Of a DNA stretch of 64,000 nt, positions 1-64,000 are shown piece by piece. The notes beneath the pieces are model-generated. The model was not told where the DNA came from and did not search any database. It saw only the letters and a program-made list of their open reading frames with translations. The DNA comes from Morinoia aosen (lineage: Eukaryota > Arthropoda > Malacostraca > Amphipoda > Talitridae), in the NCBI GenBank assembly GCA_030386875.1, contig CM059567.1, forward strand, positions 86,483,130 through 86,547,129, given 5' to 3'. The position numbers and the translations under genes were made by a program. How positions within the stretch are numbered: position 1 is the first letter of the stretch; every line of letters begins with the position of its first letter.

Positions 1-3000
1 AATAGAGATGCAGAGTACCTTGAACATTTAAAAGTGATTTCGGATCCAACATCAATTGTATGACAGGATAGAGATAAAAATTAAAAATCTCCTATCATTT
101 TAAATGAATAAAGAAACAAACATAAATAATAGCTAATTTTCTATCGCATTCGATAGTTCTTGCCTGTGCATTTCAACACACTCGCAAACTGAAATTTATG
201 GAAACTGTTCACAACCGTTTTATGAACATGGGTTCGGGGAAGTGCTCATTCTGAGTTGGCTTGATTACTTAATGGCACTAAAATTTTGCATTGAGGTTTT
301 CCCTTAAGTATTCAAAGGCAGACATTGTAAAAAAAATAATACATGGGATAAAAGACTTTCAAGTCATTTTGTTTTGTACTTCTTTTGACACTCAAGCAAG
401 AAATTTAACGCCGTCATTCGCCATGGTAATCCAACCTTATAATTGAAGTTGCGGGGCAGCTGAAAAATAAGAACATCATTTCGACACTTCAACCTCAGTA
501 ATCTGCGTAAGCGTGCTCTCTCAATATTTATCACAAACCAGCTCATATTTATTCTGTTCAAGACTTTAATCCTGTCTACCTTTAAATCTTATTTTTATTT
601 ACATAGTATCCACACCTGACTTCTGTTGAAATTCTATTCCATTCAGTCCCCTATGAAAAACAATACTGCCCAAGACACTGATATTAATGGAATAGAAGCC
701 TAAATTTAAATTATATTTTATGCCAAGTAGTCCTAGTTATGAACACGGTGAAAAAGGAGTACAAAATAGTCCTCGTTATTAGAATTGAAAAGATTTCCTT
801 CTAAATGACTGGAATTGCCTGACAAGTCACATTCAGATATAAGCTACGAAATTATATTCTGAACCACGAGCAAGTTCTCTAATGTCCTAGGCCGTTATGT
901 CTTAATACATTTCTTGTCCTTAAATCCAGATAAGTCTGACCTTGACACGGCCGCTCCTGATTCTCATGGAAGCCCTTCATTGCGTTCCCAGGAAATTGCG
1001 CGGTCCCACTCCCCGGCTTTTAAAGCAAATTTCCCGCGGAAAGCATAACTAGGACCTGACCTTCAACGTTGAACTGGATATGCACGGGTTGAGTTCGTGT
1101 CTTGAAAGATTTTTCTTTTTGAGCGAAAGAAATTCTTGTTAACTTAATATCAAGTTTTTTAGACAGTTGAGTCCGTTCATACACATAAATCAATAATCCA
1201 CTCATACTTATGAAATTTCTTACCAGGTAACTTGAAGTTTCATAATAATTGGCGTAATTCATTACGATCTAAAAAAACTTCATCACGGTGAATGCATGAT
1301 TGAAATTCCCGAATGTGTCTATTTTTTAACAATTACTGTTCGAAGTACATTCTCAACATTCAATTAAAATCAAATCCTGTTTTCCCCGCTTGTTGTACGA
1401 GCGATTTTTTTGCCATTCTTAGCTAAAAAACACTTTTCATTTGAACCAAGAATAACGATCTTTTCATGTGATACTATAATTGATTTTGGAATTTCGTGAA
1501 TAACTCGTCACAGCCAATGATTCATCCTCACAGTACGGATATAAGCCTGTCCACACAATTTAACCAGCTCGGATAAGGACTGGTGGGTCTACCGTAAACA
1601 TCGCTTGAAAGAGTGATTAAAAAAATTGTGCGTTTCTCCTGTTTTTATTTAGAGATGAGAACACATGCAACGTCTGCTTTAGTTCGATAATTTTAGCGCT
1701 GTCAGGGTCATGGACCACACTGATTTACTACAGTGTACTTGAATAGCAGCTCTGATTTTTATCAAAGATCATAGCTCAGGTCGTTTTTTTTATTTTGTCT
1801 AGTTAAAATATTCTAGCACATCGAGCAATTGAACGTTTTTCAAGCTGATTTCTTGCTTATGCTGAACTCGATAGGTCTAAGGACGTATTCGATAATAATC
1901 ACTTCCGTTATGTTTCCTCGAGACCATTGATCGTTAGCCTGTAATACCTTACATGGAGCTTCACCATTTTCCACATCGAACAATTACGATCCGTTATGAA
2001 TTATTGAGGAAAAAACGATGATATACCAAGATTTAGGTAAAACGTTTCCATTTTTTTCGATTTATTCATTCGATAATAAAATTTTCACTGTTATCTGAAA
2101 ATCATCTGCTATGATCAAAATTCTATTTCGATTTCGTTATTCATTCATTTGACATGCTAATTATTGTCAGAAATTCATTTACTTGTTTTAATTTTTTAAT
2201 ATTCCAGCTGATAAAATAACATGAAAGTTAGAAGTTAAAGTTTTCTATTTCGATAGAGCAAACCAAAGACGCTTGCTTAGTCTGAAGGCCCACATTACCT
2301 CTCTTCAGCCCAGTACTGTAGTGAATGCAATGAGGCCAGTTGCGTGGAGAACCAATCAACTCCACTCGCGCATCGCTGAACTCAAGGTTGTGCCCTCTCT
2401 TCCGGGCACACCTCATATCCACTCCACAGAACAGCCCAGTATTTCGCCAGTGGCTGTGAGCACCCTTTGGATCAGGTCGATTATAGAATCACATATGTCA
2501 AAATCTATGTCGAAATCATATGTCGAAATCTACACTAAACTCTCATTCATCAAATTGAGGTTGAAATTATATTTTAATGTGGTGCGTGTCTTAGATGATA
2601 TTTTTTTGTTACTTTTGCCGATAAAATGCTTTGGTGTTGAAATCTAATATCTATTATTCATCATCGTCAATCATAATTATATGAATATTTTAGATTTTTA
2701 ATAACGGGAGGTAATTTTACTCCGTGGGACAAAAACCTCGAATAGGTTTATTCACCCGTCAGAGCGCAGAGTAGTTACCCCTTCCATTGCCTGCACACCA
2801 GTTTGCCCACTTGGTGGAACACGTGGTTGGTTGAGGACAGTCACAACGCTTCTAGCCGAAATGAAATGCAAAGCATTTCCGGATCACACATTGGAAATTC
2901 CATATTGATATTTCAAAATATCACGTTAATGACTCAGAATTAAATGCCGTATAAATATCTACGAACAATACATGTAACAATCTACGCAGTCTTAGATGCA

Positions 3001-6000
3001 ATTATAGAACATTTCTTTTTTGACATGAGGGTTATGTTCAATTCTATGCAAAGCCGTCAGCCAATATATTTTACAAATACTGTGATCTAGTAACCTGCGC
3101 TGACTTGCATAGCGTTTTTAATTTGAACTCAGTTATAAAGAGATATACGTATGTCTCATACATACGAGTTGCATGGGTACAAAACTGAAGATCTAAAATG
3201 CTAGCTGCAGAATGAACTTGCGAGGAAATATTTCAATCCATTCAATTCCGGTAGGAGAATATTGACATCCTTCATTATATGATAACATAGATTTTCTTCT
3301 AAAGTGTCTCAGAGTTCTTCAATTTTTTTATTTTCTTGCTTTAAACCTTTCTTTCAGATCTTCCAGATACTCACTATTGATAGGTTCCTTAAGCAACGTA
3401 CATTTGCATCATCATTTTTTTACCACACAACTGCAAAAGAAACTGTATAGCAGAGATCATTCCAAAAACTTTCGCGCTTGCATCATCGAACTCAATAGAA
3501 TTTAGCGGCATTTGATTGGAATTACCTTTAATAAGTTGTGGGACAACCAATTCATTTTCTCATCTTGATAAACATATTGCAGTACAAATGCAACGTATTC
3601 CCATCAGTGTTTTAGAACGGTGAAGCTCAGAAGGAGAATGCCAGGGCTTTAGGGCTGACAAGAAGTGCAATGTCATGGGCTTAGGGCTGACAGCAGCTGA
3701 AGCCACAGGACCTCTCTTCAGGTTGCATATTGGCCAAATGAATGGCAGAAATTTGTCATGTAAGTGGTTCGTTATTTTTAAGCTGCAGCCTGCTTCTATG
3801 TCACCAGTATTCTTGATTGGGATTTGTAGCTATTAAATAATCACAACTCATTGATTTTTTGATCACTTTTTAGACTTATCCATGGGAAATAAAGCTTGCA
3901 CTTGAACACTAGCTCTCATGACGCACATCTCTCAAATGAGGGAAGCATCCTTGCGCTGAACTGCAATTCAATGGTTGACATGTTCCTAGCAGCTATCTCA
4001 AGTGCCCCTTGTATGCTGTATGGAAGAAGCATTATCTGGCGTTTTTATCAGCTTACGGATTTCAGGACAATCCCTTGAATACATTTTTTTTACATAACTT
4101 GTTTCCCATGTACTACGACTGATGCAAAACGGAGAGCGGGAGCCGGCTGATGGATGCCTGAATTTCTTGCATACCATCAGTAGCTCATTAATTGTACTCC
4201 AAACGAAGCCCAATAAATTTAAAATATTCGTTTCTTGCCCTCCCTCACGTATAAGACAAGCGAATAGATCCGTAATTGAAATTGAATCAAAACGATCTTG
4301 GCACCTACAAAATCACAGCTTGTGTTGCCAGGAGCAAGTGAGTATTTTATGAAATTTGATAATCAAGAATACACACGGTGGGCCATAAACACATACTTTG
4401 CTTAAATTGCAATAACCTATTTCCTGTTCAGCGAAGTAAATAAACACAACCACATTCGGAAAGATAAGCTCTTTTTAGCTCAGCAAGAGTCTTTTCTCCT
4501 ACCAATGTCTTCACAATCTTGACATTATGTTCACTTCATCCTGTCTGAGGTTGCTCAGATCGTTCTCTGGTTCCAGTTACGAAGAGTCCCTGTTGTTGTC
4601 CACTTGTTGAGAACCTTGCACACATCTATTCGAGTCGAAGTAAAGCCATAAAACCTGTAGAACGTCTCTATTGTTTAAGCTTCGAGTTCGTGGGTGTCAT
4701 TTCTTCCGCGAAAAATTTCGGTTGGCAAAATTTAGCTCGCCCATTTTGTGGCAAGCGTTTGAAAATGATAAAAATGGAGCATTAAATACTACTAGGTAGC
4801 ATTTATGTTCAAATGACAAACATAAATGATAAATAATCTAAACCCGAATTGTCTCCGGCTCGTCAATGAGGGTTGTATTTATTCCCTCTGCTAAACAGAA
4901 AATAAGTTATTACAATCTAAAATGTTTGAATTTTTGGGAATATGAATAAAGGCTTCAGAGCAACAACGGATGTGCGCTGTCCGTTTTTTTTTAGTACAAG
5001 GGAGTTTGAATATAAATAAAGCTTCGAAGAGATCCCCTTACAGCCCAACGGCTGAGCTTGTGTTTTTCTCTAATCAGAGCAGGTTCTCTTGATGTGACAC
5101 AAAAATGGTCGAGCCTTAAGAATTTACTGGCTTTTCCACAATTTCCAAATTGTTCCGATAGTCCTTTCATGTCCATTTACGTCTACGTAACACTTCGAAA
5201 CCTTCGGTTCCGGACCCAAAGTATTAATGACTCGCAGGAGAGTTGCGATTCATATTGTAGATAACAGCTAAAAACTGCAAACTTATATCGTTCAGTTATA
5301 ATGTTCATTTAAAATCGGTGGCTTAAAAAAATGAGGAGTGCTTTTCACAATACTGCATATGGATATTTGTTACCCGCATTTGTAGATGATGGATGAGGGT
5401 ATTGGTCCTGCTGAATTATTTTGAAGAAATTTCTGCCATAAGTAAATGGTACCATAATAATTTATATTAAGCTGAAATGTATAAAATGTAACTTACCCAA
5501 ATTAAATTTTGATCCTCATAGTACGATTATTCAAATAAAGCGGATAATTGTATATTATCAACTACGTATCAAGGCCTCTACGTACTCCTATTATTGTTCA
5601 ATCTAAATTCCACCTGCGTTTTGGACCACCGTGACGCCTCAGGCATAAAAGTAACCTGCAGCGCAATCTCCTGCCTGGTAATTTCTGCCTAAGTTGACTC
5701 AGAAGTTGAGACAATTTTTCTGGGCAAGCTAGTTTCTTGCGTTCAGCCCGCATAGATTGCCTACAATGCAAGACGTGTTTTTCTCGTCACATTCAAGTGT
5801 TGCGGAGGCCTATTTCCTTTAATGAAAACATTTTTTCGTCCAGTTTGCAGTCCAAATATTAAGGCGGCCTCCTCATTCCCATCAAATATCAGTTTTCCCT
5901 CAAAATATTGGATGTCTTGTTGATATGGTATCGTGAGCTTATGCCAGTGAAAAATATCAACGAATAAAATTGGTGAGGACAATAATCGTTGCCTTCGTTT

Positions 6001-9000
6001 ATCAACATTGTTACAAAATAATGTGGAATGTGAATGATATTCTATTATTCGCTAACATATTTAACCTAGGTTTTACACAGGACGGTTTCCCTAGAAGTGA
6101 CTTCTCAATTTTTTATTTTAATATGCCTCAGAGAGAAACGAACAGGTAGGTTATTCGTCCGTTACAAAATTCGGATTTATTCAGTCTGATAAGCTACGAT
6201 TTTGCCCCATTCATCACTACACTAGTACATGGAACGAATTACTCTTCTTTTAGGACATTTTATCACTTTTCCAATACCGCTGATATGTGACTGAATATCT
6301 TTCGTTCGCTCCGGTTTTTCAACTCCTTAAATACCAAGTCATTCTAATGCAATGGTAGTACATTCATTTTAAAAACGGTTGTGGTGAGGTATTCTCATTG
6401 GACAATATTCTATCGATTATTGGATAATATTCTGAATTCTCTCGACGTCGTAATAGCAATCGTTCTCTTGAAATTCTGGTGCTCTAATTTTTCCTATGCG
6501 TGGGCATTTAAAACTGATTTAAATGTTGCAAAATAATGCTTTTATAATTAGACAGCTTCCGAATTTTGTTTTCTACCCTCTCTAGCATTCCACTGTACTT
6601 TCCACAATATTTGTGCAAGAGAAAATTAATAAATATTTCATTTCAGTTTGGTCTTGCATAAAAATTATTTTTGCGGAACTTTACGCTCTTGTCTAAGATC
6701 GGAACAAATATATTGCGGTAGTGATCATACTTTTGAGGCCTTGTACTTAGAAATGCTTGCAATATGCAGGTCGTAAAATTTATTATAAATATTTCAAAGC
6801 ATTATTTTAGGCATAATTCAGTTATGACTAATCCTTCTTATCAGAGGAATAACTTTTAGAACTATTTTTAAATTAAAGCGCTTTTAAAAGATTAACTGGT
6901 TCTAAATTTCAAAATATTAAATTTGTAAAGACTCATAAGATGTCTTTTCTCGCAGAAATTTTTATGGCATTAGTCTTTAGAACGAATTTCTTATCACATT
7001 ATCAATGGTCGACTTTCTGACTATAAACCTGATTAAATGATTAAAATACAATACAAAAGATTTTTATGAATATATATTATAACTGTAATTTCTAACAATT
7101 ATGTTTAACTTACCTAACAGAGTATCAAGGGCAAGTTTCACACCCCTGTACATAAGTAATATAGCGCACAGTTTTCAAATACATTAAAACTTTGGAGTAC
7201 TTATTTTATATAGTAATTCCAGTTGTTTAAACATAACTTATGGTGCTGATTTTATATCATTTTATGAAGTAACTATACCGTTGAATATTTTAAGGATAAT
7301 TTAAGAGAAATTTATGCTTTCAAAAATGAGTTTTACATTTGAATTACGGTACCTTTTCTAGATCCTGGTGTACATTTGGTCACTCTACTGTGGCAAGATT
7401 CGTCTGCTAGGTTATCGAATTTGTTTTTCATTCAGTCCTTGATCTCGACACGTATAATTTTAAGCCCTGATACATCAAATATTTTCTCTTTACGGCTACT
7501 GTTTCATACCAAAGCTTATTGGATCATGGTTCTTCTCTCCATGATTTGAAGTTATTTGTGAACCAAAACCGATGCTATCGAGGATGACAATATGCATTGT
7601 AAACCTCGCAAAATAGCTTGAAAACACAACTGCTCAGTAACGGTCGAGCAATTTTGTTTAGTGAAGGTTAGTAAAATATTCATACGGAAATTTCTAATGA
7701 AATGCCAAAAATTTAGCGTAGTAAATACACTGGGACAGCAATGAACTATGATGCACCATTTGTTGCTAGCTTTACGGCGCAGTTGCATGGATCAACAAAC
7801 CTGACACTCCGTGCCGCAGCAGGTACGTGAGCAACCAAAGACTACGCTTTCCGACCACTGACAGCTTGCAAGCTGGACTTCTCACCACACTTGACCATAA
7901 AGAGAGTTTTCTTTGGTGAATTGTTACTGGAGCATTAGATCATCTCCTTAACCAGCGCAAAAATCGCGTGCATCCTCTAAAGTCATAACACTTTTTTTTT
8001 ACGTAGAAGTGTATGAATTTGAACTATCTGCTTCATGAATGTGACATTATACCTATATAATTTTGAAATACCAGGTTATCATAAAACAAAATAAAATAAA
8101 TTTAAGTCTCCAAAAAATCATACTAAAATCATTATAATAAATTTGGTTAACATGCGTTTTTATCCTTGCAATTTTTATTTGAAAAAAAAAGATCTAATGT
8201 TCTTTAAGATGTTAGTACTTGCACTTACATATGATTGTTGATTGTAATTACTTTTTATTGAGTTCCGTGAGAGAAGACCCTTCAGGGCAGAAGAACACTC
8301 CAAATAATGGCTACACGCGCACGAAAGCGTACCTTATGTCAACATGGTAGACTTTTGTAATCTGTCACCGTAGCAAATTTTGCTTCGGTGAGGGCCCAGC
8401 CGCACGTTCCGCTTTTCGATTAAAGCTCAGGTGGTTTCGCACGAGCTCAATAGCCGTAAGAGGCCGCCCCGCTGCAGCGTCTAAAGTCGATGTACTCGGC
8501 CAGGCTCGAACGTTGGTCACGCGACCGGCAACGAGAACAGGGAACTCAAGACTGTAACTATGCTGTATGAGGTGGTGAAATGTTTTAATTCGATGTTTAC
8601 AGTTAACAGGCCTCTTCAGTTTGTCATGAAGTGGCGTGCTTTTGACGAGTAATGCTACTGTAATAACCCAGCCGACGGGTAGTAAAACGTAAGTGATAAA
8701 TGTTAGTAATGAAATCATAAAGATTCTACACGTAATAAGAACGAAATTATGGCTATTACGTGGAGGTCGATGCGGTCAATCTAAAGCAAGTCTATGGATT
8801 ACGATGCCTGAATGAACTTCACTCAACTGAAGCCTTTTCAACTTTTCTTCTGAGCAATAGCCCTATAATCAGCCGCCAGTCAGACTTCAACGAAAGATAA
8901 ATAAACCGGCACGAAGAAATAAAATGTAGGAGGAAGAAAATACAACTGCCGTAGAGAAAAATCATGAAATTAACCAATCAATCAAAATTTTATTAAAGTT

Positions 9001-9530
9001 GATCAGTGACCCAATGATACAAGCTGAACACAATCAAATCGTGCATAAGTAAAATAGGACACTGTGAAAGTTGGCTGAAGCCAAAGATTCCTTTTATCTT
9101 CTAACGTCATCATAATTAAAACAAATTTTTTTTTAAATCTTTTAAATCGAGAGGCAAAATTTTAATTGCCTTCAGCACTTCTGCTTGTAGAACCACATAA
9201 TTTAATGATGTGTTCGCTTGTATTTTTTTTTCGTATTGTGCTAACTATTGCATGTTTATGATACGATAACTTTTTTCTGCAATCACCTCACAAAATACAG
9301 TAAAAAAAATTTCTAAGCGTTCATACCATTTCATTTTCATTGCAAACTGAAGAATGAACCAACATACCACTCCACTTTGCAGTGTGTAACGAATATTTCT
9401 GTATGCATCATTCTAATATATAAACTCAATAGGTCGATTTTCATACAAAACACTCTACGAATATCGTTCCGTTTAAGATTGCTATTCTTACGTTGCTATT
9501 TTGTTATTTAAAAGTTGAGACTTTTGGATG
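1..9530. other. AT-rich stretch without recognisable gene
   Basis: Only short open frames occur, on both strands, and none shows a family motif or a convincing exon structure. Two GC-richer patches stand out, at about 2260-2460 and 8390-8530, where both strands stay open. The second carries GTTCGAGCC on the minus strand (8503-8511), which resembles a pol III B box, but I see no matching A box at the usual distance. I see no tandem array, long inverted repeat or RNA gene here. Intergenic or intronic DNA is the likely identity. Confidence 0.5.
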
Positions 9531-9595
9531 GTGACCGGGCTTCCTGTTTTGCTTTATTTTCGCCCCGGGAACGAAAATGGAAGAAGCCCGTGGTC
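9531..9595. repeat. long imperfect hairpin around a GC-rich core
   Basis: GACCGGGCTTC (9533-9543) pairs with GAAGCCCGTGGTC (9583-9595). Inside it TTTTCG (9557-9562) pairs with CGAAAA (9572-9577). The result is a two-step stem of about 60 nt with a CCCCGGG apex, GC-rich against AT-rich surroundings. It could be a structured RNA, a decayed MITE or chance. I cannot choose between these. Confidence 0.5.
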
Positions 9596-9599
9596 GCGG

Positions 9600-12500
9600 G
9601 GTTTTGCCTTTCTCGGTCACCTTCGCAAGCTGTGTCAGCGCAGGATCTGTAGCGGATTTTTCAAATTATTTTAAGTTCTTGCAGCGCAAACCTGGGCGCA
9701 CCTTAAATCTTTGTAAATTGCCGTGGCTGCACTACGGGCTAGTAAGATGTAATGTTACTGACTGCAGCACTCAGTGCAGGATTATAAGACTTTAAACTAA
9801 AGAGAACTTAAATGAACCCGCAGTACGTTTCCAGGGAATGAATTACCTCGAAAATATTGGACCTATTGCACTGTGCCATTCTCTAACACTGAGCAAGCAA
9901 ATTCCAGAATTTGCAGAATTAGGACGTCTAAGATTAGGATTAGAGGATTTGACCGTGTTCTGAGGAAATCTTTTTAAGCTCAAAATTTGGAAGAAGTTGC
10001 AATACTCGAGTTGAGGGTGGCAGCTATTGAAAAATTATTCAATTGGTTGTCAAGATTATAACCTTGACAACCTGTTTGATGATTTATAGAAATTCACAGT
10101 TCCCCAAAAATAGCAATTACAGTTCATGCAGAACACAGTGTACATATAAAGCCACCATGCCCGCATTTGAAAACACACGTAATGTAATGGAATGTTTAAA
10201 CAATTTAATTTTCTTTTGCTTCTAATATTACTAGATAAATTTAGATATTTGAATTCCTAGCCCTGTCCTCGTATATCATTATGAACAGTTTGTTTCTTAC
10301 TTTTTTGATAGCTTGCTTACTTTCTTGGTCTTTTCACCATCCCGCAAAACGGATATCAGACCTTGATACAATGACTGCAATTTATATTTCGATTGCGCTG
10401 TACTTATATTCCAACACGCATTGCATGTTCGCATCGGAAGGATAAATGTTGAGAAGATTGGAGAAGTTATAAATTGATTTTGCAGACCCCCAAACACTAT
10501 AGATTTAGTTGCAGGTGTGAATGAATAACCTAATTATGCATTTAAGTACCTAAAAAAGTTTTTACGTGTCACACAATTAAAATACATATAAGAGAACTGA
10601 ACTTTATAATCGTCATTTTTGGCAGCGCGTGTATTATCCGGAAGAAGTTTTTGAAGATGCCATGAAAACAATTTGTCGCTGATAACTTATACTTCCACAT
10701 AAGCGATCAAATGGATCAAAATTATAACTCTACAATAATAAATGAATTGATTTGTTTATGACGTCATTTATATATAAAAAAAAATATTTTAGCTGTTCAG
10801 AGCAATTATACGCGAGGTATTTTTCTTTGGAAAAGAAGTCAAACAAAAGTTCAAAACGCAATTATTATGATAGAACAAAAGCTAATTAGGTGAAGCGCAC
10901 GCGTTATACTATTCTAGATATAATATACTTGTTAAAGTTTTTGCCCTTTTCTTCAGATGCCACCATGATGAAGGTGAGTCTTGAAAGAATAAGCGGATAA
11001 CAAGTGATCTCAAGAGCTTCCCAGAGTCTGCAGTCTTCTGACATATTTTGATATCCAGCTTTATATATGCCTGCTTTGACGGCTCACCGTAAGTTTCCTG
11101 CATAGCTGGGGGCCCGAGGATGAAGGAGGCCAATCCACTCCATAAGGAGATCCTTTTCAATAATTTTGAGGCGAAAATTTACTCTGCCAGTCTGGGTGCG
11201 TGAGCAGGCATGTGCGTTACCTGCATAAAAAGATATTTTGACTTCAATGTCTTACTCTGTGACTGGTACCATTGGATGAAGTTGGTCGTGAAAATGTGAT
11301 GCTGGGTAAGAAATTCATTTTAACCCTCTCTGGCACTTAACTTGCCGATTCTGGCACTTAATCTACCGAAAATAATGTCGAGTGAATACTTTCACGTGCG
11401 ACTGCCGTAACTTGGCGGTTAGGATACGAGAACATTAATTAGCTTCGTCCCTTCCACCGTAGTATTTAGTTTGAAGGAGTAGTTGAAATTTTAGGTTGAA
11501 ATTTCAGCCAAATCGACGCTAGTCAATAATTCAGCCACAGGGACAGAGAGTGATGGCTCTAATCTTAGGTCCACTTGCCGACTCTGTACATTGTGATATT
11601 ATACCAACGTAATAATTGCTCATTCTGGTGTCTTATAAACACAAACAACAATGGTACACTGACACTGCTCTCAGGTTCCGATATCCGATGGCAATTACGC
11701 TAGTTGACTCAGAATATTTAAAATTTCCAGAAGCTCCGCTCTTTTAACGACATTGAACTCACAGCAGTGCAATGAATTTTAAGAGTAAGGCCGAGCAAAC
11801 GAATTTATCCTGTTAAACTTATTTGATCGGTTCATTGTGGCGAATATTTCAAAACTAACTTCGAGTCAAGTAAATTTTATTGATTAGATAACATCCATGG
11901 TAAAATAGGTTTTAGAGTACACCATTTTTTATCATCAGTGTATAACACGGGAACTCATCGCAACAAATATTAACACTGTCAAATAATGTCCCTCGGTGCG
12001 TGTAAGCTAGCGCGTCCTCGTAACTGACACGCGTTGCTCTGCTTGATCGAAGGGAGTCAGCACATTGCCTGCATGGTGCGTTGTGCCTGCTGCTTGAGAT
12101 TTGCCCGGTGTGGTGTGGTCATACCAAGTTCCACCTCTCAAAATTACTTGCATTGCGTCGCCAATGATGCCTTTTGAAGAAATCGCTTGATGGTCATGGA
12201 AATACAACAATTCCGGTTGTAAGTAAGTTAGCCAATAATGAATATTTTACCTTCTCATTAATTTCTAACCATATGTCATCCAAAATTGCAAATTTACCAT
12301 ATTTTCTAATTGCGGTTTAATGTGAATCTATCGTCATGATAAAATTAAATTTTCTTATTTTCGCTGACAATACCGAGTATTTGTACGTGCAGTAGTTCAA
12401 CAACCGTAAGAGGAAGGTTGCTTGCGTCTAAAGTGAAACAAATCTCATAATTTTGCAATTGTCTTAAGACATTTTTCGCATGTTGAAAAACCAATTTAGG

Positions 12501-15240
12501 TATGTAGAATTTTTTAAAGTTCTCATTGCACTTCTTGCGTTTAGCTATACAAGTAAATCGCTGTCATTTCGTCTCTGCAAACAACCTGGCAAAAATGATA
12601 ACCGGCAGTTTCGTGCTGTTAAAACGTTCTCAATTGCTTGGTTTTATCACCGAATTCAGAGCTGCTCTCTCGAGCGTTCTGTGCGCGGCGTCATTACCAT
12701 TTCTTTAGACTTTTACGAGCCAACAATAATGGCTTTGCACGGCCTTCTAGTCCAATTGACGCCAAATCTACGAAAAATATACCCGAAGAACATTTTCGCC
12801 GGCACAACATCCTATAAAAACTATTACCCTCTCAGTATTTTTACATTCATCAACTCGCAAAAGTAATGAGCTCACTGTGGGAGAAATATCGTCGAGTGGT
12901 GCCGTTGGGATGTACCAAACATATAATAATCCCGGTAAGGCTCATACGGTCATTCATTCTGTTGCATTTGTACAAGCTTGATAATGAAAGTTTCGTTGTT
13001 CAAAAGAATCCTTTTTTACCTGATAACACTCACCGCGGTGTGGCCGTGGAGCATCCAAACTGTCACTTCAGTGAAAGCCTTTAGTTGTTTGGCAGAACTG
13101 ATACGTGGACAATGACTACCACTGTTAGATAAAAAACCATGCGTCTACTTATACGGACATGTGCTGTTAAGGAACATTTTGCTTGAGCTAATTAAGAAGT
13201 GCAAGTGAGACAATCTACCACTGACGGATAACCGGACACTGACGGTTAACTCGTTAATATTCCCAGATCTGGCCAAGAAATATTTCTAAAAATCTATCAA
13301 ACGTCCTTCCACGTGTACCTTTCAACGATCTATGTGACGCCCAAACCTCACGTTAAAGAGGGAATGTAGTCATCAGCGAATACTATATAGACTGCTGATC
13401 TTCCGTACTGATCTTCTAGGTCTTATTATTTTGATATGTGTGGAGAGATTAGTTTGTTAGTAATCACATCTTATGTTCTACTGTCCAAAATTATATTGGT
13501 ACCGTTAGATAAAAGATTTATTCAATTTTCTCGCTGGTTGATTGGCTTTATTCATCATTTCTTTCTCAAATGATGTTCAAAATACGATTTTAATTTCGTT
13601 CGTACTTTTCGAACCGCCAAATTTTAAGTTTATTCTAAACATTCACCTGCAGCGAAAAAGTGTTCTGAAAAATTTACCTTTAAACGTAAACCTAAACAAA
13701 TTTTCACCTAATTTTGAGCAGCAATAATTGTGCAACTCGAAACAAAAGTTAATATCTATGAACAGCAGTTGGTATTGCAGTTACTAGAACTGATTTACAA
13801 AAAAGAAGTGACAGCTTTGAATGAACTTGTTTCCAATTTATATACGTAGTTTTGAAAATTATTATCTATTTCACTAGAAATCACAATTTGATAAAAGCTA
13901 CACGTAGACTTGCTTCTTGTGACAGCCAGTCTTCGCTGACCATCATAAAGAGAGCCCATGCACATCATGTGTTCGCACAAACCGCACCAAAATGAATGTT
14001 CCCCTCAGTACCAGAGCTTACGAGAACAAAATTCGTGCTGAAGAAACAGCTCACAAATCTGTATCCATTAGTGTACTCACGTTATCAGCGGAGCTGTTTT
14101 CTGCATGATGTTATAAAAAAGTGAACTCAATAATAAATTTTGAACGGGAAATCAAAGAAGTACCGTTCGTGGTACAATAAGTGATTTTCAACTAGCATTG
14201 ATGAAGAATTACACACACTATTCAATGCCAAAGTGAGACAGCAAACATTGACGCTTATAGACTGCAAAAACTGTATTAGCGGTGACGCTGACGAGCCCCC
14301 AAAATTCCCAAAAAGAGAAGAAGTTGACGCCCAGCTGTGAGCAGTCGGTACACTGCTGCAAAACTTCGCTGAAATACTGCATGAGCTCTAAATTGAATTC
14401 GAAGATTAATTTGGTGAAATAAAAACGTCCTCATGTCTCCGAATGAAAGCGTACAGAAATCCCACAGATAATAGAACAAATGACGTGGAAGAGCGTTTTA
14501 CAAAACTTTCAAATCTATGTACCGCCTCTGTGAAATAGATTCATTTGTAAACTACACACATCGAATAAAAAGTTCAAAATTGCAAACTTATATGAGCGGA
14601 AATCTTATCCCATCTACTCATCGACAAAAATTGTTCAGTGAAACACAATATTATGGAACTTAAATCTGCACCAACTCTCAGCAGCAAAATAAAAAAAGTA
14701 ATCGCTGCCACTCCCTGCCTCCTAATTCAGCAAATAATGCTCATCCAACGACAAAATACTTCCGATAATACGAATGTTGTAAATTTTGATAACCCCTTTG
14801 CAGAACACCAACGACCGATTGCTGAGAATTATATAGAATGTAAGTTATTAAAATTTCACAGGAAGAGTCAGAGTCGCCAGAGGACACCGAAGGAAATTCA
14901 GCAATAAACAAAAACCTACAACCGTGATAAATTCACCATTTTAAACTTACTGAAAAACACTCTTCCAAAAAAGTTTTCTAAGGAAATGTTTGCATCCTAT
15001 CAATTCCACTTAAAAATACAAGCGTCTCTGTAAGGCAAAATTCTCAGAAGTGAAATTTTCACCGAAATGCCATGAGTTAATTAATGGAAAAACATTGACC
15101 ACCAGAGAAATATTAACAAATTAATAAGACTGTGTCCATATTTTCCCGCTTTCGAAATCACCGCCCTATTAAAAATTAAGGGAGTAGCATGGTTGATTAA
15201 GGGAGACAGCGGTGAATTAAAGGAGTATTAAGTGAACCGA
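9600..15240. other. AT-rich stretch, one weak exon candidate only
   Basis: Apart from the weak exon candidate near 11.1 kb I see no gene. A 128-codon open frame at 12480-12866 (plus) has no recognisable motif. The 14.2-14.9 kb part contains several medium open frames without family signatures and may be an old retroelement fragment, but nothing diagnostic is visible. Confidence 0.4.
11098..11165 (-). CDS. weak internal-exon candidate, unrecognised
   Basis: On the minus strand an open segment reads EKDLLMEWIGLLHPRAPSY and onward. It ends at a good 5' splice site (ACG followed by GTGAGC, donor GT at 11097-11096). The amino-acid composition looks coding, but the upstream acceptor is poor, no partner exon is identified and no family is recognised. 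Treat it as a hint of a host gene on the minus strand. Confidence 0.15.
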
Positions 15241-15700
15241 GGCCTCTTCCCTTCTGACACTTCCAGGGCGCGACTCATGAGCGCGATGCGAGCAAGTTCT
15301 CCCATGGTTCTACCACAGGCCACCTGTTCAGGTGGCCTCTAGGCGAAACGTCTGCCACCTTTCTCGAGAGAAATGACGGTTACCGTCTTTCGCGTCAGTT
15401 TTGAAGTTGGTGTTGTGCGTGACACATGTCTGGATCGTGTCTCTATTGTTTAAAACGTTTCAAGTAGTGTTAGAGTGTATATCAGTGCGAGTGTGTATTA
15501 CGTGAGGGTGTATAGTACGTGAGGGTGTCAGAAGAAACAAGAGATGGAAGAGACGTAGAATGTGGTCTGGAGAGGCATTATTTCAAGAGCATGAACGGAG
15601 CAAGGACTGCTAGTTTCACCACTTCGGTCAATTGATATTTGTGACGATTCATCGTTGTGGTGGGGCTGGTAGCGAAGGCAAAACCTCAATGTGAGCAACG
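15241..15700. other. GC-richer segment with perfect palindrome
   Basis: This segment is clearly less AT-rich than its flanks. It contains a perfect inverted repeat at 15317-15338: AGGCCACCTG and its complement separated by TT, so it holds two outward CACCTG E-box-like sites. A short direct repeat TACGTGAGGGTGT follows at about 15500-15525. It could be a promoter or first exon, but no coding frame supports that. Confidence 0.35.
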
Positions 15701-15813
15701 TAAAAACAACAAAATGTGGAAACCAAACCTGAATTTTCCCTCGTCAGTCTTCAGCAACCTTTGAATTGAAGGACGTTCTTGAAGGTGATCGACGATGTGT
15801 TCAGATACATATT

Positions 15814-15930
15814 TGTGTGTGTGTAGGGGGAGGGGGGGCGGGGTTGTGTGTGGGTGTGGGAGTAGGTGTGTGGGAGGGGGGTGTGGGGAGGGTTTGTGTG
15901 TGGGGATAGGTGGGGGAGTGTGTGTATATG
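15814..15930 (+). repeat. G/T-rich microsatellite with G-tracts
   Basis: The stretch consists of interleaved GTGTGT and runs of three to eight G. At least eight G-tracts lie on the plus strand within about 115 bp, so the strand can in principle form G-quadruplexes. The His/Pro-rich open frames on the minus strand (15686-16026) are by-products of this low-complexity DNA, not genes. Confidence 0.85.
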
Positions 15931-16099
15931 AATAGCCGGTGTAATTAAGCTCGGGCAAGGTAAAAATATTTTATTTTCCTTTCTAATTTTTTTATTATGT
16001 ATATAGCTACGAGTATATTCTTTCAACGACCCTAGGGTATTGTTGCTATATTCTTTTCAAGGTACATTTATATTGTTCCCTGCAGGCTTTCGCCTCCAA

Positions 16100-16475
16100 G
16101 GCTGCGTACAGCTGATTTCCCATTATTGCACGTTCAACCGTTGACGCTTCTCAACCAAATATAGCCAGTTGCCCTTTAATTACCTTAGTTATTGCGTTGC
16201 GAAAACTTCAAGCATAAGTTATACGTCACAAACATGTCCCATTAATGTCAGCTTAATAATGAACACGCACCCTTGAAATTTTCTGCACATTAGTAGGAAT
16301 GTATTTAATTTACATACTCTGGTACATTTTTATTGTACTATCAACCGTGTTTGCTTATGATGAATTGATTAATCGCGCAAGAACTAAGGTAATTCAAGGG
16401 CAAACTGGTTATAATCGGTTTGAGCAGTGTGACGGTTTGAAAGTGTGACTAATGGGAAATCAGCTGTGCGCAGCC
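16100..16475. mobile_element. MITE with about 100-bp terminal inverted repeats
   Basis: The left arm, starting GGCTGCGTACAGCTGATTTC (16100 onward), is repeated in inverted orientation ending at 16475. Similarity continues inward for roughly 100 bp, to about 16197 and 16375, with scattered mismatches. The 376-bp unit has no coding capacity. No clear target-site duplication is visible, so its superfamily is open. Confidence 0.75.
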
Positions 16476-16499
16476 GTTTTTTTTAAACTAAATTAAGAG

Positions 16500-16740
16500 G
16501 TGGCCATCCTGGGCCTTTCATGATCTCCGATGGTGAATAGGAGAAACTGGTCGCGCCTTGGGAGCGCGACGGTAGTGCTCCATGCTGAGCCATGCGTGGC
16601 CACCGGTTGGGACAGAGGTGCAGGCGCGCCTATAAAGTGGACACTTCGAAGTTGCCTCATAGGAGACGCATGGATGAAACAACCATGCATATTTGGGAGC
16701 GCTCCCAAGAATCACCGATGCCACTCCTATAATTTTTAAT
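16500..16740. other. GC-rich patch with 16-bp perfect palindrome
   Basis: TTGGGAGCGCTCCCAA (16693-16708) is a perfect palindrome, and its half TTGGGAGCGC recurs at 16558-16567. Overlapping open frames exist on both strands with no recognisable product. A short SINE or decayed element is possible. It begins right after the MITE ending at 16475. Confidence 0.35.
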
Positions 16741-17200
16741 AGGGCGGAAGGTACAAGCAAATATGAGAGTATGTGGTACCACAACTCAGACCTAAATTGA
16801 CGTGAATAAAAACATTACGGCATTTGGAGAGACAACAAAATTCTACTAACTAAATATGAGCACGCACAAAGACGATCAATGTCTTAAATGTAGCCCTATT
16901 ATCCTACTTGGGACATATTTTATCAGCATGCTTATTTTTACCGAAATTTGTCTCCGTATTTGACAAGCACGGTAGTGATCTAAGTGGGTGCAATTCTAGT
17001 CCCCTCAACGTAAAAATAATTCCAGTAAAATAACCCTTTATCGATTGCATCGAAATCCAATTCTTTGAAGCAAAAATGATTGATAAATGACGACAAATAC
17101 TATCTCATTGGAACACTCTATATTTTTCCCTTTGCAGGCGTAGAGGCAATCATTATTTAATGAATTAACTTCACATAAGCTCTAAATAACCCTTATTATG

Positions 17201-19260
17201 ATGGCCTGCGGTGATATTAATTTGGACTTGAACTGTGGAAAACTTCAAATATCCCCAATATAATGCAACTAAAATTCAGGCTCCACATCAGTAGACCGAC
17301 AAAAATTTCTGCTGATGCTTCCTCAGTAAAAAACTAATATTTTACCTACACATACAATTAATATATGCGATGAAATTCGATCTTTTGATGTATCAAACCA
17401 TAATCCCATATTCCTAATAAAGAAAGATGTCTTTCGAGGTGAATATTTTAACGCAGTTCATACCTTATCGAACCGTAAAATTAATTCACTAACACTCAAC
17501 CACCTGTATGAATTCTTAACCGAAAAATATGTTATTCCCAATATTAATGAAACATTCATTAATGAACCTCATTGCTCTTACAAAATCACTAAATGTTAAA
17601 TACATCAGAAGCTGCCCGACCATAATCAGCACGTACGTTCACGTCAAAGGACGTGCAAACGCTCAGAATTACGAAAGAAATTATCTTCAATATGAGAGAG
17701 AGATACACAGATTAGTTTCTACTCCAAAAGGAAAAATTCAGTTTTGAATTAACGGCAAATTTCTTGAATATGTCACCAGGCAAGTAAGAGCATCTAAAAA
17801 CTCTTCCGCTGGAAAAATGTATTCACTTCACATCTAACACAAAAGGTTGGGAATCTTGCATTCTATATTTTGACCAAATAATCTCATAAACCGAGAGAAA
17901 ACTCTTGTGCGAGATAATGTAACCTACCAAGAGAATTGAAATAATCACAGAAATATAAATAGTGATTATAATAGTCACTAACTATTCCTATTGAAATAGT
18001 CAGTGTCAAAAGACTACTCATACCACTTATTTTACCTTGTTGAATATTTGTGTTGCTACTTGCTGAATTTTCGCTGCTGTAATTGAAATCAAGCAAAAAA
18101 AATGCATTTTGAGTTGAAGTGGCTAACTATACGTACTTGGAGCTTATGTTGTCGCCTATTTTTGCTGATTTATTCAACTTTTCGTTCTCTTACAGCCTCG
18201 TCCCTCATTCTGGGAAAATTGTCAGAACAACCCCCCCTCCTCTTCACGGGCCATGACGCAGCCTGAAAGAATGATTCAAAACCAATCTCTTTTGTCAATC
18301 GTTAGGGAAATTATCAGAAAAAAAATATTTTTTGTCAAATAAACTCCTACATGAAGCTTAAATCGTGTGTATATGACTTGTAGTTCAGTTTTCCTTTAAA
18401 TTAATCATCAACTGCAATTATTCTGAATTATCTGTCATTCATTTAGTACTTTCAATTTTTCTCAATTTTAAATATCTATTGATGGTGTATATCATAATAC
18501 TATTTTCTTAAATATGCCACTACAACCAAAGAAGTGTTCTTTACGAGTGGATCAAACATCACACCTGACAAACCGTAAAGAATACGTGATAATTAATTAC
18601 CCATTAAAATTCAGAGCTACGTTACATAATTCATGGCTTCCCCTGAGAATCACTTCTCGGCCCCTTTTATTCTTATTTCTTATGAAATTTAACCCAAATC
18701 ATCATAATTCTTCAAATTTGTATATTTTTCAGACGACATCTTTTTTTAAATCATTTTTCCCGGAAACCTACGTAAAAATCTCCAGCAAACGACACAGGAA
18801 ATATAATAGTTCGCTCTGCACTTCACAAATTACAATCTGAAAATACTGTATGTAAACAGGACTAAATAGGTTCTATAGTATGGTTATAACAATCGCTATT
18901 TCGTAAAATTAAGGTTAGCCAAGAAAATATTCAAGATGCTACGAGCCAAAATTTTTTGGCAAAACTTATTCTACTACCTAAAAATTTAACATTGCACGCC
19001 TTATCAATCTTTTACGCTCGAAACTATTGCAATCGAGCGGAATTATGCACATCGTCGAGCACATATCAAAGGATACGCTCAAATCCATTTATCGCACATT
19101 GATTCATCCCTTGATTCCATTTGCCACTGAATCCTGGCAAGCGCAGACGGAAATAAAACTGCCGAAATATCTACGCTGTAGAAAAGTGTTATTAGACCAA
19201 TCTCCAACTTCCAACTTCGAATATACGACACCCACAGTTACGATTTATATATGAAAAAGG
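17201..19260 (+). pseudogene. decayed non-LTR retrotransposon (endonuclease and RT thumb remnants)
   Basis: One reading frame, broken only by stops, gives CGDINLDLN at 17207 onward, like the GDFN-type motif of APE-like retroelement endonucleases. About 55 codons later it gives FDVSNHNPIFLI, like the SDH catalytic motif (Asp replaced by Asn). At 19027-19150 another frame reads HISKDTLKSIYRTLIHPLI, which resembles the region after the palm in non-LTR reverse transcriptases. The central RT motifs between about 17760 and 19020 are not recognisable, and frameshifts and stops are frequent. The order endonuclease then RT on the plus strand fits one old element. It is not the same copy as the RT at 62.5-64.0 kb, which is open and on the other strand. 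Confidence 0.45.
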
Positions 19261-19399
19261 TAAAAATTCCGATACCATCCGGTTATTACCAATTTTTTGG
19301 GGAAAATTCGTGTCCGAAATAGTTAAAACCAACGAATACTCTGAACTTCAACGCCAAATCAGCGCTTAACTGACTGACATGACTACTTGCCGTGAAATA

Positions 19400-22030
19400 G
19401 AAACAAATGTATAGTTCCATATAGCGCTAAATTTGAATCTCAAAATGGTTTTCTTTCATCCACATTACATTTTTGAACACCATTTCTATCAGTGTTTTGC
19501 GATGGTCATACCCATTACGCAACCGATGGCAAGCTTCAATCATATTTGATCCTATATTACTAGTAGAATGTAAAAATAATTTATATTGAAAGAAAGACGA
19601 CATGAATTAAAAAACCGAACGATTCACTGCATTCACTGCATTATAATTCACTGCATTCTCCTCTTGAATAATGTTCATGATGAAACTCTAATCATAGAGC
19701 TACCGACATGAGTATATCTGTACATTTGTTTACTCGTGTCGGTGTATGTATGCATACATACATGTGTTTATAAAATAATGCAGATAGAACACATTGACAC
19801 GACTGTCACATTTATTTTTGTGGTTTGAAATCACCGTATTGTCTCATGTGCTCAAGTAATTATAAATTAGGGGCATTAGTATAGAAATTTATAATGTATG
19901 CACCTCCGAATTCAACCATTTTCTAATACGTTACCATAGAGGCCTCTTTAGATCCTTGGCCCTCACTGCTAACAACGTGAATATTGTTGGCTGCCTTTAC
20001 TCGCGTCCAAACCATGCAAAATGCATCAACACAGACAAATTAGCGTCGTTGAATAGGATCGGCAGAGCAACCAAAATTCGAATACTCCGGTCCCAAGCGC
20101 GTCTCATGCTTGACTTTCTGGCTGACTACACGAACAACAGATCAGAGAATGAAAGGTAACCCGTGCGTAGATCCCGCTGCCCGCTCCCATGGTAAGACGA
20201 AATCGGAAAAAAGATACGCCGCCCACCATGATTCGAAGCCTTATTTGAAATTAATTTCTTTTGATGAAAATATACCGGGGAAAAATGGAGTGAAAACATT
20301 TCAAAATAACTATTTGCCAATTACTTCTGTAGTGTACATTATTACACAGTCACGGTTATAATACTGACTATTCTCTCTAAAGTTTGAGATAGCCTGCATG
20401 ACTGTAATCTGTAATTTAACGATGGCGAGAGTTACCTCCTGCGATTTTAGCGCTGTTGAATGATTTCCTTCATATTAATTTCACGTATAATCATGAATCA
20501 ATCGAGTTCATTCCAGAAAAGAGCGCTTGTGATTTGCTTCCCCGGAAATATTACAGAACCTCATTCAAAATTCGAACGCGCTGACGGTCTCCTATACTCT
20601 GTGAGCATCCGTTTTCAAAGCCCGTGAACGCAAAAACGAATAACATATAATGATCTTTAATCGAGTATTCGTGAAAGGTAGAGGATTGAGCCTTCCTGAA
20701 CTCTCCAAAACCGCGTAACAAGCGTAAAACTGCGTTATATTAATCGAGCAACGCTGAAATTTTGCCAACTGGTAGCAAGTGCGTCGATGAAAATTGTTGA
20801 AGAAAATTCGTCTAAATAATGAAAAATTTAGGTTTCATCATTACGCGGTAGTTAACACTGTTCTGAACGCTCACTTGTTTACTTTTATGTAAATTTAGCT
20901 CTTTATTAAAGATTTCATATCCGTATCTTCGTTAAGCAAATGCCATAATGAAACTCAACGTAGTTTTAGTTCAAGGTTCTCTGTGCAATTCCGATGTATT
21001 GGTCGGCTCAGCTCGCTGCTAAGCTCACAGAGACAACGTAGGCTTCTCGATGGCATGTAAATTAAATTGAGAATTAAAAGTAAAAGACGAATATGCTCCA
21101 GAATAATGTCAGTTGCACTTGCTCCAGGGCCTTACCGGGGTAGGAAGAAAAGTACAGTAAATGATGAGTTATTGATTGTGTATATTAAAATAAATCATTC
21201 TCCTATCATACAACGATCAGGCGTTCCTATTTACGAATCTAACCCCATAACATACGATTGCAATTTGCAACAAGTGTTGTGTGCTACGTGATGGGTAGCT
21301 AGGGCCACCACTGAGGAGCGCTACTGAATGCAGTATGCATAATTCCCTTCCTACGCCAGGCACCTCTGTTTGCATTGGTGTATGTCCCTTTGGTGCCATT
21401 TATAATTATAATTAGTCCAAGACGAGTGATGCTTGTCGTACCAATAGCTCCGAACTGGGAGTGGGAGGCTACTTTGCTCCTAACACAAGTGAGCTGAAGG
21501 TGCGGCTGTAAGGAATATTGAATATTCGGTGTGTTTGTTTCCTTTTTTATTGATGGAACGATGAGATAATTCTTCAAAAAGAATTTATCATAATTTCCGT
21601 AATCTATAAAATGACTGTTTCACGACTATGAAACGCCGTTTTACCGTTTTATGCCCGTTTGAGATAGGTTTTCTACCGGTTATTTCTCCCGTATTTAACA
21701 CTAGACACATTTCTCGAAACATTCTCGAAATAACGAGTCAGTTAAGTTAGTATGAGGGATTCCCCCCTCATTCTGAGAAAAATTGTCCTTTCAAACTTGG
21801 ATGAAGTTGGGGAATTTCATGTAAATTAGTAAATGCATTTCACTGGAGCCGCCAAACGCATGTATAATGCAATGAACTGCCTCGAAAACAAAACCATATG
21901 AATTTCATGGTCAATTCCCTAGAAAATTATGATAATTGTCACACACAAAAAATTTCGATGAAACAATAACATGAGAAATTTATCAGACTTATGCGCTATT
22001 TCATGAGGAAGAAACAGAATCTTTCGCAGT
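19400..22030. other. AT-rich stretch without recognisable gene
   Basis: I see only short open frames and simple repeats, such as clustered CACTGCATT near 19625-19655 and CATACATACATG near 19750. Nothing here supports a gene. Confidence 0.5.
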
Positions 22031-22037
22031 AATTGAG

Positions 22038-22062
22038 CCTTGACACTAACTAAGTGTCAAGG
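22038..22062. repeat. perfect hairpin CCTTGACACT
   Basis: CCTTGACACT is followed by a 5-nt spacer and its exact complement AGTGTCAAGG. The stem resembles the TGACACACTTAGG-type motif found at 33.1 and 44.9 kb and may be a remnant of the same element family, but that link is weak. Confidence 0.6.
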
Positions 22063-22316
22063 TAGAAGCATTGAGTTAGTTGGCTCTCAAGGAATTCGCT
22101 GAAGCAGTCGCTCTCAAGGAATTCATGATTGGTGTCGTTAACTGCCTCGATCTCTATTAATTTACGGCTGTCTGATCCATGTTACTCACACCAGAAGTGT
22201 TTCTCTACCTCTCGTGGCTCAGCAGCAACAAAATTACACGATTGCATCACTTGCGTCGGATAAGCAGTGTTCGGAAAGATCTATGTTGGAATTTGGGCTC
22301 AATTGGTGCTTATATA

Positions 22317-22833
22317 CAGGGTGTTTTTTAGGTACGGGGCCCGAAAAATTTTATAATAATGTTTGTACAATGAACGTATCTTTGAAAGCAAAAGAGCAAT
22401 AGATTCCTGAGATTTATATATTTTATTTGAAATAATTTTTCAAAATGACATTTTTCATCTGGTGTCCACTCGCCCGCAAGCAAATTTTCGCACGTTCGCA
22501 TGCTTCTCATTGCAGCACTGATGAGGGTGCTTCAAGAGAGAGTACAACCTCCCTTTGCTGGGCGTACAACCAGAGAGTATAACCTTTCAAGAGAAACTAC
22601 ATCCTCTGGTGCAACTTCGTTGGGTTAGGACAACGCTCCTTCCATTAGAGCAGTTGGCAGTGCTTATGAAAGCTAATTGTTCCTTTGTGTTCGTCATCTT
22701 GACGGCAGTTTCAAAGCAGGATGAATTTTACTATGCCCTCTTATTCTTATTTTGATTGTTACATCATGAATACGCAGTCAATCTTGATAGTCATTAAAGA
22801 TTTTTTCGGTTCCCGTTTTTAAAAAATACCCTG
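22317..22833 (-). mobile_element. internally deleted Tc1/mariner-type element (DUF4817 transposase remnants)
   Basis: The ends CAGGGTGTTTTTTAGGTACG (left) and CAGGGTATTTTTTAAAAACG (right, complement) are imperfect inverted repeats of about 30 bp. TA precedes the left end and CA, presumably a mutated TA, follows the right. On the minus strand a short N-terminal remnant begins MTNTKEQLAFI. A C-terminal remnant reads RSMRTCENLLAG and later HFEKLF, comparable with RSMRHRCEVCIQAGGGHFEH of the intact transposase at 39918-40985. Nearly all catalytic sequence is missing, so the copy is non-autonomous. The match supports a relative of the DUF4817-type family rather than an unrelated MITE. Confidence 0.7.
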
Positions 22834-22839
22834 CATAAC

Positions 22840-25800
22840 GAACAAATAAGCGTATAGGTCCATGGATTGTTATGAAACAGCCGTAAAGACATATTCGATA
22901 ATTTTTGGTCAAAACTTGATGTTACATTTCTGTGAGACAATAATTGCACAAGGAGATATTAGAAACTTTTTTTTCGCACATATATTATCCTTCGAAATAG
23001 AATTATCTTTCGTTGAAGGAGCTGTAGACAAAGAACTAGGAACTTTACCGGGGAGATTTTCTGTTTGAGATACTATTATTGTCTTCATGATGGAATAACT
23101 TTGTTCAAAACGAAATTTGTGAAGTCTTTAATTACATACAGCTTGTTTATTCGAGCTAAGCTAAGTTAGATAAAAATTTTACATAAATACTGAAGCTTTT
23201 ATCATAACATTATACGAATCGTTAATCAGATCACTCAAATGACTAAATTTTTTCATTCTCCTCTGTAAATGTCAAATATTCAAACTGCAGAAAGCCACGT
23301 TGATAACTTAATATGTTTAATAGCACTTTGGTCCAAGGACAAGTAAATTTTAAAAATACACTATATTTTCTTAATATTTCCTTACATTTCATATATTTGT
23401 GTTCCCCGATGAATGGAAGTTTTCATTAAAAGTTCATCCAAATAACTCAGATGAAAATTCTTTCAAATCCAAGTTGTTTGAGATAGAAAAACCAAGACGA
23501 AAATATTCCGTTCTGTTGTGCAAAAAAAGGAAACTTGTGAGTAGAATATCTACAAACGTTCAAAATAATATCGGTCAAAAAGTTTGGACTACTTCTTCCC
23601 TACACAAAAGATTCTACATCACATCTAAGCCAAACGGAATAGCATCCAATCGAAAAACTTACCAGGGGGTGACAGAGAAGCGAGCATCGTATAAATAACA
23701 ATTCAGAAGAATTCCGACTCGCAATCGGAGACAGCGATGCAACAAAAGTGCATGCAGTCTCTCATTATTTCCTTTTATAAATTCTGGAGCAGAATGACAG
23801 GAAGCATCTAGAACCTGTGATTAGTTTGATATTTAAGTGTACACCAACAAATAGGCTCTCAAAAAATGTTTAGTTCACTATTCTAAAAATTCTTGAATGT
23901 CCCAATTTAATCATTGACAAGATGTTTTCTCCTATCACAAAAAAGTCAGGGACGCAGTGACTGAAAATAATTAAATGCTGTTCAACGTCTCATGAATGCC
24001 ACTGCTAACATTATTTCTTTGGAGGTGAGATAGCGGGTTCATAAATCAGGAATTTGTAGTTGCTAAGCCACGAATCAGGAATTACCGAGGCTCCCGCGCT
24101 CCTAAAGTTTGTCCATAAAGTCCTCAAGTTATTTCATTATCGCCCACAGAATAAACCTTTTCGCAGTGACTGAAAAGAAGGCTTTAATCCGCTGGCACTT
24201 GACACCTCGGCACTATAATTCCAGTCAAGTTTCTTAATGCGTACTCGAAATCTCATTTTTAAACTTCGCTCACGAATAAATTCTTGGATTTCATGAGAGG
24301 GCGTCGCCTCTTGGGTGCAAGGAGAAAGACTCAAAAACGTTGCCTTCAAGCATACTTTGAGAGTGAAGTCCCAGCTGTGGAATGATACCATTGTGGTCCG
24401 CGGCAGATAGGAAAATCTAAGACCTCGTCTCATGAGAGAGGTTTCATTGCAGCTTGGCCATTTCATGCGCCATCATACAGCGGACGCATCGCAATTGTAG
24501 ACGGGAACAGAATCCATGGCCTCGACTAGAAGACAGCGTCATCTATTGTTAACAGTTCAGCGAACGGTGCCTGGGCAATAACTGTAATAATAAGAGCAAT
24601 AATAACGGCTCACAGTGACACCGTAACTGCACTCTGCCCGTAGCAAAGTTGGCCGCAACTAACGCACAACTTACGATGTCAATATTTCTAACTTTTGACT
24701 CAGAGTAGAAAAGTTATCCAATTTGATGGTATTTTATGGCACATTAAATGACACATTCTTCTGGCAGTGTTATCCAAAATGTTCTTCTTGGTGTTTATGG
24801 ATGTCCTCCCGGGATTATCTTTGTGCTGAGCACAAACTTTTGCCAAACCGCCAACTAAAGAGTGAAAAAGACCGAAAACTTGGCCATTATATTCTGAGGC
24901 ACAAAGAATGGATGCCTTGGATGGGAAAGATAAAATTCTCATTCCGTGCAACTGATGTGTTAGAAATGAACCTTTGAGGTCCTTGTGCAACGCAGTAAAA
25001 TGATACTCATTTCATGGTTCGTTTCTCAAACCGAAGAATTTGTGAAGAATTTTTACACAATGTGAGGAAACTGTGTGTCAGTCGAGGGATGGATGGTCAT
25101 CAAATGTAATATTCCCCCAGAATTTGTGTATTGGAAAAAATTTCACGATTACTTTGAACTTGTCAGATATGTTCGGCTTACTTAAATGCTGTTTGAAACA
25201 AGTTCTCCCCGTAGCTTAAAAAATTTGTTGTCTCTCTGATGCAGGGAATAGCAATGCACATTTATCACAGTCAACATGTGTTTATGCATTGCAAACTACC
25301 TCAAACCGGGGAGAAATTTCAGTTCAATAAGTATTTATTGTTTCCAAAAATTATTTTTTTGAAGTAAAGCAAAGTGCCGTCGTGTGAAGTGTCTCTTAGT
25401 CAAAAAATGAAAAAAGGGTGAAGAATGGAACTTGAACAGCGCCGAGGGAATGCGATTCGAAGTTAAGATCTTCTCAAAGCTATAGCACTGTAGGAGCTTT
25501 TAGTTAAAGATGAACATTTAGTTACATTAGTAACATTTTAGTTCGTGGAAAAGAAGACTCGGGACGAGTAGTCAGTAGCAAGTCCTTCTAACACAGATCA
25601 CGTAGTCTTGTTTACGCCGACACTCTTCACCTGTGCAAAAAAGTGGCCTTAGTTCAATTACAACTTGGATGACGATGGCAAAAAGGAATGGGCCGTAATT
25701 TTGCTCAAAACAGTTACAGCAAGTGTGATCGGGTGAATTTTTATAAATTATTGAAAGAGACATAAGAGAGCATATTTGCAATTGTAATTAATACATTTGA

Positions 25801-27420
25801 GAGTGAAAAGTGAATCAAAATGTTAAAAGGTCATAGGTGCCAGTGTGTAATTTAGATTAAGGTATTTAACATAAATGCATTAAGGTGAAATGGTAACATC
25901 AACGCAGATAAGTACACATGTATTATCGAAAATTCAAGCCTACGGACGAGAGTAAGTTCGTAATTTAAGTAAATCAAAATACTAGAAGGGCCATGATTTA
26001 CACTTTCGAATTTAATCAAACCTTTCAAAATAGATACATTCGATGCAAATTAAAACTGATGAAAGCAAATTTAATGATATTAAATCAAAACTATAAGCAC
26101 AGAAATATGACAGAGAGAATTCTTCAAAAGCCGTCAAAACAAATATTTTCATACCTACTTATATCTTCCATAATTCAGCAATGATTGAAAAACCGCGCCG
26201 AATTTTCCGACGGATGTTAATTGTTAACAGTAACCAGTGCTAGAGCTTACTGTCGAAACTGAGGCGGACACTCCACATCTACAGTTGGTCGAGGAAGCCT
26301 TATGAAGCGGCGAGGTCGGAAGCCAAAGTGCAATCGAGTTGAGGGATCTGAGTCTCTACATTGTGTGTCATTCACATTATTCATTGTTCACTTAGGAAGC
26401 GTTACCTCGAGATAGCGTTTCAGATCACCGTGAGCTCCACTATAGAGGGTGAGTCGGCCCTTTTGACCTCAGGAGTTGAGGACATGTAGCTCGAGGCCGT
26501 ACATGCTCACCATGTAACCTTGTATCCAGTATTTATGTGGGAAACAGAGGACGTACCAAAGGAGGGCGACATGGCTTCCTTAGGTGGTTGTGTAATGTTT
26601 TCTTTCAGGTTAAAGTTAACTAGAGCGCGTTTGAATCTCTCCTCACGACAGCAGCATTTGTGCACCAAACGATGACAGCAGAGAAATGGAATAATCAGTG
26701 CAACGCTTCTATTAGTTAGTTTAAATAATCTGAAATTACAGCAGTTGAATGAAACCAAAAATAAGTTTTCCATTATTCAAACAAAACGAAATGAAATGTT
26801 TAGGCACTTTAAATGATACAGCTCTTTTTGAAATTGTCACTGTACACAAAATGGTTGTAAACATCGTAACACTGATTATTGTCTCTACAGCGATGAATAA
26901 ATGACTCTGGATTTGAGTTAAAATTTGTACCTTCTATTACGAAGTTATCCCTGCTGCTTCAGTTTTTTACCCCATTCTACACTGAAGGCCAGCGCTGTAG
27001 CATTGGCTTACAGTACAGCCAACGCTTCGTGACTACACACAACCCATTTATGTGAACAGAAAATTCTGCTGAAACCCCTCCCGCCCTCCACCCATTGCAG
27101 CCGCTCATGCCAGTGAGAACAGTAAATTTGTTGGTCTTCTTCACAAACTTCACTAATTAGGCCTTAGCGCCTAACCAAGAGGAAATACCGCTTATAGATA
27201 ATAACCTGAGGTCACTTTTCGCAAAATTCACGTGAGAAAAATTTTGAATTTATGTTGACTCGCTTAACAACATCTATTATATTCACGAGACCTCGTCCCC
27301 AATAAGTGGTTCTCATTTGTTTTACTCTGATGTGAAATTTTCTCAATACTGGAAAATTAAAGGCATGCAAAAATTTTCTACGACGACAACTCAAGTTCAA
27401 AACTACCGAGTTTTAAGACG
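22840..27420. other. AT-rich stretch without a supported gene
   Basis: Several open frames of 80-110 codons occur (23399-23698 plus, 24137-24466 minus, 24723-24977 plus) with no confirmed family. Two have faint retroelement flavour: FPDEWKFS at 23402 and LGHYILRH near 24893 resemble non-LTR RT phrases, but their neighbours do not continue the match. A GC-richer patch at about 26240-26480 has no assignable function. Confidence 0.4.
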
Positions 27421-27424
27421 TGTG

Positions 27425-27805
27425 TCGATACCGCCGGGCGGCCGACGTGAGGGTTCGTGGAAAAGAGCTGTCTTCTGTGCAGCTACCTTTTTCCGGGGCG
27501 CTGGCTTTTCCGCGCAGCTGCCCTTCCTGAGGTTCGTGTGGGTATCGCCTATGCCGTAATCAGTCCGTTAGAGCAACAGAAAGGAATTTATGTTAGTGCT
27601 GAACTACGGCAGTACCGTTAGAGTGAGGTTTGTGTGGGTACCGCCTACGTCGTAATTAGTCCGTTAGGGCAACAGAAATAATTTCTGTTCCTGCCGAACT
27701 ACGGCGGTACCGTTAGGAAGACGGGCAACTTTCTGCTCCGTAATTAGTTCATTAGGGCTCCTAAGGAAATTCCCTGTTTACCGAACTACGACAGCGCCTT
27801 CCTTT
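27425..27805. repeat. GC-rich tandem array of about 96-bp hairpin units
   Basis: Two clear units (about 27529-27621 and 27624-27716) and a diverged third (to about 27797) repeat at 96 bp, with recognisable CCGTAATTAGTCCGTTAGGG and GAACTACGGCGGTACCG blocks. In unit 2, GGTACCGCC (27637-27645) pairs with GGCGGTACC (27703-27711). Inside, AACAGAAAT pairs perfectly with ATTTCTGTT (27671-27689). Unit 1 keeps the outer pairing with changed bases (GGTATCGCC with GGCAGTACC). The GC level contrasts sharply with the AT-rich flanks. The fold is not a tRNA: no canonical D or T arm is present. Confidence 0.65.
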
Positions 27806-27809
27806 GCGA

Positions 27810-30800
27810 CCAACTAAAAGGAATAGTTTGTCCTCCCAGGGCGGTTTCTTTAGTCACTTTTAGGCGAGGTGTCTTATTAGACTAAAGCCTGTATCAAAAC
27901 GAGAGAGGAAACTCTTTTCACTTCAGGATGTGAGTTGTTTTATTGCAGAATCCCTTTAAAGTGCCTTCTAAATACACAGATACATTTCAGCAAACACAAT
28001 GATTTATTTCCTTTTGCAAAAGTAGTGTGTACAAACATGAGCTACCGCATAACACGACAACTATGCGTAAAACTACATCTAAAATATTTAAGTTATTCAG
28101 CTAGGTAATCAGACTAATGCTAGAATATTTAAATATAATACAAATGTCACTTAAGGGTTACTAAAGTAAATGCACAGGTGCGCCTTCGGTATAGGGAAAC
28201 AGACCTAGGCCGAGTACAGGGAGCTGAACACACAAAGAAAATGTTTTAAGATTATGGTTAACTAATAAAGACTGGACTCGAAACCACTTGCGCTGCCTGA
28301 CAACGTGTATATGGATAGTGCACATTTAATGGGTATTAATTTATACAGGAAACTCCACGTTTACTGTGCTGTAGTGAAGAGCATAACCTAGTTTCGGACA
28401 AGGTTGTGGGTTAACAAATTCGAGATTAGTAATTATATGGAGATCTTCTCAAAATTAAGCTGAAATTCAAATTGTAAGAGGATTTAATGCGGACGTAACT
28501 TTGAATAAAGAATACTTTTTCTAATCACGAAATTTTTTGTCATGATTGATACATTTTAGTGATAGTGAATGATATACATCTACATATTTTTGATCATATA
28601 AATACTAGTTTAGTCACTCTGTGAAATAGAAATCCGTCTAAAATTTACAATTCGATCCATGGAAATTTCTGAGCCTTCAATAAAGTGAATCAAACAATTC
28701 AACGAAATGACCTTCGACCAAACAGTGGCTGCGACGCGTAAGTTGGAGTAGACTGCAATAAATAGCTCCGAATCTTAACCCATGTTTGCAGCGCCATAGG
28801 GACACGGGAAATGAGCTTCATATTTCATGGTTTATTATAATATTATTATATTTGGAAGTCTATGAAGTATGAAAACCATCTCCTAATACAGCGAATTAAG
28901 AATTAGGCAAGAAATTAAGTATGAGTGACGGGACAACAGAACAACACCAACAACTAGTACGTGTGACTGATTTTTCGGTAGAAAATGATTTTGTTCGTTG
29001 GAAATGACAATACACGCGCAGCACATTATTACTGTAGATTGAATAGGCACATTATTACTGTAGATTGAATAGGATGGATTTTACATCACAAATTATACAG
29101 GTGCAAAAAGCGATAGAGAACAACCACACATAGAGCTGCTGCAGTTATAACACAGGACTCACATTGATAACAATTAAGTGACTTGTCTAACAAAGCCTTA
29201 TCAATCTAACCGGCCGTCCCATTCTGCCTCGATCCGTGCAATATCCGACATGGCTTGCTCACCCAAGGCGGTCGCGAATTTTGCACCAAAACTTGTCAGT
29301 TCCGTTCCCTCACTCGACTACCAGGCATCTCGACGATTCTGCGCTCACCAGATCCTTCTGTGTTTTTCGGGGATACGTGTTGATTTTTTGTTAAATAATT
29401 TATTACATCGTCAATATTATTGAACAGAAATGCAACTCTACCAAGAGATACTTTACCACGCTTTGTTCAGATGTTCTTTAAGCACCCCAAAGGTTCTCTA
29501 ACAAATCACTGACTGCAGAAATGCGTTGCATTTATATGATTATTGTAGAAGAAGATTTGGAGCCGAAAAAGTCTTGAACCATAAAATGGCTTAGAAACGT
29601 TAAAATACGCTCACTGACAACTGGACCCCATACAACGAGAAGTTAGAAAGATCACACCACTCTTTTGTTCTGAAATTAGAACTTTCAAACATAGCTTTTC
29701 AGATAGTGTTGAAAAAATTGACTAAGACCGACTATACTCGCAGTCCATGTAATACAGGCAAGTGGCAACAACTTCAAACGTTGCAACGATTTAAGATCTT
29801 TAATTAGTTTAGGGATGCTGACGAGATTAAATTGAAACAAGTCTTGATGCCAATCAAAACGAACTGACGGTCAGAAATTCATGATTATTACCCAGTAGAC
29901 AAACTGGGATGTAAAAACGTTTCCAAATACACATGTCAGTAATTTAATTCCATTTGGAAGCATTTAAGAGATGCAAATCATCGGTTTATAGCCCTTGTGC
30001 AGGATTGAGTTTTGTTTCTTCGAATTTGCTGCATTGAATTCTGTTAAACATATGAGAAAGCGCTCTCACAAGTTTAATCCTTGGAACAAACAAGTATTTA
30101 AGTCTTGTCGGACTGGAGTGCATCCGAAAACGTGTTTCGTAACTCTCATAGCGTTCTCTTCTCTTCTATAAGTGGCGCTGTATAGTGAAATCACTTTCTA
30201 GAGATATTGTGAGCAAGACATATGTGATGCGACATGTTCCTGAATGTACTCTAAACTGGAGATTGATTATGCTTGGTTTTGACCTCCTTGCTTATCTCCA
30301 CCAAACTTTGTTCCGCAAGCTTGGATCACTAAAGTCCTACCGCGGGGAAATTCACGCGCTTATCATATTTTACAATTTGAAGTTGAACAAAATCATGTCA
30401 TACAGTATTTATCACAGTTTTGACTCAAATATCCAGCAGCACATTTATTCTAATACTTACACAGACAGTCAGCAAAACACAAGTTACCTATAAGTAACTT
30501 ATGATGAAAGAATTGTTACGCATGCAGTCAAAATGTGTTTAATAATGTCAAGTCACTTCATCGAGAACATTTTTTAGCTGTGACCAATTCATAAGCATTT
30601 TTACATTTAATATTCCGTATTGGTAAAAAGGGTAATTATTATGAGCTTCATTCTATGAAAACCTATTCACCAAGGGAAATGTTGTCCAGAATTATTTGAT
30701 AAGACTTGACAAATTTTTCAACTCTGTCTACTCTGAAAAATCACTTATCGAACGATTATACCACAAAAACGTAAGAAAAGAGTGAATCCATGGAAACCCT

Positions 30801-31480
30801 TCGTTTTATTCAATGAGTTCCTACAAAAATAACTTCAAAGTGTATGTGTTAGGCCTACCTCTCGAGCTAGCTGTTTGTGAACGTTATAGATTCTAGCAAT
30901 GAAGCCGAAAAATGTGGTGAAAACCGCATTTTGAATCTTCTCCCTACTTCTTTTTAGTGAAGTAAAACAGCTCATTATCATTTAAAACTGAAATTATAAA
31001 ACCGTAGGGAAAAGAATCCTAGCAGTAAAAATCTGTTTCACGATGTATGTTTGGGATTACCCTGATGTGGGGAAATTTTTTGTTCATGTAAAAGCTTGTT
31101 TATTTTCAATTGAATAGTTTAATGCAAGATGAAGTTCATAGATAGATAATTGCTATCAAACTGTCTAATAAATGTTCTCTAAGAAAAAGTTTTGATGTAA
31201 ATAAATCTAAGGATTGGTACATGAACAATTATAGAAAAAAATTAGGACGGTGAAGGGAGACAATTGAATACACACACCACGAATAAAGTGATGTGAAATT
31301 GGTTAATATTTTTCAGCAATTTATCGCAAATGGTTCTCCTCATTAATGTAAAAATGAAAGTGAGGTAACTTATTATTCTGGATTTCACTAATTCATTCCG
31401 CTAGCTTACACCAATTGCTGAAAGTCTTCAATGACCTCTTTATCCTTAGGGGAAGCCCAGGCCAACCGCAGGTCTAGACA
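27810..31480. other. AT-rich stretch without recognisable gene
   Basis: There is no supported gene. A minus-strand segment at about 29190-29300 gives a short coding-like run (FGAKFATALGEQAMSDIARI) that ends at a stop and has no splice context. A 102-codon plus-strand frame at 30185-30493 has no motif. Confidence 0.4.
29021..29072. repeat. perfect 26-bp tandem duplication
   Basis: A 26-bp unit beginning GCACATTATTACTGTAG is present twice head to tail without a mismatch (29021-29046 and 29047-29072). It is probably a recent slippage or repair event. Confidence 0.9.
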
Positions 31481-31484
31481 TGCC

Positions 31485-31910
31485 TTAAGTGTTGAATTTA
31501 ATATCGAACGTATCAAAGGTGCTCGCTTTTTTACTCTCTTCCTGCTTTATGTGAAAAGATGAACAACTCATTTTTTCTGTGCAAGCATTGGTAATGAGCG
31601 TTTCTAACAATGAAACCAAGAAGTTACGAAAAAGATTATGCGTGCATATTACTTCAGATATATAGTTCTTACTCATCAAGTTATGTGGTTCTGTTAGTAT
31701 TTGCGTGTGAAAGTCATTGTTACACTGATTTTCTGCAAGGCATGACGTTGATATGCGTGGTCGAAGTTTACCACTAAAATCAATCGATCCGAACAATTTA
31801 GCGAGTGTAATTTGTAGGTTTTCACTAACTTTAATCAAGTTGTTATTTATGATGCATATGAGAGCTCGTATGAGCTTGGGCTCATGAGGAGCAATTCGTT
31901 TGAGTTTCAA
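31485..31910 (-). CDS. possible terminal coding exon, unrecognised
   Basis: A minus-strand frame stays open for 141 codons and ends at a TAA. Its composition looks protein-like (for example NNNLIKVSENLQITLAKLFG, then SISTEIN-poor acidic and Lys-rich C-terminal sequence) rather than repeat-derived. The first in-frame ATG need not be the real start, because an acceptor-like CTCCTCATGAG lies just inside the frame. A second exon-like segment lies upstream on the same strand (32075-32257), so both may belong to one host gene. I do not recognise the family, and no transposase or RT motif is present. A long chance frame cannot be excluded. Confidence 0.3.
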   Translation of the reverse strand: MKLKRIAPHEPKLIRALICIINNNLIKVSENLQITLAKLFGSIDFSGKLRPRISTSCLAENQCNNDFHTQILTEPHNLMSKNYISEVICTHNLFRNFLVSLLETLITNACTEKMSCSSFHIKQEESKKASTFDTFDIKFNT

Positions 31911-32074
31911 GTGTATGGAACATTCCCCGTACCACAGCAGTCAGCAATGATGGTGAGGTTCAGTTGAGTTATTACTTCCTGTTTTTACTTAGAGTAATGA
32001 TTATTTTACGATGATACTCGATCGTGATGAATGAAGTTTCTGTACATCACGCACAACATATTCAGTTCATTTAC

Positions 32075-32257
32075 AGAACCCTCGAGCACTTCAGAATTTG
32101 AAGTTCCCGAGATATTTTATGAAGGATAAGCTCCCCCAAGTTATTATGATTTTTTGATTGTAAAATCAACTGTCCGATAGGGATTAACTCCTGTATATTC
32201 CCTTGGTTCTTAAGGAGTGAAGCCAGTCGAATGTCTTGGAGTGCACTATCATCAAGG
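32075..32257 (-). CDS. possible internal coding exon, unrecognised
   Basis: On the minus strand a pyrimidine-rich tract ending CAAATCTCAG forms a good 3' splice site just before 32257. The following frame reads DDSALQDIRLASLLKNQGNI and continues with QELIPIGQLILQ and LGELILHKISRELQ, leucine-rich and helix-like. A possible 5' splice site (TCT followed by GTAAAT) sits at 32074. The combination of acceptor, open frame and donor is what a real internal exon would show. It lies about 165 bp upstream of the longer frame at 31485-31910. The protein family is not recognised. Confidence 0.3.
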
Positions 32258-32289
32258 CTGAGATTTGAAAATGTGAAAATCAAATCTTA

Positions 32290-33094
32290 ATGTGCGCTCC
32301 GATATCGTGTGACTTCAAATGCGTCGACTCTACGAAGCGATTCCATTCCATTGCTGGGAGATTCCAAACTAGATAGACGAGAGGGAAATAACTGAGAGAA
32401 ACACATTTTGCTCACACTTTAGCAACCTAGCAGAAAATAAACAATGTACGCAGCAGTTCTAATTGCCCTGCGGGTAGAAATGTTCATGCTAGGCCTAGAA
32501 AATACTCAACATAATATCGATAAAGATTATTTTTCTGGTAAACGATGAAACTCCCCAGACTCACAATTGGAACAAAATGTTAAGGCCACTCGTATTTTAT
32601 TCACATTTGAGATATCTTGTGAATAACAAAATTGAATGAAATTCATTTCATTCACTTTCATCTCAATCATGTCTTACAAAATAAACTAACAAGACTTTTC
32701 ATGGTAAAAATAAATGTTCAACTCAGGTAATAATTTCACTAAGCCACATATATCCCATACTTTATGCAGCAAGCGCTCAAATTCCACCCCGTGAGGTATG
32801 ATAATAATATAGCAACATTTAAAATTAGCCTTTGATAGCGTTACAAAGCATTTTTTAAAGGTTATTCATTTTACCACTGTCTCGAATTAAAGTTTAAGCT
32901 CGAATTTCGATTACTGTAAAATGAGGCGTGGAATAGCATAAAGCACGATCTCTTTCTTCATAAGTATGATAAGATGGTAATTATACCTCAGAACTACTAT
33001 GTACAGGTAATAACAAATACAAAAATTAAGATCACTGTTCATGTAAGAGAAACGAAACACTTTCGACGAGTTGTAAATGCTTCAGGTTAATTAA
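32290..33094. other. AT-rich stretch, nothing recognised
   Basis: I see no open frame, repeat or structural RNA that I can support. Confidence 0.5.
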
Positions 33095-33150
33095 CACTCA
33101 GAGAAATCTTGATACACCCAGGTGTGTCAACCTTGACGCACTCACAGGTC
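33095..33150 (+). repeat. CACTA-like transposon terminus with palindromic subterminal motif
   Basis: The sequence starts CACTCAGAGAAA and is followed by an imperfect palindrome (TTGATACACC, then CAGGTGTGTCAA) and by CTTGACGCACTC. The inverted terminus at 44997 starts CACTGAGAAAAA and carries the same motif. CACTA (EnSpm) transposons begin with CACT and have subterminal transposase-binding repeats, which this resembles. AA precedes this end. The rest of the element and its transposase are not recognised. Confidence 0.4.
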
Positions 33151-36100
33151 GGGCGAGAATGTAAAGTCACCGCCAGTAAGACAATGAAGTATCGGTTGCC
33201 TGTTTAGGGGTTTTGTTGATCCAAATTTTACATTTTCAACAAAATGTTCAATTCATACACCATAACAAGTAAATGTAAGCAAATATATGTCCATTTTTTT
33301 CACTTTTTCAGTTAATAAGATGAAAAAAGGAAAAAAATAAAGTTATTGCGTACGGTTTTTTCACGCATAAACATATTTGTTCAGTTCATTCCAAGATATA
33401 AGATATTCACTTCAGGGGACACGTTTCTCGCGTTTTAGGACTATGTGTACCATTAAGTAAATTACTTATTTGCATACCCGTATAAATTTTTGAAGTTTAT
33501 CTGCATCAAGATCTTTTTAAAATAAAAATATTTATTATACAAGGTGAAATGTTATCACGCAATTGTATTTCTCACATATCTCAGGAAGTATTTAAAATCT
33601 ATTTCCCAATTCTGCTACTTGCAACGTAACCAAACCAACCTTTAACAACCGCAAAAACGCGGTAAACGTGTTAATAACTAAAATTCAAGATATTAATGTC
33701 GATATACTAGAAGGAAATCACTATGAAAAATTTATAAGGCAACACTTTTGTTTACGACTCAAGCTTGTCGGTGTAATAAATTAACTTACACTTTCCAGCA
33801 GAATTATGCAGTTAAATTAGACGTATAATGAAGATAATGAAGGGCTTGGTAGAATGAAAGCTATTAAGAAATAGCGCATGAAAATTGCAATTATCTTCAG
33901 TTCGCCAATCACTAATCTATTTATCAAGTACTGAAGTAAATAGCTCATTTGTGTTCCTTCCAACGTCGTGAGAGGCAACCGCAGCTCACGCAGATATCCC
34001 GCGGCCTCGCCAACATGCATGCATGCATGCATGCAATGGCATGATTAATTAGTATCGGTCTGCTTGTCATTGCGGGTAGTCACGCGTGCATGTGTAATCC
34101 GCGAAGCACCCATATCCAGCGTACTTTTCGTAAGAAAGTGGTGTCCACTATCTTAGTGGTCTCATTCAAGACCCGAGTGATTTGTTTGGTGTATATTGAA
34201 AGCCATATGTACTTGTGCACCTGTTAAAACATATTGCATTCAATTACGTAGCAGTGAAACAACTAAAGTGGCATCTTAATTTCTGCCGCCATGATTTTTG
34301 TACCCGGGCTACCTAACTAGTTCGTTCACTTCATGATGATAACCTGAAAGTCATTCGCTCCAAAGCCTGTTTAATGTTTTGATTTTATTTCATGTGTAAA
34401 GAGGATATGTATTTGAGCGTCAAATGTGATTTTTTATCCATCAGCCGAAATACGGGCTTGTGGGTTGATAGATTACAGGTGACTCATCTTAAGCGTCTTT
34501 ATGCGACCTTGGCGTTCAAGTTCAAGGTCGCATCCTCGACGATTCGAATTTCTTGATTGTTTTCGGAAGGAATAGAGTAATAATTTATGTTGGCGTATAA
34601 ATGAATGGGTTTGAATTACTGGTTATTAATTTGTAATGATGCAAATGTGTAAAGAAGTAATTAATTAGAATGAAAAGCAACAGGGATGAAGTACAAAACC
34701 ATGTGTTACAGTTTCATGTGTGTGGGACATGGATTAACTTTTGCAGTCAAAATCATGTAATTATGTTAAAAGGTAATGAATGAATAATCAGTAACAGTAT
34801 TATGATTAGATAAAATCAGATATATGATTATTTTACTGAAAATTATCATTGATATGAAAATTCATTTAAACGCAGCCACGGTATATGTATCTTGCTTTGG
34901 GAAATTCATTTATCCAATCATGCGCATGAAATTTCAAGTTCAATATTACATTCAACAATGGCCATATGTTTAAAAAAAATAGCTTTGAAGAAAACAAAAC
35001 AAGCAGGTATAAAACTATATTACCTGATTTTTTGGACTAGGCTAAAGTTATTAGTCACACTAAGAGAACCTGGTGAAACCATGAATGTAATTCTTTTACA
35101 ATTATTATTGGCTTTAGTCTTATTGTTGGATAGCCTAACTTTTTTCTTTTTGCTTGCTTTTCAATAAGACCTTAGTTGATACTCATTTGGTATGTTCTTT
35201 TTCAAAAATATATCCTAATTTGTTTTGAAAGTTTTTGATATTTTTCAGCATTTGAAAATGAATTACAAACAGTGTTCCCTCTATTCTTGTTAGTCCAGAT
35301 TTATAGCTTCACTTGAATATTATTAAACTAAACAGATCATTGGCCCAGTAATGGCTTGATAAAATTATTCTCAGTTCCTTCAACTTGTGCTCGGAGTGAG
35401 CCTTCTCCATTAACCAATGATGTGAGTTCACTCAATCAAGGACAAAACTCATGTAAGTACTACTGCTCATTATATTATTAGTGCTTTAATTTTCTCTGCA
35501 TGAAATTCTTATTATAATTGATTAATTGATTAGCCTATATTAATTATTAGGTTATTAACTTGTAAATGGTACATAAATTATTGAAAATAGTTTTTCTTCT
35601 TATTCAATTTCATTAGAGTTTACTGATTAGTAGGTATGATAAAGAAAGGCTTTAACTTAAGCTTAATATGGGACCCAAGCATAATCAAGTATTTTGGTTT
35701 CACGTGAAAGTACTTCTATTAATTTTCTGTAGTTTGATGTTTTGTACAGGTTATTGTTAATGTAAATATCTATAAATAATGACTTTATAGCAGGCCTCTC
35801 CAGGATATATACCTACAGAATAGGATATGAGAAGACTGTCCTCAGAAAAGTTTGTTATAATGAAACTCAAACTTCCAACTCAAAAGTGCTTGATAATCAA
35901 TGAAAATTTAAATCTTTGTTACAGTCTACAATTCTTTTTAACATGTTCAGGCTACAGAGGATTTTGGTAAAATGAAGAAAAGTAGAATTAACTTCTTTGT
36001 TATCTTTAAAATAAATGTTTTGACTTACTGCAAGATATGTGACAGCCAAGTTCAGACTGTATATATGTATAGATAATCAAAGCAACAAATATGCTGAACA

Positions 36101-36410
36101 TGGAGTTGCCAGTTTGCTTAAGCAATTCATAATTCATGATTGGAAATTCGTGAAACTAAAATAGATCCAATCAGAAGTTGATTTTGATAAGAAGATGTTG
36201 ATTGCACTTATGTTTTCTATACAAATAAATGAAGAATGACCATAGTTTAAAGTATAATAGCTTGAATAGGTATGTTAGAAGAAGTACTTTAATATAAATT
36301 TCTAACCAATAATTATGTCTGACAATATAAAGTTACTGTCTACATTTCCATGTTCCAGAGTAGCTGGAATTAACTAATCGTAAAAATTCATAAATTTTAA
36401 CGTTGAATTT
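33151..36410. other. AT-rich stretch; short GCAT repeat
   Basis: A short (GCAT)n run lies at about 34015-34035. A 91-codon plus-strand frame at 34892-35167 is hydrophobic toward its end (Leu-rich), but it has no splice or family support. Nothing else is recognised. Confidence 0.45.
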
Positions 36411-36631
36411 CAGCACGTATGTTTCGCGAATTCCGCACACAGCGAAGGCGGGCGAGCATTGACGTTCGTCCACAAAATGAAAATTTTGGCTATCGGATGT
36501 TTCACATTGTGATGATGAAAATAAAACACAATAATAATTGTTAGACGAAAACTCTCTAGGTGAGGAAAAAAATCATGTGAGAGTATATTTTTTGTCTTTC
36601 TTGAATAATAACATGACCTTAATTTTTTCAG

Positions 36632-36754
36632 ATATGCATTGAATTCGTGGGAATCACTGAGATGAATATCATCGATCGATGCAATGCGAGATAATCTCCT
36701 GGAAATATGCAGCTGGAATACTTCAAGTGTCTCGTGAGGTGTCCATACCTCGCC
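36632..36754 (-). CDS. possible coding exon, unrecognised
   Basis: On the minus strand the tract CTTTTTACTTGTCTTCACAG is a strong 3' splice site ending at 36755. The frame after it reads GEVWTPHETLEVFQLHISRR and continues with LSRIASIDDIHLSDSHEFNA. It stays open to about 36410, but the sequence becomes repeat-like and Ile/Phe-rich past about 36600, so the exon probably ends near 36615-36635. No good donor is obvious. The plus strand of the same block has its own acceptor and donor signals but an early stop, so the minus reading is preferred. The family is unknown. Confidence 0.3.
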
Positions 36755-37368
36755 CTGTGAAGACAAGTAAAAAGGTAAGAACTTCATTCTATTGTTATTT
36801 TAGCAGTTTTTGTCCCTCAATTATTGAGAAAAAATGAAAATGAAACATTTGTCTTCTAAAGGCAGTTGTTAAAATAGTCCAAGCAAACGCAAGAATGAAG
36901 GCAAAATTTCATTTGAAAAAAGTGAAAATCATTTGTTGTCATTTCATAATTATTCCTTCATTGTAGAGTTGGCGTGCAGAGTGAACATTAAATTACTTAC
37001 ACTAATGAAGGAATCCTGGATTTAAATATTTTTTAACGAATATTGACCTAATGTTAAATCATAACAAGTAATTACCCATCAAGTCAGTCTTCATATGGAA
37101 GATATTAGAGATATGAATTTTTAGAAAAATAAGTATTTAAACCCATCATGTTCGTACTACAATGCGAGGAAATTTATTCAAACCCTACGTTATTACTGAA
37201 AATGTAGTCGACCGTTATTCTAATAAGCATATCATGGATGCTAATGAACTTACAAACGACCAAGCAAGCATTTAAACAAACTAAATTATAAAAGTTTTAT
37301 TGTATTCAGGTCAAATTTCTCAAGATTGTAAGTGACACACATACTAAAATTTTTCTTTTTTCACCCAG

Positions 37369-37530
37369 GAGCCATTACCGATGACCATCTTCGACGGTCC
37401 AAACATTTGGCTCCAGCCACATGCGAGAGACTTGTGGCAGAAGGAGGAGAGGTCTGCGCTTTTGAAGGACGCTGACATAGCAGTCGAGGGTGGAAGTTGC
37501 TACGGTTTCGATTGCTGCCATCCTAAATGA
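37369..37530 (+). CDS. possible terminal coding exon, unrecognised
   Basis: A pyrimidine-rich tract (TTTTTCTTTTTTCACCCAG) ends at 37368 and is a textbook acceptor. The frame that starts at the next base stays open for 53 codons and then stops (TGA 37528-37530). It begins EPLPMTIFDGPNIWLQPHAR and ends GGSCYGFDCCHPK. The residue mix is protein-like and the C-terminus is rich in cysteine. No upstream exon could be joined with confidence. The diverged 21-bp repeat block starts about 75 bp downstream. The family is not recognised. The minus strand is also open here, which lowers confidence. Confidence 0.3.
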   Translation, partial: EPLPMTIFDGPNIWLQPHARDLWQKEERSALLKDADIAVEGGSCYGFDCCHPK

Positions 37531-37599
37531 TGCTGCGCGACTTTCCATAAGATAAAACTCGAGTAAGTGACAATTAGGTCTCGTCTTCAGACTACACTT

Positions 37600-37765
37600 T
37601 TTCACTTCAAATTAATCCAAGTCAAATTCGAATTAATCCAAGTCAAGTTTGAATAATCCAAGCCTACTTCAAATTAATTCAAGTCAAGTTCAGTTTAATT
37701 AAAGTCAAACTCCATTTGATCCAAGCCAAAGTTAAATTAATCCAAGTGAAATTCAAATTGATATA
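37600..37765. repeat. diverged copy of the 21-bp tandem repeat
   Basis: About eight degenerate copies of the unit containing AATTAATCCAAGTCAA, in the same orientation as the left palindrome arm. The flank CTACACTTTTTCACTTC matches the outer ends at 39424 and 43340. The block ends AACCCTAAGTTGGAG, comparable to AACCCTCAGTTAAG at 39601. It is therefore an old copy of the same repeat arm, not chance simple sequence. Confidence 0.75.
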
Positions 37766-37769
37766 ACCC

Positions 37770-38460
37770 TAAGTTGGAGTCGAAGTCATTAGCTGTACAA
37801 TTGTGATTAAATACTTGTTCAGAAAATTTAGGTATTGACTACCCAGTTCTTAATTCAAGGTACACTCCGCATTGTACTCCGTCTAACGAAGATAGTGAAA
37901 TTCACAGTACTCATGTCCCCAACAAACTTACCTATTTAGTATAAAGTCTTAATTATTTAAACAGTCTCCTTTGTATCATTCATGAACAAAGAATTAAAAT
38001 TTCATTATAAAGCAGAACTTCCCTTTCTAGTTCCAGGTTGCGTTTATCAGCTGATCTCTTAGCAGATCAAACAATTCACAGCATAAGTTGTAGGAGGCTT
38101 TATAAAGGCAATAGGATACTGCTGGGTAACCTCATCTATTGATAGGCCCTTGAGACTTCTTTCGCGACCACCTTGATTTTTAGTTTCCATATCCTCTTCG
38201 TTGACTTTCATGCCATTTCTTTTTCTATTGCAATACTAACCTGCTGTTTTAATGTGCAGGGTACCCTTGGTGGGAATCACTTCGTGCTTAAGTTCAATGT
38301 TTTTTAACAGTCGATACTAAATGTATGTCTCCTCAGGGGGATACAGCTGTTGTATCTATGGGAATTAGCGCTCCCAAGGGGACAATGTGAGGGCCCGAGC
38401 TGAGAGTTAGCTAAGTAGGCTTCTTTCTTTGTTGGAATAGAATAGGTTTTTTTTTTGTTA
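37770..38460. other. stretch without recognisable gene
   Basis: I see no supported feature between the old 21-bp block and the broken reading frame that follows. Confidence 0.5.
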
Positions 38461-38672
38461 CGGACCATCTTTTTTCGGTTCACTGCTGTCCTGTTTTTCA
38501 CCACCTACTACTTTCTTCTTGAACTTTGATCTTGTTTCATGAACTTCTTTCTCACCTTACTGTTTCTGTGCCTTTTCTGCATAGATTCTACGATCCCTCA
38601 ACTCCATACTAGATGGTGCCTTCTTCCTTCCTCTCTTTGGATTGCCTTTGTTGCAGATAGGGAGGTTAAACT
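38461..38672 (-). pseudogene. broken basic-protein reading frame, unrecognised
   Basis: A minus-strand frame reads LPICNKGNPKRGRKKAPSSM, then ELRDRRIYAEKAQKQ and a TAA (38557-38559). It continues in the same frame with GEKEVHETRSKFKKKVV up to the next stop (38458-38460). The strong Lys/Arg bias and the continuation past the stop suggest a decayed gene rather than chance. A diverged copy of its first part (CAAAGAGAGCAAGGAGAAG on the minus strand) lies about 80 bp upstream, near 38710-38740, so the region was partly duplicated. It could be a transposon accessory gene or a host nuclear protein; neither is established. Confidence 0.3.
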
Positions 38673-38969
38673 AACTAATAATCTAATCTACTAAATGTTT
38701 GTCTCTTCTCCTTGCTCTCTTTGGATCGCATATGTTGTGGTTAAGAGAATCTTAATATTAAGCTTACGAATAAATTATTAATGAAAATTAATAACTGAAC
38801 TTCGGAAAGACCACGAATCTGACCCTACAGATTAATCACACTGTTATGAAGTTGTGTCCACCTATCCCATAGATCCTCATCAAAGCAACAGTTTTACTAA
38901 CATCATGTAAAAAATGTGTTAAATTTGTTGATAAAAATTCATTGCATGTATTCTTTCTTACTTGAGCAG

Positions 38970-39128
38970 AACAGGCTAGCAGGATCCGGTGCCCGTAACT
39001 CGACCAGTCGACAACCTCGTCCAGCGACAACGACAACCTCGTCCAGTCCTCACCTCCACCAAAAGATCTCGGTATCGCTGCCAGTGGCCGTCAACACACC
39101 CGAGTCATGGCCATTTGACATAGCTTAA
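38970..39128 (+). CDS. possible terminal coding exon, unrecognised
   Basis: The tract ATTCTTTCTTACTTGAGCAG ends at 38969 and could be a 3' splice site. The frame beginning there reads NRLAGSGARNSTSRQPRPAT, is rich in Ser/Thr/Pro, and runs 52 codons to a TAA (39126-39128). The block is GC-richer than its surroundings. It has the same phase and strand as the exon candidate at 37369-37530, so the two might be alternative last exons of one gene, but no upstream exon is identified. The short CAACCTCGTCCAG repeat inside it argues for some caution. Confidence 0.22.
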   Translation, partial: NRLAGSGARNSTSRQPRPATTTTSSSPHLHQKISVSLPVAVNTPESWPFDIA

Positions 39129-39662
39129 GGTTGCGTTGTGGAATTTTAGTTTGGTGTAAAAATTTTTCGTTTAAACTCGTATTGAGTTCCAAAGGAACAC
39201 GCCTACTTTACAGTGAATGAGAATTTCATTTGTGCGATGATAAGCAATAGGAAATTATTTCACCGTTTCAGAATAGAGAGAATGTTTCCTAATGTTGCAT
39301 GAGACCTTTTTTCGTTAACTTGAAGTGAATATGATACTAAAAGGATTAATGTAGCTTTTCGCTTGTTTATACATTCTCTAATTTATGTAGAAATATCCGT
39401 ACTATTGTAAAAAAATTAATGGTCACTACACCTTTTTCAGTTCAAATTAATCCAAGTCAAGTTCAAATTAATCAAAGTCAAGTTCAAATTATTCCAAGTC
39501 AAGGTCAATTTAATCCAAGTCAAAGTCAAATTAATCCAAGTCAAGGTCAAATTAATCCAAGTCAAGTTCAAATTAATTCAAGTAACAATCGAATTAATCC
39601 AACCCTCAGTTAAGTTAAAAAATGATACCATCACTTGTTAATTTGAGCTTTTTTGTGTTATA

Positions 39663-39828
39663 CAGGGTGTTTCAAAAATACACGGCATAATTTCAGGTAT
39701 GTATTTCCCACATGTAGACAATCAAAATAGTTCATTACAACATATGTCCGGAAATGCTTCATTTCCGAGTTATGGCCTTCACAACATTGAAATTCACCGG
39801 AACGTTTTTCTTTCCGCAGGTCGTTGCC
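39663..39828 (+). repeat. left terminal inverted repeat of the DD41D element
   Basis: 166 bp, a perfect match to the complement of 40987-41152. It begins CAGGGTGTTTC and ends CAGGTCGTTGCC. Long ends like this are unusual for classical mariner, which has about 30 bp. Confidence 0.95.
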
Positions 39829-39917
39829 GTCAAAGGACACATTAAGAGGGCACTCTGACAGATCATTCCTAGGCGAAGGTTAAATTCAGTGTTGTGTTTG
39901 GCGTTCGACTGTGTGTC

Positions 39918-40985
39918 ATGTACACAAATCAGGAGCTGGCAGAGATGCACTTGATCTACGGTAAGGCAGACGGCAATGCTGCGCTGGCTCGTCGTTTGTA
40001 CCAGGAGAGGTACCCACAGCGACAATGTCCAGATCGGAAGACATTTGTAAGTCTCCATCAGCGTCTGTGCGAGTATGGAAAATTTGACTCTCCTGGATTG
40101 GGAAGGGGACGACCAAGATCTACAACTCCAGAAGAACAGGAGGAGATTCTGGAGATTGTGAACAGAACTCCTTCTATCAGCACACGAAGGTTAGCGTTGC
40201 AAGTGAATGTTCCCCATACGACTGTCTGGAGACTGCTGAAAGAGTATCAATTGTATCCTTACCATTTGCAACGTGTACAGGCGCTGTCACCAGCAGATTA
40301 CCCTGCACGAGTTAGGTACTGTCAGTGGTTCTTGCAGCAATGTGCTGCAAATCCGAACTTTCCTGCCTTAGTATTATTTACAGATGAAGCACAGTTCACA
40401 CGAGATGGCATAACAAATCTCCACAATCAGCATGTATGGGCGTATGAAAACCCAAATGCAACTGTTGTATCTCATCACCAGGTGCGGTTCTCCCTCAACA
40501 TGTGGGCCGGTATCATTGGTGATCGGTTAGTTGGACCCCATGTACTTGTAAACAGACTTACGGGGCAGGCGTACACAAACTTCCTGGAAAACATCATACC
40601 TGATGTTTATGACGACACTCCACTGATCGATCGTCAGCACGCTCACTTCTTGCATGACGGCGCTCCTGCACACTTCAGTCGTACGGCTCGCCGGTACTTG
40701 GATCGAAGATTTCCTGATCGATGGATAGGTAGAGGTGGCCCAATTGCTTGGCCTCCACGCTCACCTGATCTGAACCCTCTCGATTTCTACTTGTGGGGCC
40801 ATTTAAAATCATTGGTTTATTCGTCTCCGGTGCCTGATTTGGAATCCCTTCGGAATCGAATTGTGGCACGCTCTGAGGACACACGCAACATTCCTGGAGT
40901 GTGGGATCGTGTTCGCAGGTCAATGAGACATCGATGTGAGGTCTGTATTCAAGCAGGAGGTGGTCATTTTGAACATCTTCTGTAA
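39918..40985 (+). CDS. transposase, DUF4817 plus DDE_3 type, intact
   Basis: A cut-and-paste transposase acting on the ends of its own element. I start it at the ATG at 39918 (355 residues); an upstream GTG at 39894 is in frame but unlikely. The N-terminus (about residues 1-55) is the helix-turn-helix module labelled DUF4817 in insects. A second HTH follows at about 75-110 with the GRGRPR hinge between them (residues 62-67). The catalytic triad is visible: D156 in LFTDEAQF, D247 in HDGAPAHF and D289 in SPDLNPLDFYLW. There are 41 residues between the last two, giving a DD41D signature rather than the DD34E of Tc1 or DD34D of mariner. No stop or frameshift interrupts it. The stop codon sits two bases before the right terminal repeat. 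Remnants of a related protein occur at 22317-22833. Confidence 0.93.
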   Translation: MYTNQELAEMHLIYGKADGNAALARRLYQERYPQRQCPDRKTFVSLHQRLCEYGKFDSPGLGRGRPRSTTPEEQEEILEIVNRTPSISTRRLALQVNVPHTTVWRLLKEYQLYPYHLQRVQALSPADYPARVRYCQWFLQQCAANPNFPALVLFTDEAQFTRDGITNLHNQHVWAYENPNATVVSHHQVRFSLNMWAGIIGDRLVGPHVLVNRLTGQAYTNFLENIIPDVYDDTPLIDRQHAHFLHDGAPAHFSRTARRYLDRRFPDRWIGRGGPIAWPPRSPDLNPLDFYLWGHLKSLVYSSPVPDLESLRNRIVARSEDTRNIPGVWDRVRRSMRHRCEVCIQAGGGHFEHLL

Positions 40986-40986
40986 T

Positions 40987-41152
40987 GGCAACGACCTGCG
41001 GAAAGAAAAACGTTCCGGTGAATTTCAATGTTGTGAAGGCCATAACTCGGAAATGAAGCATTTCCGGACATATGTTGTAATGAACTATTTTGATTGTCTA
41101 CATGTGGGAAATACATACCTGAAATTATGCCGTGTATTTTTGAAACACCCTG
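40987..41152 (-). repeat. right terminal inverted repeat of the DD41D element
   Basis: 166 bp, the exact complement of 39663-39828. It begins right after the transposase stop codon and ends ACACCCTG at 41152, followed by TA. Confidence 0.95.
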
Positions 41153-42058
41153 TATATGGATCTATTGGATGTGATGAGCAAGACAGGTTTCGAGGTTTTA
41201 TTTACACTCGAATATATTTATATACGTGAGATTTTACTGTATCACATGCATGAAATCATATACGCAAATACAAAAGATTATCATTGGACGATATGTAGAT
41301 TTAAACTTTTAAAGGAATATTGAAATGTGATTCACTGAGTACGAATGTACGATTCCGTTTGATTACAATTCAAAGGAGTACATTACTACACTGATACATT
41401 CATGCATTAGCAATGAAAATATCACCATCCTTTCTAATTCCGTGTTAGTCAATGTGGAGAAGTGTAGGATCCACTTACAATACACAATAATAATAATACA
41501 AAAACAATATTTCTAACTTAATGCTGATTTTATTTGTGTGTGTTTACAATTCAATATATGATGCTTTCAAGACTTAAATAACTTTTATGATAATCATTTA
41601 ATGAATATTCAAGTCTTGATAATATTATATATTGAATTCTAAACACGCACAAATAAGATCAGCATTATGTTAGAAACATTGTTTCTTGTATTATTATTGT
41701 GTATTGTAAATGGATCCTACATTCCTTCACATTGACTAACAAGTAATTATAATGGATGGCAATATTTTCATTGCTAGTGCAGGAATGTATCTGGGTAGTA
41801 ATGTAATTGTACTCAAACGAAATCGTTCATTATTACTCAGTGAATCGCATTTCTATATTCCTTTAAAAGTTTAAATCTACATATCGTCCAATGATCATCT
41901 TTTGTATTTGCGTATATGATTTCATGCATGTGATACAGTAAAATTTCACGTATATAAATATATTCGAGTGTAAATAAAACCTCGAAACCTGTCTTGCTCA
42001 TCACATCCAATAGACCCATATATATAACACAAAAAAGCTCAAATTAACAAGTGATGGT

Positions 42059-43357
42059 ATCATTTTTTAACTCAACTGAGGGTTGGATTAATTCGATTGT
42101 TACTTGAATTAACTTGAGCTTGACTTGGATTAATTTGACCTTGACTTGGATTAATTTGACCTTGACTTGAATTAATTTGAACTTGACTTGGATTAATTCG
42201 AACTTGACTTGGATTAATTTGAACTTGACTTGGATTGAATTGAACTTAACTTGGATTAATTTGAACTTGACTTGGATTAGTTTGAACTTGACTTGGATTG
42301 AATTGAATTTGACTTGGATTAAATTGAACTTGACTTGGATCAAATTGAACTTGACTTGGATTGAATTGAACTTGACTTGGATTGAATTGAACTTGACTTG
42401 GATTGAATTGAACTTGACTTGGATTAATTTGAACTTGACTTGGATTAAATTGAACTTGACTTGGATTGAATTGAACTTGACTTGGATTAATTTGAACTTG
42501 ACTTGGATTAATTTGAACTTGACTTGGATTAATTTGAACTAGACTTGGATTTATTCGAACTTTACTAGGATTAATATGAACTTTACTTGGATTGAATTGA
42601 ACTTGACTTGGATTAATTTGAACTTGACTTGGATTAAATTGAACTTGACTTGGATTAAATTGAACTTGACTTGGATTAAATTGAACTTGACTTGGATTAA
42701 ATTGAACTTGACTTGGATTGAATTGAAATTGACTTGGATTGAATTGAACTTGACTTGGATTGAATTGAACTTGACTTGGATTATATTGAACTTGACTTGG
42801 ATTGAATTGAACTTGACTTGGATTGAATTGAACTTGACTTGGATTGAATTGAACTTGACTTGGATTAATTTGAACTTGACTTGGATTAATTCGAACTTGA
42901 CTTGGATTAATATGAACTTTACTAGGATTAATATGAACTTTACTTGGAATAAATTGAACTTGACTTGGATTAATTCGAACTTGACTTGGATTAATTCGAA
43001 CTTGACTTGGATTAATTTGAAATTGACTTGGATTTAATTGAACTTAACCTGGATTAATTTGAACTTGACTTGGATTATATTGAACTTGACTTGGATTAAA
43101 TTGAACTTGACTTGGATTAAATTGAACTTGACTTTGATTAAATTGAACTTGACTTGGATTAAATTGAACTTGACTTGGATAAAATTGAACATGACTTGGA
43201 TTAAATTAAACTTGACTTGGATTAAATTGAACTTGACTTGGATTAATTTGAACTTGACTTGGATTGAATTGAACTTGACTTGGATTGAATTGAACTTGAC
43301 TTGGATTGAATTGAACTTGACTTGGATTGAATTGAACATGACTTAGATTAATTTGAA
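42059..43357. repeat. 21-bp tandem repeat array, about 60 copies
   Basis: The unit as read on the plus strand is built on TTGAACTTGACTTGGATTAA, with G/A and A/T variants at a few positions. Because 21 is a multiple of three and the unit lacks stops in several frames, long open frames arise on both strands (heptads such as LNLTWIE and QVKFNLI). These are artefacts. A variant block with TTTACTAGGATTAATATG occurs at 42561 and again 357 bp later (17 units), so part of the array was duplicated as a block. The end CTTAGATTAATTTGAAGTGAC matches the complement of the ends at about 37600 and 39430. Confidence 0.95.
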
Positions 43358-44850
43358 GTGACAAAGGAGTAGAATTATCTGATTTTATAGCGTACATTTC
43401 CTTTAACTGCGATTAGTAATATGTAATGTTCTATTAGTCGTGTAAAAAATACTACTATTAAGCTGTTTAGCCACAGTTATTATAAGAATTCTTATAAGTG
43501 ATGAAATCGGGTAGAATTCTTTTTGCGGTTACAACTTGAAAAACATTTTCTCTACAGCAGTGTAAGACTTTGTCCAATTCTGCAACAACTCCTGTTTTTT
43601 ACGGAACCCAAAGTGAAAAATAAAATATTTTCCGTTCTTTCGAAAGCTCCTGAATTTATTTGGAAACGTTCTTGAATGAAAATATAATCATTCTGTGTGG
43701 AGATGAATCATGATTTCATTTGTGTTCGGAAAGTTATTTTAATTTTCACAATGAAATCTTTTCACCTTTGCTTAAGACATGCGTTATTTTACAAGAACTT
43801 AAATTAATTATGAAACTAATAGCAGAACTAAATTATTTCCTTCCGTATGAATATTTCTAGGTTCACCTGGAAATGAGTACAGAGCAGAATTTTTTTATTT
43901 CACTTAGAGTCCTATAATATAATACTATTCATTAACTTGATCTGTGATTGATAGAAAAATATTTTAAAATGCGATTTAACATTTCTAAAGGTATTGCGAG
44001 AAAGTAGAATGTTACTTGTGTGACTTGTGTTTTGGGAACTTTTTGTTTCAAAATAGAGAATTCTTGTACTATAGCGTGAGACCTTTACGTTTCTTGTTAA
44101 ATATGAAATTAAAATTGAAAAAATATGTTTTAATTGTTAGGACCTTTCTTGATTACGCATGCGGAAAAGTTCTCACAGATGTACACAGAATTTATCCTAA
44201 ATGTTGAATAATTTTTTTCACTTCCAGTTCTAAGTAGATAAACATTTAGTGCTGAATTTGTTTCACCTTTTTTACTGTTTATGACTTAAACTATTAATTT
44301 TCTGAGAAATAAATACCGAGAAAATGTGTATTTCAGTGTTGAATAAAATGGGCGAACTGAACTGATGCTGTTTTTATTTGAATGAATGAAGGATGTGGTC
44401 ATGTTGAAGCCTATTTTTAGAGCGTGAAAGTTCTTAGTTATTTAGAATACAATTCGTTATGAATTCAGGGCTTTCTTCATTCGATGAATGTATAGGTATT
44501 GTAACCGTCACAGTGATTCAAGCTCATATATCGTGTTAATATACATTTAACATTGTTGTGGAGAAGTTATTGAAGATGTTCCCAATTTATTTGCTGATTT
44601 CAATTAATCTGTTCTACTCAATAAATTTTTGAAGTTTCTCTACACTACGGTATGCAATTTAAGAACTGATTTTGTTCTGTGGAAATAAAGTGATAATTTT
44701 AAATTTGAAAATCAAGAGTTGATACACCATAAGCCTCAAATACTCGTAGTTCAATAATCCTGTATAACCATTTTTCTTGATCCACGGGCGAGTCAGAGGG
44801 GTATGGTAGGAGTAAGTTAAATCTATGTTTTAGGTTCCGTAGATTTCCCC
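43358..44850. other. AT-rich stretch without recognisable gene
   Basis: There are short open frames only. Nothing supports a gene, RNA or transposon terminus until the motif cluster beginning at 44852. Confidence 0.5.
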
Positions 44851-44851
44851 T

Positions 44852-44997
44852 AGGTGTGTCATGACGGCCCTAAGTGTGTCATGTAACACACTTAAGTGTG
44901 TCATGTCGCCTCCATGACACACAATTGTGTGCCGGTTTTGTGACAAACGTATGACACGCCTAAGTGTGTCAAAATGACCCTATATTTTTTCTCAGTG
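44852..44997 (-). repeat. CACTA-like terminus with clustered palindromic subterminal repeats
   Basis: Read from 44997 leftward, the end is CACTGAGAAAAA. It is followed by repeated TGACACACTTAG-type sites in both orientations: at 44952-44971 (palindromic pair), 44913-44931, 44884-44905 (ACACTTAAGTGT core), 44871-44883 and 44852-44863. Clustered direct and inverted short motifs next to a CACT terminus match the architecture of CACTA transposon ends. AA follows the terminus, as AA precedes the opposite-facing end at 33095. No CACTA transposase is recognised in the window. Confidence 0.5.
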
Positions 44998-44999
44998 AA

Positions 45000-45910
45000 T
45001 CAGTCTAACTGCATGCATCACATTCAAGATTTGGCCAACAATTTCATTAGTTCTAATTATATTTGGTTGCTGGATTTACTGTTCATTCGTACGCCATGCA
45101 CTTCATTGCACCATTGAGTTCCTGGCTTCAGTTTTTTGAGCCATTCTCATTCGAAAAGACTACGCTGATCACAAAAATTGCACAGGTGCGTCACTCCCTC
45201 GTAGCTAGTGCATCGAAGACTGTCAGTTACGAATTAGTTCGTAATTCTCACTACAAAAGAAACAAATGTCTTGATGCACATCCTGCATAAAAGTTACAGC
45301 CAGTAACGTATGGAAAACATGCAGGGTTTTGCCCATGCAGGGTGTAACCTATAATAATATTATTTTTCCGAGTTTGAATACTTCACCAAGAAATAAAGAT
45401 TAAAAAAACATTCAAAAGAACTACGTACAGACATGTTTTCATTGCACTGAACAACTCAGAATTAACTTACACACATTAGTAACTCCTATCTGCTTGTCGT
45501 AGCAGAACCCGCCCTCGCGTGAAGGTGTCGATGGTTTGAATCTGGGAGCTGTGGCGACTTTCTCCGTTGGGTATAAAGGGAAACTCAAAGCACAATACCC
45601 CCCTCTACCCACGTGTCTGAGATGGGTACCGGTCTTGACCGGGGGAAGCCGTCATGGCGTTCTGGCGTTAGTTATAAGGCATTACAAAATCAATGTACAA
45701 GGTGATATAAACAGCGACAAAATTATTCGTACACCCCTCATCTTTCAAAACTTTCTAAAATTACTCAAAAACTGTTGCTGCCGCAGCCATTTGATTTTCA
45801 CAGCGCGTGAAGCACATAGTGACAATAATACGAAGTTTCTAGAATAAAAACATTATTTTTGAGAGATTTAACAAGCTGAATTTCAGACACACGATAAGAC
45901 AAAATTGTCC
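45000..45910. other. non-coding stretch with a GC-rich patch
   Basis: The 45500-45660 part is GC-rich and contains GGTTTGAATCTGGGAG, loosely like a pol III B box, so a decayed SINE is possible. A 103-codon plus-strand frame spans it without a recognisable motif. Confidence 0.3.
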
Positions 45911-46213
45911 ATACAGTGATTAGTAATACACTTTATTGAGGTGAATCTACCATTTGAGTACATTTTCAATAATCTATAGCGTGACCTTTCATCTTCATAA
46001 CATTTTCAAGCCTTTTATTAAAGTTTTTGATAAGCTTTTCCGTAGTTCCATCCTTCAATGGTGATTCGTTTCAATTCCTGAAGATTCTTTGGAGCTCTTT
46101 TGTTGATGTTGACTTTTAATTCCTGCCACAAATTTTCAATGGGATTGATATCAGAACTCATCGAAGGCCATGGCAGCATATTTATTTTATTTCTTTGGAG
46201 CCAGCTAGTTGTA

Positions 46214-46983
46214 CGAGGCCTGTCGAAAAAGTATCCGACCTTTGGCCAGAAAAAATACTTCAACAACCTGACGGGGTTGGGACCCTAATCCCCTTCAAAG
46301 TAGGCTCCTTGTGCTTCCACACACTTAGCCCACCGATCCTTCCACTGCCGGAAACACCTCTGGAAGTCTTCTTTTGGAATGGTGTTCAGCTCTGTCGTCG
46401 CGTTCCGCATTATCTCTTCTCTACTCTCAAAACGGGATCCTTTCAGTGGTGTCTTCAATTTTGGAAACAACCAGAAGTCGCAAGGAGCCAGGTCTGGAGA
46501 GTAGGGAGGTTGGCGAACGGTCGTAATTCCATGTTTGGCCAAGAAATTGCGGATCAAATGGGATGAATGTGCGGCCTGCCACAACGCCTGCCACAACGCT
46601 GCTCACTCTCCGCTGATGTGCGGCCATCTTTGAATCGGTTGAACCACTCCTTAATTTGTGTTACACCCATAGCATCTTCCCCAAACACCTGCTGAATCTT
46701 ACGAATTGTTTCAATTTGAGAATCACCAAGCTTTTGACAAAATTTGATGCAGTGTCTTTGCTCAATTCGTTCAGTCATCTTGCAAGAAAACTAAATCCGA
46801 CAAACACTTAGAACAGCACCTTACTTGGCGACCACCAGCCAGTGACTGGCCCAAGTGAATGCGGTGAAAAAAGTCAAGCATGCGCATTAAGATTCCTCCT
46901 TCCACCGTGCACAGTGGCGCCGCCTTAGAATCACTACTTTGCGCGGGAAAAATTAAGGTCGGATACTTTTTCGACAGGCCTCG
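46214..46983 (-). mobile_element. internally deleted mariner element inserted in the Tc1 gene
   Basis: The 770-bp element has terminal inverted repeats of about 29 bp (CGAGGCCTGTCGAAAAAG and onward) at 46214-46242 and 46955-46983. TA duplications lie at 46212-46213 and 46984-46985. The insertion falls between the HTAE motif and the final catalytic segment of the Tc1 transposase. Confidence 0.93.
46285..46778 (-). pseudogene. mariner transposase, internal deletion
   Basis: The N-terminal DNA-binding part (MTERIEQRHCIKFCQKLGDS, with VTQIKEWFNRFKDGRTS at about residues 38-54) is followed after a messy CTGCCACAACG repeat by the C-terminal part. That part contains HGITTVRQPPYSPDLAPCDF, which includes the third catalytic Asp of the mariner DD34D triad. 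A full-length mariner protein is about 345 residues. Here the middle, with the first two catalytic Asp, is missing and the frame shifts across the junction. The copy cannot encode an active enzyme, but it keeps both ends and could be mobilised in trans by a relative. Confidence 0.88.
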
Positions 46984-47105
46984 TACATTCGGCCGTGTGC
47001 TTTGGGTCATTGTCGTGTTGAAATTCCCACGCCTTCCAAGTCCCAAACTATTAGCTGATACCTTCAGGTTTTCGTCCAAAGTAGAAATATAGTCATCAGA
47101 GTTCA

Positions 47106-47261
<156 letters not shown>

Positions 47262-47604
47262 CTAGATTTTGGTTTCGCAACTCCATAATACTCTCTCCCA
47301 AAAGCCTCTGCCCTTATCCAAGAGTGAATTTGCAAAGTTCAAGCGAGCAGCAACATCACATGGCTTGTGGAGTGGAGTCCTTCGAGGTCATCGTTCATGG
47401 AGGCCTTCCTTATTCAGACAGCGCTTGATTTCGCGATTGCTCACTCTAGTTCAATGAGCGTTCAATCTCCGGCAATGTAGTCTAGCTTCACTCGTGGATT
47501 AGCGTTGACCTCACGACGCAATAATATTTTCGAGAAGTTCTCACCGAGAGTTTTTGTTCGCGACGACGCCCATGCTACGTTTCTACAGTACCAAACTTAG
47601 CAAA

Positions 47605-49211
47605 ATTTTGACTCCCTAAAATTCATAAAGCCAATTTTTTGACTAATTTTCCATTCCGTCCAATATTTGCAGTTATAATACTGCTAGTTATCAACTGGCA
47701 AAGTTCCTTCTACCAATTTTATCACCTTTTACTGTAAAGATGAAGAGAATCTTTTTACCAATGTTCCTATTATCGAAACCATAGATATATGGTCAAACCT
47801 TTCACTTACCAACCCGTCTTCCACTATAACCGGCCTAAATCGTTCCTTTTTAAAACCTTGTTGCAGCATTCTGTTTTAAATTCGTTCTTTTGTTTCAATG
47901 AGAAATTTTACAAACAGGCCGATGGACTTGGTATGGGCTTGACACTCGGTCCCACCTTTGCAAACATTTTTATGTGCCACTATGAGACCAAATGGCTGGC
48001 TCAGTGGCCTCCTCATTTTCGTCCTATATTTTATCAGAGATATATCGATGACACTTTTATGCTCTTCCACGACCCGTCCCATTCTGCCCATTTTCTTGAT
48101 TTTTTGAATTCAAAACATAGCAATATCAGGTTCACAGTTGAACCAGAGGTCGGTAGTATGATTTCATTTCCAGATGTCTTAATTTCTAAAGCGAAGGAAT
48201 TTTCTTAACTTCCGTTTACCAAAAACCTACTTTTACGGGACTCGGTACTAGTATTTTTAGTTTCACATCTAATCTCTTTAAAATTAATGGCATAAAAACC
48301 CTGTTACATAGAGCCTTTGCTCTATGTAACAAATTCAAATTACAATTTACTTCACGATGAATTCTCTTTTTTTGTAATTTTTTCATGAATGATGGTTTTC
48401 CTGTTGCTTTAGTTCGATCTTTGATAGAACGTTTTTTAAATTCCAAATATAGCTCACCCGCCAATCTCGTCGATAGTACAAGAAAGAGATTATACTTACC
48501 TTTTTTATACTTTGGGCCTAAATCTGAACAAATGAGAACAGAGCTTGTGAAACTTCTTCACTCATATTTACCTGATGTTGATTTCAAAATTATTCCTGCG
48601 AACAAATTCACTATAGGTTCACTTTTCAACTACAAAGATAAATTACCTTCTAGCATGCGCCGCTCTCTTATATATGAATTTCGTTGTGCACAACGTGCAT
48701 CTAGTTATGTAGGCTCGACCTGCAGAACTTAGGGCGTTAGAGTAGCGGAGCATGCTGGACGTATTATCCGGACTGGAGGGATTCTTGCCCATCCCCCCAC
48801 TCCTCGGTGCGCCTCCATAGTGAACAATGTGGCTCCAGGGTGCAGTGCAATAATTTTAGCATTTTAGCTTCAGCCAGCCATCAGAATGATTTAAGAATTT
48901 AAGAGTCCTTGAATATTTTTACACACAAGCCGCCTCTTAAAGAAACTAATAGTGACCACCCTTTGTACATAGTTTCCTCTTGATTTTAGTAGTAGTATTT
49001 TTTAGTTCTGTGTTTAATTCTCGCATATTTTTATCTATTCATCTAAGTTTTGTTCTTTTCAGAACACTTGTACTGTTGATGAGCCTGGTGCTCGAAACGT
49101 TTACCTTTTAAAGCAATAAATAATTTTACCAATGTTGACTTTGAGAGTAGCAACCTTGGTGTTTTTAATAACGATTCGTTTGCGTAAGAAAGCAATTAAT
49201 GATGTTTTACA
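47605..49211 (+). mobile_element. 5'-truncated Penelope-like element inserted in the Tc1 gene
   Basis: About 1.6 kb lies between two copies of TTAGCAAA (47597-47604 and 49212-49219), which I read as the target-site duplication. Removing the insert and one copy restores the Tc1 frame (KKFA followed by KFGTVET). The 3' part contains CTGGTGCTCGAAACGTTTAC (49086 onward), like the 3' regions of many Penelope-like elements. The 5' end begins inside the RT coding region, so the copy is truncated. Confidence 0.85.
47614..48983 (+). pseudogene. Penelope-like reverse transcriptase with GIY-YIG endonuclease, decayed
   Basis: The motifs appear in the family order: LPKIHKANF (47619 on), then after a frameshift YQLAKFLLP, LFTNVPIIET, FYKQADGLGMG, FANIFMCHYE and the catalytic YIDDTF, then FPDVLISK. 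The 3' half has KRLYLPFLYFGP and the start of the GIY-YIG module, YVGSTCRT, interrupted by a stop before GVRVAEHAGR. Remnants continue to PLYIVSS and a stop near 48983. The first RT catalytic region is altered (DEENLFTNVP instead of an Asp-bearing DVxSLFTNVP). Frameshifts and stops show it is dead. The combination of this RT type with GIY-YIG is diagnostic of Penelope-like elements. Confidence 0.88.
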
Positions 49212-49359
49212 TTAGCAAACTTTTTTATAATAGATTTTATTGTAGATCTTGGGATGCTCAAGCGCTGAGATATGTCGCCATAACTATTTTCAGCTTTTTG
49301 ACAGTCAATAATCTTCTGTCTGAGGTCCACACCGAGTTCCTTAATTTTTCCCATCCTGG

Positions 49360-50600
49360 CGCTGGCGAACGAATGAAAAAGCTCTACTCCTAAGGCTCCT
49401 CGGTAGCTCTGGCACAATTTTCTAGAATGATCTCACATCTCGAATGTTCAAGAACATTTAGTCGGCCAAAAGATATTTCCAGCAATAGCTGAAGCCCTTC
49501 CACAGCTTCATTCTGACTTTATGCAATTTTTCATAATGGCATTTTAATGATTAAAAAGAGTATAAAGAATGTGGCACCCTTAATGAAAAAGTTAGAAGCT
49601 TACGTTTAAGCAGAGATAGAACTTGAACACTATTCTCGTACTTGACATAACGGTGAATTTTTTGGTTGGAACTTACATCTCGCAGTTTCTAGTTTGTGTA
49701 GATGTAGTCTAAAAACGAAGGATGAAATGTACAGGTATGATGTATCGTACATGATCGAAACCGTAATATAGTTTTACTTAATGAACGAAGTAGTGCTGCA
49801 ACAAAAATTAGAGCATCAATAACCTTTCCGAACGCAACGATCAATTTCAACATTAGGAAAGCAAATTTTACGAAGAAAACCTGGAAGCAAATATTGTAAG
49901 GAGTATTATTTTACCGTGAATAAAGGGAATTTAACTGCGTCGATCAAACCGGACATGTTCATCGAAGTTACAGAAAGTCTAGAATGAGAAGCTTCATGAC
50001 ACTGATGTTACGTCCCTAAAATTTCCAAGACTAACAAAGAATTTTCCCTAAAATAAATGACGCATAACACCAGAATAAGAAGGGAAGAACGAGCAAATCT
50101 TCTCTTAAATATACAGGGAATTTGTTCTGCAACACAAGAGTATCTCGTCAAACCATTGGACTCACATACACAAAATGAGCAAACATCAATGTTTATAAAT
50201 AGTTGGAATCCATCTATTTTGGAAATCTAAATTCAACCTCAGAAATCTAATATTTTCTTCCTACAGTTAGCGTGGTTTCTTTAGAATAGAGCAAATTTGA
50301 TATTAGAGTATTTAATCATTTTCTCCATTGTTATGGCGATACACTGTTGGTGTTATAACGATATGCACTCAAAGATGAGATTAATTTCTTTTCAGCTGCG
50401 CTAAGAGGTTTGGTCTCAAGTATGAGAATCAAAAAATATTTTCTTCATAGTCCAGTGAAATAAGACGTTAACATAAATAACAAACAATGATTTATTACTG
50501 CTAAACCTAGTGGTAAAAATGATCTTTTCATCTATTCCAGCAGCTGATAGCAAAAAATCCTAAAGAAAGTTCAATTATCAGGCAGAATGACAAATATGTT
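49360..50600. other. AT-rich stretch, outer part of the Tc1 relic then nothing recognised
   Basis: The first tens of bases are probably the 5' untranslated part of the Tc1 relic. Its outer terminal repeat is not recognisable. No other feature is supported. Confidence 0.4.
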
Positions 50601-50608
50601 AGCCAGCT

Positions 50609-50815
50609 TTAATGTGCTGCATTTATCTCACACTTTCGCTTCTTTTGCAAAGCTTTCGAGGCTCCAGCCTGGGTAAAAGACAGACCTTTGAAAGCGTGTA
50701 TAGTAGTTTCTTTAGCGCTCTTCCCATCAGGCATTGAAATTAAATAACAATATGCGTTGTTTTGTATTTGGAAAAGAGGACACTCCTCACCTTCACTCAA
50801 CATCGAGCTATCATT
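50609..50815 (-). CDS. possible terminal exon of a host gene, unrecognised
   Basis: On the minus strand the tract ACACGTTTAGTGTTTACAG is a good 3' splice site ending at 50816. The frame that starts directly after it is open for 68 codons and stops at TAA (50609-50611). It reads NDSSMLSEGEECPLFQIQNN, then YCYLISMPDGKSAKETTIHA, and ends LQKKRKCEINAAH, with a basic C-terminus. The composition looks like a normal cellular protein, and there is no transposase or RT motif. The upstream exons would lie at higher coordinates; a weak candidate frame sits at 53880-54062. The family is not recognised. This is the best host-exon candidate in the right half. Confidence 0.4.
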   Translation of the reverse strand, partial: NDSSMLSEGEECPLFQIQNNAYCYLISMPDGKSAKETTIHAFKGLSFTQAGASKALQKKRKCEINAAH

Positions 50816-51521
50816 CTGTAAACACTAAACGTGTTGAAGCGATCAAGAATCAAAGACGAGGCAATCATGAATGCACGTGAGCAATAATATTTAATTAATC
50901 AAAAGCAATCGCAGCTTATTTCTCAAACTTATTTATAACAGGAAAACACGAGGGCAACTAATTCGCTTATCACAGCCTGTGCGATAATTATTACATTCTT
51001 TTATGGGCTGAAAGATCTATGAAATAAAATTTTCAAATTGGAATAGTGGGTTCTTGCACTCTGAATACCTTCACTCATCACTGCTCGACAAGAATTGCAA
51101 CTGGATAATGGTTCAACGGAATGAATGATGTAAAGAACTGTTTCAGAAACATACACCCTGCAAATATTCAAACTAGGCTTCTTTTCGACACACTCTGGAG
51201 AAAACTGTGGTATTTAATTGACAGATTAGACTATGCTGTAGTAAATAAGCTAAAATATATATTGTTTAATATGTTTTTTCCATGATGAATGGCGTTTGGT
51301 TTTAGAAAGATAGTTTCATTCAATATACATTCATACGGTCGCACTAAAACACGCATCTATGGTATATGTATATGTATAGGCATAGTACTAAAATGTGCAT
51401 CTGTATGGCTCAAGGTGCTCCTTCTTGGCTCAAGGTGCTCCTTCAGAAAAGCTATGTGAGCATCCGATGTAATTTTCACGCCTTCTATGACTTTCCATGG
51501 ACTACCCAAGGTACCTCCGAT

Positions 51522-51957
51522 CAAGGAGGTTCAATAGAATGGAGGCGGCATCGCTATCTTTTGCCAGTCAAGCGAGTGAAGCCACTTTTGCCGTCCCAAG
51601 CCCCGCCCACCCGGCATTTGGTCCTAGTGTGGAGGTGGTGTGGCAGTGGAGGGGTAGCACCACCTCCAACATCAAGAACTGAACACCGTTTGCAATTCAT
51701 GGAATATCTGTAGGTACACATGAAAACTTATGTCTGAATCTTTTTTGAAAGTAACTGCACATGTGTATAATGCATGAGCTTGGCATATGGGGAAAGTAGT
51801 CCTTGAACGCAGCATGGATAAGCTGCAACCTTCCACGTCGAGTGCCACTTGCGAACTGAGCCCCATCTCCGTGTGTGTGCCCGTATACCCTACAGCTACC
51901 GAAAATTGGCTTCACTTTAGAGCGCTGATGCCGCCTCCATTCCATTAAACCTCCTTG
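51522..51957. mobile_element. MITE with perfect 8-bp target-site duplication
   Basis: The 436-bp unit is flanked by CCTCCGAT on both sides (51514-51521 and 51958-51965). Its ends are inverted repeats starting CAAGGAGGTT, similar over about 32 bp and more weakly to about 70 bp. An 8-bp duplication fits hAT, P or Merlin groups. The terminal bases do not match the usual hAT CAGGG start, so the superfamily is open. Confidence 0.88.
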
Positions 51958-52048
51958 CCTCCGATAATCCACGCCCAAATCATGATCCCACCACCACCAC
52001 CACCTTGTTGGAGCCTTAAACGCTTATGGCGATCTCGTACATTTAGGA

Positions 52049-52413
52049 CAGTTATTCTCAACCTTTTTCTCCTATACCCCACTTTTTAGTGAGCTAACTC
52101 TCCATTCCCACAGCATCGGTGGGGAAGGGAGCATTCCCCACCACGGCCTCTTCCTCTTACTTATCTGGAACATTCCTTACCCATAAGTTTTGGCACTTTT
52201 ATCCAAACATGACATGCAGTACCTCATTATGGCTGTGTTTGTTATTAAAACAGTCTGTAAATGGTTGTGATTTGTAAAGTAAGTCAACATTTGGATGTAA
52301 TGTGTTAGATTTTGAAATCCTATAGATTTTTTGTGGGTGGAAATAAGCGCACGAAATTCCCCACCTGGCAACTCAGCCATTCCCAACCAGTTCCCACAGG
52401 TTAAGAACCGCTG
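52049..52413. mobile_element. hAT-like MITE
   Basis: The ends CAGTTATTCTCAACC (left) and CAGCGGTTCTTAACC (right, complement) fit the hAT terminal pattern CAGNGGTTCTCAA. The flanks ATTTAGGA and ATCTAGAA agree at six of eight positions and fit the hAT target pattern NTCTAGAN. The 365-bp unit has no coding capacity. Confidence 0.8.
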
Positions 52414-52999
52414 ATCTAGAAACCATCCCTTGCTTCAGCCTCCAGGCCATCAAGAGTAACACGCACTTCATCCGGGAACAAAACTTTGGAAAAGTCAGTT
52501 TTCAAGTTGTCCTCTGCCAACTTCAATCGTTGTCCTCTGCCCACTTCAATCGATTTTGTACATGATGTTGCTTCAATGGCAGCTTAGTCAAAGGCTCAAC
52601 GGATTTTGCTACTTCCTGCAGACGGCGATATCGAGAACTTTTAGAGACATTTTTTACTCCGGCTTGTTCAAAAATTTCTCTACTGGTCATTCCAGGATTC
52701 TGATCAACCTCACGTTTGATTCGTAGCAGAGAACGGTGTGAAACAACTCTTCATTTACCTTTATCATTCCTCCATGTGCTTTCGCAGGGTCCCTGACAAA
52801 GTTCTCCACAGTTTGATGGCATCGTCGATATTTCGAGAGTAGTTCGAGATATTTCGAGAGTAGTTTTCCCTTTCGCTAATTGAGCGGTTATAGTAACTTT
52901 TTTTGAATTGGTTAAGCCACCTTTACGACCATTATAATGTTGAAACAGAGCACCTCGTTATTAATTTGGCACACCTTAAATATCCGTCGATTTAGCAAA

Positions 53000-55210
53000 T
53001 ACGGCGTCAAATTGTTTACACCGCGCAAAACAGTACGACTTTTTTTACAGTACGCGCATGTCAATGTTGCCAACGTTCCCTGCAAATTAAAAAACGCTGT
53101 TTTTCTGAAATAATTGAAAATCTTATCTTCTTAATTATTTGGCACGCAGTTTATCTAGGACTGCTCACAGAAATCATAAAGCCACAATAGTGGTACGAGA
53201 TTTTATGTCATTTGTGACCAGTCAAAGAGGCGAAGTTAAGTTTCCTCCAATCTATCGTTGATTTCCCATGGAACTGAGCTAACTATGCAGGATACGTAGA
53301 GATACTTCTTATGTCAACTGAATGTACAAAAATATCAAGTTTGATATAGTTATATCCCATAAGATAGATAATAATACCATGGTCGAACTTCTTTGGGCTC
53401 GACGTCAGCCCTACCATCAGGTCAAACACGTCAAAAAAGAAATATCGTACACACGATATCAGCATCATCACGGGAGCATAAGAATCGCCAAAGGTTAGGT
53501 CGCTTCATAGAATTTTATTTCCCATAATGGTCTTATACAACTTACAACATTTATACACATTTTTGATCGCTTACATGCAATATCACAGAAGTGTTGTCGG
53601 GAATTACACTAAATAGAAGATTTACAGTCATTGCATTCTACTAAAAAGTGTCTCGCCTTTCGGACAAGTAGTGTGACGATATAATTATGTGCCACATCTA
53701 GAAGTTGTTATGGGTATACAGAAAGTACTGGAGAAGCAAATACCTACGTATAATATTAATTAGGGTTTTTGTTGTGTAACGCGTAAATGATCAAATGTAA
53801 CGCAAATGGAGTATACATACATGAAAATCCTTAATATGCAATTTTCAAGGTCATAAATGGTGTGTTTTCGGATTCATTAACGATTAAATGACGGAATTGC
53901 ATTCCTCACGCGGAAATGTGCTGCATTCGACAAACTGAATTTCATCTCAGGCAGTTTCGAACTCATAACATCTAATTTTGAGCGATTTTCCATTTGTCTG
54001 TTGACCCAAGTTATCTTGTGTCTGATTTCCAAGTTTTTCACGAATCGTTGCGAAGCGGACAATAATTACGAGTAAGACTCTTGGATTATTTTATGAGACT
54101 GTTATGCTTCAGTAATTAAATTAAAACCACACAATCCGGCTGATGTAGCAAGAAAATGCATGAGTGCAGTATTTCCTTCGGCTAAATTGTTCAATCAGAT
54201 GGTGCTGGCAATTAACTTCGAGCATAAGCAGCATCAAATGTGCTTTTATTATGGTCGTGTCTTAAAAAAATAAATAAAAATATTTTTTCATTCGCAGATT
54301 TGCTTAAAAAAGTTACACAGAATGCATTCTGATATTTCACAGAGCCTGGTTAGCTCCGTTCCATGAAAAACTACGGTAAGTTGGAGCTAAGTTCAGTGTA
54401 TTTCCTTAATTCATTACAAAAAGAGCGAAATCTGCCACCACTTCGTGACGTCTCAACTTATCTGAGCAGATCTGGCGATGGAGATGGTGTTGGTTGAGCC
54501 CATAAGTTGTAACGTTTAATTTGTTCAACTCAGGTTATATCCGGGAGAAGAATTAGTGCGGGTTGACAGGGCCCCTACATAATGCGCAACATTTTGTTTC
54601 TGATCTCCGTGGATGAAGTAAAACTGCCAAAAGTCTCGAGGAATATATTCTACGAAAGCTTCAATAGTTATTTCCAATTTATATTTCTTCAATGTTGTTC
54701 AAAGAAATATATAATGCACTGCAGTGTTTTAAGAATTGGAATCTACTAAATCGGGTACAAAAATATGCTAATTTAATGCAAAAATAACATATGCAACGTA
54801 AAATTTTCAGAGTTTATGTGTGTTTCAAATGACAACTAAGTTCGTGCAAAGATGATATAGTATCAATAAGCTAAATTTTCTTACAGTAGAAATATGGTCA
54901 TTTCATTAGTGTTTATACAATAAATGCTGATAAATAATCTTGCAGACAATGAATGTCCTAGAAAATTTCATGACTTCGTAGATGTATACTTTACTGCAGT
55001 TACTGCAAATATGTCCAGCAATTGAATAGAATTCCTAAAATTTTCAATTTGTCTCTATAGTCCTAATATAATATATAGTCCTCAGGAATGATGCAGCGTA
55101 CAAAAACCAAATTCATTCGGTCTCCTTGGGGCTGCGCCGGCTTATCTAAAAACATTTCAATTTAACTATTTTGGGGCTTTTGAATTGAGACATCAAATCT
55201 CGTGTGACTT
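53000..55210. other. AT-rich stretch, one weak frame
   Basis: A minus-strand frame at 53880-54062 (ASQRFVKNLEIRHKITWVNR and onward) looks mildly coding but lacks clear splice sites. Nothing else is recognised. Confidence 0.4.
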
Positions 55211-55214
55211 GTTT

Positions 55215-55600
55215 CCTGGTCATTTTCATAATCTGGTCATTTTCATAGTCTGGTCGTTTTCATAATCTGGTCATTTTCATAACCTGGTCATTCTCATAAT
55301 CTGGTCATTTTCATAATCTAGTCATTTTCATAATCTGGTCATTTTCATAATCTAGTCATTTTCATAATCTGGTCATTTTCATAGTCTGGTCGTTTTCATA
55401 ATCTGGTCATTTTCATAATCTAGTCATTTTCATAATCTGTTCATTTTCATAATCTGGTCATTTTCAAAATTCTGGTAATTTTCGAAATTCTGGTCAGTTT
55501 CAAAATTCTGGTAATTTAAAAATTTTGTTCATTTCAAAAATTCTGACCATATTCTAAATTATAGTATTTTTCTAAATTCTGGTCATTTCTTGTATAATTT
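55215..55600. repeat. 17-bp minisatellite decaying to the right
   Basis: About 15 copies of TGGTCATTTTCATAATC occur from 55217 to about 55470, with C/T and A/G variants. A TAGTC variant alternates with TGGTC in part of the array. To the right the unit becomes 18 bp (TTTTCAAAATTCTGGTCA) and then decays to about 55590, a gradient of homogeneity across the array. Confidence 0.92.
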
Positions 55601-55609
55601 TGTCAATAG

Positions 55610-58530
55610 TAGAAGATAAATTTTAGGACGTTAAAAATCATTAGTCACGAAATTCATAGAAACCCTTGTTGGAGGAGATGACAGTTCGAAAAGCTACATA
55701 GTTTTATTTCGTCATGTTAGCCAAATGCATATCTAAAGCAATGAAATTTTAAACATATTTATGATACAGCATTCACACACTTGCTTGGTAATAATTTTTA
55801 ACCTGTATATCATTTGATTTATACGATATTTAACCTTTATAACATTTTATTTAGAGTGTATTTCCCCTTTATATTGTAATATTACTCGTTATTGCTGAGG
55901 ATTTGAACTTTTTCTCAACAGAATGGGTAAAAATTTTCGTAAGCTAGCATTTGAACAGGTTCATAATTAAGTACTGAAACTATTTCACTCTCGAGCAATC
56001 GTAACTTCGAAGTAAAGTACATGAAGGCCTCCAGAACAGAGCCTGAAATTTTCATTGATCCAATCGCTGGCACGCAGATCACCATAAAAGGGCCGTTCTT
56101 TCCTTTGACAGATTCATTTCATTGCCCCTGCGCTCCTAACAAAATTCGTGGCGGTTGTGACCCTCAAATCATTTCGTTCTTGGGAACAAACAGAATGTAT
56201 GGCAGGTGATAAGCAAGCTGCCAAGCTAACGCTCGCGCTAACATTTTTCATTCTAAGTCAAAATAGAGTTCCAATGAAAGATCTTGACAAAAAAATGCGA
56301 ATCTGGATTGGGGTGGTCGATAACGCATGTCTGTTCCTTGAGTTGCAGCCCGCCATTTTTAAACTAGCGTAGATGACAAACAATCCATCAAAGCACCACC
56401 TTCTTTCATTTACTATTGATTTCAATCATTTGAAGTACTCTTACAGGGGCACCCATGAGAAAATTACTATTTTTGCTTGCAAATCTGACTAGTGAGTTGT
56501 ATTAAGACTTAGTGGAACATTCACACCTTGAAAATTCCAGATTTGGAGTTTCACTACACACAAAATACTCAACTTTCAATCATTTAAAAACTCGAATAAA
56601 ATTAGGACACATCTCTTAATCCCTAAAAAATGAAGCTACTTCTTATTACTCACTTCTATAGAGTTGTTTTTGAAACATTTTGAGCCAAAAGCTATAGGTT
56701 ATCAAATAATTGCCACAAATATTATTTTCCCCTAAGTTAATCTATCTAACTTGTTGGCTTCCTGATACCATCACTCTGAGTCCTTTTTTATGAAAAAAAA
56801 TAAAGCGTAGTAAAATATTTCACGAAAGTGAATCTTGGCTCCATAAATTTTTCGGTTTACCTGACCAGACCGCATATAGGCGATAATGCTCAAGATTGAA
56901 GTTAAGATTATGCCCTACCTCTGTTTCGCAAAGGAATTGAAAATTTTCTTTAATATTAATGTTAGGTGTGAGCATGAAACCTATGAATTGTTGCTGATAC
57001 AAATGATGATGAAACTGCAGACAGCTCTCATACTGTCACTTTGTCCACCGTCAGTTAGTTTCGGGTTTAATCGTTCAAAATGGAGCTCCAGGTCAGTTAA
57101 AGCTAGTTTGGTGGGTCTAATTGCATATCACTATGTGTGACGCTCACTAACTCGGTCCTTTAGCTGAGAATTAGTGAACAGAAAATTTCCTCAGAGTAAG
57201 TAACTGATGTGATCTTAATATAGTTTTTGATTCAAGAATGAGATGCGCAGCTCTCTTGGGCAATATCAAATAATTGACTCTAAAAATTCTGATTAAATTT
57301 CATTAAACAGGCTTCGCAAAATTAATTTGAATTATTTACTGACTGCAGTAAAAATGCAAGCTAATTTTTGGGATAATATGTTGTTGAGCGCATTTCCCTC
57401 GAAATCATAAGCAATTTGCACGTTTTTTTCATAATTTTCATGTGTTTTACAATATCTCGTGCGATAACAGGTTCTCAGTATTCTTGGCAATCTGATCTCA
57501 ACAAAATGTGTCACTTTTTCCATTGGAACTTCGTTTTCCTTGAGAACAAGCCTGCCCTCCCGACGTTGAATAGCAGGTATAGAATAAAATAATAGGAACG
57601 CTCATTTCAAACAGTGTCGTACTTCGATCGTCCACTGTACCTCCCCCACGTGTCGCCAGTGTGCCACCTTGAGGCGGTGTTAGGGAATGTATCAGTCGGT
57701 CATTCACATGCCAATGTGATGGCCGTTTTAAAAATTCATTCACAGAAAAATGTCACTATGCTTTACCTTTACCTGTCCGACATTCGAAGAGGCATTCCCC
57801 ATCATTACAACTCGTGTCACTGGAACATCCGTGTTTAAAAATAGCCAAATTTCAAGGTAATCCCAGGACTTACGTGTCCAGTGCTGCGACAACTTACACG
57901 AACCCTGGAAAAGTGTCCTCTGCACAACAGAAAAGTTAGCAAACGCTGAAGTTGAATCAGAAGTTTTGAGGGAACGGGAGGCATCATTAAGGCGAACTTA
58001 AAAGATTAACTTTAATTTAATTAAAGGTACATGCTGCGACAATCATTCATGGCAACTGGTCATCCTCAAACAACTATGGTCGCTGCGAAACATTATGAAG
58101 CGACGACATTGATACCAAGACGACTAAAACTCGATGCAAAAGCAATGAGATCACGTACTCTGGTGTGATGAATCCCAATATACATTACTTCAGACGGCCA
58201 TCCGTGTGTTCGTGGAGCGAACACAGATTAGGTCGGCGATTAGTTTCTTTCCTAATCTAGATTAATTTCTCTCTCAACACTCATCATGGTTATGACCTCG
58301 CCCCTATCCTTAGGCATGAAGGATGGGCTCTGACTGTGTTAGACGCGATATTTCTATTAGCTTGAGATCACTCGGATGTTCTGGGAGGAGGTCAAAAGTG
58401 AGCACTCCTCTGTTTTATTCACTATGTTTCACGCTTTGCTATCCTTCTTATTCCAAGATGACAATAAGTCTTTTTTGACACAACACGCTTCGTTAAAATT
58501 AGGTTATTAAGACATTTATCTGTTATTTTT
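55610..58530. other. AT-rich stretch without recognisable gene
   Basis: There are short open frames on both strands and no motif or splice structure that I can support. Confidence 0.45.
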
Positions 58531-58531
58531 A

Positions 58532-58560
58532 CAGGGTGTCCGCAGTTTTTTATATCAGCT
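58532..58560 (+). other. possible solitary transposon end
   Basis: TA followed by CAGGGTGTCCGCAG resembles the outer ends of the elements at 22317 and 39663. No matching inverted end is found to the right, so this may be a truncated relic or chance. Confidence 0.25.
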
Positions 58561-58854
58561 CGATTTTAGTGTGATGGTTAAGAATACAAAGCCTAAAACG
58601 CCTTTCTCCCACATGCACAATACCTGAATTTTAGACCGCTGCGCATGAGGGATGGCGAAGAATTCCTGGAATTCCTTATTTGTCATCGCACGTCAGATGT
58701 AAGCCATCTATCATGCCGAAGGGGGTTCAATCTGTGCCAGTAAAGCGCCTGTATTCTTCAACAGATGCTTTTCTAACTCTATTATAGGCTGTAAAGATTT
58801 ATATTTAAGGGATTTATATGTTTAAAAGAAAAAACTTCATGGATAACTGTAAAG

Positions 58855-59358
58855 ATGAGTGTTACAAACTATAATGAATCAAAGTTGAAATTAAGAACCA
58901 ATGTCATCGCAGTTTTAGGCTTTTTAACGAAATATCAGCTAGTTTTTCACTCTCTCTTGCGTTTGCTTAAAAATCAGCCGTACCAGTGTAATTTGACCAC
59001 CCCCGCTGTGAATTCTTCGATTCAGGTAAAAAGAGGTTTATTTTCTGTGCAACTAAAGCAAAATACGATGGAATGTTCTATTCTTTACTTCTGTAGCTGG
59101 TGCACTTCACTTCATTACAAACAGTTCGAAATCATAAACTTCGGGAAATACTTTATCGTTTCCCTCTCCTCATCGGTCATTAAGGAGACTCGTCTGATAA
59201 TTAACATTCCACACATCCCAGGCGCCAGCCTACAGCTAACTAACTACAGAAGAAGTTTGGCTAACGAGGCTTGTGGTGAGAGCGTGTTCTTCAGAAAATT
59301 AGCTGCTCATTTTCATCCGAATCTCTTTCAGAAGTTTATTCGTATCAACAACAGATAA
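58855..59358 (+). CDS. 167-codon open frame, unrecognised
   Basis: The frame runs from an ATG for 167 codons to a TAA and is among the longest non-transposon open frames in the window. Residues 60-115 contain several Cys and aromatic residues, and the rest is mixed. I see no signal peptide, motif, splice site or neighbour that supports a function. In DNA of this base composition such a frame may occur by chance. Confidence 0.15.
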   Translation: MSVTNYNESKLKLRTNVIAVLGFLTKYQLVFHSLLRLLKNQPYQCNLTTPAVNSSIQVKRGLFSVQLKQNTMECSILYFCSWCTSLHYKQFEIINFGKYFIVSLSSSVIKETRLIINIPHIPGASLQLTNYRRSLANEACGESVFFRKLAAHFHPNLFQKFIRINNR

Positions 59359-59399
59359 ACTTTGGAGTCTTACCATCAGTCGGAAGTGAAAAATTTTAC

Positions 59400-60620
59400 A
59401 TGAATTTTGGCCTAAACTTGCATCTGTTCGTTGATATCCCCATCACATTCTTCAACAGTGATCTCACGTAATCTTGAAATTCACATATTAATATCGTTAA
59501 TAAATATCATTGAACTCAAAAAATAAACTTGACATCATATGTCTATGTATAGTGAAATATGCTAGTTATTAATTAGATTCCTTCTCAATTTTATCAGCAA
59601 TTCAAAATATCTTCAGAAACACTGCCTCCACTAATCCCCTGGAGTAGATAATTCATGTTTTTTTCACTTTGATGACCTTATTAAACCGTAAAATAGTATT
59701 AATCACGTATAAAGTGACCGTATAAGATCATTTAGAACGCACACGATTTCAACACAGTCAATATACAAGTTCTATATTAATATATACAGTGCTCATGAAT
59801 GTAAACGAGTAAAATAACCATCTAAGTACGTGATAGGAATCATTGTACTACCAATCCTAGAAGATGTTAATAACGGCGTATCACCTGACTCAAGTTTAAC
59901 GGCCTTCCATGGACATCAAAGAAATAGAGCTCTGACAAAATTCCACTTCCCACACCAGCTCAATTAGAAATTATTCTATGGGAAATTTTTTGAACTCCGC
60001 GTTGGGAGTGCGACACCACCTCGTGAATGATGTGAACTTGAATAGGAAAATGTCAAATTCGCTGATCTGCGAGTATAGAATGGAGATCTATGCGTTCTCT
60101 GATGACTGAAATAAAATTCTTTGCTCCTGTGTACAAATAATTTTACCCTACGTGGATAAGAACATGTACAGCGGTTCATAAGAGCCACACACATGTTTGT
60201 ATTTATTAGGTGAAGCTCCCTCTCATTTTGTGTTCAAAACTTTTTCTAAAGTAGCTCAAAGAACTTACAGTAGGGGACAAAATAATACAACACGTTCATT
60301 AAATTGTCAGATTCCACACTTCTAAACAACGTACAATTACGAAAATTTGACTTAATATAAGCAGTAACATAAAAAGGTTAATACTATATTTAAAACACAC
60401 AAACATTCAATAAAAAATATATATAAGAAAATCTATATTAATCTGCGAAAAAAAGTTTACAACACATTTCAAGATATACCTACATTATGACTCCGTTGCA
60501 TAGCCGTTATTAATTATGGCTTCGAGAAAGAAAAGAAAAAAAAAGAAAAACTGTTTATTTCCAAGTTGTCACATGATATACATGCCAACATATTGGCTTT
60601 TAAAAGTTTCTTAAATATAG
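59400..60620. other. AT-rich stretch without recognisable gene
   Basis: Nothing supported. A purine-rich A/G run lies at about 60525-60550. Confidence 0.5.
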
Positions 60621-60638
60621 GGCATCCTAAAACAAATG

Positions 60639-61075
60639 TTCCATACGAGGAGTACTAATTGACAAACCATCCGAGGTGTACAAGTAGATGAGCCATACGA
60701 GGCATAACAATAGACAAACTATACGAGGTGTACTAATAGACAAACTGTCAGAGGTGTACAAGTAGATAGACCATACGAGGCATATTAATTGACAAAATAT
60801 ACGAGGCGTACTAATAGACAAACCATTCGTGGTGTGCTAGTAGTCTAACAAAAGTTCTATACTAGGAGTACTAATTGACAAACCATCCGAGGTGTACAAA
60901 TAGATAAGCCATACGAGGCATAATAATAATAGGCAAACTATACGAGTTGTACTAATAGACAAGCTATCAGAGGTGTACAAAATAGATAGACCATACGAGG
61001 CATATTAATAGACAAAATGTACGAGGCGTACTAATAGACAAACCACACGTGGCTTGCCAATAGTCTATCTCTGTC
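60639..61075. repeat. minisatellite with 216-bp higher-order repeat
   Basis: The basic unit is about 28-30 bp, of the type GACAAACTATACGAGGTGTA followed by CTAATA. Seven or eight diverged units form a block of 216 bp that is present twice: AGTACTAATTGACAAACCAT occurs at 60651 and again at 60867. Between blocks the corresponding units agree better than neighbours do, which shows that the multi-unit block was duplicated as a whole. Open frames here are repeat artefacts. Confidence 0.88.
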
Positions 61076-61184
61076 ATGGGTAGTTGAATGAGAAATGAAA
61101 AATATGCCCTAAAAATATGGAAAGCCCTATCACCACCAAAAACATATTTCGTATCTTCTCGATATTCACCACATCATGCGGACA

Positions 61185-61910
61185 TGGGTACATGGGATAA
61201 AATAGAGATACAGTGTAAGCCGGTTACCACTCATGATTGACAAATATCTACAAAATATTGGTAGAAACGGGTAAACAAACATATTTTCAATATCAAAATT
61301 CATAGCTTGTACAACATACGGACAGAAAGATAGTTTTACTACGATTCATATGCTCAAATTGCACTTTATTTCATTAATTATATATGACATTAATCCGATT
61401 CACAGAAACGCCCTCTGGGGAAGTGCTAGATCTATTTTTGAATCATTTCGCTATTGCAATAAAATTTATTAACCGAATGGTTTTTGCGTAAAGAAATGAA
61501 ATAGAAACATGTATATCTATTTATGTTGATACATATATATACCTACACACGTACACACACATATTAATTTATATACTTATTGAAAATAAAATATTAGAAA
61601 AAAATACATATATAAGATAAAAGATAGAAGCAACCTACCATCTACTACACAGAAAATGACAGCTGAGCTCACTGTAATCCTAAGAAATTTTTCGCAAAAA
61701 AAATAACTAAAAGGAAGAGAAGACTGCGAAAAACATATAAATGAGCTGTTATTTAATTTCTTCACAGAAATTTTTCAGAAAAATCAGGTTATAGTCAAGA
61801 AGCAACACAACTCTTCAGCATTATAGGGACATGTGTACGTGGGATAAAATGGAGTAACATTGTGGCCGGATATCACATCTGAGTGGAGAATATTCACAAA
61901 ATTGGCACAT
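61185..61910. repeat. pair of diverged direct repeats
   Basis: GGACATGGGTACATGGGATA and the following 70 bp near 61189-61270 resemble GGGACATGTGTACGTGGGAT and onward near 61827-61910 (shared GGGATAAAAT, CCGG, ACAAAAT blocks). The period is about 640 bp, and weaker similarity may continue to about 61450 and 62110. This could be an old tandem duplication or two copies of one unknown repeat. Confidence 0.4.
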
Positions 61911-61919
61911 ATAGGAAGA

Positions 61920-62487
61920 TTAGGCCTTGAACCAAAATGATAATTTTGATTACAGAAATTTAGAGTTTTTTCCGATTTGAAAGTTCAGTGCTAGTGTGCG
62001 CTGAACGCACGAAAAAAAAACAAAAAGACTAAATGCAATGCTTAAATTGCCCCTTTCCCTCCAGCTCAGCCGAAAATCGATTGAAAACATCTTCGAGAAT
62101 GATTTTGAAATAGCGAGACAACGTTAGCCAAAAATTTAATTCATTATAAACTTTGCACAACCCTCACATCTATATGCCTGTTTATTGGTGTACACACAAA
62201 ATGTATTTCATGGTATATTTGTCATACGGACGTTAAATATTAATACAGAAAAGAGAAAGAAATTACAAAATAAAGAATAGGAAATACTCCTAATTATGGA
62301 CTTCGTTCGTTCTGCTGCACTGAACTGACGGCTGTGGTGCTCATTGTTGTCGACAGAAATAATTAAGATGAATATACGAATCGCTTAGCAAACGTAAAAT
62401 GAAATAGTTTCTGAATTTCTAACAGAAATTTCTGGAAAAATTAAAATTTCTGATAGATGGGAAGTTCACACCGAGATGCTGCAGGCC
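61920..62487. other. probable 3' flank of the retrotransposon, end not seen
   Basis: This lies downstream of the minus-strand RT. No poly(A) or simple-repeat tail marks the 3' end of the element, so its boundary is uncertain. Confidence 0.3.
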
Positions 62488-64000
62488 CTATGACAGAGAT
62501 GCAAAATGACGTGACACATTTACTCTAAATTCTTTTCCAGTTTTAGAGTTTTTGATATGCTGGGGAAGCTTGTTCCACAAAAAAGCTCCAGAAACTGAGA
62601 GAGCTTTTTGTCCCACGTTAGATGAACGGTAACTGACTAACACATCATTCCTCCGGTTTGGTCTTTCGTTTGGGATATTAGATGGAAAAAAATTTACCAC
62701 CGCTGCATTACTTTGGGGGAGGTACAGAGAGGAGAATACTCGTCGAGCTTTCTGGATCATGAATCTGTTCGGTATTGGGATCCAGTCGAGTTTTCTTAAA
62801 AGAGGGGTGACGTGATCGTATTTATTAAAATTTCCTTTGCATACCACTTTGGCGGCGAAGTTTACACATTTTTGCAACTCTTCCTGACGACATTTAGGTA
62901 AGTCTCCCCACACAAGACTGCAGTAGTCCAGACGCGATAAAACTAAAGACTGAATCACTAACAATCTAGATTTTTCGTCAAGTGTGTTCTTTATACGATG
63001 AAAGAACATTAAGGTTCCGTTAATTTTGTTGCACATTGTTTCGACGTGTGAATTGAAAGTCATATTTTTGTCAAACCAAACACCCAGATTTTTAACCTTA
63101 TCGACTGGTTTAATTGTATCGTCTCCAAATGTTAGCTTGAATGGTGGTAAATTTCCAGTCGCATTCTGTGATCCAAAAATAATGCATTGCGTTTTACTTG
63201 CGTTAAGTTTGAGGCCATTATGGTCATACCACAATTTCAGATTTCTCAGAAGGTTTTCAGCGTTGGCTTGTGTTTCTGTTAAATCCGCTGTTGAGCTTGT
63301 CATGGCACTCTGTACGTCATCAGCATACATTGAGATTTTTGTGTTTGCCGGCATGGTGGGGAAATCGTTGATGAAAATTGAAAATAGGAGTGGGCCGATG
63401 ATTGAACCTTGAGGAACGCCAAAGTTATTTGGTATGAATGATGACATTTTGTTATTCAAGCACACTGCATGAGAGCGGTTTCGTAGGTAGCTTTCAAACC
63501 ACTGAGTGTCTATTCTGAGGTTTGAAATTTTTTGTAGAAGTTTCTTATGCTCAACACTGTCGAAAGCTTTGGAGAGATCAAGCAATAGTAAGAGAGTTAA
63601 TTTTTTTTGGTCAATATCATTGTAAATTTTTTCTGTTATGTTTAACAGGGCGTCCTGAGTACTGGTATTCCTCCTGTAAGCATATTGATTGCGATGCAGT
63701 AGATGTGACTCGTCTATGTAAGACGAGAGCTGGTTTGTTATTACTTTTTCTAATATTTTGGACATAACAGGCAGGAGACTGATTGGTCTGTAGTTTGACG
63801 CTATGTCGATATCACCAGATTTATGTAATGGCTTAATTATGGATAGTTTCCATTGATCGGGAAACTTGTTTGTGACTATAGATGTATTTATTATCAAGCG
63901 AATAAAGGGTGCTGTGACAGGGAAGCTGTCTTTAATATGTTGGAGGCTTATGCCATCATGTCCAGTCGCTTTAGTATTCTTTAGTGAGTATAAGATTTTT
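62488..64000 (-). CDS. non-LTR retrotransposon reverse transcriptase, C-terminal part, open to window edge
   Basis: The minus-strand frame is open from the window edge (KNTKATGHDGISLQHIK is encoded at the extreme end) to the stop at 62488, about 503 codons. RT motifs in order: NYRPISLLPVMSKILEK, NQYAYRRNTSTQDALL, the catalytic LLLLDLSKAFDSVEH, GVPQGSIIGPLLFSIFINDF, the catalytic YADDVQ, LNASKTQCIIFG and LGVWFDKNMTF. The end resembles the SGAFLWNKLP phrase common at the C-terminus of Jockey/CR1-type ORF2 proteins, so that superclade is likely, though the exact clade is not settled. The upstream endonuclease would lie beyond the window. No stop or frameshift is seen, unlike the old relic at 17.2-19.3 kb, so this copy is comparatively young. 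Confidence 0.92.
   Translation of the reverse strand, partial: KILYSLKNTKATGHDGISLQHIKDSFPVTAPFIRLIINTSIVTNKFPDQWKLSIIKPLHKSGDIDIASNYRPISLLPVMSKILEKVITNQLSSYIDESHLLHRNQYAYRRNTSTQDALLNITEKIYNDIDQKKLTLLLLLDLSKAFDSVEHKKLLQKISNLRIDTQWFESYLRNRSHAVCLNNKMSSFIPNNFGVPQGSIIGPLLFSIFINDFPTMPANTKISMYADDVQSAMTSSTADLTETQANAENLLRNLKLWYDHNGLKLNASKTQCIIFGSQNATGNLPPFKLTFGDDTIKPVDKVKNLGVWFDKNMTFNSHVETMCNKINGTLMFFHRIKNTLDEKSRLLVIQSLVLSRLDYCSLVWGDLPKCRQEELQKCVNFAAKVVCKGNFNKYDHVTPLLRKLDWIPIPNRFMIQKARRVFSSLYLPQSNAAVVNFFPSNIPNERPNRRNDVLVSYRSSNVGQKALSVSGAFLWNKLPQHIKNSKTGKEFRVNVSRHFASLS

Follow-up and report, generated by a model that had tools for sequence, protein, structure and literature searches.

Is the giant palindrome near 41.6 kb of the window (the whole 64,000-nucleotide stretch of Morinoia aosen DNA analysed here) a foldback transposable element, and how did it come to lie at this place with two such unequal arms? 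A sequence-only reading had described two inverted arms whose outer parts consist of 21-bp tandem repeats, with about 8 units on one side and about 60 on the other, and had raised the possibility of an undescribed foldback family. We compared the locus with itself, with its copies in the genome and with related sequences in which the palindrome is absent.

Structure of the palindrome

In self-BLAST, including a window-wide run, the segment 41153-42022 matched itself in inverted orientation over 885 columns at 87.9%, and 39436-39662 matched 42023-42249 at 94.3%. TRF resolved the outer parts as a left array of 7.8 21-bp units (39439-39602, plus strand) and a right array of 60.7 such units (42083-43357, minus strand), so that both the inversion around a centre near 41.6 kb and the satellite-like composition of the arms were borne out. 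When a mariner-like element lying in the left arm was removed, the inner arms (left, 41155-41588, plus strand, with its outer end at 39603-39660; right, 41598-42082, minus strand) could be aligned almost end to end, from CCCTCAGTT to a centre near 41.59 kb, the number of identical positions per 60 columns being 57-59 over the outer 240 columns and 44-52 across the full blocks farther in. The arm score was 623 as against a maximum of 34 among 200 dinucleotide-block shuffles, indicating a palindrome far beyond chance, and its reality was confirmed. The limits proposed earlier, 39419-43357, had to be corrected: self-BLAST, the arm alignment and the empty-site alignment described below place the element, CACCTTTTTCAG...GACAAAGGAG, at 39429-43369 (plus strand), between a TA target duplication at 39427-39428 (site AC-TA) and its counterpart at 43370-43371 (site TA-G). 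A half copy was also detected by TRF and self-BLAST at 37592-37777 (plus strand), consisting of the end CTACACTTTTTCAC and 7.4 array units without the opposite arm; it resembled 39425-39611 at 79% in the window-wide self-BLAST, and no reverse array belonging to it was found in 37778-39424.

The mariner-like insertion interrupts only the left arm and occupies 39661-41154 (plus strand) including its two TA duplications; its terminal inverted repeat is identical over 168 bp, and a domain search revealed HTH and DDE_3 transposase domains in its ORF of 363 amino acids (39894-40985, plus strand). It entered the window copy later, interrupting a foldback already in place. The same element was also seen within two other foldback copies (L048 and L051) at other positions, and these mariner-like copies were 99.7-99.8% identical to that of the window over the parts read, which points to a young family.

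Several further repeats were noted in the window. A separate 17-bp tandem array of 17.6 units (CTGGTCATTTTCATAAT; TRF) lies at 55216-55517, and at 60641-61049 repeats of 26 bp are organised into a 78-81-bp higher-order array with two blocks 89.6% alike. A perfect 33-bp inverted repeat with its halves 0.7 kb apart (46210-46242 and 46955-46987) is maybe a small transposon; in L020, a piece of it (46212-46302) lies next to sequence of the foldback carrier, at 3860. The repeat at 15163-16744 contains an internal inverted repeat (16100-16196/16376-16475) and has a 92.8% copy in L034 (2960-4584), about 1 kb downstream of a carrier copy. Reverse transcriptase fragments (RVT_1) were found at 62488-63897 (minus strand) and 47789-48208 (plus strand).

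Copies in the genome and the carrier transposon

A 938-bp query (41153-42090) returned 3062 first-look candidates genome-wide, and all of the 40 places scored, including the window, matched the whole query at 96-100%; the palindrome is therefore not confined to one locus. The end motif CTACACYTTTTTCASTTCAAATTAATCCAAGTC occurred 4226 times (2142 plus 2084) in the 1.99-Gb genome with up to 3 mismatches allowed, the reversed control giving no occurrence, and the viral contigs held no match to the foldback end. The genome also has (TTAGG)n arrays (6553 plus 8496 matches), which point to an arthropod. We fetched 30 end loci, all of them on contigs C1 and C2, from among the matches listed (first 100 of 4226). 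Judged by their left flanks, 14 lay in a second carrier family (carrier B), one (L052) in the carrier of the window, and two pairs shared flanks with each other, and the remaining 11 loci, corresponding to 10 copies because L043 and L044 are two ends of one copy, were at unrelated flanks. Carrier B, seen in 14 of the loci L035-L064, is a GC-rich family bearing CCCCGG repeats, with 1742 first-look candidates. The foldback has thus been mobile. Its copies end in CACCTTTTTCAC and GTGAAAAAGGTG with the 21-bp arrays next to these ends, and the inverted arms with internal tandem repeats, together with dispersed copies at unrelated sites sharing the same ends and a TA duplication seen from empty sites, are what is expected of a foldback element, as the sequence-only reading had suggested. 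No description of it was found, so the family is apparently undescribed and is named as new on its structure, our literature comparison covering open PMC papers.

The window copy is not free-standing; it proved to be a passenger inside a larger transposon which had been missed. In the 30 loci of the closest lineage (one being the window itself, and L004 and L005 being identical to each other), the flanks beyond the palindrome were shared in every case as far as the stretches reach; when longer stretches around two loci were compared, 33094-44997 was common with the window and nothing outside was. The carrier occupies 33095-44997 (plus strand), with sharp ends CACTCAGAGAAA and TTTTTTCTCAGTG common to two copies with unrelated flanks, and is bordered by a 2-bp duplication AA at 33093-33094 that matches AA at 44998-44999. 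Its termini are of the CACT..AGTG type, and five TGTGTCA/TGACACA motifs (44855, 44875, 44897, 44915, 44965) fall in the final 143 bp (3' subterminal region, 44855-44997, plus strand). Searches with the carrier ends (5', 40 scored of 327 candidates; 3', 40 scored of 707) were paired into 26 full-length copies, of which 24 measured 10.1-11.1 kb, the window copy with its mariner 11.9 kb and one 21.1 kb. For 23 carriers, namely the window, two others (of which one also belongs to the 26) and 20 further members of the 26 that were newly fetched, the flanking dinucleotides were examined, and they were identical on both sides in 22 (TA 12, CA 7, TG 2, AA 1); the single failure, L122, had no proper carrier 5' end and was excluded from this tabulation. 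The 12 TA sites had C before in nine and G after in six.

In the available portion of PMC6004678, CACTA/CMC elements are marked by 5'-CAC and GTG-3' termini and a duplication of 2 bp, and since the carrier shows such ends and duplications in 22 of 23 copies, we regard it as CMC-like. It shares these features with CMC-NA/ENS1 as portrayed in the same excerpt, but unlike those elements it is about 10.4 kb long and holds foldback and half-foldback inserts; no transposase was found in it. In 33094-39425 a carrier coding region was not found, the longest open frame there being 129 codons and a 125-aa ORF having no Pfam match. Two side observations concern individual carrier loci: a long tandem array with many overlapping self-matches lies outside the carrier copy in L032 (6585-9901), and the L004 and L005 carriers (C6, 58.88 Mb and 57.49 Mb, 1.39 Mb apart) are each 10872 bp long, have identical stretches of 3938 bp, and represent either a segmental duplication or an assembly duplication.

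The long array was found on the same side of the centre in all 30 lineage loci, so the asymmetry is older than the spread of these loci. The right array had 18-66 units in the 24 loci whose far end fell inside the stretch, and the left array 7-10 units in 27 of the 29 loci measured (the value of 19 for L027 includes other sequence and became 7 units on recount). Ten other copies with both ends measured were 0.8-1.5 kb long and carried 2-17 units per arm, from which it follows that the window lineage has an expanded arm. One-sided array expansion, as proposed earlier, is supported by these counts as an old event. One foldback copy entered the CMC-like carrier before the carrier spread, its long arm being already longer at that time, and the carrier has since multiplied this passenger.

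Insertion site and the source of transposase

The insertion site was read from carrier copies in which the two flanks are joined without the foldback. For the window's carrier, 40 of 854 candidates were scored and eight relatives were contiguous across the site at 82-84%; only one of these was a clean CTAG (ggttaCTAGaattatc, aCTAGa), four reading CTAATGTAG and two CTAAAATAG (CTA-nnn-TAG) and one CTAA. The filled site of the window is ggtcaCTA[CACC..GGAG]TAGaattatc. For carrier B, 40 of 1742 candidates were scored and gave seven contiguous copies, six of them with ACTAGT exactly, and its filled sites read tACTA[CACC..]TAGTg. The layout obtained from the empty copies is AC-TA-[CACC...GGTG]-TA-GT, and two unrelated carriers agree on it: TA alone is duplicated, while the adjoining C and G are part of the target. 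The foldback inserts at TA in CTAG (ACTAGT at most sites) and duplicates TA only, which is unusual for foldback elements; the long duplication that had been expected is absent, the actual one being 2 bp. Long target duplications at CTAC ends were considered and rejected, none being present at the copies with both ends (L040, L041, L043 and L063), as the empty sites explain. A Helitron/Helentron origin, with insertion at A/T and no duplication, was likewise dropped since TA is duplicated at the empty sites. For the flanks of L041/L042 no empty site was obtained, all four candidates being the two loci's own flanks.

The wider set of ends was less uniform. A preceded C in 14 of 19 distinct flanks, one of the 19 being misread, and among 114 exact inner ends on contigs C1-C5, counted by hand from the listed rows and not independent because carriers multiply them, 91 had TA (79 CTA, 12 with another base before TA) and 23 did not (6 with another base for T, 17 with another base for A). 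We fetched 10 copies with a left end of AA or CA; a credible right end was present in eight, L131 and L132 having none, and it was TA in all eight, so the non-TA left ends look like altered TA rather than other duplications. The TA-nnn-TA sequences in the carrier relatives look like excision footprints, and could also be older variants of the site.

In the search for an autonomous copy, the foldback end without array gave no match, and no transposase-like ORF was recognised by eye among the longest ORFs of six foldback copies; long frames in the interiors of L048 and L051 were set aside as the mariner-like insertion already known from the window. We consider it very likely that the palindrome represents a foldback-shaped cut-and-paste DNA transposon which is non-autonomous, inserts at TA and would be served in trans, probably by an IS630/Tc1/mariner transposase. 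Such an enzyme would bind the foldback ends, perhaps also the array units, cut at TA and reinsert at TA, and unequal exchange or slippage would alter the length of the arrays. The view of array units as putative transposase-binding sites is borrowed from Galileo, as presented in an excerpt of PMC3573991.

That the odd shape is a false inverted duplication made during assembly has a negligible chance, there being nothing in its favour beyond the shape itself. The many full-length copies elsewhere exclude an artefact confined to the window locus, the arms differ (87.9%), the mariner sits in one arm only and the copies are on different contigs; array lengths could be corrected by long reads, though the family is not an artefact. 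Only slightly better placed, and still very improbable, is an integral part of the carrier that arose by inverted duplication and was never mobile alone. Carrier flanks common to all 30 closest-lineage loci, as far as the stretches reach, would agree with such an origin, but eight carrier relatives lack the foldback and have contiguous flanks, and same-ended copies are found within carrier B as well as at unrelated sites. It is similarly hard to uphold, and we judge extremely unlikely, an element of the classical Mutator/Foldback (MULE) kind, of which FB and Tetris are examples: the architecture agrees, the inverted arms being long and containing tandem arrays, and the accessible part of PMC4079207 regards most foldbacks as probable Mutator elements, but the duplication is 2 bp and not 8-10 bp at the empty sites of two carriers.

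A more serious alternative, though one we still regard as unlikely, is that a CMC (CACTA/Mirage/Chapaev) transposase, perhaps the carrier's own, moved the foldback. Like the CACTA elements of PMC6004678, the foldback begins with 5'-CAC, finishes with GTG-3' and is flanked by a duplication of 2 bp, and the carrier itself has such ends, 2-bp duplications and a mild C-TA-G preference; these ends are, however, common to Tc1/mariner-like elements and thus not decisive. Against a CMC transposase, only 12 of the 22 carrier target sites were TA, whereas the foldback used TA at the empty sites of both carriers; the opposite end was TA in 8 of 8 altered foldback ends, and the end sequences of foldback and carrier are unlike beyond CAC. 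The foldback is probably better assigned to IS630/Tc1/mariner (Tc4- or IS630-like by target) than to CMC, because TA-only duplication in C-TA-G, a TA target duplication being typical of that group, resembles IS630 and Tc4. A fuller scenario is put forward tentatively, its chances falling a little short of even: an IS630/Tc1/mariner foldback with strict ACTAGT targeting and expanding transposase-binding arms, which spread in part by inserting itself at TA and for the most part as a passenger of unrelated transposons, seeding satellite as it went and leaving TA-nnn-TA footprints.

Significance and comparison with known systems

If that scenario is true, seeding satellite has been scattered through a 2-Gb arthropod genome by TA insertion and passenger spread. 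The nesting provides a natural experiment in which one foldback with one long arm was copied many times by its carrier, and since these copies have a single origin (18-66 units in 24), array change can be followed and the step from transposon to satellite becomes directly measurable.

According to the title of Tenzen and Ohtsubo 1991, cited in PMC2170065, IS630 targets the TA of CTAG and duplicates it, and the foldback is like it in both respects; IS630, however, is bacterial, encodes its own transposase and has no foldback arms. Tc4 has a fold-back structure and is the nearest precedent for a foldback shape outside Mutator. It belongs to the IS630/Tc1/mariner group in Caenorhabditis elegans and, in the passage available from PMC11071193, has the palindromic target C-T(N)A-G with the TNA centre duplicated. 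Compared by description only, the two are alike in fold-back form, in a palindromic target and in duplicating only its centre, and differ in that the foldback duplicates TA in CTAG instead of TNA in CTNAG and has 21-bp arrays in its arms. Membership in Tc4 was rejected, the empty sites being CTAG. With foldbacks mostly assigned to Mutator in the portion of PMC4079207 at hand, a numerous one that duplicates TA alone within CTAG shows that a superfamily other than Mutator has given rise to this form as well. Tetris of Drosophila virilis, as characterised in that portion (PMC4079207), is likewise a non-autonomous foldback with tandem repeats in its arms and can seed satellite arrays, but it has 8-10 bp duplications and 220-bp repeats and is proposed to be a Mutator element. 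Galileo, of the P superfamily, shares with the foldback long inverted repeats containing internal tandem repeats, which in Galileo expand independently in each arm, and differs by its 7-bp flanking duplications and known P-type transposase, according to the extract of PMC3573991.
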